Shown: positions 1-64,000 of the stretch, piece after piece
How positions within the stretch are numbered: position 1 is the stretch's first letter
Layout of the letters: each line of letters begins with the position of its first letter
NCBI RefSeq assembly: GCF_030486595.1
Contig: NZ_JAUJZH010000009.1
Location: forward strand, 186,001 to 250,000
Length of the DNA stretch: 64,000 nucleotides
DNA from: Variovorax ginsengisoli
GTDB taxonomy: Bacteria; Pseudomonadota; Gammaproteobacteria; Burkholderiales; Burkholderiaceae_C
Direction of reading: 5' to 3'
Notes under the pieces: generated by a model
Database searches by the model: none
Told to the model about the DNA's origin: nothing
The model's input: only the letters and a program-made list of their open reading frames with translations
Made by a program: the position numbers and the translations under genes

Positions 1-931
1 TTTGCCTGGTCATCCTGCGCATGCTTTGCGGTGGTTGGCCCAGCGATCGAACGAAGGCCCGGCGCATTCGCTCGGGGTCCCCGAAGCCCGCCTCCTCGGC
101 GATGACTCCGAGACTCAGATTGCCCGCGTCGATCATCACGCGGGCCGCCTCCACGCGCAGGTTCTCGATGGCGTGCGCGGGCGATTGCCCGGTTTCGGAC
201 TTGAAGGTCCGGCTGAACTGGCGCGGGCTCAGATGGGCGACTTCGGCGAGATCCTCGACAGACAGCGGCTTGCGCAGATTGGCGCGCGCGTGCGCCAGGG
301 TCTGCTGGATGCGATCGGATTTCGGTTCCAGTTCGAGCAAGGCCGAGAACTGGGACTGCCCACCTGCGCGGCGGTGATACACGACGAGCTTCTTCGCAAC
401 CAGGCGGGCGACGTCGACCCCCAGATCGTCTTCCACGAGGGCGAGCATCAGGTCGATGCCTGCGGTCATGCCCGCGGACGTCCACACCGGGCCGTCGTGG
501 ACGAAGATGCGGTCCGCCTGCAGCTTGACCCGTGGATGGCGCTGCTCGAGTTCGTTGGCGAATGCCCAGTGCGTGGTGGCCAGGCGCCCGTCGAGCAAGC
601 CGGCGTCGGCGAGGCCGAATGCGCCTGTGCAGATGCTCGCGATGCGCCGCGCACTGTGCTGGCGAGACCCGAGGAAGAGACGCAGCTTGTCCGATGTCAG
701 CTGAGGGGCCAATGATCCGGTCATCACGATGGTGTCGAACTGCGTCGAATCGAGGGGCGTCGACGCGACCTGCACCCCCGACGAACTCTCGACCAGGCCA
801 CCCTCTTCGGACAGCACTGCGACCTGGTAGAACGGCTGCTCCAGGGACGCGTTGGCGAGTTCGAAGGCAGCAATCGCCGCCAGATCCAGGATCTGGAAGC
901 CGGGGAAGATGAGGATGGCGACGCGTTTCAT
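1..931 (-). CDS. GlxA-family transcriptional regulator (DJ-1/PfpI + AraC HTH), 3' end outside window
   Basis: Read from ATG at 931 down to base 2 without a stop, 310 codons; the family is usually about 320 residues, so only the last few are missing. The N-terminal half is a DJ-1/PfpI-like domain starting MKRVAILIFPGFQILDLAA, with the nucleophile-elbow-like stretch ASICTGAFGLADAGLL and a following TTHW. The C-terminal third is an AraC-type double helix-turn-helix (LSVEDLAEVAHLSPRQFSRTF, then GFGDPERMRRAFVRSLG). Such proteins are cytoplasmic DNA-binding activators; the ligand cannot be told from sequence. It lies 42 bp upstream of, and on the same strand as, the efflux operon's last gene, so it is not obviously its regulator. 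Confidence 0.85.
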   Translation of the reverse strand, partial: MKRVAILIFPGFQILDLAAIAAFELANASLEQPFYQVAVLSEEGGLVESSSGVQVASTPLDSTQFDTIVMTGSLAPQLTSDKLRLFLGSRQHSARRIASICTGAFGLADAGLLDGRLATTHWAFANELEQRHPRVKLQADRIFVHDGPVWTSAGMTAGIDLMLALVEDDLGVDVARLVAKKLVVYHRRAGGQSQFSALLELEPKSDRIQQTLAHARANLRKPLSVEDLAEVAHLSPRQFSRTFKSETGQSPAHAIENLRVEAARVMIDAGNLSLGVIAEEAGFGDPERMRRAFVRSLGQPPQSMRRMTRQ

Positions 932-973
932 GATGAGCCGGGGTGAAGAAGCTGTGCGGTCGAACATGCGCGA

Positions 974-2407
974 TCAACGTGGACGCCCGCTATCTTCCCA
1001 ACCACCCCCGAGCGCAAGAAACACGTTGACCTGGTCCGACGCCAGCTTGCTGTCGGCGGCCGCGACGGATTGCTCGACGACGGTCAGCGTGCGCGTCGCA
1101 TCCAGGACGGGCAGGAAGCCTTGTCTGCCGAGGGCAAACAGCTGTTGCGTGTCTTCGGCCGCACGGCTCGCCTTCTCGCGGGCCGCCTCGAGCAGGGCGC
1201 GCCGCTCCAGGTCGCGGGCGTAGGTCTCCAGTGCACTCTCTGCTTCCTTCAACGCGTTCAGCACGGTGCCGTCGAAGCGGGCGAAGGCAATCTGCTGGTC
1301 GGCATCCGCCGCGCGGATTCGGGCCTGAATGCGAGACCGATCGGGAAACTGCCAGCTGATCAGCGGCCCCAGCGAGAACTTCAAGGTGTCGGTATCGAGG
1401 AAGTTCTTGTTGAGCCCGACCGAGCCGATCGATGCGCCCAACGTGATCTTCGGATAGAGATCGGCGGTGGCCACGCCAATGCGCGCAGTGGCCGAATGCA
1501 GTTCGTACTCGCTGCGCCGGATGTCGGGGCGGCGACGCAGCAGGCCGGCGCCGTCTCCCACCGGAATCGGCCGCGCCAGATGCGGTTCTTGATCACACGA
1601 CTGCACCGCACGCGGGAAGTCTTCGGGCGCGTGGCCGGTCAGCACCGCGAGCCGGTAGAGCGCCACCCGCTTCTGTGCGTTCAGGACCGGAAGGGTCGCG
1701 CGCACCTGGTCGGTCTGGGCCGACGCGCGGGTGACGTCCAGCGTGCTGCCCCGGCCGGTCCGGAACAAGGTCCGGGTCAGTTCGGTGCTTTTCTCCTGCA
1801 GGGCCACCGAACGCTCTGCCACCGCGATCTCGCGTCCGAACGAGCAGACTTCGAGGAAGGCACGGGTGGTCTCGGAGACGACCGTCACCCGTGTGGTGTC
1901 GTAGGCCGCGCGTGCGGCACCCGTGTCTGCGTTCGCCGACTCGATGGTCCGCGCGATCTGGCCGAACAGGTCGACCTGGTAAGACACGCCGGCGCCCAGG
2001 CCGTAGACGAAGTTGTTCGACAGAGGCTTGCCGGGCCTGAGTTCTTCCTCTGCCGAACGGCGCCCATAGGTGGTCGTGGCCAGCAGGGTGGTGGTCGGGT
2101 TCTTGGCAGCGTCGGCGTAGTCCAGGCCGGCGAGGGCGCGTTCGATGTTCCCCGCCGCGGCGCGGAGGTCGGTGTTGGCGACCAGGGCTTCCTGCACCAG
2201 CCCGTCCAGCGTGGCGCTTTCGTAGAGTCGCCACCAGTCTCCGGGGACGGGCTCGGGATCGAAGGCGGCATTGCCTGCGCCGAGGAACGGCCCGTTCGCG
2301 ACCTGGCTGTTGGCGACCGCGCCGGCCGGACGTTCGTAGTTCGGCCCCACGGCGGCACAGGCCGTCAGCACGGCGGCGGCGACGAGCATGAAGAATCGAC
2401 GGATCAT
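974..2407 (-). CDS. Efflux outer-membrane lipoprotein, NodT/OprM family
   Basis: 477 residues, normal for the family. The N terminus is a lipoprotein signal (MIRRFFMLVAAAVLTAC, lipobox LTAC with Cys17) followed by the characteristic VGPNYERP. The body has the duplicated outer membrane efflux protein (TolC-like) architecture, with long helices around the RRPDIRRSEYEL motif and a final LGGGW. It forms the trimeric outer-membrane channel of a tripartite exporter. It is the last gene of the FUSC-DUF1656-HlyD-NodT operon, starting 1 bp after the HlyD stop, so translation is probably coupled. Confidence 0.93.
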   Translation of the reverse strand: MIRRFFMLVAAAVLTACAAVGPNYERPAGAVANSQVANGPFLGAGNAAFDPEPVPGDWWRLYESATLDGLVQEALVANTDLRAAAGNIERALAGLDYADAAKNPTTTLLATTTYGRRSAEEELRPGKPLSNNFVYGLGAGVSYQVDLFGQIARTIESANADTGAARAAYDTTRVTVVSETTRAFLEVCSFGREIAVAERSVALQEKSTELTRTLFRTGRGSTLDVTRASAQTDQVRATLPVLNAQKRVALYRLAVLTGHAPEDFPRAVQSCDQEPHLARPIPVGDGAGLLRRRPDIRRSEYELHSATARIGVATADLYPKITLGASIGSVGLNKNFLDTDTLKFSLGPLISWQFPDRSRIQARIRAADADQQIAFARFDGTVLNALKEAESALETYARDLERRALLEAAREKASRAAEDTQQLFALGRQGFLPVLDATRTLTVVEQSVAAADSKLASDQVNVFLALGGGWEDSGRPR

Positions 2408-2408
2408 T

Positions 2409-3311
2409 TCAGTACCCCTTGGCCACGCTGACGTCCTTGCCGCGCGGCGCCTCGACCACCTCGACGGTCGCGGTGCGGCCCATGATCAGGCGCGCATCCG
2501 GCGGTACGTGGTCCAGCTGCACCCGCACCGGTATGCGCTGTGCGAGCCGGACCCAGTTGAAGGTCGGATTCACGTTGGCGAGCAGGTTCGAGCTGCCGCT
2601 TCGCTCCCGGTCCTCGATGCCGGCCGCGATGCTGTCGACATGGCCATCGAGCCATTGGGTCTCACCGATCATGCGCACGCGCACCGGAGCGCCGACCCGG
2701 ATGCGGCCGAGCTTGGTCTCCTCGAAGTAGCCCTGCACGTGCAGCGAGTCCTGGTCGACCAGCGCGAAGACCGGGCGGCCCGCCGTCGCGTAGGCGCCCG
2801 GGCGCAGGTCGAGGTTGGTCACCCAGCCATCGACCGGGGCCTTGACTTCGGTGCGGGCCAGGTTGAGACGCGCAGTGTCCAGCGTCGACGCGGCCTGCTG
2901 CAGGTTCGCCCTGAGCTGATCCACCTTGCTGCTGCCTTGCTCCCGGGACTCGGCAGGCACCAGGTCGCCGAGCGCGATGTTCCGACGGTTCTCGCGCCGG
3001 GCCTGATCGATCTGCACGCGCAACCCCTGCACCGTGGCCTCGGCCTGCTCGACCGCGAGCTGATGACGCGCGCGGTCGATGGTGAACAACACATCGCCCC
3101 GGTGCACCGCCTGGTTGTCGTGGACGGCGACCCTTTCGACCAGGCCCGACACATCGGGTGCGATCTGGATCACGTCCGCGCGCACCCGGCCGTCGCGCGT
3201 CCAGGGCGCCTCGCGGTAGTGGTCCCATGCAAGATGACCGACGAGGATGGCGGCGGCCACGATGGCCAGCGTCAGCACGACGCGGCCGATGGTTTGGAGC
3301 GAGGTTTTCAT
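2409..3311 (-). CDS. HlyD-family periplasmic adaptor (AaeA-like membrane fusion protein)
   Basis: 300 residues from ATG at 3311 (MKTSLQTIGRVVLTLAIV). A TTG at 3335 is in frame but overlaps the DUF1656 gene and is not needed. One N-terminal membrane anchor (about residues 8-28) is followed by the biotinyl-lipoyl-like half (TRDGRVRADVIQIAPDVSG, VHDNQAVHRGDVLFTID), a helical hairpin, and the second lipoyl half (TEVKAPVDGWVTNLDLRPG). This is the EmrA/AaeA type of adaptor that links an inner-membrane pump to a TolC-like channel. It lies between DUF1656 and NodT in a tight operon. By analogy with E. coli AaeAB the cargo may be aromatic or hydroxylated carboxylic acids; that is inference. Confidence 0.9.
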   Translation of the reverse strand: MKTSLQTIGRVVLTLAIVAAAILVGHLAWDHYREAPWTRDGRVRADVIQIAPDVSGLVERVAVHDNQAVHRGDVLFTIDRARHQLAVEQAEATVQGLRVQIDQARRENRRNIALGDLVPAESREQGSSKVDQLRANLQQAASTLDTARLNLARTEVKAPVDGWVTNLDLRPGAYATAGRPVFALVDQDSLHVQGYFEETKLGRIRVGAPVRVRMIGETQWLDGHVDSIAAGIEDRERSGSSNLLANVNPTFNWVRLAQRIPVRVQLDHVPPDARLIMGRTATVEVVEAPRGKDVSVAKGY

Positions 3312-3318
3312 GTCGATT

Positions 3319-3549
3319 TCATCCCAGGAAAGCAAGCAGCCGGAGGTCTGGCGTACTGGCGGCGAAGGCGACGCCGCCCCACAGGAGCGTGAACAGCGCC
3401 AGGTCGACCAGCGCCGGGTGCCATACCAGTCGATACGCGCCGATGCGCGTCAGGACCTTGCGCAACGCAAGCAGCAACGCGCCGGCGATCACCGCTGAAG
3501 CCAGCCCCACGTTGACGAGGATTCCGAACAGGCTGATTTCGGCTAGCAC
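3319..3549 (-). CDS. DUF1656 small membrane protein (AaeX-like)
   Basis: 76 residues from a GTG at 3549 (read as MLAEISLFGILVNVG). The start overlaps the last 7 bases of the FUSC gene, and the stop lies 7 bp before the HlyD start. Two hydrophobic segments are visible (about residues 8-28 and 47-63) with a basic loop containing RKVLTRIGAYRLVWHP, which is typical of DUF1656/AaeX. The family regularly sits between a FUSC permease and a HlyD adaptor, as here. Its role is not established. Confidence 0.88.
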   Translation of the reverse strand: MLAEISLFGILVNVGLASAVIAGALLLALRKVLTRIGAYRLVWHPALVDLALFTLLWGGVAFAASTPDLRLLAFLG

Positions 3550-5591
3550 GGCGCGCGCTCCGGGTCGTCGAGGGGCGGCGCCTCGGGAAACAAGCCTCGA
3601 CGAAGGCCCGTCGCCGCGGCCAGGCCCCTGAGGCGCAATGCCCCGCCGCCAAGGGCGAGAAACTGCCGGAGGGTGTTGTCCAGCGCAGCAAGCAGGGCGC
3701 TTGACGGCTGTGCCGGACCTTTGCGCGCCTGGCTGGCGAAATGCGCCGAGAGCTGCCGCATCAGCGCGTCGACGGCCGGTGCGAAGGGGGCGCCTTCGGA
3801 TTCGCCCGCGAGCTCGCGCAGAGTCGCCGTATTGACGCCGAGCCGCAGGTCGTTGAGCGCATCCGCGTGGCCCAGCCCCGAGGCTCCGCCCACGCGCGCG
3901 AGGCGCGGGATCAGCAGGCCGACGCGGTCGAGCATTCGGCTGGCCAGTGCGTCCGCACCGGGCGGCGTTCGCCCTGCGGCCAGCGCCGCGAGATCGCGCC
4001 ATCCTGCGCGCAGGATGCGGGTCGCGCTGGTCTCGGCGCTCACGACACGCATGAGCGAAGTCACCAGGAGCGCGATGAGGCTGCCGGCCACTGCGCCGAT
4101 GGCGATGTTCATGAAGCTGTCGAAGTCGGCACGCAGCGAGGGCTGGAGTGCCAGCAGCGTCTGCGAGATGAGGGCGAAACCCAGGGCGCGCAACCAGTGC
4201 TGCGGTGTGGCCAGGAACAGCGCGGTGCCGAAGTAGAGCGGCGACAGGGCCAGCGCGAAGGCACCGAAGCCGTCGACCGCCGGAAGGATCGCAAAGACAT
4301 AGAGTGCGGCGACGGGCGCGGCGATCAGCGACCAGGCGACCATCAGCTTCTGCATCGGGCGGGGATCGTCGACGAAGGCGAAGACGGAAGAGCCGGCGGC
4401 CGCCAGGCCGATCATCGTCGCGCCCTGCGCCCAGCCGACGGTGATCGCCGCAGCCCCCGCGATGGCCACCGCCACAGCGGCCGCCAAGCCGGCGTAGGCG
4501 GCCAGACCATGGTCGACATGCAGTTGCCGCCGGCCCTGTGCGTCGGCGAGCCGCTGCGTCAGCGGGTCCTGCTCGCGGACCGGGTCGCGAATGAAGGGCA
4601 TGAGATGAAGGCAGTCGTTCCAGGCCTCGGCGAGTTCGGCCAGGCGCTGGACCGCGCTTGCCGCCAGCATCTCGGTCCACGCGGGCAGGGTGCCAGGCGC
4701 CGGCAGCGCCTGCTGTCCTGCGGCGGCCAGCCGGTCGACACGGTCCTGGTCGCCCTGCGTGGCCTGGTCGATCCATTGCCGGACTTCCGCCACGTGCTGC
4801 GTCAATGCGGGCGGCATGGCGTTGCCGATGGCGCGGAGCCGATCCTCGACGGCGGACATCAAGGGAAGCAAGGCGACCAGGCGCGCTTCGAGCGCCGAGA
4901 CGATGCGGCTGTCCGCCGCGCCCGCATCGGCATCGAAGCGCTGGCCGCTGGCGAGCTGGTGCAACTCCGTGAGGTCGGCGGCAACCCGCCGGCGGGCGGC
5001 CTTTTCCGCGGGCGTCGACCCCTCGGGCGACAGTGCGGCGGTCATCCAGGCGCGTGCGTCAGCCAGGATCGCGCCCAGCCTGGCGTCCATCTGGGACTTG
5101 AGCGAACGGGGAAACAGCAGGCTGTGCACCAGCGCTGCGCTGCACGCGCCGATGACGATTTCCTCGATGCGCGCGACGCCGATGTCGAAGAGTTGCGAGA
5201 CGTCGCTGATCAGCGGCAGGCCCACCAGGGCGACGGTGTAGCCGGCCAGCAGGAAGGCATAGCTGCGGGGGCTGCGGTCCAGCAGCGAGACGTAGATGCA
5301 CAGCCCCACCCAGGCCCCGACGGCAGCGATCATCAGCCCGGGCGTCTGGACCAGCGTGGGCAGGATCAGCATCGAGGCGATGATCCCGAAAACCGTTCCG
5401 GCGGAGCGGTACAGCGCGCGGGAGACGACGGAGCCGGAGGCAGCGCCCAAGGGTTGGCTCACGATGAACACCGTCAGCGATGCCCACCCGGGATTCGGCA
5501 GGCCGGCGCTGAAGGCGACATACAGGGCCAACAGCGCCGCCAGGGTGCAATTGGTCGCGTAGATCACGCCGCGGGTGTTGAAAGCGCTCAT
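3543..5591 (-). CDS. FUSC-family inner-membrane exporter (AaeB/YccS-like)
   Basis: 682 residues from ATG at 5591 (MSAFNTRGVIYATNCTLAAL). The frame is open further upstream but that part is not FUSC-like. Two blocks of transmembrane helices (about residues 10-165 and 355-500) are separated by and followed by cytoplasmic helical domains, the FUSC plan. The phrase NPGWASLTVFIVSQP is diagnostic of aromatic-acid exporter family members. It is the first gene of a four-gene exporter operon (FUSC, DUF1656, HlyD, NodT). The substrate is unknown; p-hydroxybenzoate-type aromatic acids are the known cargo of the E. coli homologue. Confidence 0.92.
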   Translation of the reverse strand: MSAFNTRGVIYATNCTLAALLALYVAFSAGLPNPGWASLTVFIVSQPLGAASGSVVSRALYRSAGTVFGIIASMLILPTLVQTPGLMIAAVGAWVGLCIYVSLLDRSPRSYAFLLAGYTVALVGLPLISDVSQLFDIGVARIEEIVIGACSAALVHSLLFPRSLKSQMDARLGAILADARAWMTAALSPEGSTPAEKAARRRVAADLTELHQLASGQRFDADAGAADSRIVSALEARLVALLPLMSAVEDRLRAIGNAMPPALTQHVAEVRQWIDQATQGDQDRVDRLAAAGQQALPAPGTLPAWTEMLAASAVQRLAELAEAWNDCLHLMPFIRDPVREQDPLTQRLADAQGRRQLHVDHGLAAYAGLAAAVAVAIAGAAAITVGWAQGATMIGLAAAGSSVFAFVDDPRPMQKLMVAWSLIAAPVAALYVFAILPAVDGFGAFALALSPLYFGTALFLATPQHWLRALGFALISQTLLALQPSLRADFDSFMNIAIGAVAGSLIALLVTSLMRVVSAETSATRILRAGWRDLAALAAGRTPPGADALASRMLDRVGLLIPRLARVGGASGLGHADALNDLRLGVNTATLRELAGESEGAPFAPAVDALMRQLSAHFASQARKGPAQPSSALLAALDNTLRQFLALGGGALRLRGLAAATGLRRGLFPEAPPLDDPERAPC

Positions 5592-5831
5592 GGCGAGGAT
5601 GGATCGTGAATGCCGGGGCGATGGCACCGGCTGCTCGTAGCGTAGGGCTGCAGATCGAGATTCGGAAGCCTGCGCGGTACAGAACGTTATTGCGCCGGCT
5701 GCAATAAATGTGCGGGTCGGGCGCGGCCGCATTGTTTCGCTGTGAGCAATAGCGCATTGACCGCGACCGTCTTTGTTCGCGATGCGACGGTGACTACATT
5801 GGGCGCATCGACCTTCAACCGGGAGATGGCA

Positions 5832-6089
5832 GTGACCGAAACAACCTCCACCCTCCGTCCGAACACCCGCACCGCGCATGCCGCTCATGCCGGCCGCTTC
5901 GAGTTGTGGTTCGGCTCCCTCTTCAACCAGGGGCGCGGCTTCGCTTTCGCGTGTGACGCCGAAGGCCGGGTGAGCATCGAAGGACTCTCGGTGCGCGGCC
6001 GCCGCAACTATCTCTTCGCCAGAGCGATGGTCGGCCGCGAGTTCGCGACCCCGAGCGTTCGCACGGCCACGATTTCTCTTCACTCTTGA
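5832..6089 (+). CDS. Small uncharacterised protein divergent from the FUSC operon
   Basis: 85 residues. I choose GTG at 5832 because GGGAG at 5821-5825 then sits 6 bases upstream; the in-frame ATG at 5826 would be only 1 base from it. The sequence has a polar N terminus, a core with RFELWFGSLFNQGRGFAF and a second conserved-looking stretch RRNYLFARAMVGREF. No signal peptide or membrane helix. I do not recognise a named family. The divergent position suggests a shared promoter region (5592-5831) with the exporter operon. Confidence 0.6.
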   Translation: MTETTSTLRPNTRTAHAAHAGRFELWFGSLFNQGRGFAFACDAEGRVSIEGLSVRGRRNYLFARAMVGREFATPSVRTATISLHS

Positions 6090-6104
6090 TCAAGCAAATA
6101 CGCC

Positions 6105-6278
6105 ATGAAGCATGAACATCGACACGCGGAGCACCATCCCCACGCCTTGGAAGAAGGGGCTGCATCTTCGGCTGACTCCGAAACGCCTTCCTCGTCCGCC
6201 GAGGTCGGCTGCATGCATCGGGAATCCCAAGACAATCCGGTCTGGGACAACTGGAAATCGGTACGTGATGTGGGTTGA
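6105..6278 (+). CDS. Candidate 57-residue histidine-rich small protein
   Basis: ATG at 6105 opens a 57-codon frame ending 7 bp before the enoyl-CoA hydratase start. The first 13 residues contain six histidines (MKHEHRHAEHHPH), followed by an acidic/serine-rich middle and NPVWDNWKSVRDVG at the end. The His-rich head could bind metal. There is no convincing ribosome binding site and the frame competes with the in-frame upstream extension of the next gene, so it may not be expressed. Confidence 0.3.
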   Translation: MKHEHRHAEHHPHALEEGAASSADSETPSSSAEVGCMHRESQDNPVWDNWKSVRDVG

Positions 6279-6285
6279 GAAGAGC

Positions 6286-7065
6286 ATGACTGACGACGTA
6301 ACCATCGACACCGCCCAGGGCGTTCTGACCATCACTCTGGCTCGGCCCGAGAAGATGAATGCAATCACCAATGCGATGTACGGCGCCATGGCAGATGCCG
6401 TCGCTGGCGCTGAAGGGAATTCTGCCGTTCGAGTTGTTCTGATTCGAGGCGAAGGCGCCACGTTCACCGCTGGAAATGATCTGGGCGAATTCGCCGCAGA
6501 GGCAAGCGGCGAGACCTCACCGCAGGAGCGCCACGTCGTCCGATTCCTTCGCGCTCTCGCAGGCTGCTCCTTGCCGGTGGTGGCCGCGGTGAACGGACGC
6601 GCCGTGGGCGTGGGGACGACCATGCTGCTCCACTGCGATCTCGTGCTGCTCGCCGAGGATGCCCTTCTGTCTACGCCGTTCGTCAACCTTGCCCTCGTGC
6701 CGGAGGCTGGGTCGAGCTTGCTCCTTCCTGCTCGCATCGGGCACGTTCGCGCATTCCAGATGTTTGCGTTGGGCAAGCCCGTTTCCGCTGCGCAAGCCCT
6801 GGCCTGGGGGATTGCCAACCAGGTGGTGCCGACGGCGGAACTTCATGAGGAGGCTCGGCAAATTGCGCAGGCGCTGGCCAGGCAGGCTGCCGGATCCTTG
6901 ATGGCGACGAAAAGCCTGATGCGCCATGCAGAAGCCACCGCAGCGGCGCAGATGGAAAAGGAAACCGCACAGTTCACCGAGCGGCTCAAGAGCCCCGAGG
7001 CGCGTGAAGCGTTCGCCGCATTTGCGCAGAAGCGGGCGCCTGATTTCTCGCGGCTTGCACGGTAG
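6286..7065 (+). CDS. Enoyl-CoA hydratase/isomerase family protein
   Basis: 259 residues from ATG at 6286 (MTDDVTIDTAQGVLTITL). Crotonase-fold hallmarks: the first oxyanion-hole segment FTAGNDLGEF, the second PVVAAVNGRAVGVGTTMLLHCD, and the acid-containing strand NLALVPEAGSS. The Glu in VPEAG matches the position of the catalytic acid in delta3-delta2-enoyl-CoA isomerases, whereas hydratases use two acids; isomerase activity is therefore the better guess. Probably cytoplasmic, acting in fatty acid or aromatic-derived CoA ester degradation. It stands alone; the next gene is convergent. Confidence 0.88.
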   Translation: MTDDVTIDTAQGVLTITLARPEKMNAITNAMYGAMADAVAGAEGNSAVRVVLIRGEGATFTAGNDLGEFAAEASGETSPQERHVVRFLRALAGCSLPVVAAVNGRAVGVGTTMLLHCDLVLLAEDALLSTPFVNLALVPEAGSSLLLPARIGHVRAFQMFALGKPVSAAQALAWGIANQVVPTAELHEEARQIAQALARQAAGSLMATKSLMRHAEATAAAQMEKETAQFTERLKSPEAREAFAAFAQKRAPDFSRLAR

Positions 7066-7119
7066 CGGCGGCGCCGCTTCGCTCCCCGATCGGTGTCGCG
7101 ACGCCGGGATCGCGAGCGT

Positions 7120-7851
7120 TCATGCCCGGCTCGAGTGCGTCAAGGTGAATCCCTCGACATGCGCGAGTTGGGACAGCTCGTCCCCTATGGTGCTCAGGGC
7201 GCTGGTTCGCGCGCTCGAGCTCGCGAAGATCAGGCACTGGATTTCGAATTGGGTGCCGTCGAAACTGATGGCGACGCTCTCGGGAGGGATCTGAAGTCCG
7301 CGCTTGACCAGGAAGTGATGGACCTCCTCGGGACTCGGTTTGTGTCCCTTGCTGAATCGAAATGTCCCTGTCATCGCCGCGTGGGCGGGCAGGCGCTGCT
7401 CGATCCGCGGCACGACGGCCGTGCAGATCACGAACAGCGCCGTCAATCCAATGGCCGGCACGTAGAACCCCACCCCCACCAGGATGCCGATCGCAGAAGA
7501 ACCCCAGATGGATGCCGCGGTCGTCAGTCCACGCACGTTGTGACCGCTCTTGACAATCAGGCCCGCGCCCAGAAACCCGATGCCCGTGAGGACGGCGCCG
7601 ATGACCTTCGTCGGATCGGCCGCGATCGGGATGGTCTCGCTCCCCCAGTACCACATCGTCGGGTAGCCGGCCAGCAAGGTGACCGCGCAGGAGGTGGCGC
7701 AGACCAGGCAATAGACCTGGCTGCCCGCGGCGCGCCCGCTGAAATAGCGCTCGTAGCCGACAAACCACCCGAGCATCAGGGCAGCGGCCATGTTGAAGAC
7801 CATCCACATGCCCACACCATGCCAGCTGTTGATCACGCCAAGTTGGAACAC
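7120..7851 (-). CDS. MgtC/SapB-family membrane protein
   Basis: 243 residues from GTG at 7851, chosen because AGGAGG lies 5 bases upstream; longer in-frame starts lack this. Four to five hydrophobic helices fill the first 150 residues with the MgtC signatures ALMLGWFVGYERYFSGRAAG, GAVLTGIGFLGAGLIVK and GLTTAASIWGSSAIGI. The last 85 residues form a soluble ACT-like domain. Known MgtC proteins are inner-membrane virulence/Mg2+ stress factors; members with this GYERYFSGR motif are common in environmental Burkholderiales, and their role is unclear. Confidence 0.88.
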   Translation of the reverse strand: MFQLGVINSWHGVGMWMVFNMAAALMLGWFVGYERYFSGRAAGSQVYCLVCATSCAVTLLAGYPTMWYWGSETIPIAADPTKVIGAVLTGIGFLGAGLIVKSGHNVRGLTTAASIWGSSAIGILVGVGFYVPAIGLTALFVICTAVVPRIEQRLPAHAAMTGTFRFSKGHKPSPEEVHHFLVKRGLQIPPESVAISFDGTQFEIQCLIFASSSARTSALSTIGDELSQLAHVEGFTLTHSSRA

Positions 7852-8054
7852 GTCGCCTCCTGTCGCATGAAGGCAGCGGACCAGGGTCGTATCTTCATCT
7901 GCGGGCCTGTCGTCGAGCGAGATTGCTTCGCGAACAGACCAGCCGACTCTAGGAAATCCACTGCCGATCGACAAGGCGATGAAGCGCAAAAAGCTATTTC
8001 GACTGCCTCAATAGCGGCGCAGTCGGCCGCGTGCCCAGGGCCCTTCCGGCAGGC

Positions 8055-8663
8055 TCAAGACGTCTCGACAAGACCCTCGGCTGGGGCAGTTCGCGGGTGA
8101 TGCGCGCCAGCGCGACGATCGGTAGGCATTCCTTCTTCATCGATGGAATGCGTTTCCTTTCCTCTTCCACCATCCTTGGCACGAGCGGCCAGGCGAACGT
8201 AGAACTCCGCGACCTCCCGCAAGTCCTGTTCGTCCAGGTCCTCGATGCCGATCATGCGATTGCTCGCCTGCTTGCTCGCCGCCAGGAGCTCGTTGAGCTT
8301 CAGGTGCAATGCGATGCTGTCCTTGTTCTGGCTTTGCTGAATCATGAACACCATCAGGAACGTGACGATGGTGGTGCCCGTGTTGATGACGAGCTGCCAG
8401 TTCTCCGAGTAGTCGAAGAAGTGCCCGACCGCGGCCCAGACAACGACGGAGGCCAGGGCAAGCGCAAACGCCACAGGCGACCCGGCCCATCGGGTGACCC
8501 GCGAAGCGAAGCGGTCGAAGGCGGTAAAGAGGACGGAACGGCTGGCGTACGCCGACGTATTGGTCGCCGGCATCGAGCCCAGCGAGTCGTCCGGCGTCTC
8601 TGTCAGTTCTGGGGGCACGGCACTCTCCTTTCCAGGTTCCCGTCGCGAAGCCATGAGCTTCAT
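8055..8663 (-). CDS. Low-affinity iron permease (Fet4-like, PF04120) family protein
   Basis: 202 residues from ATG at 8663; an ATG at 8654 is an alternative. After a polar N-terminal tail, FDRFASRVTRWAGSPVAFAL leads into two transmembrane helices (about residues 63-82 and 91-108), then IQQSQNKDSIALHLKLNELL, the family's diagnostic motif, and a charged cytoplasmic C terminus. The bacterial members are small two-helix proteins named after yeast Fet4, but iron transport is not shown for them. It follows uvrA by 91 bp on the same strand. Confidence 0.85.
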   Translation of the reverse strand: MKLMASRREPGKESAVPPELTETPDDSLGSMPATNTSAYASRSVLFTAFDRFASRVTRWAGSPVAFALALASVVVWAAVGHFFDYSENWQLVINTGTTIVTFLMVFMIQQSQNKDSIALHLKLNELLAASKQASNRMIGIEDLDEQDLREVAEFYVRLAARAKDGGRGKETHSIDEEGMPTDRRAGAHHPRTAPAEGLVETS

Positions 8664-8754
8664 GGCGCCTTGGAAGTACGCGTGTCGGCAGCTTGTTGCC
8701 AACAACGTAGGCGCGCGCCCCACCGTCGCATCGGTGCACCGCCAAAAGCGCCGA

Positions 8755-11415
8755 TCAGGGCAATCTCGGCGCGTGGATCGACGGGGCGCCCACCAAGGAC
8801 GCCAGGTAGCGCCCCGTGAGGCTTCCCGCCGCAGCCGCCACGCCTGCCGGCGTCCCGGACACCACGATGCGTCCGCCTTCGTGACCGGCACCCGGTCCCA
8901 TGTCGATGACCCAATCGCATCCCGCCACCACGCGCATGTCGTGCTCGACCAGGACCACCGTGTTGCCCGCGTCGACCAGGCCGTTGAGTTGCACCATGAG
9001 CTTGTCGACATCGGCGGGGTGAAGTCCGGTGGTGGGCTCGTCGAGCACATAGAGCCCGTTGCCGCGTTGGGCGCGCTGCAGTTCGGCGGCGAGCTTGATG
9101 CGTTGGGCCTCGCCGCCCGAGAGCTCCGTGGCGGGCTGGCCCAGGCGCAGGTACCCGAGGCCGATGGCCTGCAGGAACAGCAGCGGGCGTTCGACCACGG
9201 GCTCGCCGTCGAAGAACCGGACGGCCTCGTCGACGGTCATCCCGAGCACGTCGGCGATGTTTTTCCCGCGCCAGCGGATGGCCAGCGTCTTCTCGTTGTA
9301 GCGTGCGCCGTGGCAAGTCGGGCAGGGCGCGTAGACGCTGGGCATGAACAGCAGTTCGACGCTGACGAAGCCCTCGCCCTCGCAGGTGTCGCAGCGCCCC
9401 TTGGCCACGTTGAACGAGAAGCGGCCGGCGTCGAATCGCCGCGCCCGCGCCGCGGGGGTCCCGGCGAACAGCTTGCGAACATGATCGAAGAGTCCCGTAT
9501 AGGTCGCGAGGTTCGACCGTGGCGTGCGGCCGATCGGCTTCTGGTCGACGTGCACCAGCCGCCGCAGCGATTCCGCGCCGCTGGCGATATGGCCCCTGAC
9601 CCGGTCCTTGGTTGTCGATTCGAGGCCGGCTTCGTCGTCGTCCTGCGGCAGCTCGTGACCCAGGTGCGTCGAAATGATTTCCGTCAGCGCGCGCGTGACC
9701 AGGCTCGACTTGCCGGAGCCCGAGACACCAGTGACCCCCGTGAGAACACCGAGCGGGAACTCGACTTCGAGGTGGTCCAGGTTGTTGCAGCTCACATGCG
9801 AAAGCGCGAGCCAGCCGTGGGGCTCTCGCGGCCTTCGGGCCGGCAACGCGTCGGTTTCGAACAGGTAGCGCGCCGTGTGCGACCCCTCGATCGCGCGCAG
9901 GCCTTCGGGCGGGCCGCTGAACAGGATCCGGCCCCCATGTTCTCCGGCGTCGGGCCCGACATCGACGATCCAGTCCGCGCGCCGCATGATGCCGAGATCG
10001 TGCTCCACGACGAACAGCGAGTTCCCGGCGCTCTTGAGGCGGACCAGTGCGGCCAGCAGGGCTTCGCCGTCGGCCGGGTGCAAGCCGGCGGACGGCTCGT
10101 CGAGGACGTAGACCACGCCGAAGAGGTTGGAACGGATCTGGGTGGCCAGCCGCAATCTCTGGAGCTCCCCGGGTGACAGCGTCGGCGCGATGCGGTCGAG
10201 CGAGAGATAGCCGAGCCCGAGGTCGAGCAGCGTGGCGACACGCTCGAGGACGTCGTGGGCGATACGTTGGGCCGCGATTCTCTTTTCTTCCGAAAGGGCC
10301 GGCGTCCGGCGCACATCGGGGGCGGCAAGATGGGCCGACCCGCCGGCCGCCACGCGCCTGGCCGTGTCGCGCCTGGCTGCGGCACGGGTCAGGACCGTCG
10401 CATCGGTGGCTTTCGAGAAGCCGCCGCTTGCTGCGGGCTCCAGCACTCGCGCCAGGTCCGCGAGGGGCATGGCCGACAGCGCGCCGATGTCGTGGCCGGC
10501 AAAGGTCACGGACAGCGACTCGCGCTTCAGTCGCCGCCCTTTGCAGTCCGGACAAATGCTGGGCGCCATGAAGCGCGCCACGCGCTTCTTCATGAGTTCG
10601 CTGCGGGTGGTCGCAAAGGTGTGGAGCACGTACCTGCGCGCGCCGGTGAACGTGCCCTGGTAGCTCGGCTCCATCCTGCTGCGCAATGCGGCCCGAGTCT
10701 CGGCCGGCGTGAAGCCGGCGTAGACGGGAACCGTGGGCTGTTCCTCGGTGAACAGGATCCAGTTGCGCACCTTCTTGGGCAGGTCGCGCCACGGCGTGTC
10801 GACGTCGTGGCCGAGCGTCACGAGGATGTCGCGCAGGTTCTGCCCGTGCCATGCCGGCGGCCACGCGGCGACGGCGCGCTGGCGGATGGTGAGCGAGTCG
10901 TCCGGCACCATCGAGCGTTCCGTCACCTCGTAGGTCAGACCGAGTCCGTGACAGGTGGGGCACGCGCCCTGCACCGTGTTGGGCGAGAAATCTTCCGCGA
11001 ACAGCATCGGCTGGCGCGGCGGATAGGTGCCGGCTCTGGAATAGAGCATGCGCAGCGAACTGGAGATCGTCGTCACGCTGCCGACGGACGAGCGGCTGCC
11101 GGGTGTGCCGCGTTGCTGCTGCAATGCCACGGCTGGTGGCAGTCCCGTGATCGAATCGAAGTCCGGCACGCCGGCCTGGTCGATCAAGCGGCGCGCGTAG
11201 GGCGCTACCGATTCGAGGTAGCGCCGCTGCGCTTCCGCATAGAGCGTCCCGAAGGCGAGGGAGGATTTTCCCGAGCCGGATACGCCGCTGAACACGACCA
11301 GCGCATCTCGCGGCACGTCGACGTCCACGCTCTTCAAATTGTGTTCACGCGCGCCGCGCACACGGACGAAAGAATCCCGACGTGCGTCCAAATCGCCGAC
11401 TTGGGGTTTGTTCAT
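8755..11415 (-). CDS. UvrA-like excinuclease ATPase lacking the UvrB-binding domain
   Basis: 886 residues. Two ABC ATPase halves: Walker A GVSGSGKSS at about residues 44-52 and again in the second half, signatures LSPGELQRLRLA and LSGGEAQRIKLA, and UvrA zinc-finger cysteines (CPTCHGLG, CPDCKGRR, CDTCEGEG, CPTCHGAR). After LRMLYSRAGTYPPR the sequence runs straight into SPNTVQGACPTCHG; in canonical UvrA (about 940 residues) roughly 130 residues of UvrB-binding domain lie there. It therefore belongs to the short UvrA paralogues, which are linked to tolerance of DNA-damaging compounds rather than standard nucleotide excision. It sits in a minus-strand group with hemerythrin and DUF72. Confidence 0.92.
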   Translation of the reverse strand: MNKPQVGDLDARRDSFVRVRGAREHNLKSVDVDVPRDALVVFSGVSGSGKSSLAFGTLYAEAQRRYLESVAPYARRLIDQAGVPDFDSITGLPPAVALQQQRGTPGSRSSVGSVTTISSSLRMLYSRAGTYPPRQPMLFAEDFSPNTVQGACPTCHGLGLTYEVTERSMVPDDSLTIRQRAVAAWPPAWHGQNLRDILVTLGHDVDTPWRDLPKKVRNWILFTEEQPTVPVYAGFTPAETRAALRSRMEPSYQGTFTGARRYVLHTFATTRSELMKKRVARFMAPSICPDCKGRRLKRESLSVTFAGHDIGALSAMPLADLARVLEPAASGGFSKATDATVLTRAAARRDTARRVAAGGSAHLAAPDVRRTPALSEEKRIAAQRIAHDVLERVATLLDLGLGYLSLDRIAPTLSPGELQRLRLATQIRSNLFGVVYVLDEPSAGLHPADGEALLAALVRLKSAGNSLFVVEHDLGIMRRADWIVDVGPDAGEHGGRILFSGPPEGLRAIEGSHTARYLFETDALPARRPREPHGWLALSHVSCNNLDHLEVEFPLGVLTGVTGVSGSGKSSLVTRALTEIISTHLGHELPQDDDEAGLESTTKDRVRGHIASGAESLRRLVHVDQKPIGRTPRSNLATYTGLFDHVRKLFAGTPAARARRFDAGRFSFNVAKGRCDTCEGEGFVSVELLFMPSVYAPCPTCHGARYNEKTLAIRWRGKNIADVLGMTVDEAVRFFDGEPVVERPLLFLQAIGLGYLRLGQPATELSGGEAQRIKLAAELQRAQRGNGLYVLDEPTTGLHPADVDKLMVQLNGLVDAGNTVVLVEHDMRVVAGCDWVIDMGPGAGHEGGRIVVSGTPAGVAAAAGSLTGRYLASLVGAPSIHAPRLP

Positions 11416-11448
11416 GATGCGAATCTGCTGGCAGCCTGCTGGGGCTGT

Positions 11449-12192
11449 TCAAGAAAGAGCCGGATTCGGAGGCTGCTCCAAGGCGGCTTTGAGCCGAAGC
11501 GCGTCCCCCACCGCCGCGCCACCGGCGGTGTTGTCGAAGATACACCAGCAGTGCCTGGCGGCGCTCGCGGCCTCGCGCAGGCGCAACGCGAGCGCTGCCA
11601 GCAGGGCATCGTCGTATCGGGACCAGTACACCCGGGGCGAGCCATGAAGCCGGAGATAGATGGTTTCGTGCCATCCGCCAGGGGCGACGCCCGGATCGTG
11701 GCGAACGGGGTCGGCCAGCACGCGCGCGAACTCGAATCTCGCCAGCAGGGCGTCCGCCTCGGGCGTGAACCAGCTTGCGTGGCGTGGCTCGACCGCGACC
11801 GCACCGTCGAATCGTCGGCGCATCCGGCTCGCGAAACGATCGACAAGCCGTGCTTCGAAGGCGAGGCTGGGCGGCAGCTGCACGAGCAGCCATCGCAGCT
11901 TCGCGCCCAGCCCTTGCGCTTCATCGAGAAATGCTTCGAAGAGCGGTATCGCGGCGGAGGACAGTCTCGACTCGTGGGTGATGGTCTTGGGAACCTTCAC
12001 GCTGAACGCAAAGCCGGCGGGCGTGCTGGATGACCAGCGCTCGTAGGTCTGTCGGCGGTGCGGTCTGTAGAACGAACTGTTGATCTCAACGGCGTTGAAG
12101 CGGGTGGCATAGCGCGCCAGCTGGGATCCGGCTGCGTCGAAACGGTCGCGGATGGCGCTGGGCAGGCTCCAGCCTGCGCAGCCGATGTGCAC
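11449..12192 (-). CDS. DUF72 domain-containing protein (YecE family)
   Basis: 247 residues. The TIM-barrel-like DUF72 fold is indicated by MHIGCAGWSLP at the start, RFNAVEINSSFYRPHRRQTYERW, FAFSVKVPKTITHE, LLVQLPPSL, VAVEPRHASWF and the closing CWCIFDNTAGGAA. No enzymatic activity is established for the family. It starts 2 bp after the hemerythrin stop and ends 33 bp before uvrA, so the three are probably co-transcribed. Confidence 0.93.
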   Translation of the reverse strand: MHIGCAGWSLPSAIRDRFDAAGSQLARYATRFNAVEINSSFYRPHRRQTYERWSSSTPAGFAFSVKVPKTITHESRLSSAAIPLFEAFLDEAQGLGAKLRWLLVQLPPSLAFEARLVDRFASRMRRRFDGAVAVEPRHASWFTPEADALLARFEFARVLADPVRHDPGVAPGGWHETIYLRLHGSPRVYWSRYDDALLAALALRLREAASAARHCWCIFDNTAGGAAVGDALRLKAALEQPPNPALS

Positions 12193-12194
12193 GC

Positions 12195-12689
12195 TCAGGC
12201 GGTCGAACCCGTGAGTTCTGACATGAGCTCTTCCTTGCGGGTTTCGAGCTGCTCGCGCATGCCCACCAGGTCAAGGCCGCGTGCTGCTCGGGCCTTGACG
12301 AACATCTCATTGCGTTCCTCCTTGACATGGTGGTCGATGTACTCGCCGAGCACGATGACCTTGGCGTCGAACATGTCATCGACATCCGCAGCTTCCTCGA
12401 TCTGGGCGATCAGGTCCTTGGCGCTGGCATGCTCCACCTCGGCCTCGTCGAGCAGGTCGGTCTCCTTGATGGCTTCGCGAAGGGCAGGGTAGAAGATTTC
12501 TTCTTCGATCTGGGCATGGACTGTCAGCTCCATGCAAATTTCATTGGCGAGTTCGCGCTTCTTTTGTGGTGCGCCGGCGGCATTGGACTTGGTGAGTTCC
12601 TCGTAGGCCTTGAACATCTTCTTCACCTTGCGATGGTCGGCATCCAGCAGCGAGCATGCATCGGGTTCGGCGCGTTTGGTGGTGGGCAT
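12195..12689 (-). CDS. Hemerythrin-like (HHE) domain protein
   Basis: 164 residues of mostly helix. Candidate di-iron ligands are visible in the expected order: His in LLDADHRKVK, His and Glu in LTVHAQIEEEIFYPAL, His in EVEHASAKDL, and His/Glu in YIDHHVKEERNEMF. Proteins of this type bind a di-iron centre and are associated with oxygen or nitric-oxide sensing and iron/oxidative stress. First gene of the hemerythrin-DUF72-uvrA group, divergent from ku. Confidence 0.9.
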   Translation of the reverse strand: MPTTKRAEPDACSLLDADHRKVKKMFKAYEELTKSNAAGAPQKKRELANEICMELTVHAQIEEEIFYPALREAIKETDLLDEAEVEHASAKDLIAQIEEAADVDDMFDAKVIVLGEYIDHHVKEERNEMFVKARAARGLDLVGMREQLETRKEELMSELTGSTA

Positions 12690-12910
12690 CTATGGCTCCG
12701 GTTGGGTTGCGGGGAAAGGTACCGTGCGGCCCGGCCCGGATGGCGCACGTAGGATTTGGCCGCAGGTTCTTGACGGAGCTACCGAGCGGTCGGCCGATGT
12801 GCCTGTGTCGGTTGCCAAGGTTGACAGGAACAGCCGCCAAGCGCCTACGCGGCCTCGTCCACCTGGGGGCCAGACTGGCCATCAGCGATTGCATGACAAG
12901 GACGACCACC

Positions 12911-13816
12911 ATGGCCACTGGCAGCAGAACACTCTGGAAGGGCGCCATCAGCTTCGGCTTGGTGCACATCCCGGTCGGACTCCACACGGCGACGACCGAG
13001 CAGGGCGTGGACTTCGACTGGCTCGACAAGCGCAGCATGGACCCGGTGGGTTACAGGCGCATCAACAAGAAGACGGGCAAGGAGATCGCCAAGGAGAACA
13101 TCGTCAAGGGGGTCGAGTACGAGGACGGCAAGTACGTGGTGATCTCGCCCGAAGAGATCGCAGCCGCATACCCCCGCACGACGCAGACCATCGAGATTCA
13201 GCGCTTCATCGAGGCGAACGAGATTCCTTTCGTGTATCTCGAACGCCCGTACTACGTTGCCCCGATCAACAAGGGGCAAAAAGTGTATGCGCTGTTGCGC
13301 GAGACGCTTGTGAAGACCGGCAAGGTGGGATTGGCCAAGGTGGTCATCGCCACCAGGCAGCACCTCGCCGTGCTCGTGCCCTCTGGCGCTGCGCTGGTGC
13401 TGAACCTCCTGCGCTGGGGCGACGAGGTGAAATCGCTTGCGGGGCTCGACCTGCCCGCCGAGGGCGTCAAGGGCGCGAAGCTCACTCCGGCCGAGATGAA
13501 GATGGCCGAGCAACTGGTCGGCGAGATGACCGGTCCGTGGGAACCGCAGGACTTCAAGGACGAGTTCAAGCGCGAGGTGATGAAGATCGTCGACAAGAAG
13601 GTCAAGGCGGGCGACACGGAGACGGTGATTCAGCCCGAAGAAGAGCCCGCTCAGGAGAACGCGAACGTGATCGACCTCACGGCGCTGCTGCAGCGCAGTC
13701 TGAAGGGCGCCAAGAGCGCTCCGAAGTCGGAGCCGGCGAAGAAGACCAAGGCCCGTATCCGCGCCAGGACGGCGGCGGCCAAGGCCCCTCCGAAAGCGAC
13801 GCGCAAGGCCGCGTGA
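12911..13816 (+). CDS. ku: Ku protein, bacterial non-homologous end joining
   Basis: 301 residues. ATG at 12911 is preceded by AAGGA at 12898-12902; the in-frame ATG at 12893 would place it inside the gene. MATGSRTLWKGAISFGLVHIP is the classic Ku opening, followed by the Ku-bridge core (RYLIEP-type IQRFIEANEIPFVYLERPYY) and LRWGDEV. The last 50 residues are a Lys/Ala/Arg-rich tail that in other Ku proteins contacts DNA or the ligase. It binds DNA ends as a homodimer; its partner LigD is not in this window. Confidence 0.95.
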   Translation: MATGSRTLWKGAISFGLVHIPVGLHTATTEQGVDFDWLDKRSMDPVGYRRINKKTGKEIAKENIVKGVEYEDGKYVVISPEEIAAAYPRTTQTIEIQRFIEANEIPFVYLERPYYVAPINKGQKVYALLRETLVKTGKVGLAKVVIATRQHLAVLVPSGAALVLNLLRWGDEVKSLAGLDLPAEGVKGAKLTPAEMKMAEQLVGEMTGPWEPQDFKDEFKREVMKIVDKKVKAGDTETVIQPEEEPAQENANVIDLTALLQRSLKGAKSAPKSEPAKKTKARIRARTAAAKAPPKATRKAA

Positions 13817-13833
13817 CCTCCCGAGGATTCCTG

Positions 13834-14034
13834 CTACTTCTTGTCGCCCCGGGCCGCGATGTGCTCGACGTACAGCGCAGCCACGGCGTCGGACCATTCC
13901 TCGATGGCCTGGCGCCGCGCCGAGGGTCCGTCCCGCCTGCGGGGCAGCACGGGCGTCGGACGAACCGGTGGGAAATCCGGAACGGTCGTGCCCGCCCTGC
14001 GCAGGATGGCTTCTTTTTGGTCGATGGTGAGCAT
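13834..14034 (-). CDS. Small uncharacterised protein downstream of ku
   Basis: 66 residues if started at the ATG at 14034 (MLTIDQKEAILRRAGTTVPDFP); an upstream in-frame ATG at 14109 would give 91 but the added part is low-complexity. The body has a basic linker and a C-terminal helix AIEEWSDAVAALYVEHIAARG. GGAG lies 10 bases before the start, a weak site. No membrane segment or known domain. Convergent with ku, 17 bp apart. Confidence 0.55.
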   Translation of the reverse strand: MLTIDQKEAILRRAGTTVPDFPPVRPTPVLPRRRDGPSARRQAIEEWSDAVAALYVEHIAARGDKK

Positions 14035-14213
14035 GTCTGTGCAACTCCAGCTGACGACTGCCTTCGCGGGAAGCGCGGCTTCTGACGGCATGCTTGCATT
14101 GGCGCGCAAAGCGCACGCGAACGGGGTGCGCGGCCTTCGTCAGTGCGCGTCGGTCCGGACGACGCGTGCTTGCAGGCGGAAGGGCCGCGAAGGGGCGTCA
14201 GTAGCGGCAGCGA

Positions 14214-14582
14214 TCATTTCGCCGGGCTCGGCTTGCGAGGCACGTACACGGTCCTGGTGTAGTCCTCCTGGCCTGCCGGTTCCGGCGTGGGTGCCACTGG
14301 CGCAACGAAGTTGGCGAAGACCTCGTCGTCGAAGGACTGCTGCCGCCTGATCGGGGCGGCCGCGTGCCGCTCCTTCGACGAAGCGCGCAGGCGCGCGAGA
14401 TCGGTCCTGAGTTCTTCGAGCGAGCGCATGTTGCCGGCAGCGGCACCGGCCTGGGGCGGCTCGACCTCCGGACCAGTGCGGGGAGCCTGCGCCAGCGTCG
14501 AGGCGGGCGCGCTTGAAGAAGACAGGCGGTCCTTCCATGAACGAAACGCGCAGCCCCAATGGGCGAGAAATCGAGAAAACAT
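14214..14582 (-). CDS. Uncharacterised protein, coiled-coil-prone
   Basis: 122 residues from ATG at 14582, with AGGCGAC just upstream. MFSRFLAHWGCAFRSWKDRL is followed by an Ala/Pro-rich linker, a helix with heptad-like leucines (MRSLEELRTDLARLRAS) and the end QEDYTRTVYVPRKPSPAK. No signal peptide or domain recognised. It is divergent from the kinase gene at 14824 across a 241-bp gap, in which I see no clear motif. An overlapping minus-strand frame (14140-14808) looks like a shadow. Confidence 0.45.
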   Translation of the reverse strand: MFSRFLAHWGCAFRSWKDRLSSSSAPASTLAQAPRTGPEVEPPQAGAAAGNMRSLEELRTDLARLRASSKERHAAAPIRRQQSFDDEVFANFVAPVAPTPEPAGQEDYTRTVYVPRKPSPAK

Positions 14583-14823
14583 GTGTCGCCTGAGAGTCTG
14601 CTGGTGGGATGTGGAATATGCGGCCGCAGGCATGCGGAAGTTTTCGGTTGAAAGCTGCAGCGCGGGTCGGACCAGTCCTACGCGGCGCCATTCGTCGCCG
14701 CCGCGCGCCCAAAGGCGCCCCGAACTTCGACTCATTCGTGCGATATGCACGCATGGATGGCGTCATGCCGTGCCAGACTCGTGGACACGGTGCGCGGTCT
14801 TGCGCCACGGTCGAGACTCCTCA

Positions 14824-16251
14824 ATGAAAACCCAATCGATGGCGGCAGAGAAGACCGTTCCCTACATCAGACCCGCGAATGCGGCCGACAGCGCGCCCAA
14901 CGATTCACATGCCGGCTACCTGGGCGCGATCCATGCGCTGCCCGAGGGCACCGAGATCGAGGGGTTCCGGATCCTGCGTCAGATCGGCGAAGGCGGATTC
15001 GGCATCGTCTACCTGGCCTGGGATCTCGCGCTCGAGCGCCATGTGGCGATCAAGGAATACATGCCGTCCTCGCTGGCGGTGCGCGGCGCCGTGTCGCTCG
15101 AGGTGTCGATGCGGTCCGAGCAGCACCGCGAGACCTTCGCCGCAGGCTTGAAGAGCTTCGTCAACGAAGCACGGCTGCTCGCCCGCTTCGATCACCCGGC
15201 GCTCGTGAAGGTGCTCCGATACTGGGCGGCCAACGGCACGGCCTACATGGCGATGCCGTACTACGAAGGCCCGACCCTCAAGACGGCGCTGGCGCAGCTT
15301 GGAACGCGACCACCCGAATCGCTGTTGCGCGAATGGCTTCACCCGCTGCTCGACGCGCTGAGCGTGATGCATCGAGAGCAGTGCTATCACCGGGACATCT
15401 CGCCCGACAACATCCTCCTCACCGCCGCCGGTCCGCTGCTGCTCGACTTCGGCGCCGCGCGCCATGTGATCAACGACCGGACACAGGTGCTGACCACGAT
15501 GCTCAAACCGGGCTTCGCGCCGGTCGAGCAGTACGGCGGAACCATGCTGCAAGGCGCCTGGACCGATCTCTATGCGCTGGCGGGCGTGCTTCACTACGCC
15601 ATCACCGGCCGGCCGCCGATCGCCTCGGTGGTGCGGGTGGTCAAGGATCCGGTGCAGCCGCTCGCGCTGACCCATGCAGGGCGCTACAGCGATGCCTTTC
15701 TGCACGCCATCGATGCGGCACTGGCGGTTCGCCCGGAGTCGAGGCCGCAGGATGTGGCCGAGTTCCAGGCGCTCCTCGATGCCGAGCCGAAGCAGGGCGC
15801 CTCGCGCCGCCCTTCCACACGACACGCGCTGATCTCGCTCCTGGTGTGCGCCGCCGCCGGAGGAGCCTTGTGGTTGGGCGGGCGGGCGTCCAACGTTGCC
15901 GGGCCAGTTCCTTCTGAAGTCCCTGTTGTCATCGAGCGGGGGCCGGTAGATCCGGTCGCGCCTTCCACGCCGGCACCCGTCCCGGTCGTCGATGCGCCGG
16001 CCGCGACGCCAGACCCGCAACCTCCGGCGCGTGCCGCAACGCGCAAGGCTGCGCCGGCCCTGTCCACCCGGGGGGCCGCGGACACGATCAGGGATTCCGA
16101 GAAAAACCGCACAGTTTCCGAGGACCAGCCCACTGCTGCGTCCTACACCCCGTCGGGCCGACCACCTAGATGCAGCGATCTCGTTTTGAAGTCTTCTCTG
16201 GAACCACTCAATCCCGAAGAAGCTGCATTTCTGAAGTCCCGATGCAAATAG
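14824..16251 (+). CDS. Membrane-anchored serine/threonine protein kinase
   Basis: 475 residues from ATG at 14824. Kinase domain about residues 48-310: glycine loop IGEGGFG (54-60), Lys in VAIKEYMP (77), catalytic loop CYHRDISPDNILL (188-199), LLLDFGAAR (206-213). The catalytic-loop Lys of most kinases (HRDLKPEN) is replaced by Ser, as in a bacterial subgroup. A transmembrane helix follows (HALISLLVCAAAGGALWLG, about 331-349), then a Pro/Ala-rich extracytoplasmic tail ending in a two-cysteine module (RCSDLVLKSS ... LKSRCK). The stop overlaps the next gene by 10 bases, so kinase and OmpA-like lipoprotein are translationally coupled and probably act together at the envelope. Confidence 0.9.
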   Translation: MKTQSMAAEKTVPYIRPANAADSAPNDSHAGYLGAIHALPEGTEIEGFRILRQIGEGGFGIVYLAWDLALERHVAIKEYMPSSLAVRGAVSLEVSMRSEQHRETFAAGLKSFVNEARLLARFDHPALVKVLRYWAANGTAYMAMPYYEGPTLKTALAQLGTRPPESLLREWLHPLLDALSVMHREQCYHRDISPDNILLTAAGPLLLDFGAARHVINDRTQVLTTMLKPGFAPVEQYGGTMLQGAWTDLYALAGVLHYAITGRPPIASVVRVVKDPVQPLALTHAGRYSDAFLHAIDAALAVRPESRPQDVAEFQALLDAEPKQGASRRPSTRHALISLLVCAAAGGALWLGGRASNVAGPVPSEVPVVIERGPVDPVAPSTPAPVPVVDAPAATPDPQPPARAATRKAAPALSTRGAADTIRDSEKNRTVSEDQPTAASYTPSGRPPRCSDLVLKSSLEPLNPEEAAFLKSRCK

Positions 16252-17426
16252 ACCGCCGCGCGAATTTCCATGAACATTTCCTCCGTCTGCTCTTCGGCGC
16301 CTTCCTATCGATCGGCCTGACCGGTTGCGCCACGCCACAACGCAGCGACCCGCCACAACCCTTCGACCAGGCGGTCGCCACGGTGACCGATGCCCTGCTG
16401 AAGCAGGCCGGGCCCAGCCAGGGCTTGGCGCAGCCGAACAAGCAGGTCATCGTGCTCGATCCGACGCTCGACGCCGGAAGCGGCCAGCAGACCGCCGGTA
16501 CGCAGCGTCTGGACCGCGGCATCGCTGCCCACGCGGCCGTGAACTTCAAGCAGATCGAGACGCTCGCATTCAAGGCAGCGAACCTTCCGCGTGCCCAGTA
16601 CCTTCTTGCCGGCACGCTGGCGCGCGAAGACGCCGGCCTGCGCATCAGCCTCGCCCTGGTGAATCTGAAGGACGGCACCGTGGCCGCCCAGGCCTCCACG
16701 CTGGCGCGGACGAACGATGTCGACATGACTCCGCTGGCTTACGACCGCGACAGTCCAGTGCTGTTGAAGGACGAGGTTGTCGAGGGCCTGGTGCGGACCA
16801 GCCGCGCGGCCCGGGGCGAGAAGGCCGATGCGGTCTATCTCGCGCACATGGCGACCGGCACCGTGATCCACGACGCCAACCAGCTCTACAACGCGGGTCA
16901 GTACCGCGAGGCGCTCGCCCAGTACCGCCGTGCCTCGGCGACACCGGGCGGTGACCAGATCCGGGTGCTCAACGGCATCTACCTCACGACCCTCAAGCTC
17001 GGGCAGTCGGCGGAGGCCGAGGACGCATTCGGACGCGTGGCGGCCTACGGGATCGCGCACAACCAGCTCGGGGTGAAGTTTCTCTTCAACCCCGGCACGA
17101 CCGCCTTCTGGTCGGACCCCAAGGTCACGAGCGCATACCGCATGTGGCTGCGACAGATCGCCAGGCAGGGCGGCAGCTCCCGGGTCTGCATGGCCATCAT
17201 CGGCCATTCGAGCAAGACCGGGCCCGAAGAGGTGAACGATTCGCTGTCGCTGCGGCGCGCGCAGTACATCAGGCAACGGCTGGTCGCGGAATCCGGGCAG
17301 CTGGCCGACCGGACGCGGGCCGAGGGCCAGGGCTCGCGCCACAACCTGGTCGGCAGCGGCACCGACGACGTGGTGGACGCCCTCGACCGGCGGGTCGAGT
17401 TCTCCATCGTCGAGTGCGGCGCCTAG
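16242..17426 (+). CDS. OmpA-like domain lipoprotein coupled to the kinase
   Basis: 394 residues from ATG at 16242, inside the last codons of the kinase gene. A lipoprotein signal is visible (LRLLFGAFLSIGLTGC, Cys about residue 28). The middle (about 40-260) resembles a periplasmic curli/PEGA-type assembly region followed by a TPR-like pair (LYNAGQYREALAQYRRAS, LGQSAEAEDAFGRV). The C terminus is OmpA/peptidoglycan-binding-like: AIIGHSSKTGPEEVNDSLSLRRAQYIRQRL ending DRRVEFSI (split here only for description). It probably anchors to peptidoglycan. Function unknown. Confidence 0.8.
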   Translation: MQIDRRANFHEHFLRLLFGAFLSIGLTGCATPQRSDPPQPFDQAVATVTDALLKQAGPSQGLAQPNKQVIVLDPTLDAGSGQQTAGTQRLDRGIAAHAAVNFKQIETLAFKAANLPRAQYLLAGTLAREDAGLRISLALVNLKDGTVAAQASTLARTNDVDMTPLAYDRDSPVLLKDEVVEGLVRTSRAARGEKADAVYLAHMATGTVIHDANQLYNAGQYREALAQYRRASATPGGDQIRVLNGIYLTTLKLGQSAEAEDAFGRVAAYGIAHNQLGVKFLFNPGTTAFWSDPKVTSAYRMWLRQIARQGGSSRVCMAIIGHSSKTGPEEVNDSLSLRRAQYIRQRLVAESGQLADRTRAEGQGSRHNLVGSGTDDVVDALDRRVEFSIVECGA

Positions 17427-17573
17427 CGCGCGCGGGTCGTCGAGGTCTTGGCTGACAACCACTCCACGCTTGCGATGACCTGCAAGCGCCCGCCGCCTGC
17501 CTACGGTGCTCCTCGAAGCGTTTCGACGGAGCGCTCCCGACCCTGCCCGATGGGGGCAATACAAGGAGATGAC

Positions 17574-18551
17574 ATGGCAACAGATGACGGCCAACTCGGC
17601 AATGGCGTTCCCAATCGAGACCCGATCACCGGCGCACCCGGCGCCCATCCCGTGGGCACCGGCCTTGGCGCGGCGGGCGGCGGCCTGGCCGGCGCAGCAG
17701 CCGGCTCGCTCGCAGGTCCGATCGGGACGGTGGTGGGCCTGGTGGCCGGTGCCGTCGTCGGCGGGCTGGGCGGCAAGGCCGCGGCCGAAGGCGTCAACCC
17801 GACCGCCGAGGATGCGTACTGGCGGGAGAACCACGGCCGCCAGCCCTACGTGGCTGTGGACCGAAGCTACGACGACTACGCGCCGGCCTACGAGATGGGC
17901 TGGTCCGGCCGCAGCACCCGCGGCACCGATTTCGAAACCGCAGAGCCGCTGCTCGCGTCCGAATGGGAAACCAGGCGTGGCGCGTCGGACCTCGCATGGG
18001 CGGATGCCCGGCCGGCGACCCGGGCCGCCTGGGAGCGCGCCGACGAGGTCTACTACGCGAAGCAGGCCAATGGCAGCGACATCGTGAGCCACGAAGACCT
18101 GTCGAACGACGACGTGGTCGACATCCTGAACGACCTGCTGGAGAACGCACGCGACGGCGAATACGGATTCAAGACCTGTGCCGAGCAAGTCGAGAGCGCA
18201 GCGGCTAAGAAGCTCTTCGCCAGCCGCGCCGAAGGCTGCCGCCAGGCGGGCGAGGAGTTGGTGCAACTCGTGCGTGCCTACGGCGGCGAACCGGCGTCTG
18301 GAGGCACCGCGGCCGGTGCGATGCATCGGGGTTGGGTGCAACTCAAGGGAAGCGTCGGTGCAGACAGCGAACTGTCGATTCTCGAGTCCTGCGAGCGCGG
18401 CGAGGACAGCGCGGTGGCCCGCTATCGGAAGGCCCTGAAGCAGAGTCTGCCGGCCGATGTGCGCGTCGTCGTTCAGCGCCAGGCCGATGGTGCGCAGCGC
18501 AACCACGACCAGATCCGCGACCTGAGAAACGCGGCACGCGCGCGCGGCTGA
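17574..18551 (+). CDS. Glycine-zipper plus DUF2383/PA2169-family four-helix-bundle protein
   Basis: 325 residues. ATG at 17574 has AAGGAG five bases upstream. Residues about 25-75 form a glycine-zipper membrane-inserting hairpin (GTGLGAAGGGLAGAAAG, GLVAGAVVGGLGGKAAAEG). A tyrosine-rich linker follows, then from about residue 180 a PA2169/DUF2383 four-helix bundle (LNDLLENARDGEYGFKTCAEQV, with Glu and His candidates for a ferritin-like metal site). The fusion of the two is the notable point. It follows the kinase-lipoprotein pair in the same orientation after 147 bp. Confidence 0.8.
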   Translation: MATDDGQLGNGVPNRDPITGAPGAHPVGTGLGAAGGGLAGAAAGSLAGPIGTVVGLVAGAVVGGLGGKAAAEGVNPTAEDAYWRENHGRQPYVAVDRSYDDYAPAYEMGWSGRSTRGTDFETAEPLLASEWETRRGASDLAWADARPATRAAWERADEVYYAKQANGSDIVSHEDLSNDDVVDILNDLLENARDGEYGFKTCAEQVESAAAKKLFASRAEGCRQAGEELVQLVRAYGGEPASGGTAAGAMHRGWVQLKGSVGADSELSILESCERGEDSAVARYRKALKQSLPADVRVVVQRQADGAQRNHDQIRDLRNAARARG

Positions 18552-18588
18552 GCGCCCGCTGCGTGGGTGTGCGCTCGGCCGTATTGCT

Positions 18589-19503
18589 TCAGATCGCGGG
18601 CATGACCTCGGCCAGCGCGACGATCTGCTCGCGAACCCAGCGCACACCCGGATCGTCCTCGCGATAGCGGTGCCATTGCAGGACCTCGGTCAATCGAGGC
18701 GTCTCAAGCGGCGGCTCGAACAGGGCCAGCGGCATCGACTGGACGAATTGCTTCGCCAGCCTTGTCTGGACGGTTGCGATGCGGCGCGTACCGACGACGA
18801 AGCGCGGGATCAGCAGGAAGCCGTGCGCCACCACCTCGACACGCCGCGTGTTGCCGTGCTGGTTGGCATACCACTGCTCGAACCACGGGTTGTCCCCCTG
18901 CTCGGCCTGGTACACGACGTGGCCGAGCGACCTGTACTGTTCGAGCGTCAGGCCGTCACGCAGGTCGACGTTCTGCTGGCAGGCGATGACGTGGTAGGTG
19001 TCGTCGAAGAGGATGGCCTGCGGGTGCTCCGGCAGTGTCAGGTGCGCGGGCGTGACCAGGAAATCGGCGCGGCCTTGGTCCAGGTCCTGCGCCATTCCGC
19101 TGTGGGTCGGCCGCACATCGAAGCTCAGGCGCGGCGCCATCTGCGCGATGCGGCGCAGCACCTCGGCGAGCAGCACCTGGGTCACATAGTCGGAAGCGAT
19201 GACTCGGAAATGCCGCTCGGCCGTCGCCGGCTCGAACTCGGGCTTCACGCCCAGCGTGGCGTCCACCTGCAGCAGGATCTTGCGCACCGGTTCGGCCAGG
19301 CTTTCCGCCCGCGGCGTCAGCTGCATGCTCCGGCCCATCGGCACCAACAGGGGGTCCTCGAAGTAGTCGCGCAGGCGCGCCAGCACGCCGCTCATCGCGG
19401 ACTGCGTGAGGTGCACGCGCTCGGCCGCGCGCGTCACGTTGCTTTCGCTGAGCAGGGCGTCGAGCGCGATCAGCAGGTTCAGGTCGATGCGTTGAGAGCG
19501 CAT
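18589..19503 (-). CDS. LysR-family transcriptional regulator (NodD-like branch)
   Basis: 304 residues. Winged HTH at residues 6-65 (DLNLLIALDALLSESNVTRA, HLTQSAMSGVLARLRDYFEDPLL), with the NodD-type spacing. The effector-binding domain contains HFRVIASDYVTQVLLAEVL and the PWFEQWY motif of this branch. It is divergent from the SMP-30 operon across 136 bp (19504-19639), the classic LysR arrangement, so it probably controls 19640-26264. No clear T-N11-A box could be singled out there. Confidence 0.92.
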   Translation of the reverse strand: MRSQRIDLNLLIALDALLSESNVTRAAERVHLTQSAMSGVLARLRDYFEDPLLVPMGRSMQLTPRAESLAEPVRKILLQVDATLGVKPEFEPATAERHFRVIASDYVTQVLLAEVLRRIAQMAPRLSFDVRPTHSGMAQDLDQGRADFLVTPAHLTLPEHPQAILFDDTYHVIACQQNVDLRDGLTLEQYRSLGHVVYQAEQGDNPWFEQWYANQHGNTRRVEVVAHGFLLIPRFVVGTRRIATVQTRLAKQFVQSMPLALFEPPLETPRLTEVLQWHRYREDDPGVRWVREQIVALAEVMPAI

Positions 19504-19639
19504 GCGGGGAGTCTCCTCGGGATCCCGGAGATCTTAGGCCAGTGCGAGGTATCCGCCCGCGCGATGCCTGCCATCGGAAGATTCGGTTGGTGCGAACCCG
19601 GGTGTCGCGCCTATGCTGCGCGCACTTTTGCGAAGCAGC

Positions 19640-20674
19640 ATGACCAAGAACAATCCTCTTCTAGGCTGGCAGGTCGATCGAGCCGCGATCCGCCACGTCG
19701 GCCACGGGCTCCAGCGCCCCGAGTGCGTGCTGGCCGAGCGCGATGGCACCCTCTGGGCCGCGGATGCGCGCGGCGGCGTGATGCGCATCGCGCCCGACGG
19801 CAGCCAGCGGCTCGTCGCGCCGGCCGCGCCAGATGACGACGCGGCGGCGGACTTCGGCAAGCGCTACGTGCTGAGCCAGGGATCGCTGCCCAACGGCCTC
19901 GCGTTCCTGCCCGACGGCGACATCCTCATCGCCAACTGGGGCAGCGATTCGGTCGAGGTCATGAGCCGGGAAGGCAAGGTGCGCCGCCTCTTCGACCGCA
20001 TCGACGGCCAGCCGATCGGCAAGGCCAACTTCGTGCTGAGGGACCGGCGCGGCCGCCTCTGGCTGACCGTCACGACCCGCATGCAGCCCTGGACCGATTC
20101 GATCAACGCCCGCGCGCGCGACGGTTACATCGCGTGCGTCGACGAGCGCGGCGTGCGCATCGTGGCCGACGGCCTCGAGGGCACCAACGAGGTCCGCATG
20201 GACGCCGACGAGGCGTGGCTCTATGTGGTGGAAAGCAACGCCCGCCGCATCTCGCGGCTCAAGGTGCGCGATGGCGGCGAGCTTGGCGCGCGCGAGACCT
20301 ACGGCCCGGACCGCCTGCCGGGCTTTCCCGACGGCTTTGCCTTCGACGCCTTCGGCAACCTCTGGGTCACCCTGGTGATGAGCGACCGGCTGGTGGCGAT
20401 CACGCCCGAGGGGAACTTGCTGACCTTGCTCGACGACGGCAACCCGGAGGCGACGCGCGCGCTCGACGCCCACTACGAGTCCCGCACGCTGACGCCCGAG
20501 ATCATGGCCGCCGCCTGCGGAAGCCTCGCGCCGTGGATGGCCAGCCTGACCTTCGGCGGCCCGGACCTCCGGACCGTCTACCTTGGCAGCTTGCGCGGCA
20601 CGACCCTGCCCAGCTTTCGCTCGCCGGTGGCGGGGCTGGCTCCCGTCCATTGGAACGAAGAGATACTCGCATGA
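19640..20674 (+). CDS. SMP-30/gluconolactonase-family lactonase
   Basis: 344 residues from ATG at 19640. Six-bladed propeller signatures: RPECVLAERDGTLWAADARG (with the metal-binding Glu), LPNGLAFLPDGDILIANWG, EGTNEVRMDADEAWLYVVES and GFPDGFAFDAFGNLWVTLV (Asn and Asp ligands in the usual places). The family hydrolyses sugar or other lactones with a divalent metal. First gene of a plus-strand operon; its last four bases overlap the FAH start (ATGA). The lactone may come from a ring-cleavage or sugar-acid pathway; unknown. Confidence 0.9.
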   Translation: MTKNNPLLGWQVDRAAIRHVGHGLQRPECVLAERDGTLWAADARGGVMRIAPDGSQRLVAPAAPDDDAAADFGKRYVLSQGSLPNGLAFLPDGDILIANWGSDSVEVMSREGKVRRLFDRIDGQPIGKANFVLRDRRGRLWLTVTTRMQPWTDSINARARDGYIACVDERGVRIVADGLEGTNEVRMDADEAWLYVVESNARRISRLKVRDGGELGARETYGPDRLPGFPDGFAFDAFGNLWVTLVMSDRLVAITPEGNLLTLLDDGNPEATRALDAHYESRTLTPEIMAAACGSLAPWMASLTFGGPDLRTVYLGSLRGTTLPSFRSPVAGLAPVHWNEEILA

Positions 20675-21660
20675 AACTCGCCACCCTCAAGAATGGCCGC
20701 AAGGACGGCCGCCTGGTCGTGGTCTCGCGCGATCTGCAGCGCGCCGTCGCCGCGGACGACATCGCGCCGTCGATGCTCGATGCGATCGAGCGCTGGAGCG
20801 ACACCGCGCCGCACCTGGCGGCACGCTACGAGGCCCTGAACGCCGGCACCGCCGCGGGCGCCTTCGACTTCGATCCCGCGGCCGCCGCAGCACCATTGCC
20901 GCGCGCGCCCCAGTGGTGCGATGGCTCGGCCTTCCTGAACCATGGCCGCCTGATGGAGAAGGCCTTCAACATCGATCCCATCCCGGACAGCGACAAGGTG
21001 CCCCTGATGTACCAAGGCGGCTCCGACGACCTGCTCGGGCCGCACGACGACCTCCCGCTGCCCGACGTCGCCCATGGCATCGACTTCGAGGGCGAGTTCG
21101 GTGTCGTCGTCGACAGCGTGCCGATGGGCTGCTCGGCCACCGCGGCCCGCAGCCGCATCCTGCTGCTGGTCCAGATCAACGACGTCAGCCTGCGTGCCTT
21201 CGGGCCGCGCGAGATGCGCACCGGCTTCGGCTTCTTCCAGGCCAAGCCTTCGTCCAGCTTCGCGCCGGTGGCGGTGACGCCGGACGAGATCGGCGATGCC
21301 TGGAAGGATTCGCGTGTGCACCTGGACCTCGCGGTCGACTACAACGGTCGCTGGTTCGGCGAGCCCAACGGGCGCGAGATGAACTTCGGCTTCGATGAAC
21401 TCATCGCGCACGCAGCCGTCACGCGGCGCCTGTCGGCCGGCACCCTCATCGGCTCGGGCACCGTCTCCAACGCAGGCGGCGCAAAGGGCTCGGCCTGCAT
21501 CGCCGAGCGTCGCGCGATCGAGCTGATCGAGCAAGGGGCGAGCGCGACGCCGTTCATGCGTTTCGGCGACCGCGTCCGCATGGAGGCGCGCTGGAACGAC
21601 CGGCCGGTCTTCGGCGCGATCGACCAGCGCATCGTGCAGGCGCCGCCGGCGCAGGCCTGA
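20671..21660 (+). CDS. Fumarylacetoacetate hydrolase (FAH) family protein
   Basis: 329 residues, ATG overlapping the previous stop. FAH motifs: metal-binding HGIDFEGEFGVVVDSVP, INDVSLRAFGPREM, GFFQAKPSSSFAPVAVTPDEIG, and the C-terminal LIGSGTVSNAGGAKG. These enzymes cleave or hydrate beta-diketo acids produced in aromatic catabolism. The N-terminal 70 residues form the cap seen in two-domain members. The substrate is unknown; position in the operon suggests a late pathway step. Confidence 0.9.
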   Translation: MKLATLKNGRKDGRLVVVSRDLQRAVAADDIAPSMLDAIERWSDTAPHLAARYEALNAGTAAGAFDFDPAAAAAPLPRAPQWCDGSAFLNHGRLMEKAFNIDPIPDSDKVPLMYQGGSDDLLGPHDDLPLPDVAHGIDFEGEFGVVVDSVPMGCSATAARSRILLLVQINDVSLRAFGPREMRTGFGFFQAKPSSSFAPVAVTPDEIGDAWKDSRVHLDLAVDYNGRWFGEPNGREMNFGFDELIAHAAVTRRLSAGTLIGSGTVSNAGGAKGSACIAERRAIELIEQGASATPFMRFGDRVRMEARWNDRPVFGAIDQRIVQAPPAQA

Positions 21661-21672
21661 GGGGAGACCGCC

Positions 21673-22458
21673 ATGCCGCGCTTTGTCGACCTGTCGATCT
21701 ATCTCGAGAACGATGTGCTCTCGGACCCGCCGCCGCTGGCGCCGAAGATCACCTACCAGAAGCACGGGGACACGCTGCCCGAGTTCATGCAGATGATCCC
21801 CGGCACAAGGGCCGAGGACTATCCGGACGGCGAAGCGGCGGCCGCGGAGTGGGTGAGCCTGTCCACGCACAACGGCACGCACCTCGATGCGCCCTACCAT
21901 TTTCACTCGACACAGGACGCCAAGCTGGGCGGCAGCCGGCCGTCGATCACCATCGACCAGGTGCCGCTCGACTGGTGCTTCAGGCCGGGCGTGAAGCTCG
22001 ACTTCCGAAGCTTTCCCGACGGCTATGTCGCCACCGCGAAGGATGTCGAGGCCGAGCTGCAGCGCATCGGCCATGCGCTTCGCCCGATGGACATCGTGGT
22101 CGTCAACACGCGCGCCGGCGAGCGCTACGGCCACGGTGACTATGTCTCGGCCGGCTGCGGCATGGGCTACGAGGCCACGATGTACCTGCTCGAGCGCGGC
22201 GTGCGCCTGACCGGCATCGACGCGTGGAGCTGGGACGCCCCGTTCGCCTACACGGCCCGGCGCATCGCCGAGACCGGCGACACATCGCTGATCTGGGAAG
22301 GGCACAAGGCCGGCCGCGACATCGGCTACTGCCACCTCGAGAAGCTGCACAACCTGGAAGCCCTGCCGGGCGACGGCTTCACCGTCTGCTGCTTCCCGCA
22401 CAAGATCCGCGGCGCCTCCGCCGGCTGGACACGGGCCGTGGCCATCTTCGAGGACTGA
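21673..22458 (+). CDS. Cyclase-family metal-dependent hydrolase (kynurenine formamidase-like)
   Basis: 261 residues with the PF04199 metal motif HxGTHxDxPxHF (STHNGTHLDAPYHFH, about residues 67-81) and a second region MDIVVVNTRAGERYGHGDY. Members include kynurenine formamidase, isatin hydrolase and other amide/ring hydrolases using Mn or Zn. It starts 12 bp after the FAH gene and ends 3 bp before the broken epimerase. A role in amide or lactam ring opening would fit the heteroaromatic theme of the region; this is inference. Confidence 0.88.
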   Translation: MPRFVDLSIYLENDVLSDPPPLAPKITYQKHGDTLPEFMQMIPGTRAEDYPDGEAAAAEWVSLSTHNGTHLDAPYHFHSTQDAKLGGSRPSITIDQVPLDWCFRPGVKLDFRSFPDGYVATAKDVEAELQRIGHALRPMDIVVVNTRAGERYGHGDYVSAGCGMGYEATMYLLERGVRLTGIDAWSWDAPFAYTARRIAETGDTSLIWEGHKAGRDIGYCHLEKLHNLEALPGDGFTVCCFPHKIRGASAGWTRAVAIFED

Positions 22459-22461
22459 CGG

Positions 22462-23024
22462 ATGAAGGTGCTCGTGACCGGCGCGGGGGGCTTCATCGGT
22501 GCTCAGCTGGTGGGGCTGCTGCAGTCCGAACGGAGGGTCGGGGACCGTGCGATCGAGACGCTGGTCGGCCTGGACCACCGGCTGCAGCAGGACCAGGGCG
22601 GCGTGCTCGCGATCGAAGGCGACCTCGCGGGCCCGGAGGTTCGGCAGCGCATCGCGGCACTCGCGCCGGACCTCTGCTGTCACCTCGCCGCGGTGCCCGG
22701 TGGCGCCACTGGTCCCGATGCGACGGCGTGGTGGATGTCGGCCCGCCGCTGCGCGCAGAACCTGGTGCACGCCGCGGCCATGGCGGTGGAGGACCGTGAG
22801 GCCCGGGGTCGCGCATGGCCGCTGCCGGTGCTGCGGCTGTCGATCGCGCAGGTCGTGCGAACGCTCTCGCAGGTCCATGGCGTCGAGGGCGAGCGGCTCG
22901 TGCGCTACGCGCCACAGGCGGCGGTCGAGGCCGTCTTCGGCCGCTACCTCGCGCTCGAAGACGGCGCCGCGCGCTCGACCCTGGCTTCCGCGACCCAGCC
23001 GCCGACGGCCCGGCGTGGGCCTGA
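22462..23024 (+). pseudogene. Broken NAD-dependent epimerase/dehydratase (internal deletion + frameshift)
   Basis: Starts as a normal SDR epimerase (MKVLVTGAGGFIGAQLVGLL, Rossmann GxxGxxG) and runs to CCHLAAVPGGAT at 22679-22714. It then jumps directly to ATAWWMSARRCAQNLVHAAA, which belongs near the C terminus; the central roughly 120 residues with the catalytic Ser and YxxxK are absent. Near 22982-22985 one base is missing (CTGGC where CTGGGC would give LGF): beyond it the frame that ends GFRDPAADGPAWA-stop at 23024 is the expected C terminus. Full-length relatives are about 320 residues, versus about 188 here. Catalytically dead if the sequence is correct. Confidence 0.75.
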
Positions 23025-23042
23025 CACAAAAACAGGAGACAC

Positions 23043-24258
23043 ATGTTCAAGTACTTTCCCACCCACTACGTCTGGAATCTCTCGGTCGACCTGGCGATCG
23101 AGATTGGGCGCGCGCATCGGCGAGATCGAGGTGATGTGCGCGCCGCTGCAGGAGGCCGCCCGCCAACCCGATGCAGCCGCCTCGCTCGCCTTCCGCGAGA
23201 GCTGGGAACGCATGGCCGACCGGCTCGCCGAGCTCGCGCGCGAGGACGAGGCCAGGGGACGCCTGATCTCGGCGGGCGACAAGCTGGGACGGGCCGCCAC
23301 CTACCTGATCACCGCGGAGCGGCTGCAGGCCCACCGTGCGCCAGGGCGCGCGGCGCTCTACCGCCGCTTCCTGGAGACCTTCGCACGCGGCGTGCGGCTC
23401 GCGGGCGAGAACTGCGAGCGGGTCGAGATTCCGTATGGCGAGGCGCACATCGCCGGCCTCTACGTGCGCGCCGAGGGCCTGCCGCCCGGCAGCCGCGCCC
23501 CGGTGCTGGTCCAGGTCAACGGGCTCGACTCGACCAAGGAGATGAAGTACCGCGTCGGCCTGCCCCGCTGGCTGGCGCGGCGCGGGGTCGCCTCGCTCGT
23601 CATCGACCAGCCGGGATCGGGCGAGGCCCTGCGCCTGCATGGCCTGACGGCGCTGGTCGAGTCGGAGCGCTGGGCGGCGCCGGTCGTCGACTGGCTCGAG
23701 CGGCGCGCGGACATCGACCCGCGCCGCATCGGCCTGGAGGGCGTGTCGCTCGGGGGCTATTTCTGCCCGCGCGCCGTCGCCTTCGAGCCGCGCTTCACCT
23801 GCGGCGTGGTGTGGGGCGCCAACCATGACTGGCGCGACGTGCAGCGCCAGCGGCTCGCGCGCGAAGGCAGCTTGCCGATTCCTCATTATTGGGAACACGT
23901 ACGCTGGGTCTGGGGTGCGAAAGACCAGGAAGAGTTCCTGCGCATCGCCGAGCGCGTCCATCTCGATGGCGTGGTGGAGCGGATCCGCGTGCCTTTCCTC
24001 GTGACGCACGGCCAGAAGGATTCCCAGATTCCCCTGCACTGGGCGCAACGCACCTACGACCAGCTCGTCAACAGTCCCGCGCGCGAGCTGAAGGTGTTCA
24101 CGGAGCGCGAGGGTGGCGTGCAGCACTCGAGCTTCGACAACTCGGCCAACGCGGGCGCCTGGATCGCCGACTGGGTCGCCGAGACTCTCGGGGGACACAC
24201 CGCAATGCGCTCGACGACGGCCGCTTCGACGCCATCCCCCACGGAAACCACCGCATGA
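23043..24258 (+). pseudogene. Alpha/beta hydrolase with a +1 frameshift (DHPON-hydrolase/FrsA-like)
   Basis: A good start exists: AGGAG at 23033-23037 precedes ATG 23043 (MFKYFPTHYVWNLSVDLAIEIG). At GGG 23106-23108 there is one G too many; removing it gives IEIGARIGEIEVMC and an intact frame of about 404 residues to the stop at 24256-24258. The body has an N-terminal helical cap, HIAGLYVRAEG, nucleophile elbow GVSLGGYFCPRA, and a C-terminal His candidate in VQHSSFDN. The layout recalls the C-C bond hydrolase of nicotine catabolism (2,6-dihydroxypseudooxynicotine hydrolase), but I cannot confirm that. Either a recent mutation or a sequencing error. Confidence 0.75.
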
Positions 24259-25233
24259 CGAATCGCAGAAACTTCGTGGCCGCCGCCCTCGCGGCGCTCG
24301 GACCCCTGGCCGCCACCCGAAGCGCGTGGGCGGCCGACGCCTTCCCCCAGCGTCCCATCAAGCTGATCGTGCCCAATCCGCCCGGCGGTTCCTCGGACAT
24401 CGTCGCCCGTTTCCTCGCCGAATCGATGCGCGCCGAGCTGGGCCAGCCGCTGGTGATCGACAATCGCCCAGGCGCCTCGGGCCTGATCGGCACGGCGGTG
24501 GTCGCGAATGCGCCGCCCGACGGCTACACGGTGCTGGTGACCTCGCGTTCGAATCACATCGTCGCGCCGCTGGTGCAGCAGGGCGCGCAGGTGGATCCGG
24601 TCCGCGACCTGGCGCCGGTGGGCCTGGCCTTGCGCGCCGTCGGCATCCTGGCGACGCCGGCCAAGTCGCCGTGGCGCGCTGCACGAGTTCATCGCACAGG
24701 CCAAGGCGCAGCCGGGCAAGCTGTTCTACGGCAGCGCCGGCATCGGCGCGACCAACCACATCGCCATCGAGCAGTTCAAGGCGCTGGCCGGCATCGAACT
24801 GGTCCACGTCCCGTACAAGGGATCGGGGCCGCTGATCACCGGGCTGATGGGCGGCGAGGTGCAGCTGGCGCTGCTGGACTTCTCTTCGGCGCAGGCGGGC
24901 CTCAAGGGCGGCACCCTGGTGCCCCTGGCGCAGACCGGATCGCGCCGCCTCAGTTCCATGGCCGAGGTGCCCACGCTGGCCGAATCCGGCTTCCCGCGCT
25001 TCGACCCTTCGTTCTGGATCGGGCTGGCGGTGCCGCGGCCGACTCCGGCACCGGTGATCGCGCGCCTGAACAAGGCGCTCGACATGGCGCTCGCCGACAC
25101 GCAGATGAAGGCGCGGGCGCAGGTCAACGGCTGGGAGCTGATCGGCGGTGCGCCCACGGCGCTCGAGGCCACCATCCGACAGGACATGGCGGACTTCCCG
25201 CCGCTGGTGCGGCGGCTCGACCTGAAGGCCTGA
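24255..25233 (+). pseudogene. Bug/TctC periplasmic binding protein gene with a +1 frameshift
   Basis: ATG 24255 overlaps the hydrolase stop (ATGA). MTNRRNFVAAALAALGPLAATRSAWA is a Tat-like signal, then the Bug signature RPIKLIVPNPPGGSSDIVAR. The frame is lost at about 24668-24674 (tggcgcgctgcac), where removing one base gives SPWRLHEFIAQAKAQPGKL and restores the frame to the stop at 25231-25233, ending RRLDLKA. The total, 979 bp, is one base over 326 codons, the exact length of the neighbouring Bug gene. Bug proteins bind carboxylates in the periplasm; no TctA/TctB permease is nearby. Confidence 0.8.
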
Positions 25234-25286
25234 ATGCCGTGCACCGTTCCACGATTTCGCAACAGAGACAAGCAAAGAGGCAAGAG

Positions 25287-26264
25287 ATGACATCGACCAG
25301 GATCTCGCGACGCACCGCGATCGGCATGGCAGGCGTGTGGATGGCTGCCGCCACGGGCGCCGCGCGCGCCCAGGCGCCGTACCCCTCGCGCCCCGTGAAG
25401 CTCATCGTCCCGTTTCCCGCCGGCACGTCACCCGACGTGATCGCGCGGCTTTGGGGTGACGAGTTCGCGCGGGCCACCGGCCAGCCGGTGGTGGTGGAGA
25501 ACCGGTCCGGCGCCAGCACCATCATCGCGGCGCAGGCCGCGGCCAATGCGCCCGCCGACGGCTACACGCTGCTCTGGACCGTGAACAACACCTTCTCCAT
25601 CAACCCCTACGTCTACAAGAAGCTGCCGTACAAGGCCGAGGACTTCGTGCCTGTGACGCGGATCCTGTCCGTCCCCTATGTGCTGGTCATCTCCAACGAG
25701 TCCAGGATCCGGTCGCTGCAGGACCTGGTGCGCGAGGCCAAGGCCCGGCCCGACGCGATGACGTATGCGAGCGCCGGCATCGGGCAGGGCACCCACGTGG
25801 CGATGGCCCGGTGGCTCAACCAGGCCGGCCTCTCGATGACGCACGTGCCCTACAAGGACTACTTCCTGCCGGACGTGATCGCGCAGCGCGTCGATATCGC
25901 ACTCGACGCCAGCACGGGCGCCATTCCGCAGGTGAAGGCGGGCAAGGTGCGCGCGCTGGGCGTCACGAGCCCGCAGCGCATCGAGGCCCTGCCCGACGTG
26001 CCGGCGATCGCCGAGGCGTTCCCGGGCTTCGTGGGGGACTCGTGGCACGGCATCTTCGCGCCCAGGGGAACGCCGCCGCAGGTGCTGGCGGCCTTGCTGG
26101 CGCAGTCCCAGCGCATCGTCTCCGGCTCCGATTTCCGGGCCAAGCTGAAGGGCTATGGCCTGACGCCGGTGGGCGAGCCGCCGGAGGCCTTCCAGCGCTT
26201 CCTCGACGAGGACGCCCGGGCCTGGGCCAAGGTGGTCAAGGACAATCGGATCGCCGCGGAGTAG
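25287..26264 (+). CDS. Bug/TctC-family tripartite tricarboxylate transporter binding protein
   Basis: 325 residues, intact. Tat-like signal MTSTRISRRTAIGMAGVWMA, cleavage probably after ARA, then RPVKLIVPFPAGTSPDVIARLWG, the DGYTLLWTVNNTF stretch and the family pattern VPYKDYFLPDVIAQRVDIAL. A periplasmic solute receptor; ligands of this family include carboxylates and aromatic acids. Last gene of the plus-strand operon, directly after a frameshifted paralogue. Confidence 0.9.
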   Translation: MTSTRISRRTAIGMAGVWMAAATGAARAQAPYPSRPVKLIVPFPAGTSPDVIARLWGDEFARATGQPVVVENRSGASTIIAAQAAANAPADGYTLLWTVNNTFSINPYVYKKLPYKAEDFVPVTRILSVPYVLVISNESRIRSLQDLVREAKARPDAMTYASAGIGQGTHVAMARWLNQAGLSMTHVPYKDYFLPDVIAQRVDIALDASTGAIPQVKAGKVRALGVTSPQRIEALPDVPAIAEAFPGFVGDSWHGIFAPRGTPPQVLAALLAQSQRIVSGSDFRAKLKGYGLTPVGEPPEAFQRFLDEDARAWAKVVKDNRIAAE

Positions 26265-26470
26265 GGGCCTGCGGCACGTGGCGGCGACGAGGGCTGACTT
26301 GATCTGCCCTGGTCGTGATCGTCCGGATGCGGCGAGTTCAGCGTCTCTTCGGACTTGACCGTTCCTTCCTCGATGTGCGCCTCGGCGACGCGCAGCTGCG
26401 CTTCGTGGCGGGCCTGTTCGAGCAGGTCCCCGGCTTCTCCATCAATCGATTCGGGTGGGTGCTGGGTCAT
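26153..26470 (-). CDS. Doubtful small ORF, tail antisense to the Bug gene
   Basis: ATG at 26470 has AGGAG eight bases upstream and follows the broken monooxygenase by 15 bp. The first 50 residues (MTQHPPESIDGEAGDLLEQA, then acidic and helical) look like a real small protein. The last third is simply the antisense of the Bug gene's 3' end. I take it as a possible gene truncated at a junction near 26265-26300, or as chance. Confidence 0.25.
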   Translation of the reverse strand: MTQHPPESIDGEAGDLLEQARHEAQLRVAEAHIEEGTVKSEETLNSPHPDDHDQGRSSQPSSPPRAAGPYSAAIRLSLTTLAQARASSSRKRWKASGGSPTGVRP

Positions 26471-26485
26471 GGGAACTCTCCTGGG

Positions 26486-27054
26486 TCACCGTGCAGCCTG
26501 ACGCAAGCGCCGATGCATTCCTGCCGCCAGGCGGGTGACGAGGGCGCCCCGACGCGGCGCCAGGGCCTTCGCGAGCGCCAGGGCGTCGGCTGCCGTCTTC
26601 GCCGTGCTGCCTGCGGTGTGCGGGCGCGGTACTCGAGCAACAAGTGATCGCGCCCCTGCTGGAACACGAAGGCGCTGCCGAGCCTCGCGGCAGCAGCCCC
26701 GCCCAATGCCGCCTCCGGAGCCAGGCCGCGTCAGGCGACGGAGCCCGCATAGGCCGGGCTGGTTCCGGGCAGCAGCTGGCTGCGCACGGTGGAGCCCGCG
26801 CCGTCGGCGCAGATCAGCAGGTCGCCTCTTTCCATCCGGCCGCTCGCGAACAGTACCGTCACGCGCTCGCCCGACTGCTTGAAGCTCACCAGCCGTTCAC
26901 CCGCATGGACGCAGCTGGCCGGCAGCGCCCTTCGCATGGCACCGTAGAGGATGTTCCGGGAGGTCTGGGTCTGCGGCATCCAGGCGCGGTGGATCACCTC
27001 GTCCTCGGCATCCAGGTAGATGCGGTCGCCCGATCGCACGCCCAGCGCGTCGGT
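26486..27054 (-). pseudogene. Remnant of an FAD-dependent monooxygenase gene
   Basis: Reading down from about 27054, LGVRSGDRIYLDAEDEVIHR, RNILYGAMRRALPASCVHAG, GDLLICADGAGSTVRSQLLP and SPAYAGSVA match the middle of the intact monooxygenase at 28203-29438. TGA then replaces the Trp of the AWRG motif (in-frame stop near 26731), and homology continues as RGLAPEAALGG and SAFVFQQGRDHLLLEY. The next block is missing, and a C-terminal helix (ADALALAKALAPRR) ends at 26486. The FAD-binding N terminus (GxGxxG) is absent altogether. So it is 5'-truncated, carries a nonsense codon and has an internal deletion. Confidence 0.8.
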
Positions 27055-27175
27055 ATGCCCGTGCCGCGACTTGTGCGACGCCTCGACTGTCGGTGGCTGG
27101 CGTTTCCGGCCGATTTCACGCGGCGGGCGGATGTCTTACAGATGCAAGATGCCGGGCACGCACCGATGCCGCGCG

Positions 27176-28189
27176 CTACTCCCTCATGCCTGCGAAGTCG
27201 ACGATGCGCTTGTATTCCACGGCGTCCCTGGCCATCAGCTGGGGCAGGTTCTCGTCGCCGCGGCCGACCACCACTCCGATGCGCTCGAGCTTCTGTCGCA
27301 CCGTTGCGTCCTGCAGCGTCTCGCGCAGCGCGCGCTGCAGCCTGGCCTGCGGATCGGGTGCCAGCCCGCGCGGCGCCATCAGCGCGTACCAGGCCACCAA
27401 GTCGTAGCCCTTGAGGGCCGGATGCTCGCCCAGCGCCGGCACATCCGGCATCAGCGCGATGCGCTGGGCACTGGTCACCGCGATCGGGACGATGCGCCCG
27501 GCATCGATGAAGGGCTTGGCTGCGCCCGGCCCGAGGAATGCGAACTCGATCGCGCCGCCCGCAAGGTCGCTGCCGATGTTGCCGGCGCCGCGGTAGGGGA
27601 CGTGGGTGATCGACAGTCCAGCCTGCTTCTTCACGAGCTCGCCCGAGAAATGCAGCATCGATCCGATGCCCGAGGTTCCGTAGCTCAACTGGCCGGGCTT
27701 CTGGCGGGCGACCGACACGAACTGCGCCAGCGAGGTCACGCCGCTCTGCGTCGATGCGACCAGTACCAGGGGAATGGCGCCGACGTAGCCGACCGGCGTC
27801 AGGTCCCTGGCGGCGTCGTACTTCTGGGCCGGATTGAGGAAACGAGTGGCGACGAATTCGCTGCTCGATCCGAAGATCAGCGTGTGGCCGTCGGGCGCCG
27901 CGTTGACCACCTTCTGCACGCCGATGGCGCCCGCGGCGCCGCCGGCGTTGTCGACGACGACGGTCGCGCCGAGCTTCTTGCCGAGCGTCTCGACAACGGC
28001 GCGGCCGACGGCATCGACGCTGCCGCCGGGTGGATAGCCGATCACGACGGTGATCGGACGGCTGGGCCAGGCCGGCTGCGCCGCCGCCGGCGCGCCCAGG
28101 ATGCAGGCGGTGGCCAGAGCGAGCAGGGCTGTGAGTCGTCGGGCGTTGCGAACGCGAACGCAGGGCGATGAAGACATGGCTGGGTGCAT
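27176..28189 (-). CDS. Bug/TctC-family periplasmic binding protein
   Basis: 337 residues from ATG 28189 (an ATG at 28177 is also possible). Signal peptide RRLTALLALATACILGAPAAA, then RPITVVIGYPPGGSVDAVGR, DGHTLIFGSSSEFV and HVPYRGAGNIGSDLAGGAIEF. It begins 13 bp after the FAD monooxygenase stop and is the final gene of the 12-gene catabolic operon, suggesting it delivers a pathway substrate or related carboxylate. No cognate TctAB permease is in the window. Confidence 0.9.
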   Translation of the reverse strand: MHPAMSSSPCVRVRNARRLTALLALATACILGAPAAAQPAWPSRPITVVIGYPPGGSVDAVGRAVVETLGKKLGATVVVDNAGGAAGAIGVQKVVNAAPDGHTLIFGSSSEFVATRFLNPAQKYDAARDLTPVGYVGAIPLVLVASTQSGVTSLAQFVSVARQKPGQLSYGTSGIGSMLHFSGELVKKQAGLSITHVPYRGAGNIGSDLAGGAIEFAFLGPGAAKPFIDAGRIVPIAVTSAQRIALMPDVPALGEHPALKGYDLVAWYALMAPRGLAPDPQARLQRALRETLQDATVRQKLERIGVVVGRGDENLPQLMARDAVEYKRIVDFAGMRE

Positions 28190-28202
28190 GAAGAAAGCGA
28201 GC

Positions 28203-29438
28203 TCAGTGCGCCACGGGCGGAACGGCGGTTTCGCGCATCACGGCCTCGGTGCTCCGGTAGCGTTCGGCCATCTCGCGCTCGGCCGGCGTGCTGATCTGCG
28301 CCTGCATGTAGGCGCCCAGCGCGCGTGCGTGGTTGACGATGAAGCTGCCGGCGCCGAGACGCGAGGCCTCGTAAGCCTGCAGCGCGGACGGCACATCGGG
28401 CGTTTCGGCGAGCGCACGAACCAGCGCCGCGGCGTCGCTGCCGGCCTTGGTGACGCCCATCCCGCAATGCGGCCGGGCAACGAAGGCCGCGTCGCCCAGC
28501 AGCGCCACCCGGCCGAAGGCCAGCGCCGAGCTTTCCAGATCGAAGATCGGCTGGAAGAACAGGTTCGGCGTCTTCTGCACCACCTCCGCGAACTGCGGCG
28601 CCAGTACCTCTTGCGCCGCCTGGCGTGCGGCCGCCAGCACCTCGGGCCGGATCAGCGGCGGCGGGATGCCGTCGGGCCAGGTCTTGCCGGTCGCATCGGT
28701 CAGCATCTCGCGCAGCGTCGTGTTCTCGTCGGCCGGCCGGTACCAGACGAAGTTGTAGCGCCGCTTGCCCGGCTCCACGCTGTTGCCCTGTCCCGCTACC
28801 GGGTAGGCGATCATCTGTTCCCGCGGCGGCAGGCCGAATGCGAAGTACGGAAAGAGTTCAGCCAGGACGCGCGGCGAGAGGCTCGCTTCCTCGACCAGGC
28901 CGCGCCATGCGAGGTAGCCGGCATAGCGGGGCCGGGTGTCGGGTTGCAGCATCTGGCGCACCGTGGAGCGCAGGCCATCGGCCGCCACCAGCAGGTCGGC
29001 ATGCACCACCTCGCCATCCGCGAAGGTCGCGTGCACGCCTGCCGCATCCTGTTCGAAGGAGACCAGTTGCCGGCCGTTGTGATAGCGCTCCGACGGGAAG
29101 GCGCGGCGCAGCACCTGGTACAGGCGGCCCCAGGCGGTGAGCAGCTGCGGCAGTGGGCGCGAGTCTTCGACCTGGCCATCGCGTGCCAAGGTGATGCGCT
29201 CGCGTACCTCGACGCCGATGCCGTCGGTCACGTCGACGCCCGCGGCGCTCAGCACCTCCATCAGCTCGGGATGCGTCACGACGCCGGCGCCGCGGCCTTC
29301 CAGTTCGTCGGCCACGCGCTCGTGGACATGGACGTCCCAGCCGGCGCGCAGCAGCAGGTTGGCAGCGAACAGGCCGCCCAGGGAGCCGCCGATGACCAGC
29401 GCCTTGCGCGCGGCCTTCACGGTTTGCGGCGCGTTCAT
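28203..29438 (-). CDS. FAD-dependent aromatic monooxygenase (2,6-dihydroxypyridine hydroxylase-like)
   Basis: 411 residues from ATG 29438, overlapping the VOC stop (ATGA). All three flavoprotein hydroxylase motifs are present: KALVIGGSLGGLFAANLLLR (GxGxxG), DLLVAADGLRSTVRQ (DG motif) and VALLGDAAFVARPHCGMGV (GD motif). GRGAGVVTHPELMEVL and the YAGYLAWRGLVEE phrase are typical of the branch containing dihydroxypyridine and related ring hydroxylases. It would hydroxylate an already oxygenated ring using NAD(P)H and O2 in the cytoplasm. Exact substrate unknown. A decayed homologue lies at 26486-27054. Confidence 0.88.
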   Translation of the reverse strand: MNAPQTVKAARKALVIGGSLGGLFAANLLLRAGWDVHVHERVADELEGRGAGVVTHPELMEVLSAAGVDVTDGIGVEVRERITLARDGQVEDSRPLPQLLTAWGRLYQVLRRAFPSERYHNGRQLVSFEQDAAGVHATFADGEVVHADLLVAADGLRSTVRQMLQPDTRPRYAGYLAWRGLVEEASLSPRVLAELFPYFAFGLPPREQMIAYPVAGQGNSVEPGKRRYNFVWYRPADENTTLREMLTDATGKTWPDGIPPPLIRPEVLAAARQAAQEVLAPQFAEVVQKTPNLFFQPIFDLESSALAFGRVALLGDAAFVARPHCGMGVTKAGSDAAALVRALAETPDVPSALQAYEASRLGAGSFIVNHARALGAYMQAQISTPAEREMAERYRSTEAVMRETAVPPVAH

Positions 29439-29887
29439 GCGTGAGCTCCGTGTTCCCGGGCTTCTTCGGCCGGGTAGTTCAGCTCGATGGTGACGCCGGA
29501 CGGGTCTTCGACGAACAGTTGGTGCAGACCGATGCTTGGCACCGTGCGTTCGCGAAAACCCAGGCCGGCCTGCTGGAGCCGTCGGCGCATGTCGGGCAGG
29601 TCGGTCGCCAGGAAGGCGAGGTGGTCGATCGCGGCGCTGCCGTGCAGCGACGCCTCGCTCTTGTCGCCGAGGTACTCGATCAGGCCCTGCGGCGCGTCGG
29701 GATCGATGCCGATGATGTGCACGACGCCGAACTGGGCTTCGTCGTCGCCCTTGTAGAGCCAGAGGCCGGGGAAGTCGAATGGCGGCCGGAAGCCTTCGCG
29801 GAAGCCGAGCACGTCGACATAGAAGTGGCGCGAAGCCTCGAGCCGGGTGGTGCGCACCGAATAGTGGGCAAGGGTCTGGATGGCCAT
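29435..29887 (-). CDS. VOC (glyoxalase/extradiol-dioxygenase fold) protein
   Basis: 150 residues. One betaalphabetabetabeta unit pair: QTLAHYSVRTTRLEASRHFYVDVLGF, then IDHLAFLATDLPDMRRRL and FVEDPSGVTIELNYP. Metal-ligand candidates are His8, His about 90 and the Glu of TIELNY, so it may bind Fe or Mn. A single-module VOC protein could be a small dioxygenase, isomerase or lyase of the pathway. It is translationally coupled to the monooxygenase and lies 51 bp after the molybdenum subunit gene. Confidence 0.88.
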   Translation of the reverse strand: MAIQTLAHYSVRTTRLEASRHFYVDVLGFREGFRPPFDFPGLWLYKGDDEAQFGVVHIIGIDPDAPQGLIEYLGDKSEASLHGSAAIDHLAFLATDLPDMRRRLQQAGLGFRERTVPSIGLHQLFVEDPSGVTIELNYPAEEAREHGAHA

Positions 29888-29938
29888 GAGTGAGTCCTTG
29901 AACAGGGGATTCGAATCGGGGATTGGGAAGGCGGTCGC

Positions 29939-32053
29939 TCAACCGGCGGTGATCAGGTGCGCCAGCCGCTCGGCGGACAGCGGCAACTGCCGGGCGCGCA
30001 GGTCGAGCGCATGCGCGACCGCATTGGCGACCGCCGCGGCGGCCGGGCCCGCGGCGGCCTCGCCGGCGCCCAGGCTGGGCTCGCCCGGCCGTTCGATCAC
30101 GCGCACGGCGATCTCGGGGATCTCGTCGAAGCCCAGGATCGGGTAGTGCTCCCAGTCCCCGGACGTGATGCCGCTGCGGTCCCAGGTCACGCTTTCCTTC
30201 AGTGTCCAGCTGAGCGACTGCAGCAGGCCGCCCTCGATCTGGTTCACCAGGCCATCGGGATTGACCACCACGCCGGCATCGACCACGGCCCAGGCCTTCT
30301 CGACCCGGACCTTCTCCTCGACGCTGACCTGCATGGCGACGGCGCAGTACGCGGCCTGGTTCTTGTAGCGGCCGACGGCGATGCCCAGGCCGCTGCCGCT
30401 GCCGCTTTCGCCGCGCCGGCGCCAGCCGGCCATCTCGGCGGCCGCCTCCAGCACCGCACGCGCACGGGGGTCGCCGAGGTGGCGCAGGCGGAATTCGACC
30501 GGGTCGCAGCCGGCCCACTGCGCCAGCTCGTCCATGAAGCTTTCGATCGCATACAGGTTGGCGTAGGAGCCGAGCGAGCGCAGCGCCGACACGCGCACCG
30601 GCGAGTCGGGGATGAAGTGGTAGTCGACCTGCTGGTGGGGCAGGTCGTACAGCGCGATCGCGTTGCGGTCGCCGCCGCCCATCGGCAGCGGCAGGTCGCG
30701 CGGCGTTGGCCGCGGCAGCGGCGGATCGACCTCCCAGGCGCCGAGCAGGTTGATGCCGTCGCCCCAGCCGGGCCGGTTCATGTGGGTGTGGCTCCACAGG
30801 GACATGGCCCAGCCGCCGATGCGGCCGGCGTCGTCGAGGCCGGCCGTGAGCTGCACCACGCTGGCCGAACCGAACGGTGACATCGACATCTCGTCCTCGC
30901 GCATCCACTGCACGCGCACCGGCTGCCCGATGCGGGTGGCGGCGAAGGCGGCATCGAAGGCGGCATCGTCGGCGCCGTTGTGGCCGTAGCACCCTGCGCC
31001 TGGCGCATGGATGACCTCTACCGTCGCGGCCTCGCGTCCCAGCGCCGCGGCGATCTGGTCGCGCAGCGGATAGACGCCCTGCGTATGGGACCAGACGCGC
31101 AGCTGTCCGCCGCGCGGATCGGCCAGCGCGCAGGCCGGGCCGATGGACGCGTGCGCCAGGTAGGGGCGGGAGTAGGTGGCGCTGTAGGCCTGCAGCCCCG
31201 TGCCGGGCGTGCCGCCCTCGTGCACGCGGCGCGTGCTGGCGGGCAGGCCCTGCAGCAGCGTGACGGTGTCCTGACCCGCATGGGGATCGGGCATGGCATC
31301 GAAGTCGAGCAGCTTGCGGGCCTTGGGCAGTGCGCGCACCAGTGCGCCTTCGTGCGGGCCCACGAGGGCCAGGAAGCGGCCGCTCTGCACCACCTGCGAC
31401 ACACCCGGCAGCGCCCGCAGTTCGGCGAGGGGCACCGCCGCCAGCCGCTGCGAGGGATGCCGCCCGCGCAGCATCCGCACGTGCTGCATGCCGGGAATGA
31501 CCAGGTCCTGCAGATAGCCGGCGCCGGTGAGCTTGGCCCGGAGATCCACGCGCGGCAGCGATCGCCCCACGTAGGGCTCGGGCGCGTGACGGATGCTGGC
31601 GGGGGCCGAGACGATGGCGACGTCGAGATCGATCTCGGCGGCGAGCTCCCAGTAGTCGGTGCCGCGCGTGCCGCCGGCGTCGCTGAAGCAACCGGCATCG
31701 ACTTGCAGGTCCGACGGCGAGACATCCAGCCGGCGCGCGGCCAGCGCAACGAACACCGACCATGCGTGCGCGCAGGCCCAGCGCAGCGCCGCGCCGCCGT
31801 ACTGCACCGAGAGGCTGCCTGCGGTGTAGCCCTCGTCGGGCGAGCGGTCGGTGTGGCCGGCCACCAGCACCAACTGCGCCGGCATCAGGCCGAGGCCATC
31901 GCAGGCGATCTGCACCAGGGCCGTCTCGATCCCCTGGCCCAGTTCGACCTTGCCGGTGAACACGGTGAGCTGGCGCCCGGGTCCGATGCGCAGCCACTGG
32001 CCGAGCCGCGGATGGGCCTGGATGGCGGGCGGCGTGGAGAGCGTGGAACTCAT
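29939..32053 (-). CDS. Molybdopterin-binding hydroxylase large subunit (IorB/NicB-like)
   Basis: 704 residues from ATG 32053, overlapping the small-subunit stop (ATGA). Xanthine-dehydrogenase-family features: RIGPGRQLTVFTGKVELGQG near the start, the ab-type segment YVGRSLPRVDLRAKLTGAGY, and near the C terminus LGAGEAAAGPAAAAVANA carrying the active-site Glu. There is no FAD subunit gene and no cytochrome domain, as in two-subunit enzymes such as isoquinoline 1-oxidoreductase. These enzymes insert water-derived oxygen into N-heteroaromatic rings. Substrate unknown; the electron acceptor is also not evident. Confidence 0.9.
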   Translation of the reverse strand: MSSTLSTPPAIQAHPRLGQWLRIGPGRQLTVFTGKVELGQGIETALVQIACDGLGLMPAQLVLVAGHTDRSPDEGYTAGSLSVQYGGAALRWACAHAWSVFVALAARRLDVSPSDLQVDAGCFSDAGGTRGTDYWELAAEIDLDVAIVSAPASIRHAPEPYVGRSLPRVDLRAKLTGAGYLQDLVIPGMQHVRMLRGRHPSQRLAAVPLAELRALPGVSQVVQSGRFLALVGPHEGALVRALPKARKLLDFDAMPDPHAGQDTVTLLQGLPASTRRVHEGGTPGTGLQAYSATYSRPYLAHASIGPACALADPRGGQLRVWSHTQGVYPLRDQIAAALGREAATVEVIHAPGAGCYGHNGADDAAFDAAFAATRIGQPVRVQWMREDEMSMSPFGSASVVQLTAGLDDAGRIGGWAMSLWSHTHMNRPGWGDGINLLGAWEVDPPLPRPTPRDLPLPMGGGDRNAIALYDLPHQQVDYHFIPDSPVRVSALRSLGSYANLYAIESFMDELAQWAGCDPVEFRLRHLGDPRARAVLEAAAEMAGWRRRGESGSGSGLGIAVGRYKNQAAYCAVAMQVSVEEKVRVEKAWAVVDAGVVVNPDGLVNQIEGGLLQSLSWTLKESVTWDRSGITSGDWEHYPILGFDEIPEIAVRVIERPGEPSLGAGEAAAGPAAAAVANAVAHALDLRARQLPLSAERLAHLITAG

Positions 32054-32532
32054 GGCTGTCCTTCCGCGGGCAACCGGGCCGCGGCGGCCTCGATCGCCTT
32101 CAGGATGCGCGCATGCGCGCCGCAGCGGCACAGGTGCCGGTGCATCGTCTCTTGCAGCTCGGCCTCGGTCGGCGTGGTGGTGCGACGCAGCAGGGCGGTC
32201 ACCGACATCAGGATGCCGTTGATGCAGTAGCCGCACTGCGCGGCCTGCAGCGAGACGAAGGCGTCGAGCACGACCGTGCCGACCGGGTCGCTCGCCAGTT
32301 GCTCGACCGTGGTGAGCTCGCGGCCGGCGGTGCCCCACAGAGGCATGTCGCAGGACTGGACCGCGCGGCCGTCCATCCAGACGGTGCAGGCGCCGCAATG
32401 GCCGGCGCCGCAGCCGAAGCGCACGCCCTTGCAGTCGAGGTCGTTGCGCAGGACATAGAGCAGCAGGTCGTTCTCGTCGGCCTGCACTCGGTGCGCGCGG
32501 CCGTTGACCTTGAGTTCGAAAGTGGAAGTCAT
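32050..32532 (-). CDS. [2Fe-2S] small subunit of molybdenum hydroxylase (IorA/NicA-like)
   Basis: 160 residues from ATG 32532. The plant-type cluster is CKGVRFGCGAGHCGACTVWM with the fourth Cys in AVQSC. The second, helical-domain cluster is AAQCGYCINGIL plus HLCRCGAHARI. Eight cysteines in the right spacing support a functional electron-transfer subunit. It pairs with the 704-residue subunit downstream and is coupled to it by a 4-base overlap. Confidence 0.95.
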   Translation of the reverse strand: MTSTFELKVNGRAHRVQADENDLLLYVLRNDLDCKGVRFGCGAGHCGACTVWMDGRAVQSCDMPLWGTAGRELTTVEQLASDPVGTVVLDAFVSLQAAQCGYCINGILMSVTALLRRTTTPTEAELQETMHRHLCRCGAHARILKAIEAAAARLPAEGQP

Positions 32533-32557
32533 GGGCACTCGAAATGGGGCCGCGCGC

Positions 32558-33703
32558 TCAGGCGTCCGCTGCCATGGCGGGCTTGCGGAGGCCGGCGGCG
32601 CGACGGTACGGCGGGGGGTAGTAAGGCGTGATGCCCAGCGTCTCCGCTGCTCGCCAGACCCAGCGCGGGTCGGCCAGGAAGGGGCGCGCCAGGGCGACCT
32701 GATCGGCCTGGCCCGAGGCCACGATCGCGGCCGCCTGCGCCGGCTCGCTGATGCCGCCGACGGCGCGGGTGGCGATCCCGCTGCGGCGCCGCACTTGCGC
32801 GGCCAGCCCGACCTGGAAGCCGGGGCCGAACGGAATGCGCTCGCCGCGCACCACGAAGCCGCTGCTCACGCAGACGTAGCCGAAGCCGATGTCCTTGAGG
32901 CCCTGGGCCAGGCGCACCGCGTCGTCGACCCCGAGGCCGCCTTCGGCCCAGTCGGTTCCGGTGATGCGGGCACCGAGCACCCGGCTGCCGGGCACCTGCT
33001 CGTGCAGGCGCCGGGCGATGTGCAGCGGCAGCCGGTCGCGCCCGGCCGCGTCGCCGCCCCAGGCGTCGTCGCGCCGGTTCGATAGCGGCGACTGGAACTG
33101 GTGCAGCAGGTAGCCGTGCGCGCAGTGCAGCTCGATGACATCGAAGCCCAGGCGCACGGCGCGCCGCGCGGCGTCGACGTAGGCCTCGACCAGCCCTTCG
33201 ATGCCGGCTTCGTCGAGCGCCTCGGGCGTGTGCCAGTCGGGCGCGAAGGGCAGGGCGCTCGGCGCCGCGCAGCGCCACGGCGCGCCGCCGTCGCCGCCGG
33301 CCTTCAGCGGCCCGCCGCCTTCCCAGGGCACCTGGGCCGAGCCCTTGCGGCCCGCATGGCCGAGCTGGATGCCGAAGCGCGTGCTTGGCGCGGCCACCGC
33401 GCGTGCGGCCTGCAGCACGCGCGACAGCGCGGCCTCCGCGGCGTCGCTGTAGAGGCCCAGGCAGCCGTGCGTGATGCGCCCGCGGGCGTCGACGGCGGTG
33501 GCTTCGACCATGACCAGGCCGGCGCCCGACATCGCGAGCTGCATGAGGTGCTGCAGGTGCCAGTCGTTGGCGACGCCGTCGCGCGCCGAGTACTGGCACA
33601 TGGGCGAGACGACGATGCGGTTGGGGAAGTGCATCCCGCCCATCGCGAGTGCGCTGAACAGGTGGGATTCGGGTGCTGCGGGTGACGTGACGGACATGGT
33701 CAT
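32558..33703 (-). CDS. NADH:flavin oxidoreductase, old yellow enzyme family (YqjM-like)
   Basis: 381 residues. FMN TIM-barrel motifs: FPNRIVVSPMCQYSARDG, VMVEATAVDARGRI, GIQLGHAGRKGSA, ELHCAHGYLLHQFQSPLSN and IATRAVGGISEP. The Cys in SPMCQYS and the HCAH pair mark the thermophilic-like (YqjM) class, which reduces activated C=C bonds with NAD(P)H. In the operon it could reduce a ring or an unsaturated cleavage product. It starts 13 bp after the amidohydrolase stop. Confidence 0.92.
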   Translation of the reverse strand: MTMSVTSPAAPESHLFSALAMGGMHFPNRIVVSPMCQYSARDGVANDWHLQHLMQLAMSGAGLVMVEATAVDARGRITHGCLGLYSDAAEAALSRVLQAARAVAAPSTRFGIQLGHAGRKGSAQVPWEGGGPLKAGGDGGAPWRCAAPSALPFAPDWHTPEALDEAGIEGLVEAYVDAARRAVRLGFDVIELHCAHGYLLHQFQSPLSNRRDDAWGGDAAGRDRLPLHIARRLHEQVPGSRVLGARITGTDWAEGGLGVDDAVRLAQGLKDIGFGYVCVSSGFVVRGERIPFGPGFQVGLAAQVRRRSGIATRAVGGISEPAQAAAIVASGQADQVALARPFLADPRWVWRAAETLGITPYYPPPYRRAAGLRKPAMAADA

Positions 33704-33716
33704 GGCTCCTGGCGGG

Positions 33717-34859
33717 TCAGCGCATCGGCGCGATGTCGAGCAGCTTCAGGGCGTTGAGCCCTTCGATCTGCGCCACCTCGTCGCTCGACAGGCCGCGCAC
33801 CGAGGCGATCAGTTCCCGGGGCCGCTCCTCGCCCATGTCGTAGGGATAGTCGGTGCCGAGCAGCACCCGGTCGGCACCGAAGAGATCGACCAGATGGCGC
33901 AGCATCTCGGGGTCGAACACCATCGTATCGACATAGAAGGTCTTGAGATAGCTCGACGGCGCGCGATCGATCACCGTGCGGCAATCCTTGCGCGCGCGCC
34001 AGGCGTGGTCCATGCGCGCCCAGTAATGCGCCACGTAGCCGCCGCCATGCGCCGCGATGAACCTGATGTTCGGATGGCGCGCCACGACGCCGTCGAAGAT
34101 CAGGTGGCTGACGGCCACGGTCGTGTCCAACGGGTTGCCGATCACGTTGTTGAAGTAGTGGTCGGTCAGCCGGGAACCTTCCGAGAAGCCGACCGGATGC
34201 AGGAAGATCACCGCACCGAGCGCGTCGGCGCGGGCGAAGAAGGGTTCCAGCCCGAGTCTGGCATCGGTCAGGTCGAGCCCGTTGACGTTGGTGTTGATCT
34301 CGATGCCGCGCAGGCCGAGCGTGCCGATCGCGTGGTCGAGCTCCTGGATCGCGAGCTCGGCATTCTGCAGCGGCACCGAGCCGAGGCCGACGAAGCGCCG
34401 CGGCGTGGCCGCCACCAGCGCCGCGATGCCTTCGTTCACCTGGCGGGCCAGGACTGCCCCGCGCTCCGGCGGCGTGAAATAGAAGAACTGGAAAGGCGCC
34501 GGGCTGATCGCCTGGATGTCGATGCCCATGCGGTCCATATCGTCGAGGCGCTGGTCGACGCCGGTCAGCTTCGGCGCACGCTCCCGCATCTGCGCGACGT
34601 TGGTCTCGCGCGTGAGTGCGTTCGCATGGATCACGCTCGGGTCGTGGCGACCGACGTCGAGGTCGCTCGCCGCCTTGGCGACCTCCGGGTTCAGGTAGTG
34701 GCAGTGGACGTCGACGACCGGCGGGCGGTCGCCGCGCACCGGTGCCGACGCGCTGGCCGCGCTCGGCATCGAAAGGGCGGCCGAGCGCGCGCGGCCCGTC
34801 GGCGCTGCGGCGTGGTGGTGGGTCGGGTCGGTGCAGTGGGGGGAGCAGGTGTAGAGCAC
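33717..34859 (-). CDS. Amidohydrolase-family protein (ACMSD-like, PF04909)
   Basis: 380 residues from GTG 34859, preceded by CGGAAC. The first 45 residues are a Cys/His- and Ala/Ser-rich extension not typical of the family. Then VVDVHCHYLNPEV (HxH metal site), VIFLHPVGF, IRFIAAHGGGYVAHY and VLLGTDYPYDMG with the metal-binding Asp. Relatives decarboxylate or hydrolyse ring-cleavage products, for example aminocarboxymuconate semialdehyde decarboxylase. It lies between the importer genes and the flavin reductase in one operon. Confidence 0.9.
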   Translation of the reverse strand: MLYTCSPHCTDPTHHHAAAPTGRARSAALSMPSAASASAPVRGDRPPVVDVHCHYLNPEVAKAASDLDVGRHDPSVIHANALTRETNVAQMRERAPKLTGVDQRLDDMDRMGIDIQAISPAPFQFFYFTPPERGAVLARQVNEGIAALVAATPRRFVGLGSVPLQNAELAIQELDHAIGTLGLRGIEINTNVNGLDLTDARLGLEPFFARADALGAVIFLHPVGFSEGSRLTDHYFNNVIGNPLDTTVAVSHLIFDGVVARHPNIRFIAAHGGGYVAHYWARMDHAWRARKDCRTVIDRAPSSYLKTFYVDTMVFDPEMLRHLVDLFGADRVLLGTDYPYDMGEERPRELIASVRGLSSDEVAQIEGLNALKLLDIAPMR

Positions 34860-34895
34860 GTGAGTTCCGTTCGATGTGTGTTGGAAAAGTCCGGG

Positions 34896-35621
34896 CTAGA
34901 ACACGCCGAGATGGCGGGTCGCGAGTTCGGGTTCGGCGCGCACGGCGTCGGCGCTGCCGGCATGCACGACGTGGCCGGTGTTGAGCACGACCACGTCGTC
35001 CGCCACCTCGAGCGCCAGGTTGAAGTTCTGCTCGACCAGCACGATCGAGAGCCGGTCGGCCTTGAGCATCTTGATGGCCTGCGCCACCTCCGCGACGATC
35101 AGCGGCGCGAGCCCTTCCGACGGCTCGTCGAGCAGCAGCACGCGCGGGTTGCCCATCAGCGCGCGGCCGATCGCGAGCATCTGCTGCTCGCCGCCGGAAA
35201 GGGTGCCGGCACGCTGGCGCATGCGCTCCTTGAGGCGGCCGAAGGTGGCGTAGACGCGCTCGAGGTTCCAGGCGTGCTTGCCGTCGTCATTCGCCCGCGC
35301 CGCCTGTTCGGCCACCTGCAAGTTCTCCAGCACCGTCAGGCTCGGGAAGATGCGCCGGCCCTGGGGCACCAGCCGCATGCCGGCGCGGGCGATGCCTTCG
35401 GGCGACAAGCGTTCCACCGGGCGGCCCGCGAGGCGGATGCTGCCGGCCCGTGCCTGGTGCAGGCCCGCGAAGGTGTTGAGCGAGGTGCTCTTGCCGGCGC
35501 CGTTGCGTCCCAGCAGCGCCAGCACGCGACCCTCTTGCAGGTTCATCGACAGCCGGTGCACGACCTGGCTCTGCCCGTAGCAGACGTCGAGTTCGCTCAC
35601 GCTCAATGCATCAGTGGCCAA
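34896..35621 (-). CDS. ABC transporter ATPase, LivF type
   Basis: 241 residues. Walker A LLGRNGAGKSTSLNTF, Q-loop LVPQGRRIFPSLTVLENL, signature TLSGGEQQMLAIGRALMG and Walker B VLLLDEPSEGLAP are all intact. It overlaps the LivG gene by 11 bases. Together with LivG, LivM, LivH and the binding protein it makes a complete branched-chain amino acid-type importer. Such importers also carry aromatic compounds when they sit in catabolic operons. Confidence 0.94.
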   Translation of the reverse strand: MATDALSVSELDVCYGQSQVVHRLSMNLQEGRVLALLGRNGAGKSTSLNTFAGLHQARAGSIRLAGRPVERLSPEGIARAGMRLVPQGRRIFPSLTVLENLQVAEQAARANDDGKHAWNLERVYATFGRLKERMRQRAGTLSGGEQQMLAIGRALMGNPRVLLLDEPSEGLAPLIVAEVAQAIKMLKADRLSIVLVEQNFNLALEVADDVVVLNTGHVVHAGSADAVRAEPELATRHLGVF

Positions 35622-36351
35622 GGTAGATCTCCCTCGTTCTCGGGTGGTTGACGACGGTGCGCCGGTCGCCTTCGACGATCACCTGCCCATAGTGCAGCAC
35701 CGTGATCTGTTCGGCGAATTCGAGCGCCACGTCCATGTCGTGTTCGATCATCAGGATCGCCGTCTCGCGCGGCACCTGGGCGATCAGCCGCTGCACCACC
35801 ACGCGCTCGTCCTGCGACAGGCCCGCGAGCGGTTCGTCGAGCAGCAGCAGGCGCGGCTGCTGCGCCAGGCCCAATGCCAGCTCGACCCGTCGCTGTTCGC
35901 CATAGGACACGTCGCACACGCGGTGCAGCGCCTTGCCGGCCAACCCGACGCCGTCGAGCAGCTGCACCGCGCGATCGTGCAGCGCCGCGTGCCGCGCCAG
36001 GTCGGTGCGCGCATCGAGCCGCAGCGGCAGCAGCGCCAGCAGCCCCAGCACCACGTTGTGCGCCAGCGTGTCCTTCGGGAACAGCGTGATGATCTGGTAG
36101 GTGCGCGCGAGTCCGCTGCGTGCGCGGGCGCGCACCGGCAGCTTCGTGACGTCTTCACCGAAGATTCGGATCGACCCGCTGTCCGGGCGGATCTCGCCAC
36201 CGATCAGGCCGAACAGCGTGGTCTTGCCGGCGCCGTTCGGTCCGATGACAAGACGCCGCTCGCCGGGCTGCATCGTGAGCGAGACGTCCTGCGTGACGGC
36301 GATGCCGCCGAAGGACTTGCGCAGTCCCTTGATCTCGAGAGCGGCGGTCAT
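35611..36351 (-). CDS. ABC transporter ATPase, LivG type
   Basis: 246 residues from ATG 36351, overlapping the LivM stop (ATGA). Walker A VIGPNGAGKTTLFGLI, the LivG-type LARTYQIITLFPKDTLAHNV, a signature degenerated to VSYGEQRRVELALGLA, Walker B LLLLDEPLAGLS and the His switch MIEHDMDVALEFA. Cytoplasmic subunit of the importer. The YGEQ replacement of SGGEQ is seen in part of this family. Confidence 0.94.
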   Translation of the reverse strand: MTAALEIKGLRKSFGGIAVTQDVSLTMQPGERRLVIGPNGAGKTTLFGLIGGEIRPDSGSIRIFGEDVTKLPVRARARSGLARTYQIITLFPKDTLAHNVVLGLLALLPLRLDARTDLARHAALHDRAVQLLDGVGLAGKALHRVCDVSYGEQRRVELALGLAQQPRLLLLDEPLAGLSQDERVVVQRLIAQVPRETAILMIEHDMDVALEFAEQITVLHYGQVIVEGDRRTVVNHPRTREIYLGH

Positions 36352-37286
36352 GCGCGGCCTCCCTTCCAGCGCGCCACCAAGGTGCGGACGCCCGGCACGA
36401 TGCCGTGCGGCATCACCAGCACGATGAAGACGAACACCGCGCCCAGCAGCATGTTCCATCGTTCGATGTAGCCCGACGCATAGTTCTTCAGCAGCACAAC
36501 CAGCACGGCGCCGACGGCCGGCCCGGCCAGCGTGCCGGCACCGCCCGCGATCACGCTGAGCAGCACCTCGGCCGATGCGGTGACCGACAGCACGCTCGGA
36601 TGCACGTACTTGTGGAAGTAGACGTAGAGCAGGCCCGCCACCGCGCCGACGAAGCTCGCGCCCACGAAGGCACACCAGCGGATCGCCCAGACGTTGTAGC
36701 CGAGCGAGCTCATGCGCCGCGCCTGGTCGCGGGTGCCGCGCAGCGAGGCGCCGAAGGGCGAGTTCACGAGCCGCCCGACGACCAGCAGCACCACCGCCGT
36801 GATCGACAGCACGAACCAGTAGTAGGCGTTGCTGTTCTCCATGTCGATGCCGAAGGGAGCCGGCCGCGTGAGGCCCGACAGGCCGTTGTCGCCGTTGGTG
36901 ACCGAGGTCCAGCGGTAGGCGAGGCCCCACACCACCTGCGACAGCGCGAGGGTCAGCATCAGGAAGCTGAGTCCGGAGGCCCGCAGCGCGATCCAGCCGA
37001 AGACGCCGCCAATGGCCGTGGTGGCCAGCAGCGTGAGCGGCGCCGCCATCGCGTGGCCGAGGCCGAGCCGCAGCGCCAGCCAGGCGGCGATGTAGGCTGA
37101 CAGGCCCAGGTAGGCCGCGTGGCCCAGCGAGGTCAGGCCGGCGTAGCCGACCAGCAGGTTCAGGCTGGAGGCGAAGATCACGGCGATCAGCATCTGGCTG
37201 CCCAGGTTGACGTAGTACTCGCCGGACACCGCCGGCAGCAGGGCCAGGGCCGCGAGCAGCAGCAGGCCACGGATCGTCGGCTTCAT
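36348..37286 (-). CDS. ABC transporter permease, LivM type
   Basis: 312 residues from ATG 37286. About nine transmembrane segments with the LivM loop LNLLVGYAGLTSLGHAAYLG and the ATPase-coupling segment NSPFGASLRGTRDQARRMSSLGYNV (EAA-like loop). Conserved end MLLGAVFVFIVLVMPHGIVPG. It overlaps both neighbours by 4 bases. Confidence 0.93.
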   Translation of the reverse strand: MKPTIRGLLLLAALALLPAVSGEYYVNLGSQMLIAVIFASSLNLLVGYAGLTSLGHAAYLGLSAYIAAWLALRLGLGHAMAAPLTLLATTAIGGVFGWIALRASGLSFLMLTLALSQVVWGLAYRWTSVTNGDNGLSGLTRPAPFGIDMENSNAYYWFVLSITAVVLLVVGRLVNSPFGASLRGTRDQARRMSSLGYNVWAIRWCAFVGASFVGAVAGLLYVYFHKYVHPSVLSVTASAEVLLSVIAGGAGTLAGPAVGAVLVVLLKNYASGYIERWNMLLGAVFVFIVLVMPHGIVPGVRTLVARWKGGRA

Positions 37287-38143
37287 GCGCGGGCACCTCC
37301 GAGCAGGCCGGTGGGCCGGAAGGCCAGCACCAGGATCATCGGCAGGAACAGGATCACGTAGGCGAGGTCGGGGACCAGCGCGGTGCCGAAGGTATAGACG
37401 AAGCCGATGATGAAGCTGGCGATGAAAGTGCCCATCAGGCTGCCGACGCCGCCGAGGATCACCACGATCAGCGCCAGCGGCAGCATGTCGGCGTCCAGCC
37501 CCGGATAGGCCGAGAGCATCGGTCCGCCGAACGCACCGCCGAGTCCGGCCAGCATCGCGCCCAGGCAGAACACGCTGGTGAAGAGGGCCGAGGCCCGGAT
37601 GCCGACCGCACGCGCCATCGGCATGTCGTCGACGCCGGCGCGAATGCGGGCGCCCAGGCGGGTGCGCTCCAGCAGCAGGTACAGCACGACGGCGGCCACC
37701 AGCGCCACCGCGATCACGGCCAGCCGGTAGCTCGGAAAGCTGAAGCCGAACAGCGATGCAGGGCCACTCAGGAAAGCCGGCGGCGAGACCGGGATCGGAT
37801 CGCCGCCCCACAGCACCAGGCAGAGGTCGGCGGCGATGAAGGACAGGCCGAGCGTGGCCAGCACTTGGGCCTGCGCGTTGCCCGACAGCCGGCGCAGCAC
37901 GAGGCGCTCGAACAGCCCGCCGATGAGGGCGGTGGCGAGCCCGGCCAGCACCACGGCGATCGCGAAGCCCCAGCCGGCCCGCGCCGCGCTCGCGGCCACG
38001 TAGGCCCCGATCATGAAGAGGGCGCCGTGCGTGAGGTTGGCGATGCGCATCAGCCCGAAGATGAGCGCGAAGCCCGATGAGAGCAGCAGCAGCAGGCCGC
38101 CGAGGGCCAGGCTGTTGAGTGTCTGAGTCAACCAGAATTGCAT
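37283..38143 (-). CDS. ABC transporter permease, LivH type
   Basis: 286 residues. LTQTLNSLALGGLLLLLSSGFALIFGLMRIANLTHGA is the LivH opening (listed here in part: GFALIFGLMRIANLTHG). About eight transmembrane helices, and the coupling loop ERTRLGARIRAGVDDMPMAR. First permease gene after the binding protein, 63 bp downstream of it. Confidence 0.93.
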   Translation of the reverse strand: MQFWLTQTLNSLALGGLLLLLSSGFALIFGLMRIANLTHGALFMIGAYVAASAARAGWGFAIAVVLAGLATALIGGLFERLVLRRLSGNAQAQVLATLGLSFIAADLCLVLWGGDPIPVSPPAFLSGPASLFGFSFPSYRLAVIAVALVAAVVLYLLLERTRLGARIRAGVDDMPMARAVGIRASALFTSVFCLGAMLAGLGGAFGGPMLSAYPGLDADMLPLALIVVILGGVGSLMGTFIASFIIGFVYTFGTALVPDLAYVILFLPMILVLAFRPTGLLGGARA

Positions 38144-38206
38144 GTTCTTGACGTCAGGGCCCGCCGCGCCGAGGCGGCTGCGGGCCGTGAAGCTCCGGTA
38201 GGGGCG

Positions 38207-39457
38207 TCAGGCGGCCAGGTTCCTGGCGGGCGGCCAGTCGCGCGAATAGACCGGCTCGGCCAGGAACTTCTTCGGGTCGTAGGTCCAGAACTGGCTCACG
38301 TCCGGGTAGGTCTCGATGATGCTGTTGACCAGCCGGCCGTCCTTGCGCTCGACCGTGCGCACGTAGACGTTGCCGACCACGTTGCCCCAGGTGTCGAACT
38401 TGACCGGGCCGCGCGCGGTCAGGGCGTTGGTCTTCTGCAGCGATGCGCGCAGCGACTCGCGATCGAAGGCCTGGCCCTTCAGGGGCTCCAGCGCGGCGTC
38501 GAGCACCGATGCGCTGACATGGGTGCAGGCGGCGTAGAAGCCCGGGTCGTAGCCGTGCGCCTTGCGGAAGGCGCCGGCGAATTTCGCGTTGACGGGGTTC
38601 GCGAGCTCGGCGGAGTACCAGTTCACCGTGACGATGCCCAGCGCCTCGTCGCCCATGTTGCGCAGCACCGCTTCGTCGAGCGCCGTCATGCCGCCGACCA
38701 GGGCCAGCTTGCCGCGCAGGCCGTACTCGTTGAACTGCCGGATGAAGCGAAAGCCGTTGGAGCCCGCGAAGCCGAGGAACACCGCGTCGGCGTCGCGGTT
38801 GAGCTGGGCCAGGAAGCTGCCGTAGTCGGGCGACGTGAGCGGCGGGAACAGCTTCTGCACCACCTTGCCCCCGGCCTCTTCGAAGACGCGCTGGAAGCCG
38901 GCCGTCATCTCGTGGCCGTAGGCGATGTCGTCGGCCACCAGCACCATGCGCTTGTACTTCAGCTTCCTGGCGCAGTAGTCGGCCAGCGGATGGGCGCATT
39001 GGGCCGAGGTCGAGCTGGCGCGGAACAGCCAGGGGTTGGCCTTGCGCTGGGTCATGTCTTCGGCCGCGGCCACCGGAAACACCGGAATCTTGCGGGCCCG
39101 CATGTAGTCGTCGGTGGCCAGCGCCTCGAAGGCGGCCAGCGGGCCCATGAGCACCTGGGCACGTTCGCGCTCGACCAGTTCCTGGGTCTTGCTGCGGGCG
39201 GTCGACGGCACGCCGCCGGTGTCGGCCACGATCAGCTCGACCTTGCGGCCGCCCAGCCGCTGGTCGTTGGCCGCCAGGTAGCTCTGCAGCCCGCGCTCCA
39301 TGTCGAGGCCACCGGAAGCGAAGGGCCCGGTCTTGGCGGTGAGCAAGCCCAGGCGCAGCGGCTCGGTCGTGCCCTGGCCGCGCACCAGCGAAGGGGCCGC
39401 CAGGGCGGCGCCGGCGGTGGCGGCGGCTGCCATGAAACTCCTGCGATCGATCGTCAT
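38207..39457 (-). CDS. Periplasmic binding protein of the Liv-type importer
   Basis: 416 residues. Tat-style signal MTIDRRSFMAAAATAGAALA with likely cleavage near VRGQG. The type I periplasmic-binding fold shows in LRLGLLTAKTGPFASGG, VLMGPLAAFEALATDDYMRA and MVLVADDIAYGHEMTAGF. This is the promoter-proximal gene of the 12-gene catabolic operon; a perfect palindrome lies 36 bp upstream of its start. Ligand unknown, probably the pathway's growth substrate. Confidence 0.92.
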   Translation of the reverse strand: MTIDRRSFMAAAATAGAALAAPSLVRGQGTTEPLRLGLLTAKTGPFASGGLDMERGLQSYLAANDQRLGGRKVELIVADTGGVPSTARSKTQELVERERAQVLMGPLAAFEALATDDYMRARKIPVFPVAAAEDMTQRKANPWLFRASSTSAQCAHPLADYCARKLKYKRMVLVADDIAYGHEMTAGFQRVFEEAGGKVVQKLFPPLTSPDYGSFLAQLNRDADAVFLGFAGSNGFRFIRQFNEYGLRGKLALVGGMTALDEAVLRNMGDEALGIVTVNWYSAELANPVNAKFAGAFRKAHGYDPGFYAACTHVSASVLDAALEPLKGQAFDRESLRASLQKTNALTARGPVKFDTWGNVVGNVYVRTVERKDGRLVNSIIETYPDVSQFWTYDPKKFLAEPVYSRDWPPARNLAA

Positions 39458-39492
39458 GCTGTCTCCGTTCTTCGTGAGGGTTGGATGTTAAG

Positions 39493-39506
39493 TGATCGGA
39501 CGATCA
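39493..39506. promoter_or_regulatory. Perfect palindrome, probable TetR operator
   Basis: TGATCG-GA-CGATCA, 6-base arms around a 2-base spacer, in the divergent region between the importer operon (start 39457) and the tetR-like gene (start 39644). Its size and position suit a TetR dimer site that would repress the catabolic operon. A 10/14 match lies at 39603-39616 and another at 41337-41350. Confidence 0.6.
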
Positions 39507-39602
39507 ATAATAGTTCGAGCAGATTCAGAGATCAAGCGGCGTTCGGCAGAGGGGCATCGGGGTTTACCCGGGCTGACTGGTGTCGAAGGCCCGGCGCGCT
39601 AA

Positions 39603-39616
39603 TAATCAAACGATCG
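39603..39616. promoter_or_regulatory. Degenerate copy of the TGATCG-N2-CGATCA site
   Basis: TAATCAAACGATCG matches the perfect palindrome at 39493-39506 in 10 of 14 positions and lies 27 bp upstream of the TetR start codon, so it could serve autoregulation. The right half-site CGATC is intact; the left one is weakened. Confidence 0.35.
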
Positions 39617-39643
39617 GCTCGACTCATTCCACGGACACCATCG

Positions 39644-40339
39644 ATGAACCCACGCACCGCCAAGGCTGACGAGACTCCCGAAGAAGGCGCCGCCGGCGGC
39701 AAGCAGCGGCGCCGCCGCCTCGCGCCCGAAGACCGCGAGCACGAGATCGTCCAGTCGGCCATCAGCTTCTTTGCCAGGCATGGCTTTGAGGGCAGTACAC
39801 GCGACCTGGCCCAGCGCCTGGGCGTCTCGCAGCCCCTGCTGTACCGGTATTTCCCGACCAAGGAGGCGCTGGTCGACCGCGTCTACGACGAAGTCTTCGT
39901 GCGCCGCTGGAACCCCGAGTGGGAGGAGTGGCTCGCCGACCGCACGCACTCGCTCGAAAGCCGCCTCAAGCGCTACCTCAAGGACTACGCGCACTTCGTG
40001 CTGCGCGGCGAATGGGTGCGCATCTTCATGTATGCCGGCCTCAGCCGGGCCGGCGTGAACCAGCGCTACCTGGCCCGCCTGCGCGAGCGGCACTTCCTGA
40101 TGATCGCGCGCGAGCTGCGCTTTGCCTACGACATTCCCGATCCCGAGAACGCCGAGGCCGAGGACGAAGAGGTCGAACTCATCTGGGCCATGCACTCCAG
40201 CGTGTTCTACATCGGCGTTCGCAAGTGGGTCTACGACCTCGCGGCGCCACGCAATATTGATCGATTGATCGATATGAGGGTCGAAGCCTTCCTGCACGGG
40301 GCGCCGAAGGTGCTGCTGGCCGACCGCAAATCGACCTGA
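39644..40339 (+). CDS. TetR-family transcriptional regulator
   Basis: 231 residues from ATG 39644. After a charged, disordered-looking head (residues 1-28) the HTH is clear: HEIVQSAISFFARHGFEGST, LAQRLGVSQPLLYRYFPTKEAL. The C-terminal ligand domain is helical and unassigned. Divergent from the 12-gene catabolic operon with the palindrome between them, so it is the leading candidate for its local repressor. A longer upstream open frame is antisense to the binding-protein gene and is not used. Confidence 0.92.
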   Translation: MNPRTAKADETPEEGAAGGKQRRRRLAPEDREHEIVQSAISFFARHGFEGSTRDLAQRLGVSQPLLYRYFPTKEALVDRVYDEVFVRRWNPEWEEWLADRTHSLESRLKRYLKDYAHFVLRGEWVRIFMYAGLSRAGVNQRYLARLRERHFLMIARELRFAYDIPDPENAEAEDEEVELIWAMHSSVFYIGVRKWVYDLAAPRNIDRLIDMRVEAFLHGAPKVLLADRKST

Positions 40340-40342
40340 ATT

Positions 40343-41236
40343 TCAGTCGGCCCGCTCCAGCAGCGCATCCAGAAAGCGCAGCGCCGCCGGACCGAGTGCG
40401 TCGGGGCGCCAGACGATGCGGTAGTCGGTGCGCATCTCCAGCAGCGGAAGATCGCGCACCACGATGTTCTCGCCCGAGAACTGCACCAGGCTCTCTTGCG
40501 CCGCGCACAAGCCGAAGCCGCTCGCGACCAGGGCCAGCGCCGAGATGATGTCGCCCGCGACGCAAGCCACGCGCGGCTCGAAACCCAGGCGGTGGCAGGC
40601 CAGCATGAACTTCGCGCGCAGCGACGGGCCGCTGCGCTCGGGCGTCACCACCCACTCGGCATCGACCAGCTGGCGCGCCGAGATCTCCGGCGCCGCGACC
40701 AGCGGATGCGCGCGTGGCATCAGCAGCACGTAGCGCTCCGAACTGTAGACCGCCGAAGCCAGCGCGGGATCGGTGAGCTCCTGCGTCTGCACCGCGAAAT
40801 CGATTCGTCCCCGGCGCAGTTCCTCCAGTTGCTCGCTCTCCGGCGCGCCCTCGAACTGGAAGCGGATCGCGGGGTGCGCGGCCTGCACGCGCTGGGCGGT
40901 GTCCGGGATGATGCCGTTGTAGAGCGCGCCCGGCATGTGGCCGATGACCACCGTGCCGCCGGTGCCGCCGGCCCGGCGCTGCAGGTCGAGCATCAGGCGC
41001 TCGTTGCCGAGCAGGAGTTGGCGCGCGTTGAGCAGCAGTTCGCGTCCGGCGTTGTTGAGCCGCAGGCTCCTGCCGACGCGATCGAACAGCGCGAAGCCGA
41101 TTCTTTCCTCGAGGTTGAGGATGGTGCGGCTCAGCGGCGAGGCCGAGATGTGCAGCAGCTGTGCCGCCCTCGAGATGCTCTCGTTCTCTGCCACGCAGAC
41201 GAAGTGCTTCAGCGTCCGGAGGTCGATCAGGTTCAT
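40343..41236 (-). CDS. LysR-family transcriptional regulator
   Basis: 297 residues. HTH DLRTLKHFVCVAENESISRA, AAQLLHISASPLSRTILNLE, then RIGFALFDRVGRSLRLNNAG; effector domain with GTVVIGHMPGALYNGIIP and LLMPRAHPLVA. Its stop is 3 bp from the convergent TetR stop. It is divergent from the MFS transporter gene across 195 bp and probably regulates it. Confidence 0.93.
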   Translation of the reverse strand: MNLIDLRTLKHFVCVAENESISRAAQLLHISASPLSRTILNLEERIGFALFDRVGRSLRLNNAGRELLLNARQLLLGNERLMLDLQRRAGGTGGTVVIGHMPGALYNGIIPDTAQRVQAAHPAIRFQFEGAPESEQLEELRRGRIDFAVQTQELTDPALASAVYSSERYVLLMPRAHPLVAAPEISARQLVDAEWVVTPERSGPSLRAKFMLACHRLGFEPRVACVAGDIISALALVASGFGLCAAQESLVQFSGENIVVRDLPLLEMRTDYRIVWRPDALGPAALRFLDALLERAD

Positions 41237-41336
41237 GGGGTCGTGCTCGGGTGCGAAGGCCGGAGTCTAAATAGTTCGGACCCTGGATGTCCGAGATCAT
41301 GAGAAAGATTGTCCTTTTCAGTCATCTTCTCGTTAA

Positions 41337-41350
41337 CGATCATTCGATCA
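41337..41350. promoter_or_regulatory. TGATCG-N2-CGATCA-like site upstream of the MFS gene
   Basis: CGATCATTCGATCA matches the palindrome at 39493-39506 in 10 of 14 positions, with the right half perfect. It lies 82 bp before the MFS start and 101 bp from the divergent LysR start. It may link the MFS-VOC pair to the TetR regulator, or be chance. Confidence 0.3.
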
Positions 41351-41431
41351 ACGCTGCGGCGCTTCCCGCCCGGCGGACACCGACCGCGGGCCTCGCCCGT
41401 CAACCTCCGAAGCTCCTCCTGGGCGTCCGAC

Positions 41432-42772
41432 ATGACTCAAACCCTTCCCGCGTCCGTACAGCGCAAAGTGATCCGGCGGATCATCCCGATCCTGATGCTG
41501 ATGTACACCATGGCGTACCTCGACCGCATCAACATCGGCACCGCGGCGCTGCGCATGAATGCCGAGCTGGGCATCAGCCAGCAAGTGTTCGGACTGGCTG
41601 CCGGCCTGTTCTTCATCGGCTACCTGGCGATGGAGATCCCGAGCAACATCATCCTGCACCGGGTCGGCGCGCGCGTCTGGCTCACGCGGATCATGGTGAC
41701 CTGGGGCCTGATCTCCGCTTGCACGGCCTTCGTGCAGAACGGCTGGCAGCTGATCGCCGTGCGCATGCTGCTGGGCGTCGCCGAAGCTGGCTTGTTTCCG
41801 GGCCTGATCTACTGCCTGGCGCTGTGGTTTCCGCCCGGCCTGCGCGGGCGCATGCTGGTGATCGCCGTGCTGCCCTGGGCGGTCATCGTGGGCACGCCGA
41901 TGTCGGCCGCGATCGTCCAGTACGCCGATGGCCTGTTTGGCTTCTCGGGCTGGCGGATCATGCTGTTCGTCGAAGGCCTGCTGCCGGTACTGCTGGGCTT
42001 TTACTCGATCCGCTTCCTGACCTCGAAGCCCGAGGGGGCCGACTGGCTGACCGACGAGGAGAAGCGCCAGGTGATCGCCGCGCGCGACAGCGGCGACGCC
42101 CCTGCGTCCGTCGGCGAGCCGCCGCTGCGCACCACTTTGCTGCAGCCGCACCTGATCCTGCTGTCGCTCGCCTATGCAACGGCGCAGATGGGCTTCTATG
42201 CGAGCCTGATCTTCACGCCGCAGATCGTGCAGGAGTTCGGCCGCCTCTTCGGCGTCGCACTGTCGACGGTCCAGGTCGGGCTGCTGGCGGCGATACCGAG
42301 CGTGTTCGGCATGGTGATCTACTGGTTCTGGGTCGCTCATTCGGACCGCACGGGCGAGCGCGTGTGGCATGCCATCGCCGCCTTCGTGACCGCCGCCGCG
42401 GGCATCGGCATCCTGGTCAGCGTGCCCAACCTCTACGCGTCGATCGCCGGGCTGTCGCTGTTGACCGCGGGGCTGGTCAGCGGGCCGATCTGCATCTGGC
42501 AGCTCACCGGTGTCGGCGTCAGGGGCAAGACCGCCGCCGTGGTGTTCGCCTATGTCAACTGCTTCGGCATCGTCGGCTCGATGTTCAGCCCGTATTTCAT
42601 CGGGCTGCTCAAGGACCGCACGGGCTCCTATGACGCGGGGCTGTTGTTCCTCGCGCTCGCCGCGCTGCTCGGCGCCGTCTTCGTCTACCTCGCCGGTCGG
42701 CGCATGCGGCGCCAGGCCCTCATCAGGCCATCGGCTGCACCAGCGGGCCGCTACGAGCCCGCGACGCGCTGA
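41432..42772 (+). CDS. MFS transporter, anion:cation symporter (ACS) family
   Basis: 446 residues from ATG 41432. Twelve hydrophobic segments; the ACS opening RRIIPILMLMYTMAYLDRIN, then AAGLFFIGYLAMEIPSN and RMLLGVAEAGLFPGLIYCLA. Family members import carboxylates such as glucarate, tartrate, phthalate or hydroxyphenylacetate with a cation. Divergent from a LysR gene and followed after 40 bp by a VOC-like gene, suggesting uptake and processing of one substrate. Confidence 0.93.
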   Translation: MTQTLPASVQRKVIRRIIPILMLMYTMAYLDRINIGTAALRMNAELGISQQVFGLAAGLFFIGYLAMEIPSNIILHRVGARVWLTRIMVTWGLISACTAFVQNGWQLIAVRMLLGVAEAGLFPGLIYCLALWFPPGLRGRMLVIAVLPWAVIVGTPMSAAIVQYADGLFGFSGWRIMLFVEGLLPVLLGFYSIRFLTSKPEGADWLTDEEKRQVIAARDSGDAPASVGEPPLRTTLLQPHLILLSLAYATAQMGFYASLIFTPQIVQEFGRLFGVALSTVQVGLLAAIPSVFGMVIYWFWVAHSDRTGERVWHAIAAFVTAAAGIGILVSVPNLYASIAGLSLLTAGLVSGPICIWQLTGVGVRGKTAAVVFAYVNCFGIVGSMFSPYFIGLLKDRTGSYDAGLLFLALAALLGAVFVYLAGRRMRRQALIRPSAAPAGRYEPATR

Positions 42773-42812
42773 GCTCGCAACTTCATCCACACACCCACAC
42801 GAAGGAACCCCA

Positions 42813-43514
42813 GTGATCCATTTCGACCATGTCTGCATGGCAGCCCCGAACGTCTACGAGTCGACTTTCCGGCTCAGCAAGGAGACCGGCCTCGGCAACT
42901 ACGACGGCGGCTTCTTTCCGCTCTACGGCATCGGCCATCGCGTGGTGCCGCTCGCGCCCGACATCTACATCGAGGTCGAGAGCGTGATCGACCGCCGACC
43001 CCTCGCCCACGGCGAACCGCTGACCGTCTTCATGGAGCGCCAGACGCGCGAAGGCGACTGCTTCCTCGGCTGGTGCCTGCGCTCCGACACGCTGGAAGAG
43101 CTGGAGGCTTTCGCGGCGCACCACGGCACGACGATCGATCCCAACACCACCGGACACGAGGCCGGCCGCCAGATGATGAACGGCGCGCGCGGCTTCGCGC
43201 TGCAGGCGCCGAGCGCGACCGTGGCCTGGCCGATCGGCAAGCCCAACCTCTACTTCAAGCCGGGCGGCGGCACGCACGTCGCGAGCCTCCCGGTGGTGCC
43301 GGGCTCCGGCGAAGTGCAGGGGCAGGGTCTGGCGTGGATCGAGATCGGCGGAACCCATTCGGATCTCAAGGGCTGGCTCGGCGACGTCGCTTCGCCCTCT
43401 GATTTTCCGTTCGAGATTCGCTACAACGGCGGCTCCTCGGGGCTCTACGCGATGGGCGTGCAGACGGACCGCGGCGTAGTGGAGATCCGCCGGCCACCGG
43501 TCTACATCGGCTGA
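42813..43514 (+). CDS. Glyoxalase-like (VOC, PF13468-type) protein
   Basis: 233 residues from GTG 42813, with GAAGGA at 42801-42806. IHFDHVCMAAPNVYESTFRL gives the VOC start, and the PF13468-like arrangement continues with GIGHRVVPLAPDIYIEVESV, CFLGWCLRSDTLEELEAF and WIEIGG. His in FDHV and Glu in YIEVES are candidate metal ligands. Enzymatic role unknown; it follows the MFS transporter in an operon. Confidence 0.8.
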   Translation: MIHFDHVCMAAPNVYESTFRLSKETGLGNYDGGFFPLYGIGHRVVPLAPDIYIEVESVIDRRPLAHGEPLTVFMERQTREGDCFLGWCLRSDTLEELEAFAAHHGTTIDPNTTGHEAGRQMMNGARGFALQAPSATVAWPIGKPNLYFKPGGGTHVASLPVVPGSGEVQGQGLAWIEIGGTHSDLKGWLGDVASPSDFPFEIRYNGGSSGLYAMGVQTDRGVVEIRRPPVYIG

Positions 43515-43551
43515 CGGACCCCGAGCGCGCGCGGCCGTGAGGCCTTGCCGC

Positions 43552-43635
43552 TCATGAAGAGGAGAGCGTGACCAGCGACGCCTCCACCGTGTCGATGAAA
43601 ACCTCCAGGTTCTCCATGGTTCGAGCCTGGTTCAT
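43552..43635 (-). CDS. Candidate 27-residue peptide with strong ribosome binding site
   Basis: ATG 43635 is preceded by AAGGAG with 7 bases between, one of the best Shine-Dalgarno sites in the window. The peptide starts MNQARTMENLEVFIDTVEAS and ends in a Ser run before TGA at 43552. It is acidic, amphipathic in the middle and has no signal peptide. No modification enzymes are nearby, so a ribosomal precursor peptide is not supported; a leader or regulatory mini-gene is equally possible. Confidence 0.4.
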   Translation of the reverse strand: MNQARTMENLEVFIDTVEASLVTLSSS

Positions 43636-43843
43636 ATTTGCGCTCCTTGCAAAGATGTTTCGCGAGAGCGAGGGATTGTCCGCTCGAGGTTGCCCCCATA
43701 CGATGCCTTGACTTCATCGATTCAAGCATGCAAGGCCGGGACAGCTCGGGGGTATTCAACCCGGCAACCGGGGCGGTGAGCGGCCACGTTCCTCATGCGC
43801 GGCAACAGGATCTGGATCGCATGGAATGAAAGAGAAACAAGCC

Positions 43844-44839
43844 ATGAAAGCCATCGTCTTCGACGACTTCGGCGGGCCCGAAGTGCTCGTGATCCGCGAG
43901 GTCGCGGCCCCGGAAGTCCGACCCCATGACCTGCTGGTGCGCAACGCCTCCATCGGGGTCAACCGCGCCGACCTTTCGCATCGCAAGGGTGCCTACGGCC
44001 GCGCCTTCTTCGGCGACGCGGACACCATGGGCCTGGAGCTTGCCGGGACGGTGGTGGAGGTGGGGGCGCAGGTGCAGGGATTCCGCGTGGGCGACCGCGT
44101 CATGGGCATCGTCGGCGGAGGCGCCTATGCCGAACTCTCGCGCATCGATCACCGCATGGCCATGCATGTCCCGCCGGGCCTCGACCTGGTCGATGCCGGC
44201 GCGGTGGCCGAGGTTTTCGTGACCGCGCACGAAGCGCTGTTTCATCTGGGCCGCCTGCAAGCCGGCGAGTCGGTGCTGGTCCATGCGGCGGCCGGCGGCG
44301 TGGGCTCCGCCGCGGTGCAACTCGCGCACGCTGCCGGCGCGCGCGTGTTCGCGACCGCAGGCGGCGACAAGCGCGATGCCGTCCAGGGCTTCGGGGCGGA
44401 TGAGGTCATCGACTACCGCAGCGACGACTTCCAGGCCGTGGTGGCCGCCAAGACGGATGGCAAGGGCGTCGACGTCGTGATCGACTTCATCGGCGCTCCC
44501 TACCTGGAGCGCAACCTGCGTTCGCTGGCGGTGGGCGGGCGCCTGGTGGTCGTGGGCTTGCTCGGGGGCGCGGAAGGCGCCGCGCTGCCCATGGACTTGC
44601 TGCTCTACCGCCACCTGCAGATCTTCGGCACGGTGATGAAGTCGCGGCCTCCCGAGGTCAAGCAGGCGATGGTCCAACGCTTCGCGCAGCGATGGCTCGA
44701 CGCCCTGGCGGCCGGCGCGATCCGGCCTGTGATCGACAGCAGCTATGCGCTCGCCGATGCGGCCCAGGCGCATCGGCGCATGGAATCGGGCCAGAGCGTC
44801 GGCAAGATCCTGCTGCTGCCCGGTAAGAGACCGCCGTGA
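43844..44839 (+). CDS. NADPH:quinone oxidoreductase-like protein (zinc-free MDR family)
   Basis: 331 residues from ATG 43844 (MKAIVFDDFGGPEVL, the usual family start); ATG 43826 would add six residues. GroES-like N-terminal part with NRADLSHRKGAYG, then the nucleotide-binding motif VLVHAAAGGVGSAAVQLA (AAxGGVGxA) and LRSLAVGGRLVVVGLLGG. No zinc ligands. Reduces quinones or enones with NADPH. Its stop overlaps the next start (GTGA). Confidence 0.9.
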   Translation: MKAIVFDDFGGPEVLVIREVAAPEVRPHDLLVRNASIGVNRADLSHRKGAYGRAFFGDADTMGLELAGTVVEVGAQVQGFRVGDRVMGIVGGGAYAELSRIDHRMAMHVPPGLDLVDAGAVAEVFVTAHEALFHLGRLQAGESVLVHAAAGGVGSAAVQLAHAAGARVFATAGGDKRDAVQGFGADEVIDYRSDDFQAVVAAKTDGKGVDVVIDFIGAPYLERNLRSLAVGGRLVVVGLLGGAEGAALPMDLLLYRHLQIFGTVMKSRPPEVKQAMVQRFAQRWLDALAAGAIRPVIDSSYALADAAQAHRRMESGQSVGKILLLPGKRPP

Positions 44840-45162
44840 CAGCCGATGCCGCCAGCGAACGGATTGCAACTGCAATGCTCGCCAGGCGGGTGCAAGTCAT
44901 CTGGGAACTCAGCGCCAAGGGCTTGAGCGACGGGCGCACCGAGTACACGAACTCGGTGGTGTCGCACCCGACGGAAGAGTTCCTGACCTTCATTGCGAGC
45001 CACGGCGTGAGCTTCGAGCAGGCATCGCACGACCGACAGCTGGCCTCCGGCGATCACAACAGCCGTGAAACGCCGTTGTTCGCAGAGAGCATCGCCCGGG
45101 CAGCGCGGGCCAATGCCAGGAGCGCCAGGAGCGCCGAGACGCCGACGGCAGTCGCTGCTTGA
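44836..45162 (+). CDS. Uncharacterised protein coupled to the quinone oxidoreductase
   Basis: 108 residues from GTG 44836, overlapping the previous stop by 4 bases, which supports real translation. It is polar and helical (RIATAMLARRVQVIWELSAK, FLTFIASHGVSFEQASHD) with an Ala/Arg-rich C terminus. No membrane helix, signal or known domain recognised. Confidence 0.55.
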   Translation: MTADAASERIATAMLARRVQVIWELSAKGLSDGRTEYTNSVVSHPTEEFLTFIASHGVSFEQASHDRQLASGDHNSRETPLFAESIARAARANARSARSAETPTAVAA

Positions 45163-45210
45163 GCCTGCGAAGTCTCACCCCGCCATCTGCGGCATCGACA
45201 GCATCCGTGT

Positions 45211-46116
45211 TCAAGCCTTGCGCGGTTTCTCCCGCGCCGGCTGACGCGCGAAGTCGATGAAGGACTTGAGGTAGTCCACGTCCATCTCCGCTTCCCGGCC
45301 ACCCAGGAAGATCTGCTTGGCGAGCCCATGGCGGCCGAGCCGGACGGGGACGATCTCCAGCTTGTCCGCATACTCTTCAACCAGCCAACGCGGCAGCGCT
45401 GCGACGCCCCTGCCGCTGGCCACCATCTGCAGCATGATGTCGGTCGTCTCGATGGTCTTGTGGCGCTTGGGCGTGATGCCTGCGGGCATCAGGAACTGGT
45501 TGTAGACGTCCAGCCGCTCGGGCGCCACCGGGTAGGTGATCAGGACCTCCGGCGTGAGCTGCGCCGGTTTCACGTAGGCGGCCGATGCCAGCGGGTGGCT
45601 GGCGCCCACGACCAGCACCTGTTCGTAGTCGAACACAGGCTCGAAGCGCAGCCCCGGCTTGAACAGCGGATCCGGTGTCACGAGCAGGTCGATCTCGAAG
45701 CCGAACAGCGCACCGATGCCCCCGAACTGGAATTTCTGCTTCACGTCCACATCCACGTCGGGCCATTTGGCCAGGTAGGGTGCCACGACCTTCAGCAGCC
45801 ACTGATAGCACGGGTGGCACTCCATGCCGATGCGCAGCGTGCCACGCTCGCCTTGCCCGTACTGCTGCAGGCGCTCCTCGGCGACGTCGAGCTGGGGCAG
45901 GACGCGATTGGCGACGGCGAGCAGGTATTCGCCGGCCTGCGTGGGCCGGAGGGCGCGCCCCTCGCGCAGCCAGATCGCAGTGCCCAGCTGCAGTTCCAGT
46001 TTCTTCATCGCATGGCTGAGGGCCGATTGCGTGAGGCACAGCGTCGCCGCGGCAGCGGTCAGTGAGCCCTGCCTGTCGACCTCCCGGACGATGGCCAGAT
46101 GAATGCGCTCCAGCAT
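45211..46116 (-). CDS. metR: LysR-family regulator MetR
   Basis: 301 residues. HTH LERIHLAIVREVDRQGSLTA, LTQSALSHAMKKLELQLG; effector domain with the MetR phrase GTLRIGMECHPCYQWLLKV and VASGRGVAALPRWLVEEYA. In enterics MetR binds TGAA-N5-TTCA-type sites and activates metE with homocysteine as effector. It is divergent from metE here, as in E. coli, which supports the assignment. Confidence 0.92.
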   Translation of the reverse strand: MLERIHLAIVREVDRQGSLTAAAATLCLTQSALSHAMKKLELQLGTAIWLREGRALRPTQAGEYLLAVANRVLPQLDVAEERLQQYGQGERGTLRIGMECHPCYQWLLKVVAPYLAKWPDVDVDVKQKFQFGGIGALFGFEIDLLVTPDPLFKPGLRFEPVFDYEQVLVVGASHPLASAAYVKPAQLTPEVLITYPVAPERLDVYNQFLMPAGITPKRHKTIETTDIMLQMVASGRGVAALPRWLVEEYADKLEIVPVRLGRHGLAKQIFLGGREAEMDVDYLKSFIDFARQPAREKPRKA

Positions 46117-46227
46117 TTCGTATGAATGAAACTAATCGATCGTTGAAATAAGACCATTTTACTTCATGGAGTGGCCTGCCTACGATCAGCGCCATTCGCA
46201 TTTCCGAAGCAGCCCGAAAGCAGTCTC
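46117..46227. promoter_or_regulatory. metR-metE divergent control region
   Basis: This 111-bp AT-richer gap holds several MetR half-site-like words: TGAATGAA at 46123-46130, TGAA at 46144-46147 and TTCA at 46163-46166. None forms the exact TGAA-N5-TTCA consensus; the closest opposed pair is 15 bases apart. Activation of metE by MetR from here is expected from the gene layout. Confidence 0.4.
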
Positions 46228-48522
46228 ATGGTCCTGACCCACAATCTTGGTTTTCCCCGAATCGGCGCCCAGCGCGAACTCAAGTTCGCGCTCGAGTCCT
46301 ACTGGAAGGGCGCTTCGCCGCGCGACGAACTCCAGGCCCTCGGTGCCCGGCTGCGCCAGCGCCACTGGCAGCAGCAGGCCGGCCTGGACCTCGCGCCGGT
46401 GGGTGACTTTTCGTTCTACGACCAGGTGCTGGACATGAGCTTCACGCTGGGCAACCTGCCCGAGCGCGTGCAGGGCTTCCATGGCGACGCCCTGGACAAC
46501 TATTTCCGGGTCGCCCGTGGCCGCTCGGCGCACGGCAGCGACGACCACCATGCGTGCTGCGGCGGCGTCGCCGCCGGCGAAATGACCAAGTGGTTCGACA
46601 CCAACTACCACTACATCGTGCCGGAGTTCACGGCGCAGACGGCATTCAAGCTGGATGCCTCCCGCCTGCTGGCGCAGCTGGCCGAGGCCAGGGCGCAAGG
46701 GGTCAAGGCCAAGCCCGTGATCGTCGGACCGGTCACCTACCTCGCCATCGGCAAGGCCAAGGACGATTCGGACAAGCTGGCCCTGCTGCCGCGTCTTCTG
46801 GAGGCCTACGCCGAACTGCTGGACACCCTGGCCGCGCAGGGCGTCGAGTGGGTGCAGATCGACGAGCCGCTGCTGGTGACCGAGCTCGATGCCGACTGGC
46901 AGCATGCCTACAACACCGCCTACCACCAGCTCAAGGGCTGCCGCGTCAAGCTGCTGCTGGCCACCTATTTCGGCCAGCTGCTGGAGAACCAGTACCTGGC
47001 CGCCAACCTGCCGGTGGCGGGCCTTCACATCGATGCCGTCAACGGCCGGGCCGACGTGACGCCCCTGCTGGGCCTGATGCCGGCCCACAAGGTGCTGTCG
47101 CTCGGCGTCATCGATGGACGCAACATCTGGAAGACCGACCTGGCCGCGGTGCTCGACTGGCTCGAGCCCATCGCGCAGAAGTTGGGCGGCGACCGGCTGT
47201 GGATCGCACCGTCGTGCTCGCTGCTGCACGTGCCGGTCGACCTCGAGAGCGAGCACAGGCTCGATCCGGAAATCAAGTCGTGGCTGGCCTACGCGCTGCA
47301 GAAGCTCGACGAACTGAAGCTGTTGTCGACGGCGCTCAACCAGGGCCGCGACGCGGTCAAGGACGCGCTCGCCGCCAACCAGGCTGCCGTTGCAGCGCGT
47401 CGCGCGTCGCCGCGGGTCCACAACCCCGCAGTCCGGGCGGCGATCGCCCGGATCGACGCCGAGCTCGGCCGACGCAAGAGCGGCTACGCGCAGCGCGCCC
47501 CGTTGCAGGCGGCGCGCCTGAAGCTTCCGGCTTTCCCGACCACCACCATCGGGTCGTTCCCGCAGACCGCGGAGATCCGCCAGGCACGCAGCCGGTTCAA
47601 GGCCGGCGAGCTCGGCGAGGCCGGCTACAAGAGCGCCATGCAGGCGGAGATCGCCCGCAGCGTTCGCGAGCAGGAGGCATTGGGCCTCGACGTGCTGGTG
47701 CATGGCGAAGCCGAGCGCAACGACATGGTCGAGTACTTCGGCGAGCAACTCGACGGCTATGCCTTCAGTCAGTTCGGCTGGGTGCAATCCTACGGTTCCC
47801 GCTGCGTCAAGCCGCCGATCCTGTTCGGCGACATCACGCGCCCCAAGGCGATGACGGTCGAATGGATCCGCTATGCGCAGTCGCTGACGAACAAGCCGAT
47901 GAAGGGCATGCTGACCGGTCCGGTCACGATCCTCAACTGGTCGTTCGTGCGCGACGACCAGCCTCGGTCGGTGTCATGCAAGCAGCTGGCGCTGGCGATC
48001 CGAGAGGAGGTGCTCGACCTCGAGAAGGCCGGCGTGGGCGTGATCCAGATCGACGAGGCCGCCCTGCGCGAAGGCCTGCCGCTGCGCAAGTCGCAGTGGA
48101 AGAACTACCTCGACTGGGCGGTCGAATCGTTTCGCATCACCGCCAACGGCGTCGACGACGAGACGCAGATCCACACCCACATGTGCTATTCGGAATTCAA
48201 CGACATCATCGCGTCCATCGCCGACATGGATGCGGACGTGATCACGATCGAGACCTCCCGCTCGGACATGGAACTGCTGGACGCTTTCGACGACTTCAAC
48301 TACCCGAACCAGATCGGCCCCGGTGTCTATGACATCCACTCGCCCAACATCCCGACCCGGGAGCACATCGTGCAGCTGATGAAGAAGGCGGCCGAGCGCA
48401 TTCCGGCCGAGCGGCTGTGGGTCAACCCGGACTGCGGCCTGAAGACGCGCCAGTGGGCTGAAGTGATTCCCGCGCTGACCCATATGGTCGAGGCCGCCAG
48501 GGCCCTGCGCGCGGTCATCTGA
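46228..48522 (+). CDS. metE: Cobalamin-independent methionine synthase
   Basis: 764 residues from ATG 46228 ([20 protein letters not shown]), the usual MetE length. N-terminal and C-terminal barrels are both complete; the C-terminal one begins at [20 protein letters not shown]. Zinc ligands are visible in order: His and Cys in [12 protein letters not shown], Glu in [13 protein letters not shown], Cys in [12 protein letters not shown]. It transfers methyl from methyltetrahydrofolate polyglutamate to homocysteine. Divergent from metR. Confidence 0.97.
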
Positions 48523-48527
48523 GGCGA

Positions 48528-49961
48528 TCAGGGCGGGCCGGCCGAGTCGGCCGGGTAGGGCGTGAAGCGGCTTTCGTTCTCGTTCACCTCGAGCGGCCTT
48601 CCCACGAACGGAAAGGCCCGCTGCGGACAGCGCGTGCGCTCGCACACCTTGCATCCCATGCCGATGGGCGTGGCGATCTCGGGGTCCTCGAGGTTCATGC
48701 CCCGCGAATAGACCAGTCGCGGGGCGTGCCGGATGTCGCAGCCCAGCGCCACCGAGAAGGTCTTGCTCGGCGCGCCGTAGCCGCCCTGGCTCTTCGAGAC
48801 CGTGCGGGCGATCCAGAGGTAGGTGCGGCCATCGGGCATGCGCGCCAGCTGCGGCAGGATCTTGCCGGGCTGCGAGAAGGCCTCGTACACATTCCACAGG
48901 GGGCAGGTGCCGCCGGTCTTCGAGAAGTGGAAGTGGGTGGCGGACTGCCGCTTGGAGATGTTGCCGGCGCGGTCCACGCGGATGAAGAAGAAGGGCACGC
49001 CGGGCGCGTCCGGCCGCTGCAGCGTGCTCAGGCGATGGCAGATGGTTTCGAAGCCGACCCCGAAGCGGCGCGAGAGCCGGTCGATGTCATAGCGCATGGT
49101 TTCGGCAGCCTTCAGGAACGCCGCATAGGGCAGCAGCAAGGCGCCCGCGAAGTAGTTCGCCAGGCCGATGCGCGCCAAGGTCCGCGCCTGCGGATCGTCG
49201 CCGAATGCCGGCGTATCGACGAGCGCGTCCAGCAGCGAGGACTGCTCCAGCAGGGCCAGCTGTGTCGCCAGCTGGAACGCCTGTTGACCGGCTTCCAGCG
49301 AGGCCGACAACCGCAGGGTCCGGCTGCCCGGCTCATAGCGGCGCTGGCTCTCCTCGGCCTCGTCGTGCGATGGCATCGCGTGCACGCCGTGCCGCTGGCC
49401 GAGTCGCCGCACGAGCCATTCCGACAGCGGGCCTCCTTCGGCGTTCGCCTCGGCCGCGAGCGATTCGGCGGCACGGTCCACGGCATCGAAATGGTTCTGG
49501 TGGGCGAAGAAGAAGTCGCGCACCATTTCGAAGGCCATCGGCCGCGTCGGCGCGATGTCGGCGCGGTCGTCTCCCAGGCGCAGTGCCATGGCTTCGAGAC
49601 GCTGGGTCGCATCGGCATTGCGACGGTGCAGGGCCAGCAGCGCACGACCCACGGCGGGCATTTGGGAGGCGACCTCGAGCAGCTCCGGCAGTGCCACCGC
49701 CTCGCCGCCCGGGTTGTCGGCCAGGGCCTCGCGCATGCCGGCCACCAGGCGCGCTTCCTCGTCCTCGGAAAACTGCTGCACGTCGACGCCCAGCGCGCGA
49801 CTGATCCGGAGCAGGACGGCGACGGTGAGCGGCCGCTGGTTCTGCTCCAGCTGATTCAGGTAGCTCGGCGAAAGGCCGAGCGCGTTGGCCAGCGCGACCT
49901 GCGACAGGCCGCGTTCGGCCCGCAGCTTGCGCAGGCGCACGCCCATGAAGGTCTTCTTCAT
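48528..49961 (-). CDS. Short-chain acyl-CoA regulator (ScfR/PccR/RamB-type, XRE HTH)
   Basis: 477 residues from ATG 49961, with GGAG six to seven bases upstream. XRE HTH at residues 7-62 (LRKLRAERGLSQVALANALG, LSPSYLNQLEQNQRPLTV). The middle has an ImmA/IrrE-like region without the HExxH motif (RTLRLSASLEAGQQAFQLAT). The C-terminal ScfR domain carries cysteines (GGTCPLWNVYEAF, MGCKVCERTRCPQRAFPF). The family senses propionyl/acyl-CoA; here it is divergent from prpC, so it should control the methylcitrate operon in place of a sigma54-type PrpR. Confidence 0.9.
   Translation of the reverse strand: MKKTFMGVRLRKLRAERGLSQVALANALGLSPSYLNQLEQNQRPLTVAVLLRISRALGVDVQQFSEDEEARLVAGMREALADNPGGEAVALPELLEVASQMPAVGRALLALHRRNADATQRLEAMALRLGDDRADIAPTRPMAFEMVRDFFFAHQNHFDAVDRAAESLAAEANAEGGPLSEWLVRRLGQRHGVHAMPSHDEAEESQRRYEPGSRTLRLSASLEAGQQAFQLATQLALLEQSSLLDALVDTPAFGDDPQARTLARIGLANYFAGALLLPYAAFLKAAETMRYDIDRLSRRFGVGFETICHRLSTLQRPDAPGVPFFFIRVDRAGNISKRQSATHFHFSKTGGTCPLWNVYEAFSQPGKILPQLARMPDGRTYLWIARTVSKSQGGYGAPSKTFSVALGCDIRHAPRLVYSRGMNLEDPEIATPIGMGCKVCERTRCPQRAFPFVGRPLEVNENESRFTPYPADSAGPP
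48538..48554. terminator. Hairpin at the metE / scfR convergent junction
   Basis: CCGGCCG-AGT-CGGCCGG, 7-bp stem with a 3-base loop, lies inside the last codons of the regulator gene and 16 bp after the metE stop. The two genes converge with only 5 bp between them. There is no T-run on either side, so termination is only a possibility. Confidence 0.35.
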
Positions 49962-49985
49962 CGTGATCTCCGGCGGAGCCAATAA

Positions 49986-50076
49986 TTCGCAAGATTCGCT
50001 GATTTGCGATTCTCCTTCGCAAATATTCGCCCTTTTAGCCCTTCTGCAAAGAATCGATTGTGCGTAAATTGCGAAG
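49986..50076. promoter_or_regulatory. Cluster of TTTGCGA-like boxes between scfR and prpC
   Basis: Boxes: TTCGCAAG (49986-49993), TTTGCGAT (50003-50010), TTCGCAAA (50016-50023), TCTGCAAA (50043-50050), TTGCGAAG (50069-50076, just before the prpC start). The second and third form a perfect inverted repeat, ATTTGCGA-N7-TCGCAAAT (50002-50024). PccR and RamB proteins bind TTTGCAAA-like repeats, so this is the probable operator region for autoregulation and prp control. Confidence 0.65.
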
Positions 50077-50077
50077 C

Positions 50078-51232
<1,155 letters not shown>

Positions 51233-51245
51233 CAAGAACCCGCGC

Positions 51246-53840
51246 ATGAACACCTCGTACCGCAAGAAGCTCCCGGGCACGTCGCTGGACTATTTCGACG
51301 CCCGCGAAGCCGTCGATGCCCTTCGGCCCGGCGCCTGGGCCGGGCTGCCCTACACCTCGCGCGTGCATGCCGAGAACCTGGTGCGCCGCTGCGACCCGGC
51401 CATCCTCGACGACTCGCTGCTGCAGTTGATCGAACGCCGGCGCGACCGGGACTTTCCCTGGTTTCCGGCCCGCGTGGTGTGCCACGACATCCTGGGACAG
51501 ACCGCACTGGTGGACCTGGCCGGCCTGCGCGACGCCATCGCCGACAGGGGCGGCGATCCGGCCCAGGTGAACCCTGTGGTGCAGACCCAGTTGATCGTGG
51601 ACCACTCGCTGGCGGTCGAGTTCGCGGGCTTCGATCCGGATGCGTTCGCCAAGAACCGCGCCATCGAAGACCGTCGCAACGAAGACCGGTTCCACTTCAT
51701 CGAGTGGACCCGGAAGGCCTTCAAGAACGTCGAGGTGATCCCGCCGGGGAACGGGATCATGCATCAGATCAACCTCGAGCGGATGTCGCCGGTCGTCCAT
51801 GCCAGGGACGGCGTGGCCTTCCCCGACACGCTGGTCGGCACCGACAGCCACACCCCCCACGTGGACGCGCTGGGCGTGATCGCGATCGGCGTCGGCGGGC
51901 TCGAAGCCGAAAGCGTGATGCTGGGCCGAGCTTCCTGGATGCGGCTGCCCGACATCGTCGGCGTCGAGCTCAGCGGCAAGCCAGGGCCCGGCATCACGGC
52001 GACCGACATCGTGCTGGCGCTGACGGAGTTCCTGCGCCAGCAGAAGGTGGTGGGCGCCTATCTCGAATTCCATGGCGAAGGCGCCTCGGCATTGACCCTG
52101 GGCGACCGGGCCACGATCTCCAACATGACGCCCGAGTTCGGCGCCACGGCGGCGATGTTCTCGATCGACCGGATGACCATCGACTACCTGCGCCTCACCG
52201 GACGCACGGACGAACAGGTTCGCCTCGTCGAGACCTACGCGAAGGAAGTGGGACTCTGGTCGGACGCATTGGCCAGCGCGGAATACGAGCGCGTGCTGCG
52301 CTTCGACCTGCGCGCGGTGGTGCGCAACATGGCCGGCCCGTCCAACCCGCACAAGCGCCTGCCGACCTCCGAGCTGGCCGCGCGCGGGATCGCTGCCGAG
52401 TGGGAGGACGTGCCGGGCCGGATGCCCGACGGCGCAGTGATCATCGCGGCCATCACCAGCTGCACCAACACCAGCAACCCGCGCAACGTGATCGCCGCCG
52501 GCCTGCTGGCGCGCAATGCCAATGCGCGCGGGCTCGTGCGCAAGCCCTGGGTCAAGTCGTCGCTCGCGCCCGGCTCCAAGGCGGTGCAGCTGTACCTGGA
52601 AGAGGCCGGCCTGCTGCGCGAACTGGAACGGCTGGGCTTCGGCATCGTGGCCTTTGCCTGCACCACCTGCAACGGCATGTCCGGTGCGCTGGACCCGGTG
52701 ATCCAGCAGGAGGTCATCGAGCGCGACCTGTACGCCACGGCCGTGCTGTCGGGCAACCGCAATTTCGACGGCCGGATCCATCCCTATGCCAAACAGGCCT
52801 TCCTGGTGTCTCCGCCGCTGGTCGTGGCCTACGCGATCGCCGGCACCGTGCGCTTCGATATCGAGCGGGACGTGCTCGGCATCGACGCCGACGGCTTGGC
52901 CGTGACGCTGAAGGACATCTGGCCGAGCGATGCCGAGATCGACGCGGTGGTCGCCGCCAGCGTCAAGCCCGAGCACTTCCGCCGCGTCTACGATCCGATG
53001 TTCAAGATCGGCGTGGCCGGCCACGCGCCGATCAGCCCGCTGTACGACTGGCGCCCGCAGAGCACTTACATCCGCCGCCCCCCGTACTGGGAGGGCGCGC
53101 TGGCGGGCGAGCGCACGCTGCGTGGCCTGCGCCCGCTGGCCTTGCTGCCCGACAACATCACGACCGACCATCTGTCGCCGTCCAACGCCATATTGCGCGA
53201 CAGCGCGGCGGGCGAATACCTGCAGCACATGGGCCTTCCCGAGGAAGACTTCAATTCCTACGCCACGCACCGCGGCGACCACCTGACGGCGCAGCGCGCG
53301 ACCTTCGCCAATCCGCAGCTCGTCAACGAGATGGCCGTGGTCGACGGCAAGGTCCGGAAGGGTTCGCTCGCCCGGATCGAACCCGAGGGCCGGGTGGTTC
53401 GCATGTGGGAGGCCATAGAGACCTACATGCAGCGCAAGCAGCCGTTGATCATCATCGCCGGCGCCGACTACGGACAGGGCAGTTCGCGCGACTGGGCGGC
53501 CAAGGGCGTTCGGCTGGCAGGCGTGGAAGCGATCGCGGCCGAGGGCTTCGAGCGCATCCATCGCACCAACCTGATCGGCATGGGCGTGCTGCCGCTGGAG
53601 TTCAAGCCCGGCGTGAATCGCCTGACGCTGGGCCTGGACGGCACCGAGACCTACGACGTCGTGGGTGAGCGTCGACCGCGCGTCGACCTGGGCCTGGTGA
53701 TCCGCCGCCGCAACGGCGATGTCGTCGAGCTGCCGATGACCTGCCGGCTCGATACCGCCGAGGAGCTGTCGATCTACGAAGCCGGTGGCGTGCTGCAGCG
53801 TTTTGCGCAAGACTTCCTTGCTTCCACGGAACTGGCCTGA
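51246..53840 (+). CDS. acnD: Fe/S-dependent 2-methylcitrate dehydratase AcnD
   Basis: 864 residues from ATG 51246 (MNTSYRKKLPGTSLDYFDAR), the AcnD length. Aconitase-family cluster cysteines: TSCTNTSNPRN and ACTTCNGMSG. Substrate-binding segments VGTDSHTPHVDALGV and DYGQGSSRDWAAKG are intact. With PrpF it converts 2-methylcitrate to 2-methylaconitate and on to methylisocitrate; this pair replaces PrpD. The last base overlaps the prpF start. Confidence 0.96.
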   Translation: MNTSYRKKLPGTSLDYFDAREAVDALRPGAWAGLPYTSRVHAENLVRRCDPAILDDSLLQLIERRRDRDFPWFPARVVCHDILGQTALVDLAGLRDAIADRGGDPAQVNPVVQTQLIVDHSLAVEFAGFDPDAFAKNRAIEDRRNEDRFHFIEWTRKAFKNVEVIPPGNGIMHQINLERMSPVVHARDGVAFPDTLVGTDSHTPHVDALGVIAIGVGGLEAESVMLGRASWMRLPDIVGVELSGKPGPGITATDIVLALTEFLRQQKVVGAYLEFHGEGASALTLGDRATISNMTPEFGATAAMFSIDRMTIDYLRLTGRTDEQVRLVETYAKEVGLWSDALASAEYERVLRFDLRAVVRNMAGPSNPHKRLPTSELAARGIAAEWEDVPGRMPDGAVIIAAITSCTNTSNPRNVIAAGLLARNANARGLVRKPWVKSSLAPGSKAVQLYLEEAGLLRELERLGFGIVAFACTTCNGMSGALDPVIQQEVIERDLYATAVLSGNRNFDGRIHPYAKQAFLVSPPLVVAYAIAGTVRFDIERDVLGIDADGLAVTLKDIWPSDAEIDAVVAASVKPEHFRRVYDPMFKIGVAGHAPISPLYDWRPQSTYIRRPPYWEGALAGERTLRGLRPLALLPDNITTDHLSPSNAILRDSAAGEYLQHMGLPEEDFNSYATHRGDHLTAQRATFANPQLVNEMAVVDGKVRKGSLARIEPEGRVVRMWEAIETYMQRKQPLIIIAGADYGQGSSRDWAAKGVRLAGVEAIAAEGFERIHRTNLIGMGVLPLEFKPGVNRLTLGLDGTETYDVVGERRPRVDLGLVIRRRNGDVVELPMTCRLDTAEELSIYEAGGVLQRFAQDFLASTELA

Positions 53841-55033
53841 TGTCACACACGCCACAAATCAAGATCCCGGCGACCTGCATGCGCGGCGGCACCAGCAAGG
53901 GCGTGTTCTTCCGCCTGCAGGACCTGCCGGAGGTGGCGCAGCGCCCCGGGCCGGCACGCGACGCGCTGCTGCTTCGCGTGATCGGCAGCCCGGACCCCTA
54001 CGGCAAGCAGATCGACGGCATGGGCGGCGCAACCTCCAGCACGAGCAAGGCGGTGATCCTGTCGCGCAGCAGCCGGCCCGGCCATGATGTCGACTACCTG
54101 TTCGGCCAGGTGGCCATCGACCGGCCCTTCGTCGACTGGAGCGGCAACTGCGGCAACCTCTCCGCCGCCGTCGGGCCCTTCGTGATCGCCAACGGACTGG
54201 TCGATGCCAGCCGGCTGCCGCGCAACGGCATGGCGACGGTGCGGATCTGGCAGGCCAACATCGGCAAGACCATCGTCGCGCACGTGCCCATGAGCTACGG
54301 CGCCGTCCAGGAGACGGGCGACTTCGAACTCGACGGCGTGACATTCCCGGCGGCCGAGGTGCAGCTGGAATTCATCGACCCGGCCGACGAGGGTGACGGC
54401 GAGGCCGGTGGCGCCATGTTTCCGACCGGCAACCTGGTGGACGACCTGGAAGTGCCCGGTGTCGGCACCATGAAGGCGACGCTGATCAACGCCGGCATCC
54501 CGACCATCTTCGTCAATGCGGATGCCGTCGGCTACGCCGGCACCGAGCTGCAGGATGCGATCAACGGCAGCGACGCCGCGCTGGCGATGTTCGAAACCAT
54601 TCGCGCGCACGGCGCCGTGCGCATGGGGCTGATCCGGGACATCGCCGAGGCCGGCCTGCGCCAGCACACACCCAAGGTGGCCTTCGTGGCGCCTCCCGCG
54701 GCCTACACGGCCTCCAGCGGCAAGCCGGTGAACGCGGCCGACGTCGACCTGCTGGTGCGCGCACTGTCCATGGGCAAGCTGCACCACGCGATGATGGGCA
54801 CCGCGGCGGTGGCCATCGGCACCGCGGCCGCCATCCCCGGCACCTTGGTGAACCTGGCGGCCGGTGGCGGCGAACGCACCGCCGTGCGCTTCGGCCACCC
54901 CTCGGGCACGCTGCGCGTCGGCGCCGAAGCCAGGCAGGTCGACGGCCGGTGGACGGTCACCAAGGCCTTGATGAGCCGCAGCGCCCGCGTGCTGATGGAA
55001 GGCCAGGTCCGCGTACCCGGCGACAGTTTTTGA
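53840..55033 (+). CDS. prpF: 2-methylaconitate isomerase PrpF
   Basis: 397 residues. IPATCMRGGTSKGVFFRLQD is the PrpF signature; further GGATSSTSKAVILSRSSRP, WSGNCGNLSAAVGPFVI and FPTGNLVDDLEVPG. Diaminopimelate-epimerase-like fold with two Cys/Lys candidate residues. It isomerises the double bond of 2-methylaconitate made by AcnD. ATG shares one base with the acnD stop (TGATG). Confidence 0.96.
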   Translation: MSHTPQIKIPATCMRGGTSKGVFFRLQDLPEVAQRPGPARDALLLRVIGSPDPYGKQIDGMGGATSSTSKAVILSRSSRPGHDVDYLFGQVAIDRPFVDWSGNCGNLSAAVGPFVIANGLVDASRLPRNGMATVRIWQANIGKTIVAHVPMSYGAVQETGDFELDGVTFPAAEVQLEFIDPADEGDGEAGGAMFPTGNLVDDLEVPGVGTMKATLINAGIPTIFVNADAVGYAGTELQDAINGSDAALAMFETIRAHGAVRMGLIRDIAEAGLRQHTPKVAFVAPPAAYTASSGKPVNAADVDLLVRALSMGKLHHAMMGTAAVAIGTAAAIPGTLVNLAAGGGERTAVRFGHPSGTLRVGAEARQVDGRWTVTKALMSRSARVLMEGQVRVPGDSF

Positions 55034-55051
55034 ATCTCAGGAGTCTTTCCA

Positions 55052-55912
55052 GTGTCCACTCGCAAGCAACTCAGATCGCTGGTCGAAGCCCGTCGCGGCG
55101 TGATCGTCCCGGGCGCCTTCAACGCGCTGTCCGCCAGGGTCATCGAAGACCTGGGGTACGAAGCCATCTACGTCACGGGCGCCGGCGTCACCAACATGTG
55201 GTTCGGCATGCCGGACCAGGGCTTCATGGGCCTGCACGAGATCGCGGACCACACCGCGCGCATCCGCGATGCGGTCGAGCTGCCCCTCATCGTCGACGCC
55301 GACACCGGCTTCGGCAACGCGCTCAACGTGCGTCACACCGTGCGTGTGCTCGAGCGGGCCGGCGCCGACTGCATCCAGCTCGAGGACCAGCTGGCGCCCA
55401 AGCGCTGCGGCCACTTCTCGGGCAAGGAAGTCATTTCCACCGAGGAGGCGGTGAGCAAGATCAAGGCGGCGGTCGATGCGCGGCACGATCCGGACTTTTT
55501 GATCATGGCGCGCACCGACGCCTGCGCCACGCAGGGTTTCGAGGCCGCCCTCGAACGCGCCCAGTTGTTCGCGCAGGCGGGTGCCGACATCCTGTTCGTC
55601 GAGGCTGTCACCACCGCGGAAGAGATCCGCGCGCTGCCGGGGCGATTGGGCAAGCCGCAGCTGATGAACATGGTGATCGGCGGCAAGACGCCGATCGTCG
55701 GCGCCGACGAGCTGGGCCGCCTCGGCTACGGCATCGTGCTCTACGCCAATGCGGCGCTGCAGGGTGCGGTGGCGGGCATGCAGAAGGCGCTGACGGTGCT
55801 GCGCGATGCCAGGCGCGTCGACGAGGACCCGGCGCTGGTCGTGCCGTTCGCGGAGCGGCAGCGCCTGGTCGGCAAGCCGGTCTGGGATGCGCTGGAAAAG
55901 CGCTACACCTGA
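55052..55912 (+). CDS. prpB: Methylisocitrate lyase
   Basis: 286 residues from GTG 55052, with AGGAG at 55039-55043. Isocitrate-lyase/PEP-mutase barrel: GAFNALSARVIEDLGYEAIY, LPLIVDADTGFGNALNVRHT, and the catalytic-cysteine loop LAPKRCGHFSGKEV (KRCGH where most PrpB have KKCGH). Cleaves methylisocitrate to pyruvate and succinate. In many genomes prpB leads the operon; here it is last. Confidence 0.93.
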   Translation: MSTRKQLRSLVEARRGVIVPGAFNALSARVIEDLGYEAIYVTGAGVTNMWFGMPDQGFMGLHEIADHTARIRDAVELPLIVDADTGFGNALNVRHTVRVLERAGADCIQLEDQLAPKRCGHFSGKEVISTEEAVSKIKAAVDARHDPDFLIMARTDACATQGFEAALERAQLFAQAGADILFVEAVTTAEEIRALPGRLGKPQLMNMVIGGKTPIVGADELGRLGYGIVLYANAALQGAVAGMQKALTVLRDARRVDEDPALVVPFAERQRLVGKPVWDALEKRYT

Positions 55913-55967
55913 TCGCCCGCGCGGATCGCGGTCGTGGGCTCGATGGGCCCGCCGCCGCGCAACGGCG

Positions 55968-57260
55968 TCAGAGCAGAGGGTAGGGCTGGTCGTCCGGTGT
56001 GCCGAGTGCCAACTCGCGATAGAAGTCCCAGCCCCGCTCGCCGGCGTAGGTGCCTCGGTCCCGCTCGGCGAGGTAGCGCACGATGTCGAAGTGGTTGAGC
56101 CTGCCGTCGACCGGTTCCATGTCCAGCTGCGCCGTGCCGCGGATGTGCGACATGACGGATCGCGCCATCAGCATGAAAGCCCAGGGCGCGGCGCCGATGC
56201 CATCCAGTCCCACGCCCGGAAAATAGAGGTCCGGCGCATCCAGGCTGCGGAAGATGCAGGCGCAGCGCGAGGCCAGTTCGGCGACGGTTCGCACGCGTGC
56301 AATGCGCGGCTCTTCGAAGTACGAGAGGTCGGTCTGGTAGCCCGTGCCCCAGAGGAGCACGTCCCCCGCGAGCCGCGTGCCGTCCGACAGCGTCACGTGG
56401 CGCCCCTCGATCTTCTCGACGCTGCCCGGATACCGCTCCAACTCGGCAAAGCTGGCCAGCATGCGTGCGCGGCCGGGTATGAGCTGGTCTTGCCGCACGT
56501 CCAGCAAGCGCTGGGGTCGGATCGACTGGATGCCGAACTTCTCGTAGCGGGACAGCAGGTCGGCGCCGATCGTCTCGTTCTGCTGCGTGACGGTCATGCC
56601 GCTCGCCTGCATCTTCGCGTAGGGCCGCACGCTGCCGGCGATCGCCTTCGGCTTTCCGGTCGGCGTGAACCAGCGCAAGCCCCGGTACACCCATGCGATC
56701 CGGCGCGCCTTGTGCTCCAGGCACAGGTCCAGCAAGTCGAAGGCCGAGGCGCCGCCGCCGACCACGATCACTTCGCGTCCGGTGAGCTCGGTCGGGTCGC
56801 GCAGGGCGCTGGAGTGCAGCTCTCGCCATTCGCTGTCGCGACGAATCGCATCGGGTATGGCGGGCGTGTTGTGGCCCCCGGTGGCCGCCACCAGATGACG
56901 CGCCCGCACCGTGCCGCGTGGCGTATCGAGCTCCCAGCATGTGTCGGTGTAACGCGCACGAGACACCGGGCTGTCGAACCGGATACGGTCTGCCAGTTCG
57001 AAGCGCTCGACCCATGCCTCTATGTTGGCGAGGATGCACGGCTGCTTCGGGCCACCCAGCGGCAGATCGCCGACGGTCCAGTCGGCCGGGCTGATCTGGA
57101 TGTCCTGCCACGCCGGAAGCTGGCGCCACAGGCCGCCGACGCCGTCCTGCTTCTCGAGCAGCAGCGTATCGAGGCCCGCCTGCCGGGCGTAGTGCAGGTG
57201 GATGACGCCGGCGACCCCTCCGCCGACGATGGCCAGGTCGAGCAATGGGGTGGCTTGCAT
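55968..57260 (-). CDS. Flavin-dependent monooxygenase-like NAD(P)/FAD protein
   Basis: 430 residues. FAD Rossmann motif LLDLAIVGGGVAGVIHLHYA, LLLEKQDGVGGLWRQLPAWQ, and a second dinucleotide motif TGREVIVVGGGASAFDLLDL for NAD(P). ATGGHNTPAIP and VLLWGTGYQTDLSYF match the FMO/Baeyer-Villiger group. The strict FxGxxxHxxxW fingerprint is not seen, so the reaction is open. Convergent with prpB (55 bp) and divergent from the SlyB-like gene. Confidence 0.85.
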   Translation of the reverse strand: MQATPLLDLAIVGGGVAGVIHLHYARQAGLDTLLLEKQDGVGGLWRQLPAWQDIQISPADWTVGDLPLGGPKQPCILANIEAWVERFELADRIRFDSPVSRARYTDTCWELDTPRGTVRARHLVAATGGHNTPAIPDAIRRDSEWRELHSSALRDPTELTGREVIVVGGGASAFDLLDLCLEHKARRIAWVYRGLRWFTPTGKPKAIAGSVRPYAKMQASGMTVTQQNETIGADLLSRYEKFGIQSIRPQRLLDVRQDQLIPGRARMLASFAELERYPGSVEKIEGRHVTLSDGTRLAGDVLLWGTGYQTDLSYFEEPRIARVRTVAELASRCACIFRSLDAPDLYFPGVGLDGIGAAPWAFMLMARSVMSHIRGTAQLDMEPVDGRLNHFDIVRYLAERDRGTYAGERGWDFYRELALGTPDDQPYPLL

Positions 57261-57540
57261 GGATGCTCCTCCTCATGGCCCAGGGGCGCGGTGCACGGAG
57301 GGAGATCGCCTGGCAGCCGAGTGGCGCGATGATGCGCCCGATGTTCGAGGCGTGGCAATAGCGGGCCTGGAACGGCCGCCAACGGCGACGACGGAGGCAC
57401 GCGCGAAATTGCCCCTAAGTGCAGTAGACGGCGTCGTGGAAGCAGCACATAGTGCGCGCACGAGGCTGGCGAATCTGTCTTCGTCGTCTCCCGAGCCCGA
57501 TCCGCATCGGTTTCATCCACCCTGTACCGGAGTCCAATTC

Positions 57541-57984
57541 ATGAAAGTGCGCCTCTTCTCCTTGTTTTCCGCATTTGCAATGGCTGTCCTTCTCACCGCT
57601 TGCGCCGCACCGGGATCGCAGCAAGGGTCGGTGACGATCCGGCAAGGCAAGATCGAGCAGATCGCGCCAACGGAGATTCCCACCTCTCACCATACGGGTG
57701 TGGGTGCCGTGCTCGGCGGGCTCGCCGGGGTGGGCATCGGCAGCCTGATCGGCGGGGGTACCGGCCGCGATGTCGCCATGGTGGTGGGCGCGATCGGCGG
57801 CAGCGTCGCGGGCAGCCAGATCGCCGAGCGCTACAGCAAGCCGCTGGAAGGCCAGCAGATCTTCGTTCGCACCGACAGCGGTGTGCTGGTCGAAGTGACG
57901 CAGCCGGTGACCCCCGGCCTGCGAGTGGGCCAGCGGGTCTTCATCCAGGGCAACGGCGAGGGCGCTCGCGTGGTGCCTCAGTGA
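57541..57984 (+). CDS. SlyB-like glycine-zipper outer-membrane lipoprotein
   Basis: 147 residues. Lipoprotein signal RLFSLFSAFAMAVLLTAC, Cys20. Glycine zipper at about 55-97 (GVGAVLGGLAGVGIGSLIGG, VVGAIGGSVAGSQIAERYS), then a small beta domain QIFVRTDSGVLVEVTQPVTP and VGQRVFIQGNGEGARV, as in SlyB/Pcp. Supports envelope integrity under Mg2+ limitation or stress in relatives. The 280-bp region upstream (57261-57540) shows no motif I can name. Confidence 0.92.
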   Translation: MKVRLFSLFSAFAMAVLLTACAAPGSQQGSVTIRQGKIEQIAPTEIPTSHHTGVGAVLGGLAGVGIGSLIGGGTGRDVAMVVGAIGGSVAGSQIAERYSKPLEGQQIFVRTDSGVLVEVTQPVTPGLRVGQRVFIQGNGEGARVVPQ

Positions 57985-58059
57985 AGCTGCCTGAATGAAG
58001 CTGCCGCGGTGTGAGTCGCTCTCACGCAGGCGGCCGCGCGGCTTCGCGTCCGGTCCGCG

Positions 58060-60594
58060 TCAGCCCGACGGCAGCAGCTGCCCGACCGTGGCCGACGGCG
58101 GACCCATGGCCGCCGGCGCCGGCACCATCTCGCCCCATTGCGCGGCCAAGGCCTGCAGGGCCTGCATCAGGTCCTTGGCCATGGCTTCCAGCAGGCGAAC
58201 CTCGCTCTGGCTGAGCGCGCGGGGTTCGACATCCAGCAGGCACAGCGTTCCCAGCACGTGGCCGCCCGGTCCGCGCAACGGCGCGCCCGCATAGAAGCGC
58301 AGTCCCTTGCCCTGCAGCGCGGGGTTGCCGGCGAAGCGCAGGTCCCTCGACGCATCGGGCACCACCAGGGTCTGGGCGTTCGCGACCACATGGCCGCACA
58401 TCGACAGCTCGCGCGGCATGCCGAGGTCGTCGCCGCGCAGCGGCGCGGCATCCGGGCTGGCCGGCAAACGCAACTCGCCGTAGGCGCCGCGCACCTCCTG
58501 CGTGCTCTCCTCGATCAGCGACACCATGGCCATCGGCACGTCGAACACGTCGGCCGCGCGCTGCGTGGCGGCATCGAAGAGCTCCTTTGCGCGCGGATCG
58601 AGCGCGCCGCTGGCACGCAGGGCATGGAGCCTTTCGGCATCCGCTTCGGGGCGCGCCGCCTGCATGAAGCCCTCGGTCGGCTGCATGCCGGTCAGTGCGG
58701 CGATCGCGACCACCGCCTCGCCGATCGAGGTGACGACGCCGTCCGCGCCGAGGTTGCGGATCGCCTCCTCGCCCAACAGCTCCGGTGGCGCGTTCCACAG
58801 GCCGAGCACGACCCGCGTGCCGGGCCAGCGACGCTTCAGCCGCCGGCAGAAGTGGCGCGCCGCAACCTGCGGATCGGGGCTGAAGTACGAGATGCACACG
58901 CACTGCACGCCGCCCAGGTCGAGCCCCGCGATGAAGTCCGCGTTGACCGCGCCGGCCCCGTGCGGCAGGGCGACGCAGCCCTGCATCGACAGGGCATGCG
59001 CCAGCATGCGCGCCGCCAGGGTATCGACTTCCCATTTGCCCCCGATGCACACCACCGCGGCGGGCACGGAGGCCGCTTGCGGTTCGGGATGAAGCTCTCG
59101 CATCTCGTCGATCAGGGCCTCGATGCCGATCACCACGCGATGCCGGTGCTCGGCACGCGCCACGTTGGCGTGATCGCTCGAGGCCATGCGCAGCACCTGC
59201 AGCCCGGTCTCGTTGTAGAAGCCGAGCACGTTGTGGTCGGCGACCTGGTCGGTCGCGAGTTCGATGGCTTCCTCGACATCGTCGGCGATCAGGCGCTGGT
59301 AGATGCGCGTCGGCGCGTCGAGGGCGGGCTGGCTCCCGAGCAGGACGTCCAGGAAGCGCAGCCGTGGCAGGTGCCGGCCGATGACCATCAGGCAGACCGT
59401 CAACGGCGTCGACATGATGAGACCCAGAGGGCCCCACAGCGCGGTCCAGAAAGTCGCCGCGACCATCAGCGACATGGCCGAGAGTCCGGTGCTCGCGCCG
59501 TACAGCCAGGGCTCGATCACGTTGTTGCTCAGCATCTCGAGCGCGATGATGAGACCGATGGTCCACAGCACCATGCTCCAGCCGGGATCAACCGCGAAGG
59601 CCAGCGCGATCGGGAACACGGCGGAGATCATCGGACCCACGTACGGAACGAAGCGCATCACCGCCGCCACCGCGCCCCAGAGCATCGCGCCCGGCACGCC
59701 GATGAACCACAGGCCGAGCGCCATCGGCACGCCATAGCTGAAATTCACCACCAGCTGCATCGTGAGGTATTTGCTGATGCGCTGGCCGGCCTCGTCCATG
59801 GCATCGGTCGAACGATGCAGGCTGCCTCCCCAGAGCCGAACCAGGCGATCGCGCAGGTCCAGCCGATCCAGCAGGATCAGCACCACGAAGACCAGCACGA
59901 TGCCCGCGGTCGCCAGCGGCGCGCTCGCCATCTCGAGCAACGAGATGCCTTGCTGGAAGGACGAGGGCGTCTTCTCGACCAGCTGCACGGCTTGCGCCGG
60001 CGCGGGCGCCGTGCTGCCGGTGGCGCCCCTGGCGCCCGCGCGAGCCGGGGCCGGGGCTGGCGGTGCGTCCTCGACCTCCTTCTTGAAGGTGTCGAAGGTC
60101 TTGATGACGCCGTCGAACATCCCTGGGCCGCTGGCCCGGGCGCGAAGCTCGCTGAGCTTGGTCTTGATGTTGTTCTGGTAGGTCGGAAGCTCGGCGCTCA
60201 GGGTACTGACCTGACTGCCGAGCAGCAGGCCCGCCATGCCCATCGTGCCGAGGGCCAGCAGCACCACGAGCATCACCGCGGGCGCGCGCGGCAGGCCCAG
60301 CCGCTTGAGGCGCATCACGAGCGGGTCGAGCACGAAGCCCAGCAGGAAGGCGAGGGCCAGCGGCATCAGGATGTCGCGGCCGAAATAGAGGGCCGCGATC
60401 ACCACCGTTGCCGTCACCGCGCCGGCCATGGTCCTCAGTTCCGGCACCAGCGAGACCAGGGCGAGGGCGGTGGAAGGCGCGGCGGCGTCCGGTGCCGCGC
60501 TCGCGGCGGCAGCGTGCTCAGGGCCCGCGCCCGACTCTCGCGAAGGGTAGGCGGCCGGCCGCGCCCCTGGCTTCAAAGTTGGCTCGACAGCCAT
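58060..60594 (-). CDS. AI-2E family permease fused to B12-binding-like and GAF domains
   Basis: 844 residues from ATG 60594. Residues about 55-410 are an AI-2E/PerM permease with 7-8 helices (YFGRDILMPLALAFLLGFVL, AAVMRFVPYVGPMISAVFPI, NNVIEPWLYG) and a Pro/Ala-rich loop near 178-200. Residues about 425-505 form a helical cap (YQRLIADDVEEAIELATDQV) and 510-635 a Rossmann-like domain like the cobalamin-binding module but without the DxHxxG His. Residues about 660-820 are a GAF domain (DVFDVPMAMVSLIEESTQEV, YAGAPLRGPGGHVLGTLCLL). Overlaps the PLD gene by 22 bp. Suggests ligand-gated export; inference. Confidence 0.85.
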   Translation of the reverse strand: MAVEPTLKPGARPAAYPSRESGAGPEHAAAASAAPDAAAPSTALALVSLVPELRTMAGAVTATVVIAALYFGRDILMPLALAFLLGFVLDPLVMRLKRLGLPRAPAVMLVVLLALGTMGMAGLLLGSQVSTLSAELPTYQNNIKTKLSELRARASGPGMFDGVIKTFDTFKKEVEDAPPAPAPARAGARGATGSTAPAPAQAVQLVEKTPSSFQQGISLLEMASAPLATAGIVLVFVVLILLDRLDLRDRLVRLWGGSLHRSTDAMDEAGQRISKYLTMQLVVNFSYGVPMALGLWFIGVPGAMLWGAVAAVMRFVPYVGPMISAVFPIALAFAVDPGWSMVLWTIGLIIALEMLSNNVIEPWLYGASTGLSAMSLMVAATFWTALWGPLGLIMSTPLTVCLMVIGRHLPRLRFLDVLLGSQPALDAPTRIYQRLIADDVEEAIELATDQVADHNVLGFYNETGLQVLRMASSDHANVARAEHRHRVVIGIEALIDEMRELHPEPQAASVPAAVVCIGGKWEVDTLAARMLAHALSMQGCVALPHGAGAVNADFIAGLDLGGVQCVCISYFSPDPQVAARHFCRRLKRRWPGTRVVLGLWNAPPELLGEEAIRNLGADGVVTSIGEAVVAIAALTGMQPTEGFMQAARPEADAERLHALRASGALDPRAKELFDAATQRAADVFDVPMAMVSLIEESTQEVRGAYGELRLPASPDAAPLRGDDLGMPRELSMCGHVVANAQTLVVPDASRDLRFAGNPALQGKGLRFYAGAPLRGPGGHVLGTLCLLDVEPRALSQSEVRLLEAMAKDLMQALQALAAQWGEMVPAPAAMGPPSATVGQLLPSG

Positions 60595-61847
60595 GCTGCG
60601 ACGTGCTCCATGGCTTTCTCCGTGAGAGGACGGTCTCGCCACGCCGCCAGCGTGAGCTGTCTGGATTGCTTCAGGTCCGCCTCGAACTGCGCGGTCTGTG
60701 CCGCCGCGAAATCCTCGTCGTAGATGTTCAGGTTGGCTTCGTCGTTGAGCCTGAAGGAGCGGTTGTCGAAGTTCGTGGAGCCGACCGAGACCAGCAGGCC
60801 GTCGACTGTGAAGACCTTGCAATGGAACATCGTCGGCTGGTACTCGCTCATCTGCGCGCCCGCCTCCAGCAGCGGTCCCCACGAAGCCCTCGATGCCCCG
60901 CGGACCGTCTGCGAATCGATGATGGGTCCCGGCGTGATGATGCGCACGCGCACCCCGCGCCGCATGGCGGCCACCAGCGCGCCCACTGTCAGGTCGTCGG
61001 GCACGAAGTACGCGCTCGACAGGTCGATGGTCCGTGTCGCCGCGGCGATCGACAGCAGGTACATGAGGTGCATGCTCTCGCTGCCGCCGGACGGCGAGCT
61101 GCTGAACATCTGGGCGCGTCCCTCGCCCACGGGTTCGATCGGCGGGAAGTAGCGTCGGCCATGGAGGACGTCGCCCGAGACCTTGACCCAGTTGTCCATG
61201 AAGACAGCCTGCATCTGAGCGACCACCGGCCCCTCGACCTTGAAGTGGGAGTCGCGCCAGTGCTCGGCGTCCTGCGCGCTGCCGGTCCAGTTCGGCGCGA
61301 TGCCGACGCCCCCTGTGAAGCCGATGCGTCCGTCGACGACCAGCAGCTTGCGGTGGGTGCGGTTGTTCATGCGGGTGATGTCGTACCAGACGGGCTTGTG
61401 GAACTTCCGGATCTCGACGCCCGCATCCTCCATCTCGCGCAGGAATGCCTCGTCCACCTTGGCGCTGCCGAGCCAGTCCAGCAGCACATGCACCTTGACC
61501 CCCGCCCGGGCCCTTTCGGCGAGGGCGTCGGCGAAAGCCTTGCCGATGTCGCCGGACCAGTAGATGTAGGTCTCGAAGGTGATGCTCTGCCGTGCCCCGC
61601 GAATGGCGGCCAGCATCGGGGGAAAGATCTGGTCCCCGTTGTAGAGGGCCTCGAAGCGATTGCCGTGCGTGATCGGGGGACCCAGCATGACGCCCAGCAC
61701 GTGTTGGTACTGCGGATCGTGCAGCGCGTACTCGCGCCTTACCTGCTCGTCGAGCTTTTTCTCGCCGCTGCGGAAGTTGAGGACGAGCAGCGTGGCGGCC
61801 AGCGTGAGGACGAAGGTCCAGCCGATGGCTTTCAGGTGGCGGCGCAT
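60573..61847 (-). CDS. Phospholipase D-family protein (cardiolipin synthase-like)
   Basis: 424 residues from ATG 61847 (MRRHLKAIGWTFVLTLAATL); a TTG at 61904 is in frame but less likely. One N-terminal membrane helix (about 6-25), then two HKD motifs: HRKLLVVDGRIGFTGGVG and HCKVFTVDGLLVSVGSTNFD, each with HxKxxxxD. TFETYIYWSGDIGKAFADAL is the usual preceding strand-helix. Likely joins phosphatidyl groups in the inner membrane. Coupled to the AI-2E-like gene by a 22-bp overlap. Confidence 0.92.
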   Translation of the reverse strand: MRRHLKAIGWTFVLTLAATLLVLNFRSGEKKLDEQVRREYALHDPQYQHVLGVMLGPPITHGNRFEALYNGDQIFPPMLAAIRGARQSITFETYIYWSGDIGKAFADALAERARAGVKVHVLLDWLGSAKVDEAFLREMEDAGVEIRKFHKPVWYDITRMNNRTHRKLLVVDGRIGFTGGVGIAPNWTGSAQDAEHWRDSHFKVEGPVVAQMQAVFMDNWVKVSGDVLHGRRYFPPIEPVGEGRAQMFSSSPSGGSESMHLMYLLSIAAATRTIDLSSAYFVPDDLTVGALVAAMRRGVRVRIITPGPIIDSQTVRGASRASWGPLLEAGAQMSEYQPTMFHCKVFTVDGLLVSVGSTNFDNRSFRLNDEANLNIYDEDFAAAQTAQFEADLKQSRQLTLAAWRDRPLTEKAMEHVAAWLSSQL

Positions 61848-62001
61848 GCGGCCCTGTCGCGCGTGTCGAAAGTTGACAAGAGGTACTCCGTTGGCTTGGA
61901 CCAAGCCGTGCGAGGTATGTTGGCGCCAGGCGCCCTGCGCGCGAATCGTCCTCGGGAGTCAACTCATGTAGGCCGGCGAGCCGACCCGTCGAGGGCCCCC
62001 G

Positions 62002-63252
62002 TCAGCCCGCGCCCTTGTCCAGCTTCAGGAACAGGTCCCGGTCGGGCGCGAAGTTGGCATGCAGCGGCAGCAGCGCACCGCCGAGCGCGCGGGCGTCCGA
62101 GCCGGTGGTGCCGGGCAGCAGCTGCGGGCATTCGACGCCTTCCCAGCTGTAGCGGCTGCGCGCGGCCGACACCGCGTCGAGCAGCGCCTCGAGCAACTCG
62201 CGGCTGAACGAGCCGTCGATGATCACGCCTTCGAGATCGAGCAGGCAGGCGGCGTCGTGGATCGCCAGCACGATCGCGGGTGCGGCCTCGTCCAGCCAGG
62301 CTTGCGTGATCGGCTGCCACGGCGCCTCCAGCGCCCGCCGGTCGGACACCGCGTCCGGGTCCAGCCCGGCTTGTTCGAAGCGCCGCTCCAGCATGATCAG
62401 CGAGGCCACGCTGAGCAGTTGCGGCGGCGGCGCGGTGTCGCCCGGCATCGCCCGGTGCAGGGCCAGCGAGCCGATCGCGCCTGCGTTGCCGTTGAGTCCG
62501 CCGCGAAGGTGGCTGTCGATCACCAGTCCACCGCCGACGAAGGTGTCGACGAAGATGTAGACGAAGCTGCGCACGCTGCGTCCGCGCCCGGCCACCAGTT
62601 CGGCCACGCAGGCGGCCGCGGTGTCCTTGACGAAGCTCACCGGCAAGGTCGACAGCGCCGCCACCCGAGCCCGGACGTCGGTGCGGTTCCAGGCCGCGGC
62701 GCGGTCGGCCTCGACGCCCAGCAATGCCTGCCAGCCGCCCAGAGACAGAGGCGCCGCGATGCCGATGCCCTGCAGCCGCTCCTGCTCGGCGGCACCCAGC
62801 AGCGCATGGAATTCGGCCAGCCGCGCGGCAATCTCGCCGAACACCGCCTCGGGTCGGGGATAGTCGTAGCTCAGGCTGCGCCGCGCCCGCACCGCGCCGG
62901 TGAAGTCGACCAGCAGCATGTCGAGGCTGCGCCGGCCGAGCTTGATGCCGATCGAGAAGGCACCGTCCGGGTTCAGCGCCAGCGGCACCGAGGGCTGGCC
63001 GACCTTTCCGCGGAGCAGGGCGCCGCGCAGCAGCAGGCCGTCGTCGATCAGCCGCTTGGTGATCAGCGAGATGGTCTGCGGCGTCAGTTTGGTCAGCCGC
63101 GCCAGCTCGGCGCCGGGCATCGGGCCGTGGTTGCGGATCGCCTGCAGCACCACTCGCTCGTTGTACTGGCGCAGGCCGCCCTGGCTCGAACCGCGCGGGC
63201 GCAGCCGGGTCGTCTCCTGCAACCCGTCGTCGGCCGAGGGCAGCGCCGTCAT
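62002..63252 (-). CDS. ROK-family transcriptional regulator
   Basis: 416 residues from ATG 63252. N-terminal winged HTH (VVLQAIRNHGPMPGAELARL, LTPQTISLITKRLIDDGLL), then a sugar-kinase-like ROK domain (AFSIGIKLGRRSLDMLLVDF, GIGIAAPLS, VDTFVGGGLVIDSHLRGGLN with GNAGAIGSLAL). The zinc-binding CxCGxxGC motif of ROK is replaced here, as in many repressor-type members. It follows the sugar ABC ATPase gene by 17 bp, so it probably regulates that transporter. Confidence 0.92.
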   Translation of the reverse strand: MTALPSADDGLQETTRLRPRGSSQGGLRQYNERVVLQAIRNHGPMPGAELARLTKLTPQTISLITKRLIDDGLLLRGALLRGKVGQPSVPLALNPDGAFSIGIKLGRRSLDMLLVDFTGAVRARRSLSYDYPRPEAVFGEIAARLAEFHALLGAAEQERLQGIGIAAPLSLGGWQALLGVEADRAAAWNRTDVRARVAALSTLPVSFVKDTAAACVAELVAGRGRSVRSFVYIFVDTFVGGGLVIDSHLRGGLNGNAGAIGSLALHRAMPGDTAPPPQLLSVASLIMLERRFEQAGLDPDAVSDRRALEAPWQPITQAWLDEAAPAIVLAIHDAACLLDLEGVIIDGSFSRELLEALLDAVSAARSRYSWEGVECPQLLPGTTGSDARALGGALLPLHANFAPDRDLFLKLDKGAG

Positions 63253-63269
63253 CGCACGCACCGCCCCGC

Positions 63270-64000
63270 TCACGCCAGGCATTCGGCGGGCAACTGCTCG
63301 GGCGGCAAGGCCCCGGTCATCACCGCGACGGTGTCGCTCATGCTGATCTTCTTCGGGTTCAGCACCGCGCCGCGCTTGCCCAGGCGGGCCACGTGGATGC
63401 GGTCGGCGATCTCGAACACGTGCGGCATGTTGTGGCTGATCAGCACCACCGGCAGGCCCTTGTCGCGCACCCGCCGGATCAGCTCGAGCACCATGTTGCC
63501 TTCCTTGACCCCGAGCGCCGCGGTCGGCTCGTCGAGGATCACGACGTGGCTCGCGAAGGCCGCCGCCCGCGCCACCGCCACGCACTGGCGCTGGCCGCCC
63601 GACAGCGTCTCGACCGCCTGCGTCATCGAGCGGATGCCGACCTTGAGGTCGTTCATGCGCGCGATGCTCTGCTCCAGCATCTTCTTCTTGTCGAGCATGC
63701 GCAGCACGTTGCCGAGGAAGCCCTCGCGCCGGATCTCGCGGCCCAGGAACAGGTTCTCGGCGATGGTCATCGCGGGCGCCACGGCCAGGTCCTGGTAGAC
63801 CGTCTCGATGCCCTCGCGGCGGGCGTCGATGGGGGCCTTGAAGTGGATCGGCTTGCCGTCCAGCAGGATCTGGCCCTCGTCGGGCACGGTGGCGCCCGAC
63901 AGGCACTTGATCAGCGAGGACTTGCCCGCGCCGTTGTCGCCGATCACGGCCAGGATCTCGCCGGCGCGCAGCTCGAAGTCGGCGCCGTCCAGCGCCGTGA
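63270..64000 (-). CDS. Sugar ABC transporter ATPase (FrcA-like), 5' end outside window
   Basis: 243 codons are visible, open to the window's right edge; single-domain sugar ATPases have about 260, so some 15-20 are missing. Walker A AVIGDNGAGKSSLIKCLSGA, Q-loop TVYQDLAVAPAMTIAENLFL, signature ETLSGGQRQCVAVARAAAFA, Walker B VVILDEPTAALGVKEG and switch His VLISHNMPHVFEIADRIHV. The single-domain form matches fructose/ribose-type FrcA rather than double RbsA. Substrate sugar unknown. Confidence 0.92.
   Translation of the reverse strand, partial: TALDGADFELRAGEILAVIGDNGAGKSSLIKCLSGATVPDEGQILLDGKPIHFKAPIDARREGIETVYQDLAVAPAMTIAENLFLGREIRREGFLGNVLRMLDKKKMLEQSIARMNDLKVGIRSMTQAVETLSGGQRQCVAVARAAAFASHVVILDEPTAALGVKEGNMVLELIRRVRDKGLPVVLISHNMPHVFEIADRIHVARLGKRGAVLNPKKISMSDTVAVMTGALPPEQLPAECLA

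What the first reader, a model, noticed from the sequence alone, without database searches (positions are those of the whole stretch)
27176..39457. Twelve-gene operon for uptake and hydroxylation of an unknown, probably N-heteroaromatic, compound
One minus-strand run with overlaps or gaps of at most 63 bp joins a full Liv-type importer, ACMSD-like amidohydrolase, old yellow enzyme, two-subunit IorAB-type molybdenum hydroxylase, VOC protein, dihydroxypyridine-hydroxylase-like FAD monooxygenase and a Bug receptor. Family knowledge: Mo-hydroxylase plus flavin hydroxylase is the standard opening of pyridine, nicotinate and quinoline degradation. The combination with an OYE and an ACMSD-like amidohydrolase, and the lack of recognised maleamate-pathway genes, does not match a pathway I can name. 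This is my main candidate for an undescribed system.
Basis: partly seen in the sequence, partly recalled or inferred. Interest (0 to 1): 0.72.

Follow-up and report, generated by a model that had tools for sequence, protein, structure and literature searches.

The report
TetR-controlled heteroaromatic-degradation operon of unknown substrate
A soil bacterium carries a real, conserved set of genes that probably imports and breaks down a small nitrogen-containing aromatic acid; related, jointly controlled gene sets occur in other bacteria, and I could not find a named substrate for them.

Summary
The 12-gene minus-strand operon is real (gaps of 63 bp or less, frames open). The 11 genes from livK to the FAD monooxygenase (FMO1) are kept in 4 of 101 same-genus genomes (Variovorax), in one over two contigs; the Bug gene follows directly in two.

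In Bradyrhizobium it also stands before a cytochrome-linked Mo-hydroxylase operon, and in three rhizobial loci before an OYE gene, which supports one pathway there.

Beside FMO1 sits a VOC metalloprotein (26 of 61 loci) or, after one replacement, an AzcA-like cupin (29), never both. The amidohydrolases and Mo-hydroxylases of these clusters do not form single clades.

FMO1's best solved relatives include 2,6-dihydroxypyridine and 6-hydroxynicotinate hydroxylases, so an N-heteroaromatic acid is likely, not shown. Mo-hydroxylase + FMO + OYE has a fungal precedent (hxn nicotinate pathway).

Verdict: ordinary enzyme families in a combination I found described nowhere; a new variant of a known kind.

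The parts
38207..39457 (-). LivK-type periplasmic solute-binding protein (first gene of operon)
   Evidence: Pfam Peripla_BP_6 221 bits; syntenic in L039, L169, L170
37283..38143 (-). LivH permease
   Evidence: Pfam BPD_transp_2 124.9 bits; 93% in V. soli
36348..37286 (-). LivM permease
   Evidence: Pfam BPD_transp_2 120.8 bits; 93% in V. soli
35611..36351 (-). LivG ATPase
   Evidence: Pfam ABC_tran 99.5 bits; 93% in V. soli
34896..35621 (-). LivF ATPase (TTG start)
   Evidence: Pfam ABC_tran 114.4 bits; 90% in V. soli
33717..34859 (-). AmH: Amidohydro_2 protein of the ACMSD-like decarboxylase group; GTG start; carries H52/H54, H221, H271, D337, R104, R282
   Evidence: Pfam 157.6 bits; PDB ACMSD 190 bits; columns counted over 43 relatives
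32558..33703 (-). OYE: YqjM/XenA-like ene-reductase, PMCQY and HCAH motifs present
   Evidence: Pfam 168 bits; best PDB rows NADPH dehydrogenase, chromate reductase; XenA lower; motifs
32050..32532 (-). IorA: two-[2Fe-2S] subunit
   Evidence: Pfam Fer2, Fer2_2; Cys motifs
29939..32053 (-). IorB: Mo-cofactor subunit, IorB-type domain order; no cytochrome c or FAD-subunit gene in the operon
   Evidence: Pfam MoCoBD_1/2; colinear with 8gy3; trees
29435..29887 (-). VOC metalloprotein; H8, H57, H89, E135 invariant in 21 aligned sequences
   Evidence: beside FMO1 in 26 of 61 loci and 6 of 6 extra loci
28203..29438 (-). FMO1: DHPH-like group A FAD monooxygenase
   Evidence: NCBIfam PRK07236 520.8 bits, cut-off 333; PDB DHPH 184.5 bits
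27176..28189 (-). Bug/TctC solute-binding protein (last gene; follows FMO directly only here and in V. soli)
   Evidence: Pfam TctC 175.9 bits
39644..40339 (+). TetR-family regulator, divergent from the operon; relatives (E<1e-25) in 53 of 67 loci examined, the window included
   Evidence: Pfam TetR_N
39490..39509 (.). Palindromic operator-like site (14-bp core TGATCGGACGATCA at 39493-39506) between TetR and LivK
   Evidence: one of two places in the 7.8-Mb genome that match TKATCRNNYGATMA
40255..40274 (.). Second operator-like site, inside the 3' end of the tetR gene; a similar site lies there in V. soli
   Evidence: matrix score 27.3 here, 22.0 in L172
41334..41353 (.). Weak operator-like site between LysR and MFS; sites in the same place in L172, L169 and L170
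   Evidence: score 15.9; relatives 12.5, 20.8, 20.1
40343..41236 (-). LysR regulator
   Evidence: Pfam; 89% in L172, 82% in L170, 78% in L053
41432..42772 (+). MFS permease, likeness to HpaX (254 bits, below its cut-off 615); start inferred from conservation
   Evidence: Pfam MFS_1, NCBIfam; 80-91% in L172, L053, L169, L121, L170
26629..27129 (-). Decayed remnant of a second DHPH-like monooxygenase (FMO2)
   Evidence: 57% over 172 aa to the Polaromonas jejuensis FMO2; one stop inside the match

Best explanation
It is a TetR-controlled catabolic operon for a small N-heteroaromatic carboxylic acid (pyridine- or quinoline-like). Shown by sequence: gene content, conserved synteny, a conserved regulator with an operator-like motif, active-site motifs present. 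Inferred: the Liv importer (with Bug and an MFS permease) brings the acid in; IorAB hydroxylates the ring carbon beside N to give a lactam; FMO1 hydroxylates the oxo-ring to an electron-rich di- or trihydroxy compound; the VOC metalloprotein acts on the FMO1 product, perhaps opening the ring (a cupin sits in its place in most of the alphaproteobacterial loci seen); AmH, a Zn-type decarboxylase, removes a carboxylate before FMO1 or after ring opening; OYE reduces a C=C of the oxo-ring or of the opened chain. TetR presumably represses until substrate or an intermediate binds it. My rough odds: catabolic operon for an aromatic acid 0.85; N-heteroaromatic 0.65; VOC as ring-opening enzyme 0.4; AmH as decarboxylase 0.65.
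For: Twelve tight frames. FMO1's best PDB relative is 2,6-dihydroxypyridine hydroxylase; 3rp8 and 6-hydroxynicotinate 3-monooxygenase follow. IorB has IorB-type order. AmH carries ACMSD-type ligands and two Arg; in 43 aligned relatives H221, H271, R282, D337 stand in 43, H52 and H54 in 32 (11 gaps), R104 in 33 (Lys in 10). VOC keeps four ligand-type residues in 21 sequences. Slot beside FMO1: VOC 26, cupin 29, both 0, neither 6 of 61; VOC in 6 of 6 further loci with FMO1 of 48-52%. Near FMO1: OYE 28, IorB 22, AmH 17 (one only 27% identical) of 61, against 0, 0 and 1 of 26 control loci. Operator sites of 20 bits or more in 49 of 61 loci, 121 in 1,184,125 bases against 1 in 464,475 bases of controls; before cytc-IorAB in 10 Bradyrhizobium loci, before OYE in L066, L067, L095, before FMO2 in L065, L078, L080, and before VOC, FMO1, LivK and TetR. 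In another genus of the family (G097, L192) VOC-FMO1, Liv genes 63-73% identical to the window's, IorAB and an AmH-like gene lie within 19.9 kb. Fungal precedent for Mo-hydroxylase + FMO + OYE on pyridines.
Against: No substrate, expression or enzyme data. The top solved relative of IorB is an aldehyde dehydrogenase, more clearly so for the cytochrome-linked IorB of a related cluster (177.5 bits). FMO1 and FMO2 score equally against DHPH (184.5 and 183.8 bits), so neither is a specific DHPH orthologue. 24 of 61 FMO1 loci show none of OYE, IorB and AmH (some contigs are short). The operator is missing (score under 20) in 12 of 61 loci and in 5 of 6 further loci, of which 3 lack a TetR match. 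The link of operator and IorAB was seen in Bradyrhizobium only, that of operator and OYE in three close rhizobia. Window IorB and AmH do not group with those of most other FMO1 clusters, so pathways may differ.
Confidence: 0.55

Rival explanations
1. The operon degrades a carbocyclic aromatic acid or aldehyde (benzenoid): IorAB is an aldehyde oxidoreductase, FMO1 a phenol-type hydroxylase, VOC an extradiol dioxygenase, AmH an ACMSD- or LigW-like decarboxylase of the ring-cleavage product, followed elsewhere by a muconic-semialdehyde dehydrogenase.
For: IorB best PDB hit is an aldehyde dehydrogenase large subunit. AmH is closest to ACMSD, which acts on a ring-cleavage product (role recalled). 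In 10 of 61 loci an aldehyde dehydrogenase at least 70% identical to the query (its own locus counted) stands near; the best PDB row of one of them is a putative gamma-hydroxymuconic semialdehyde dehydrogenase, with betaine aldehyde and other dehydrogenases close behind. VOC fold hits include extradiol dioxygenases. Salicylate hydroxylase is among the lower PDB hits of FMO1.
Against: The top five PDB rows of FMO1 are enzymes of N-heterocycles, if 3rp8 and 3rp6 are urate hydroxylases as recalled. VOC has one domain of 150 aa and a shorter spacing than the extradiol signature (recalled pattern).
Confidence: 0.22
2. An electrophile/aldehyde detoxification operon: OYE reduces enones, VOC acts as glyoxalase, IorAB oxidises aldehydes, FMO and amidohydrolase process the products.
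For: OYE, VOC and Mo aldehyde oxidoreductase families occur in such operons (recalled: nemRA-gloA of E. coli); some loci also carry PoxB or a thioredoxin-reductase-like gene.
Against: A full Liv importer, a Bug receptor and a decarboxylase-type AmH in the same run of genes; transporters stand near FMO1 in many loci (Liv 22, ActP 36 of 61).
Confidence: 0.1
3. A purine- or triazine-like heterocycle is the substrate: IorAB works as a xanthine-dehydrogenase-like hydroxylase, FMO1 as a urate-hydroxylase-like enzyme, and VOC or cupin processes the unstable product, as AzcA is said to form a triazine.
For: The cupin found in place of VOC is most like AzcA (56 bits; Foldseek E 3.4e-10); FMO1 matches the urate hydroxylase HpxO model at 118 bits.
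Against: The HpxO cut-off is 500 bits, so FMO1 is no HpxO; AzcA likeness is remote and concerns the cupin loci only; no allantoin- or hydantoin-type hydrolase was recognised in the operon; ACMSD-like AmH does not fit purines (inference).
Confidence: 0.08

Closest known systems
hxn nicotinate pathway of Aspergillus nidulans (PMC9304392, passages read)
   Same: Mo-hydroxylase (HxnS) + FAD monooxygenases (HxnX, HxnV) + old yellow enzyme (HxnT) proposed to reduce the trihydroxypyridine ring
   Different: Fungal; the polyol-dehydrogenase-type HxnW and the cyclic imidase HxnM have no counterpart among the 12 genes; no ACMSD-like or VOC protein in the passages read; HxnV is a phenol-hydroxylase-type FMO
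pic picolinate cluster of Alcaligenes/Bordetella (PMC10142695, passages read)
   Same: Pyridine acid pathway with dehydrogenase PicA, monooxygenase PicB and an amidohydrolase-family decarboxylase PicC
   Different: No picDEFG-like lower-pathway genes in this operon; PicB is multi-component (picB1-B4); no OYE or VOC in the passages read
2,6-dihydroxypyridine hydroxylase (DHPH, PDB 2vou)
   Same: Closest solved relative of FMO1 (184.5 bits); an RPH...K stretch shared in the alignment
   Different: The FMO2 paralogue scores the same (183.8), so no orthology shown
kpi 4-hydroxypyridine cluster of Arthrobacter IN13 (PMC7356986, passages read)
   Same: FAD monooxygenase plus an amidohydrolase-family protein in pyridine catabolism
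   Different: KpiC is described as a ring-opening dioxygenase, compared within Pfam01979; KpiA lies nearest 2-heptyl-3-hydroxy-4(1H)-quinolone synthase; no Mo-hydroxylase or OYE in the passages read
AzcA cupin (PDB 9u8n; title only seen)
   Same: Closest solved relative of the cupin found in place of VOC
   Different: Its title says it forms a triazine; 100 aa; remote; not in the window

Membership tests
PRK07236 / PF22607 DHPH-like FMO | Curated model score above cut-off | tested here: met
   520.8 bits, cut-off 333; PF22607 100.6, cut-off 27
2,6-dihydroxypyridine 3-hydroxylase (DHPH proper) | Orthology to DHPH rather than to its paralogues | tested here: inconclusive
   FMO1 184.5 and FMO2 183.8 bits against 2vou
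2,6-dihydroxypyridine 3-hydroxylase (DHPH proper) | Activity on 2,6-dihydroxypyridine | not testable with these tools
   needs enzyme assay
IorAB-type Mo-hydroxylase | Two subunits, separate 2x[2Fe-2S] protein, no FAD subunit, IorB-type domain order | tested here: met
   residues 7-409 colinear with 48-468 of 8gy3, while 26-142 matches 499-615 of 7dqx
N-heterocycle-specific Mo-hydroxylase (against aldehyde oxidoreductase) | Phylogeny or residues that separate N-heterocycle from aldehyde enzymes | tested here: inconclusive
   8gy3 95.4, 7dqx 83.6, 1t3q 83.3 bits; named IorB and NicB sequences were not at hand for the trees
ACMSD-like decarboxylase | HxH, His, His, Asp metal ligands and two substrate Arg (roles recalled) | tested here: met
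   H52/H54, H221, H271, D337, R104, R282 present
ACMSD proper | 2-amino-3-carboxymuconate semialdehyde as substrate | not testable with these tools
   needs assay
Maleamate (nic/pic) pathway | 2,5-dihydroxypyridine dioxygenase, deformylase, maleamate amidase and maleate isomerase with the upper genes | tested here: not met
   none recognised among the 12 genes; best of 4 PF17645 hits of the genome is an arylmalonate decarboxylase, the other 3 (68-115 bits) were not examined; dioxygenase, deformylase and amidase were not sought genome-wide
hxn pathway | Mo-hydroxylase + FMO + OYE together | tested here: met
hxn pathway | Polyol-dehydrogenase-type enzyme and cyclic imidase (HxnW, HxnM) | tested here: not met
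   none recognised among the 12 genes
Type I extradiol dioxygenase (VOC) | Two-domain protein with the PS00082-like signature (recalled) | tested here: not met
   150 aa; compared by eye, spacing and the Tyr differ

The most novel reading that the evidence does not exclude
A widespread, undescribed proteobacterial regulon for N-heteroaromatic acids: a DHPH-like monooxygenase with a dedicated small metalloenzyme forms the core, in many species with TetR and a shared palindromic operator. The metalloenzyme is a VOC protein or, after one replacement, an AzcA-like cupin, and opens the hydroxylated ring by chemistry not yet assigned to either family. Mo-hydroxylases, ACMSD-like decarboxylases and ene-reductases were plugged in or exchanged several times, giving a bacterial counterpart of the fungal hxn reductive pyridine route.
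Probability: 0.3. Interest if true: 0.7.

Novelty: new variant of a known kind. Interest (0 to 1): 0.5.

Why it matters
If true, it gives a catabolic role to an FMO subfamily that NCBIfam still calls 'hypothetical protein' (PRK07236), to a VOC and a cupin protein family for which my searches gave no function, and to a TetR regulator with a predictable operator. The operator motif makes the regulon and its substrate directly testable in tractable soil bacteria, and would show two unrelated metalloenzyme folds filling one pathway slot.

Tried and rejected
Led nowhere or rejected: (a) Naming the substrate from papers: nine searches listed no cluster with this gene set that I recognised; I saw listings, and passages of three papers; the library is open-licence PMC only. 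(b) The best maleate-isomerase-family gene of the genome is an arylmalonate decarboxylase; no hidden nic pathway was found, but its other genes were not sought. (c) The second IorB-type gene at G000:C85:145648 has no FMO1, AmH, OYE or VOC match within the 19.9 kb held (L168). (d) VOC/cupin exclusion as repeated convergence: rejected; the quick FMO1 tree puts the cupin loci on one side of one branch (SH-aLRT 99), so it is one replacement. (e) One clade of AmH or of IorB for all FMO1 clusters: not found. AmH labels need 4 changes, starred branches force 3, but in each run one true FMO1 row stood unlabelled (L176; L186, a copy of L194), so about 3 and 2. IorB: 5 forced, 6 after relabelling. Such changes may be separate gains or one gain with losses. 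(f) IorAB neighbourhoods on plasmids of Azospirillum, Shinella, Skermanella and Rhizobium Q54 showed no Liv or AmH partners; the Azospirillum one has a DHPH-like FMO next to it (42%). (g) The VOC model is of moderate quality (mean pLDDT 79) and its fold hits do not choose between epimerase and dioxygenase. (h) An earlier idea that L018 shows IorAB with AmH without FMO1 was wrong: the longer stretch of the same genome (L192) holds VOC-FMO1.

Weak points of my controls: the 26 control loci are the distant hits of the same scan (10 hold a distant FMO), largely other taxa, not a matched sample. The 61 FMO1 loci (53 of the 79, plus 8 plasmid loci) contain near-duplicates (for example L066 and L067) and short contigs. 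The operator matrix was trained on 29 sites picked as best matches to the window palindrome in 39 promoter regions. Ten regions were dropped: L067, L095, L070 as near-copies; L125, L045, L122, L119, L071 for poor or unlike matches; L170 and L081 without a stated rule. 26 training sites lie in the 61 loci, so 95 of the 121 sites are outside the training set (arithmetic). Gene labels come from a greedy ORF picker that misses or mislabels some genes. L048 was left out of the residue count and of the tree.

Full report
What is there. The window is G000:C85:186001-250000 of a 7.8-Mb genome; genomes of the same genus include Variovorax soli (G334; L137 and L172 are identical to L039 where they overlap) and a strain 99.985% identical to Variovorax PDNC026 over 19,901 bp (G345). 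Pfam, NCBIfam and PDB searches support the family names. Expected motifs are present: OYE PMCQY and HCAH; IorA cysteine motifs; FMO GGSLGG and GDAA...RPH; IorB GAGE; AmH H52/H54, H221, H271, D337, R104, R282 (roles recalled).

Conservation. FMO1 (E <= 1e-100) is present in 8 of 101 genomes of the genus, an AmH of 85% or more in 4 of 101, the own genome included. These four carry LivK-LivHMGF-AmH-OYE-IorA-IorB-VOC-FMO in order; in the MAG (G349) the run is split over two contigs inside IorB and LivF matches in two pieces in different frames. The Bug gene follows directly only here and in V. soli (87%); in PDNC026 an aldehyde dehydrogenase-like gene (36%) and a different Bug gene (35%) follow. 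So the conserved unit has eleven genes.

Regulation. A TetR gene lies divergently at 39644-40339. Relatives (E < 1e-25) occur in 53 of 67 loci, the window among them. Between TetR and LivK stands the palindrome TGATCGGACGATCA (39493-39506). A matrix from 29 such sites (39 promoter regions scanned) has the symmetrised consensus TATTTATCGATCGATAAATA. Sites scoring 20 or more occur in 49 of 61 FMO1 loci: 121 sites in 1,184,125 bases, against 1 in 464,475 bases of 26 control loci. They stand before tetR, VOC, FMO1 and livK, before cytochrome c-IorAB in 10 Bradyrhizobium loci, before FMO2 in three, and before OYE in three rhizobial loci (L066, L067, L095). This ties Mo-hydroxylase, OYE and FMO1 to one regulon in those bacteria. 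It is not universal: 12 of 61 loci lack a site, and so do 5 of 6 further FMO1 loci, 3 of which have no TetR match. In this genome the strict pattern has two places, one of them here. Two further sites lie in the window, one inside the tetR 3' end, one weak between LysR (40343-41236) and an MFS permease (41432-42772). The LysR-MFS pair is present in V. soli and the MAG (L172, L170) and beside the VOC-FMO cluster of L053; PDNC026 keeps the MFS but gave no LysR match.

The FMO1 partner slot. FMO1 was used for the one genome-contig scan (79 loci; 53 with at least 50% identity kept, plus 8 plasmid loci, making 61; the other 26 served as controls). VOC lies near FMO1 in 26, a cupin in 29, both in 0, neither in 6 of 61 (several contigs are short). 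In six further loci of the family with FMO1 at 48-52% identity VOC is beside it in 6 of 6. The quick FMO1 tree puts the cupin loci on one side of one branch (SH-aLRT 99) with VOC on the others, so this is one replacement, probably of VOC by cupin. The cupin's nearest solved relative is AzcA (Foldseek E 3.4e-10, profile 56 bits), entitled as forming a triazine; two searches found no paper on it. The VOC has H8, H57, H89 and E135 invariant in 21 sequences; its model (pLDDT 79) resembles methylmalonyl-CoA epimerases and extradiol dioxygenases about equally.

Associated enzymes. Near FMO1: OYE 28, IorB 22, AmH 17 (one at 27%), a second FMO 16 of 61; controls OYE 0, IorB 0, AmH 1 of 26. 37 of 61 loci have at least one of OYE, IorB, AmH; 24 have none. 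In another genus (G097, L192) one 19.9-kb stretch holds VOC-FMO1, Liv genes 63-73% identical to the window's, IorAB (41-44%) and an AmH-like gene (39%); in G115 (L194) VOC-FMO1 lies by an AmH of 61%. AmH of FMO1 clusters falls into four deep groups: Variovorax with Azohydromonas and G115; Alphaproteobacteria; Burkholderia/Paraburkholderia; and L089 with L192. The window's IorB with its Variovorax orthologues is apart from the cytochrome-linked IorB of most other clusters. The OYE also differs: YqjM-like here, closest to N-ethylmaleimide reductase in Paraburkholderia. So parts were probably exchanged or recruited more than once; single gains with losses are not excluded. IorAB beside an AmH-like gene (50%) also occurs with CoA-transferase and acyl-CoA dehydrogenase genes in a genome without FMO1 at E <= 1e-100 (G326, L166).

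A relic. Just 3' of the operon lies a decayed second FMO (26629-27129), 57% identical over 172 aa to the FMO2 of the Polaromonas jejuensis cluster. FMO2 genes accompany FMO1 in other clusters, so this locus has probably lost one; none was found 3' of Bug in V. soli.

Substrate. FMO1's best solved relative is 2,6-dihydroxypyridine hydroxylase (184.5 bits), followed by flavoprotein monooxygenase 3rp8 (urate hydroxylase by recall) and 6-hydroxynicotinate 3-monooxygenase, then salicylate hydroxylase and tropone monooxygenase with less. This favours an oxo- or hydroxy-N-heteroaromatic. Liv, Bug and an MFS with likeness to the 4-hydroxyphenylacetate permease (254 bits, below cut-off) fit an aromatic acid. 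The Mo subunit does not decide: 8gy3 aldehyde dehydrogenase 95 bits, 6-hydroxypseudooxynicotine and quinoline enzymes 83 bits each; a cytochrome-linked relative leans to aldehyde dehydrogenase (177.5 bits). I therefore hold N-heteroaromatic at about 0.65.

Mechanism. Most likely: import; IorAB hydroxylation beside N; FMO1 hydroxylation; VOC action on the product, perhaps ring opening; AmH decarboxylation; OYE reduction. Order and products are inferred. The hxn pathway of Aspergillus nidulans, in which the OYE HxnT is proposed to reduce 2,3,6-trihydroxypyridine formed by FMOs after a Mo-hydroxylase (PMC9304392, passages), shows that an OYE fits pyridine chemistry. PicC (PMC10142695, passages) shows an amidohydrolase-family decarboxylase in a pyridine pathway.

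Known or new. The enzyme families are known. The combination, the TetR regulon with its operator, and the VOC/cupin slot were not met in nine searches of an open-licence library, which misses most subscription journals. I rate it a new variant of a known kind, interest 0.5.

Noticed in passing
window 26629-27129 (-): Decayed second DHPH-like FAD monooxygenase gene immediately 3' of the operon; homologues accompany FMO1 in other bacteria.
   Followed up: partly
G000:C85:145648-147654 (L168): Second IorB-type Mo-hydroxylase gene (39% identical) about 70 kb from the operon on the same contig, with an IorA and without FMO1 partners in the 19.9 kb held.
   Followed up: partly
for example L118, L119, L120, L125, L053: Some FMO1 clusters lie beside thioredoxin-reductase-like FAD proteins, a UBP-type zinc finger, response regulators, a winged-helix protein or a very large AAA ATPase: an unexplained recurring neighbourhood.
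   Followed up: no
L166 (G326): IorAB next to an ACMSD-like amidohydrolase, CoA-transferases and an acyl-CoA dehydrogenase in a Variovorax genome without FMO1, suggesting a CoA-dependent route.
   Followed up: partly
L119:13351-14490: By eye, the Paraburkholderia amidohydrolase has a twin-arginine-like N-terminus, so it may be periplasmic.
   Followed up: no
G000:C32:220055-220741 (L181): Arylmalonate decarboxylase (372 bits, cut-off 225) with a Bug receptor and an enolase-superfamily gene beside it.
   Followed up: partly
G000:C65:290905-290918 (L173): The only other strict match to the TetR operator pattern in the genome.
   Followed up: no
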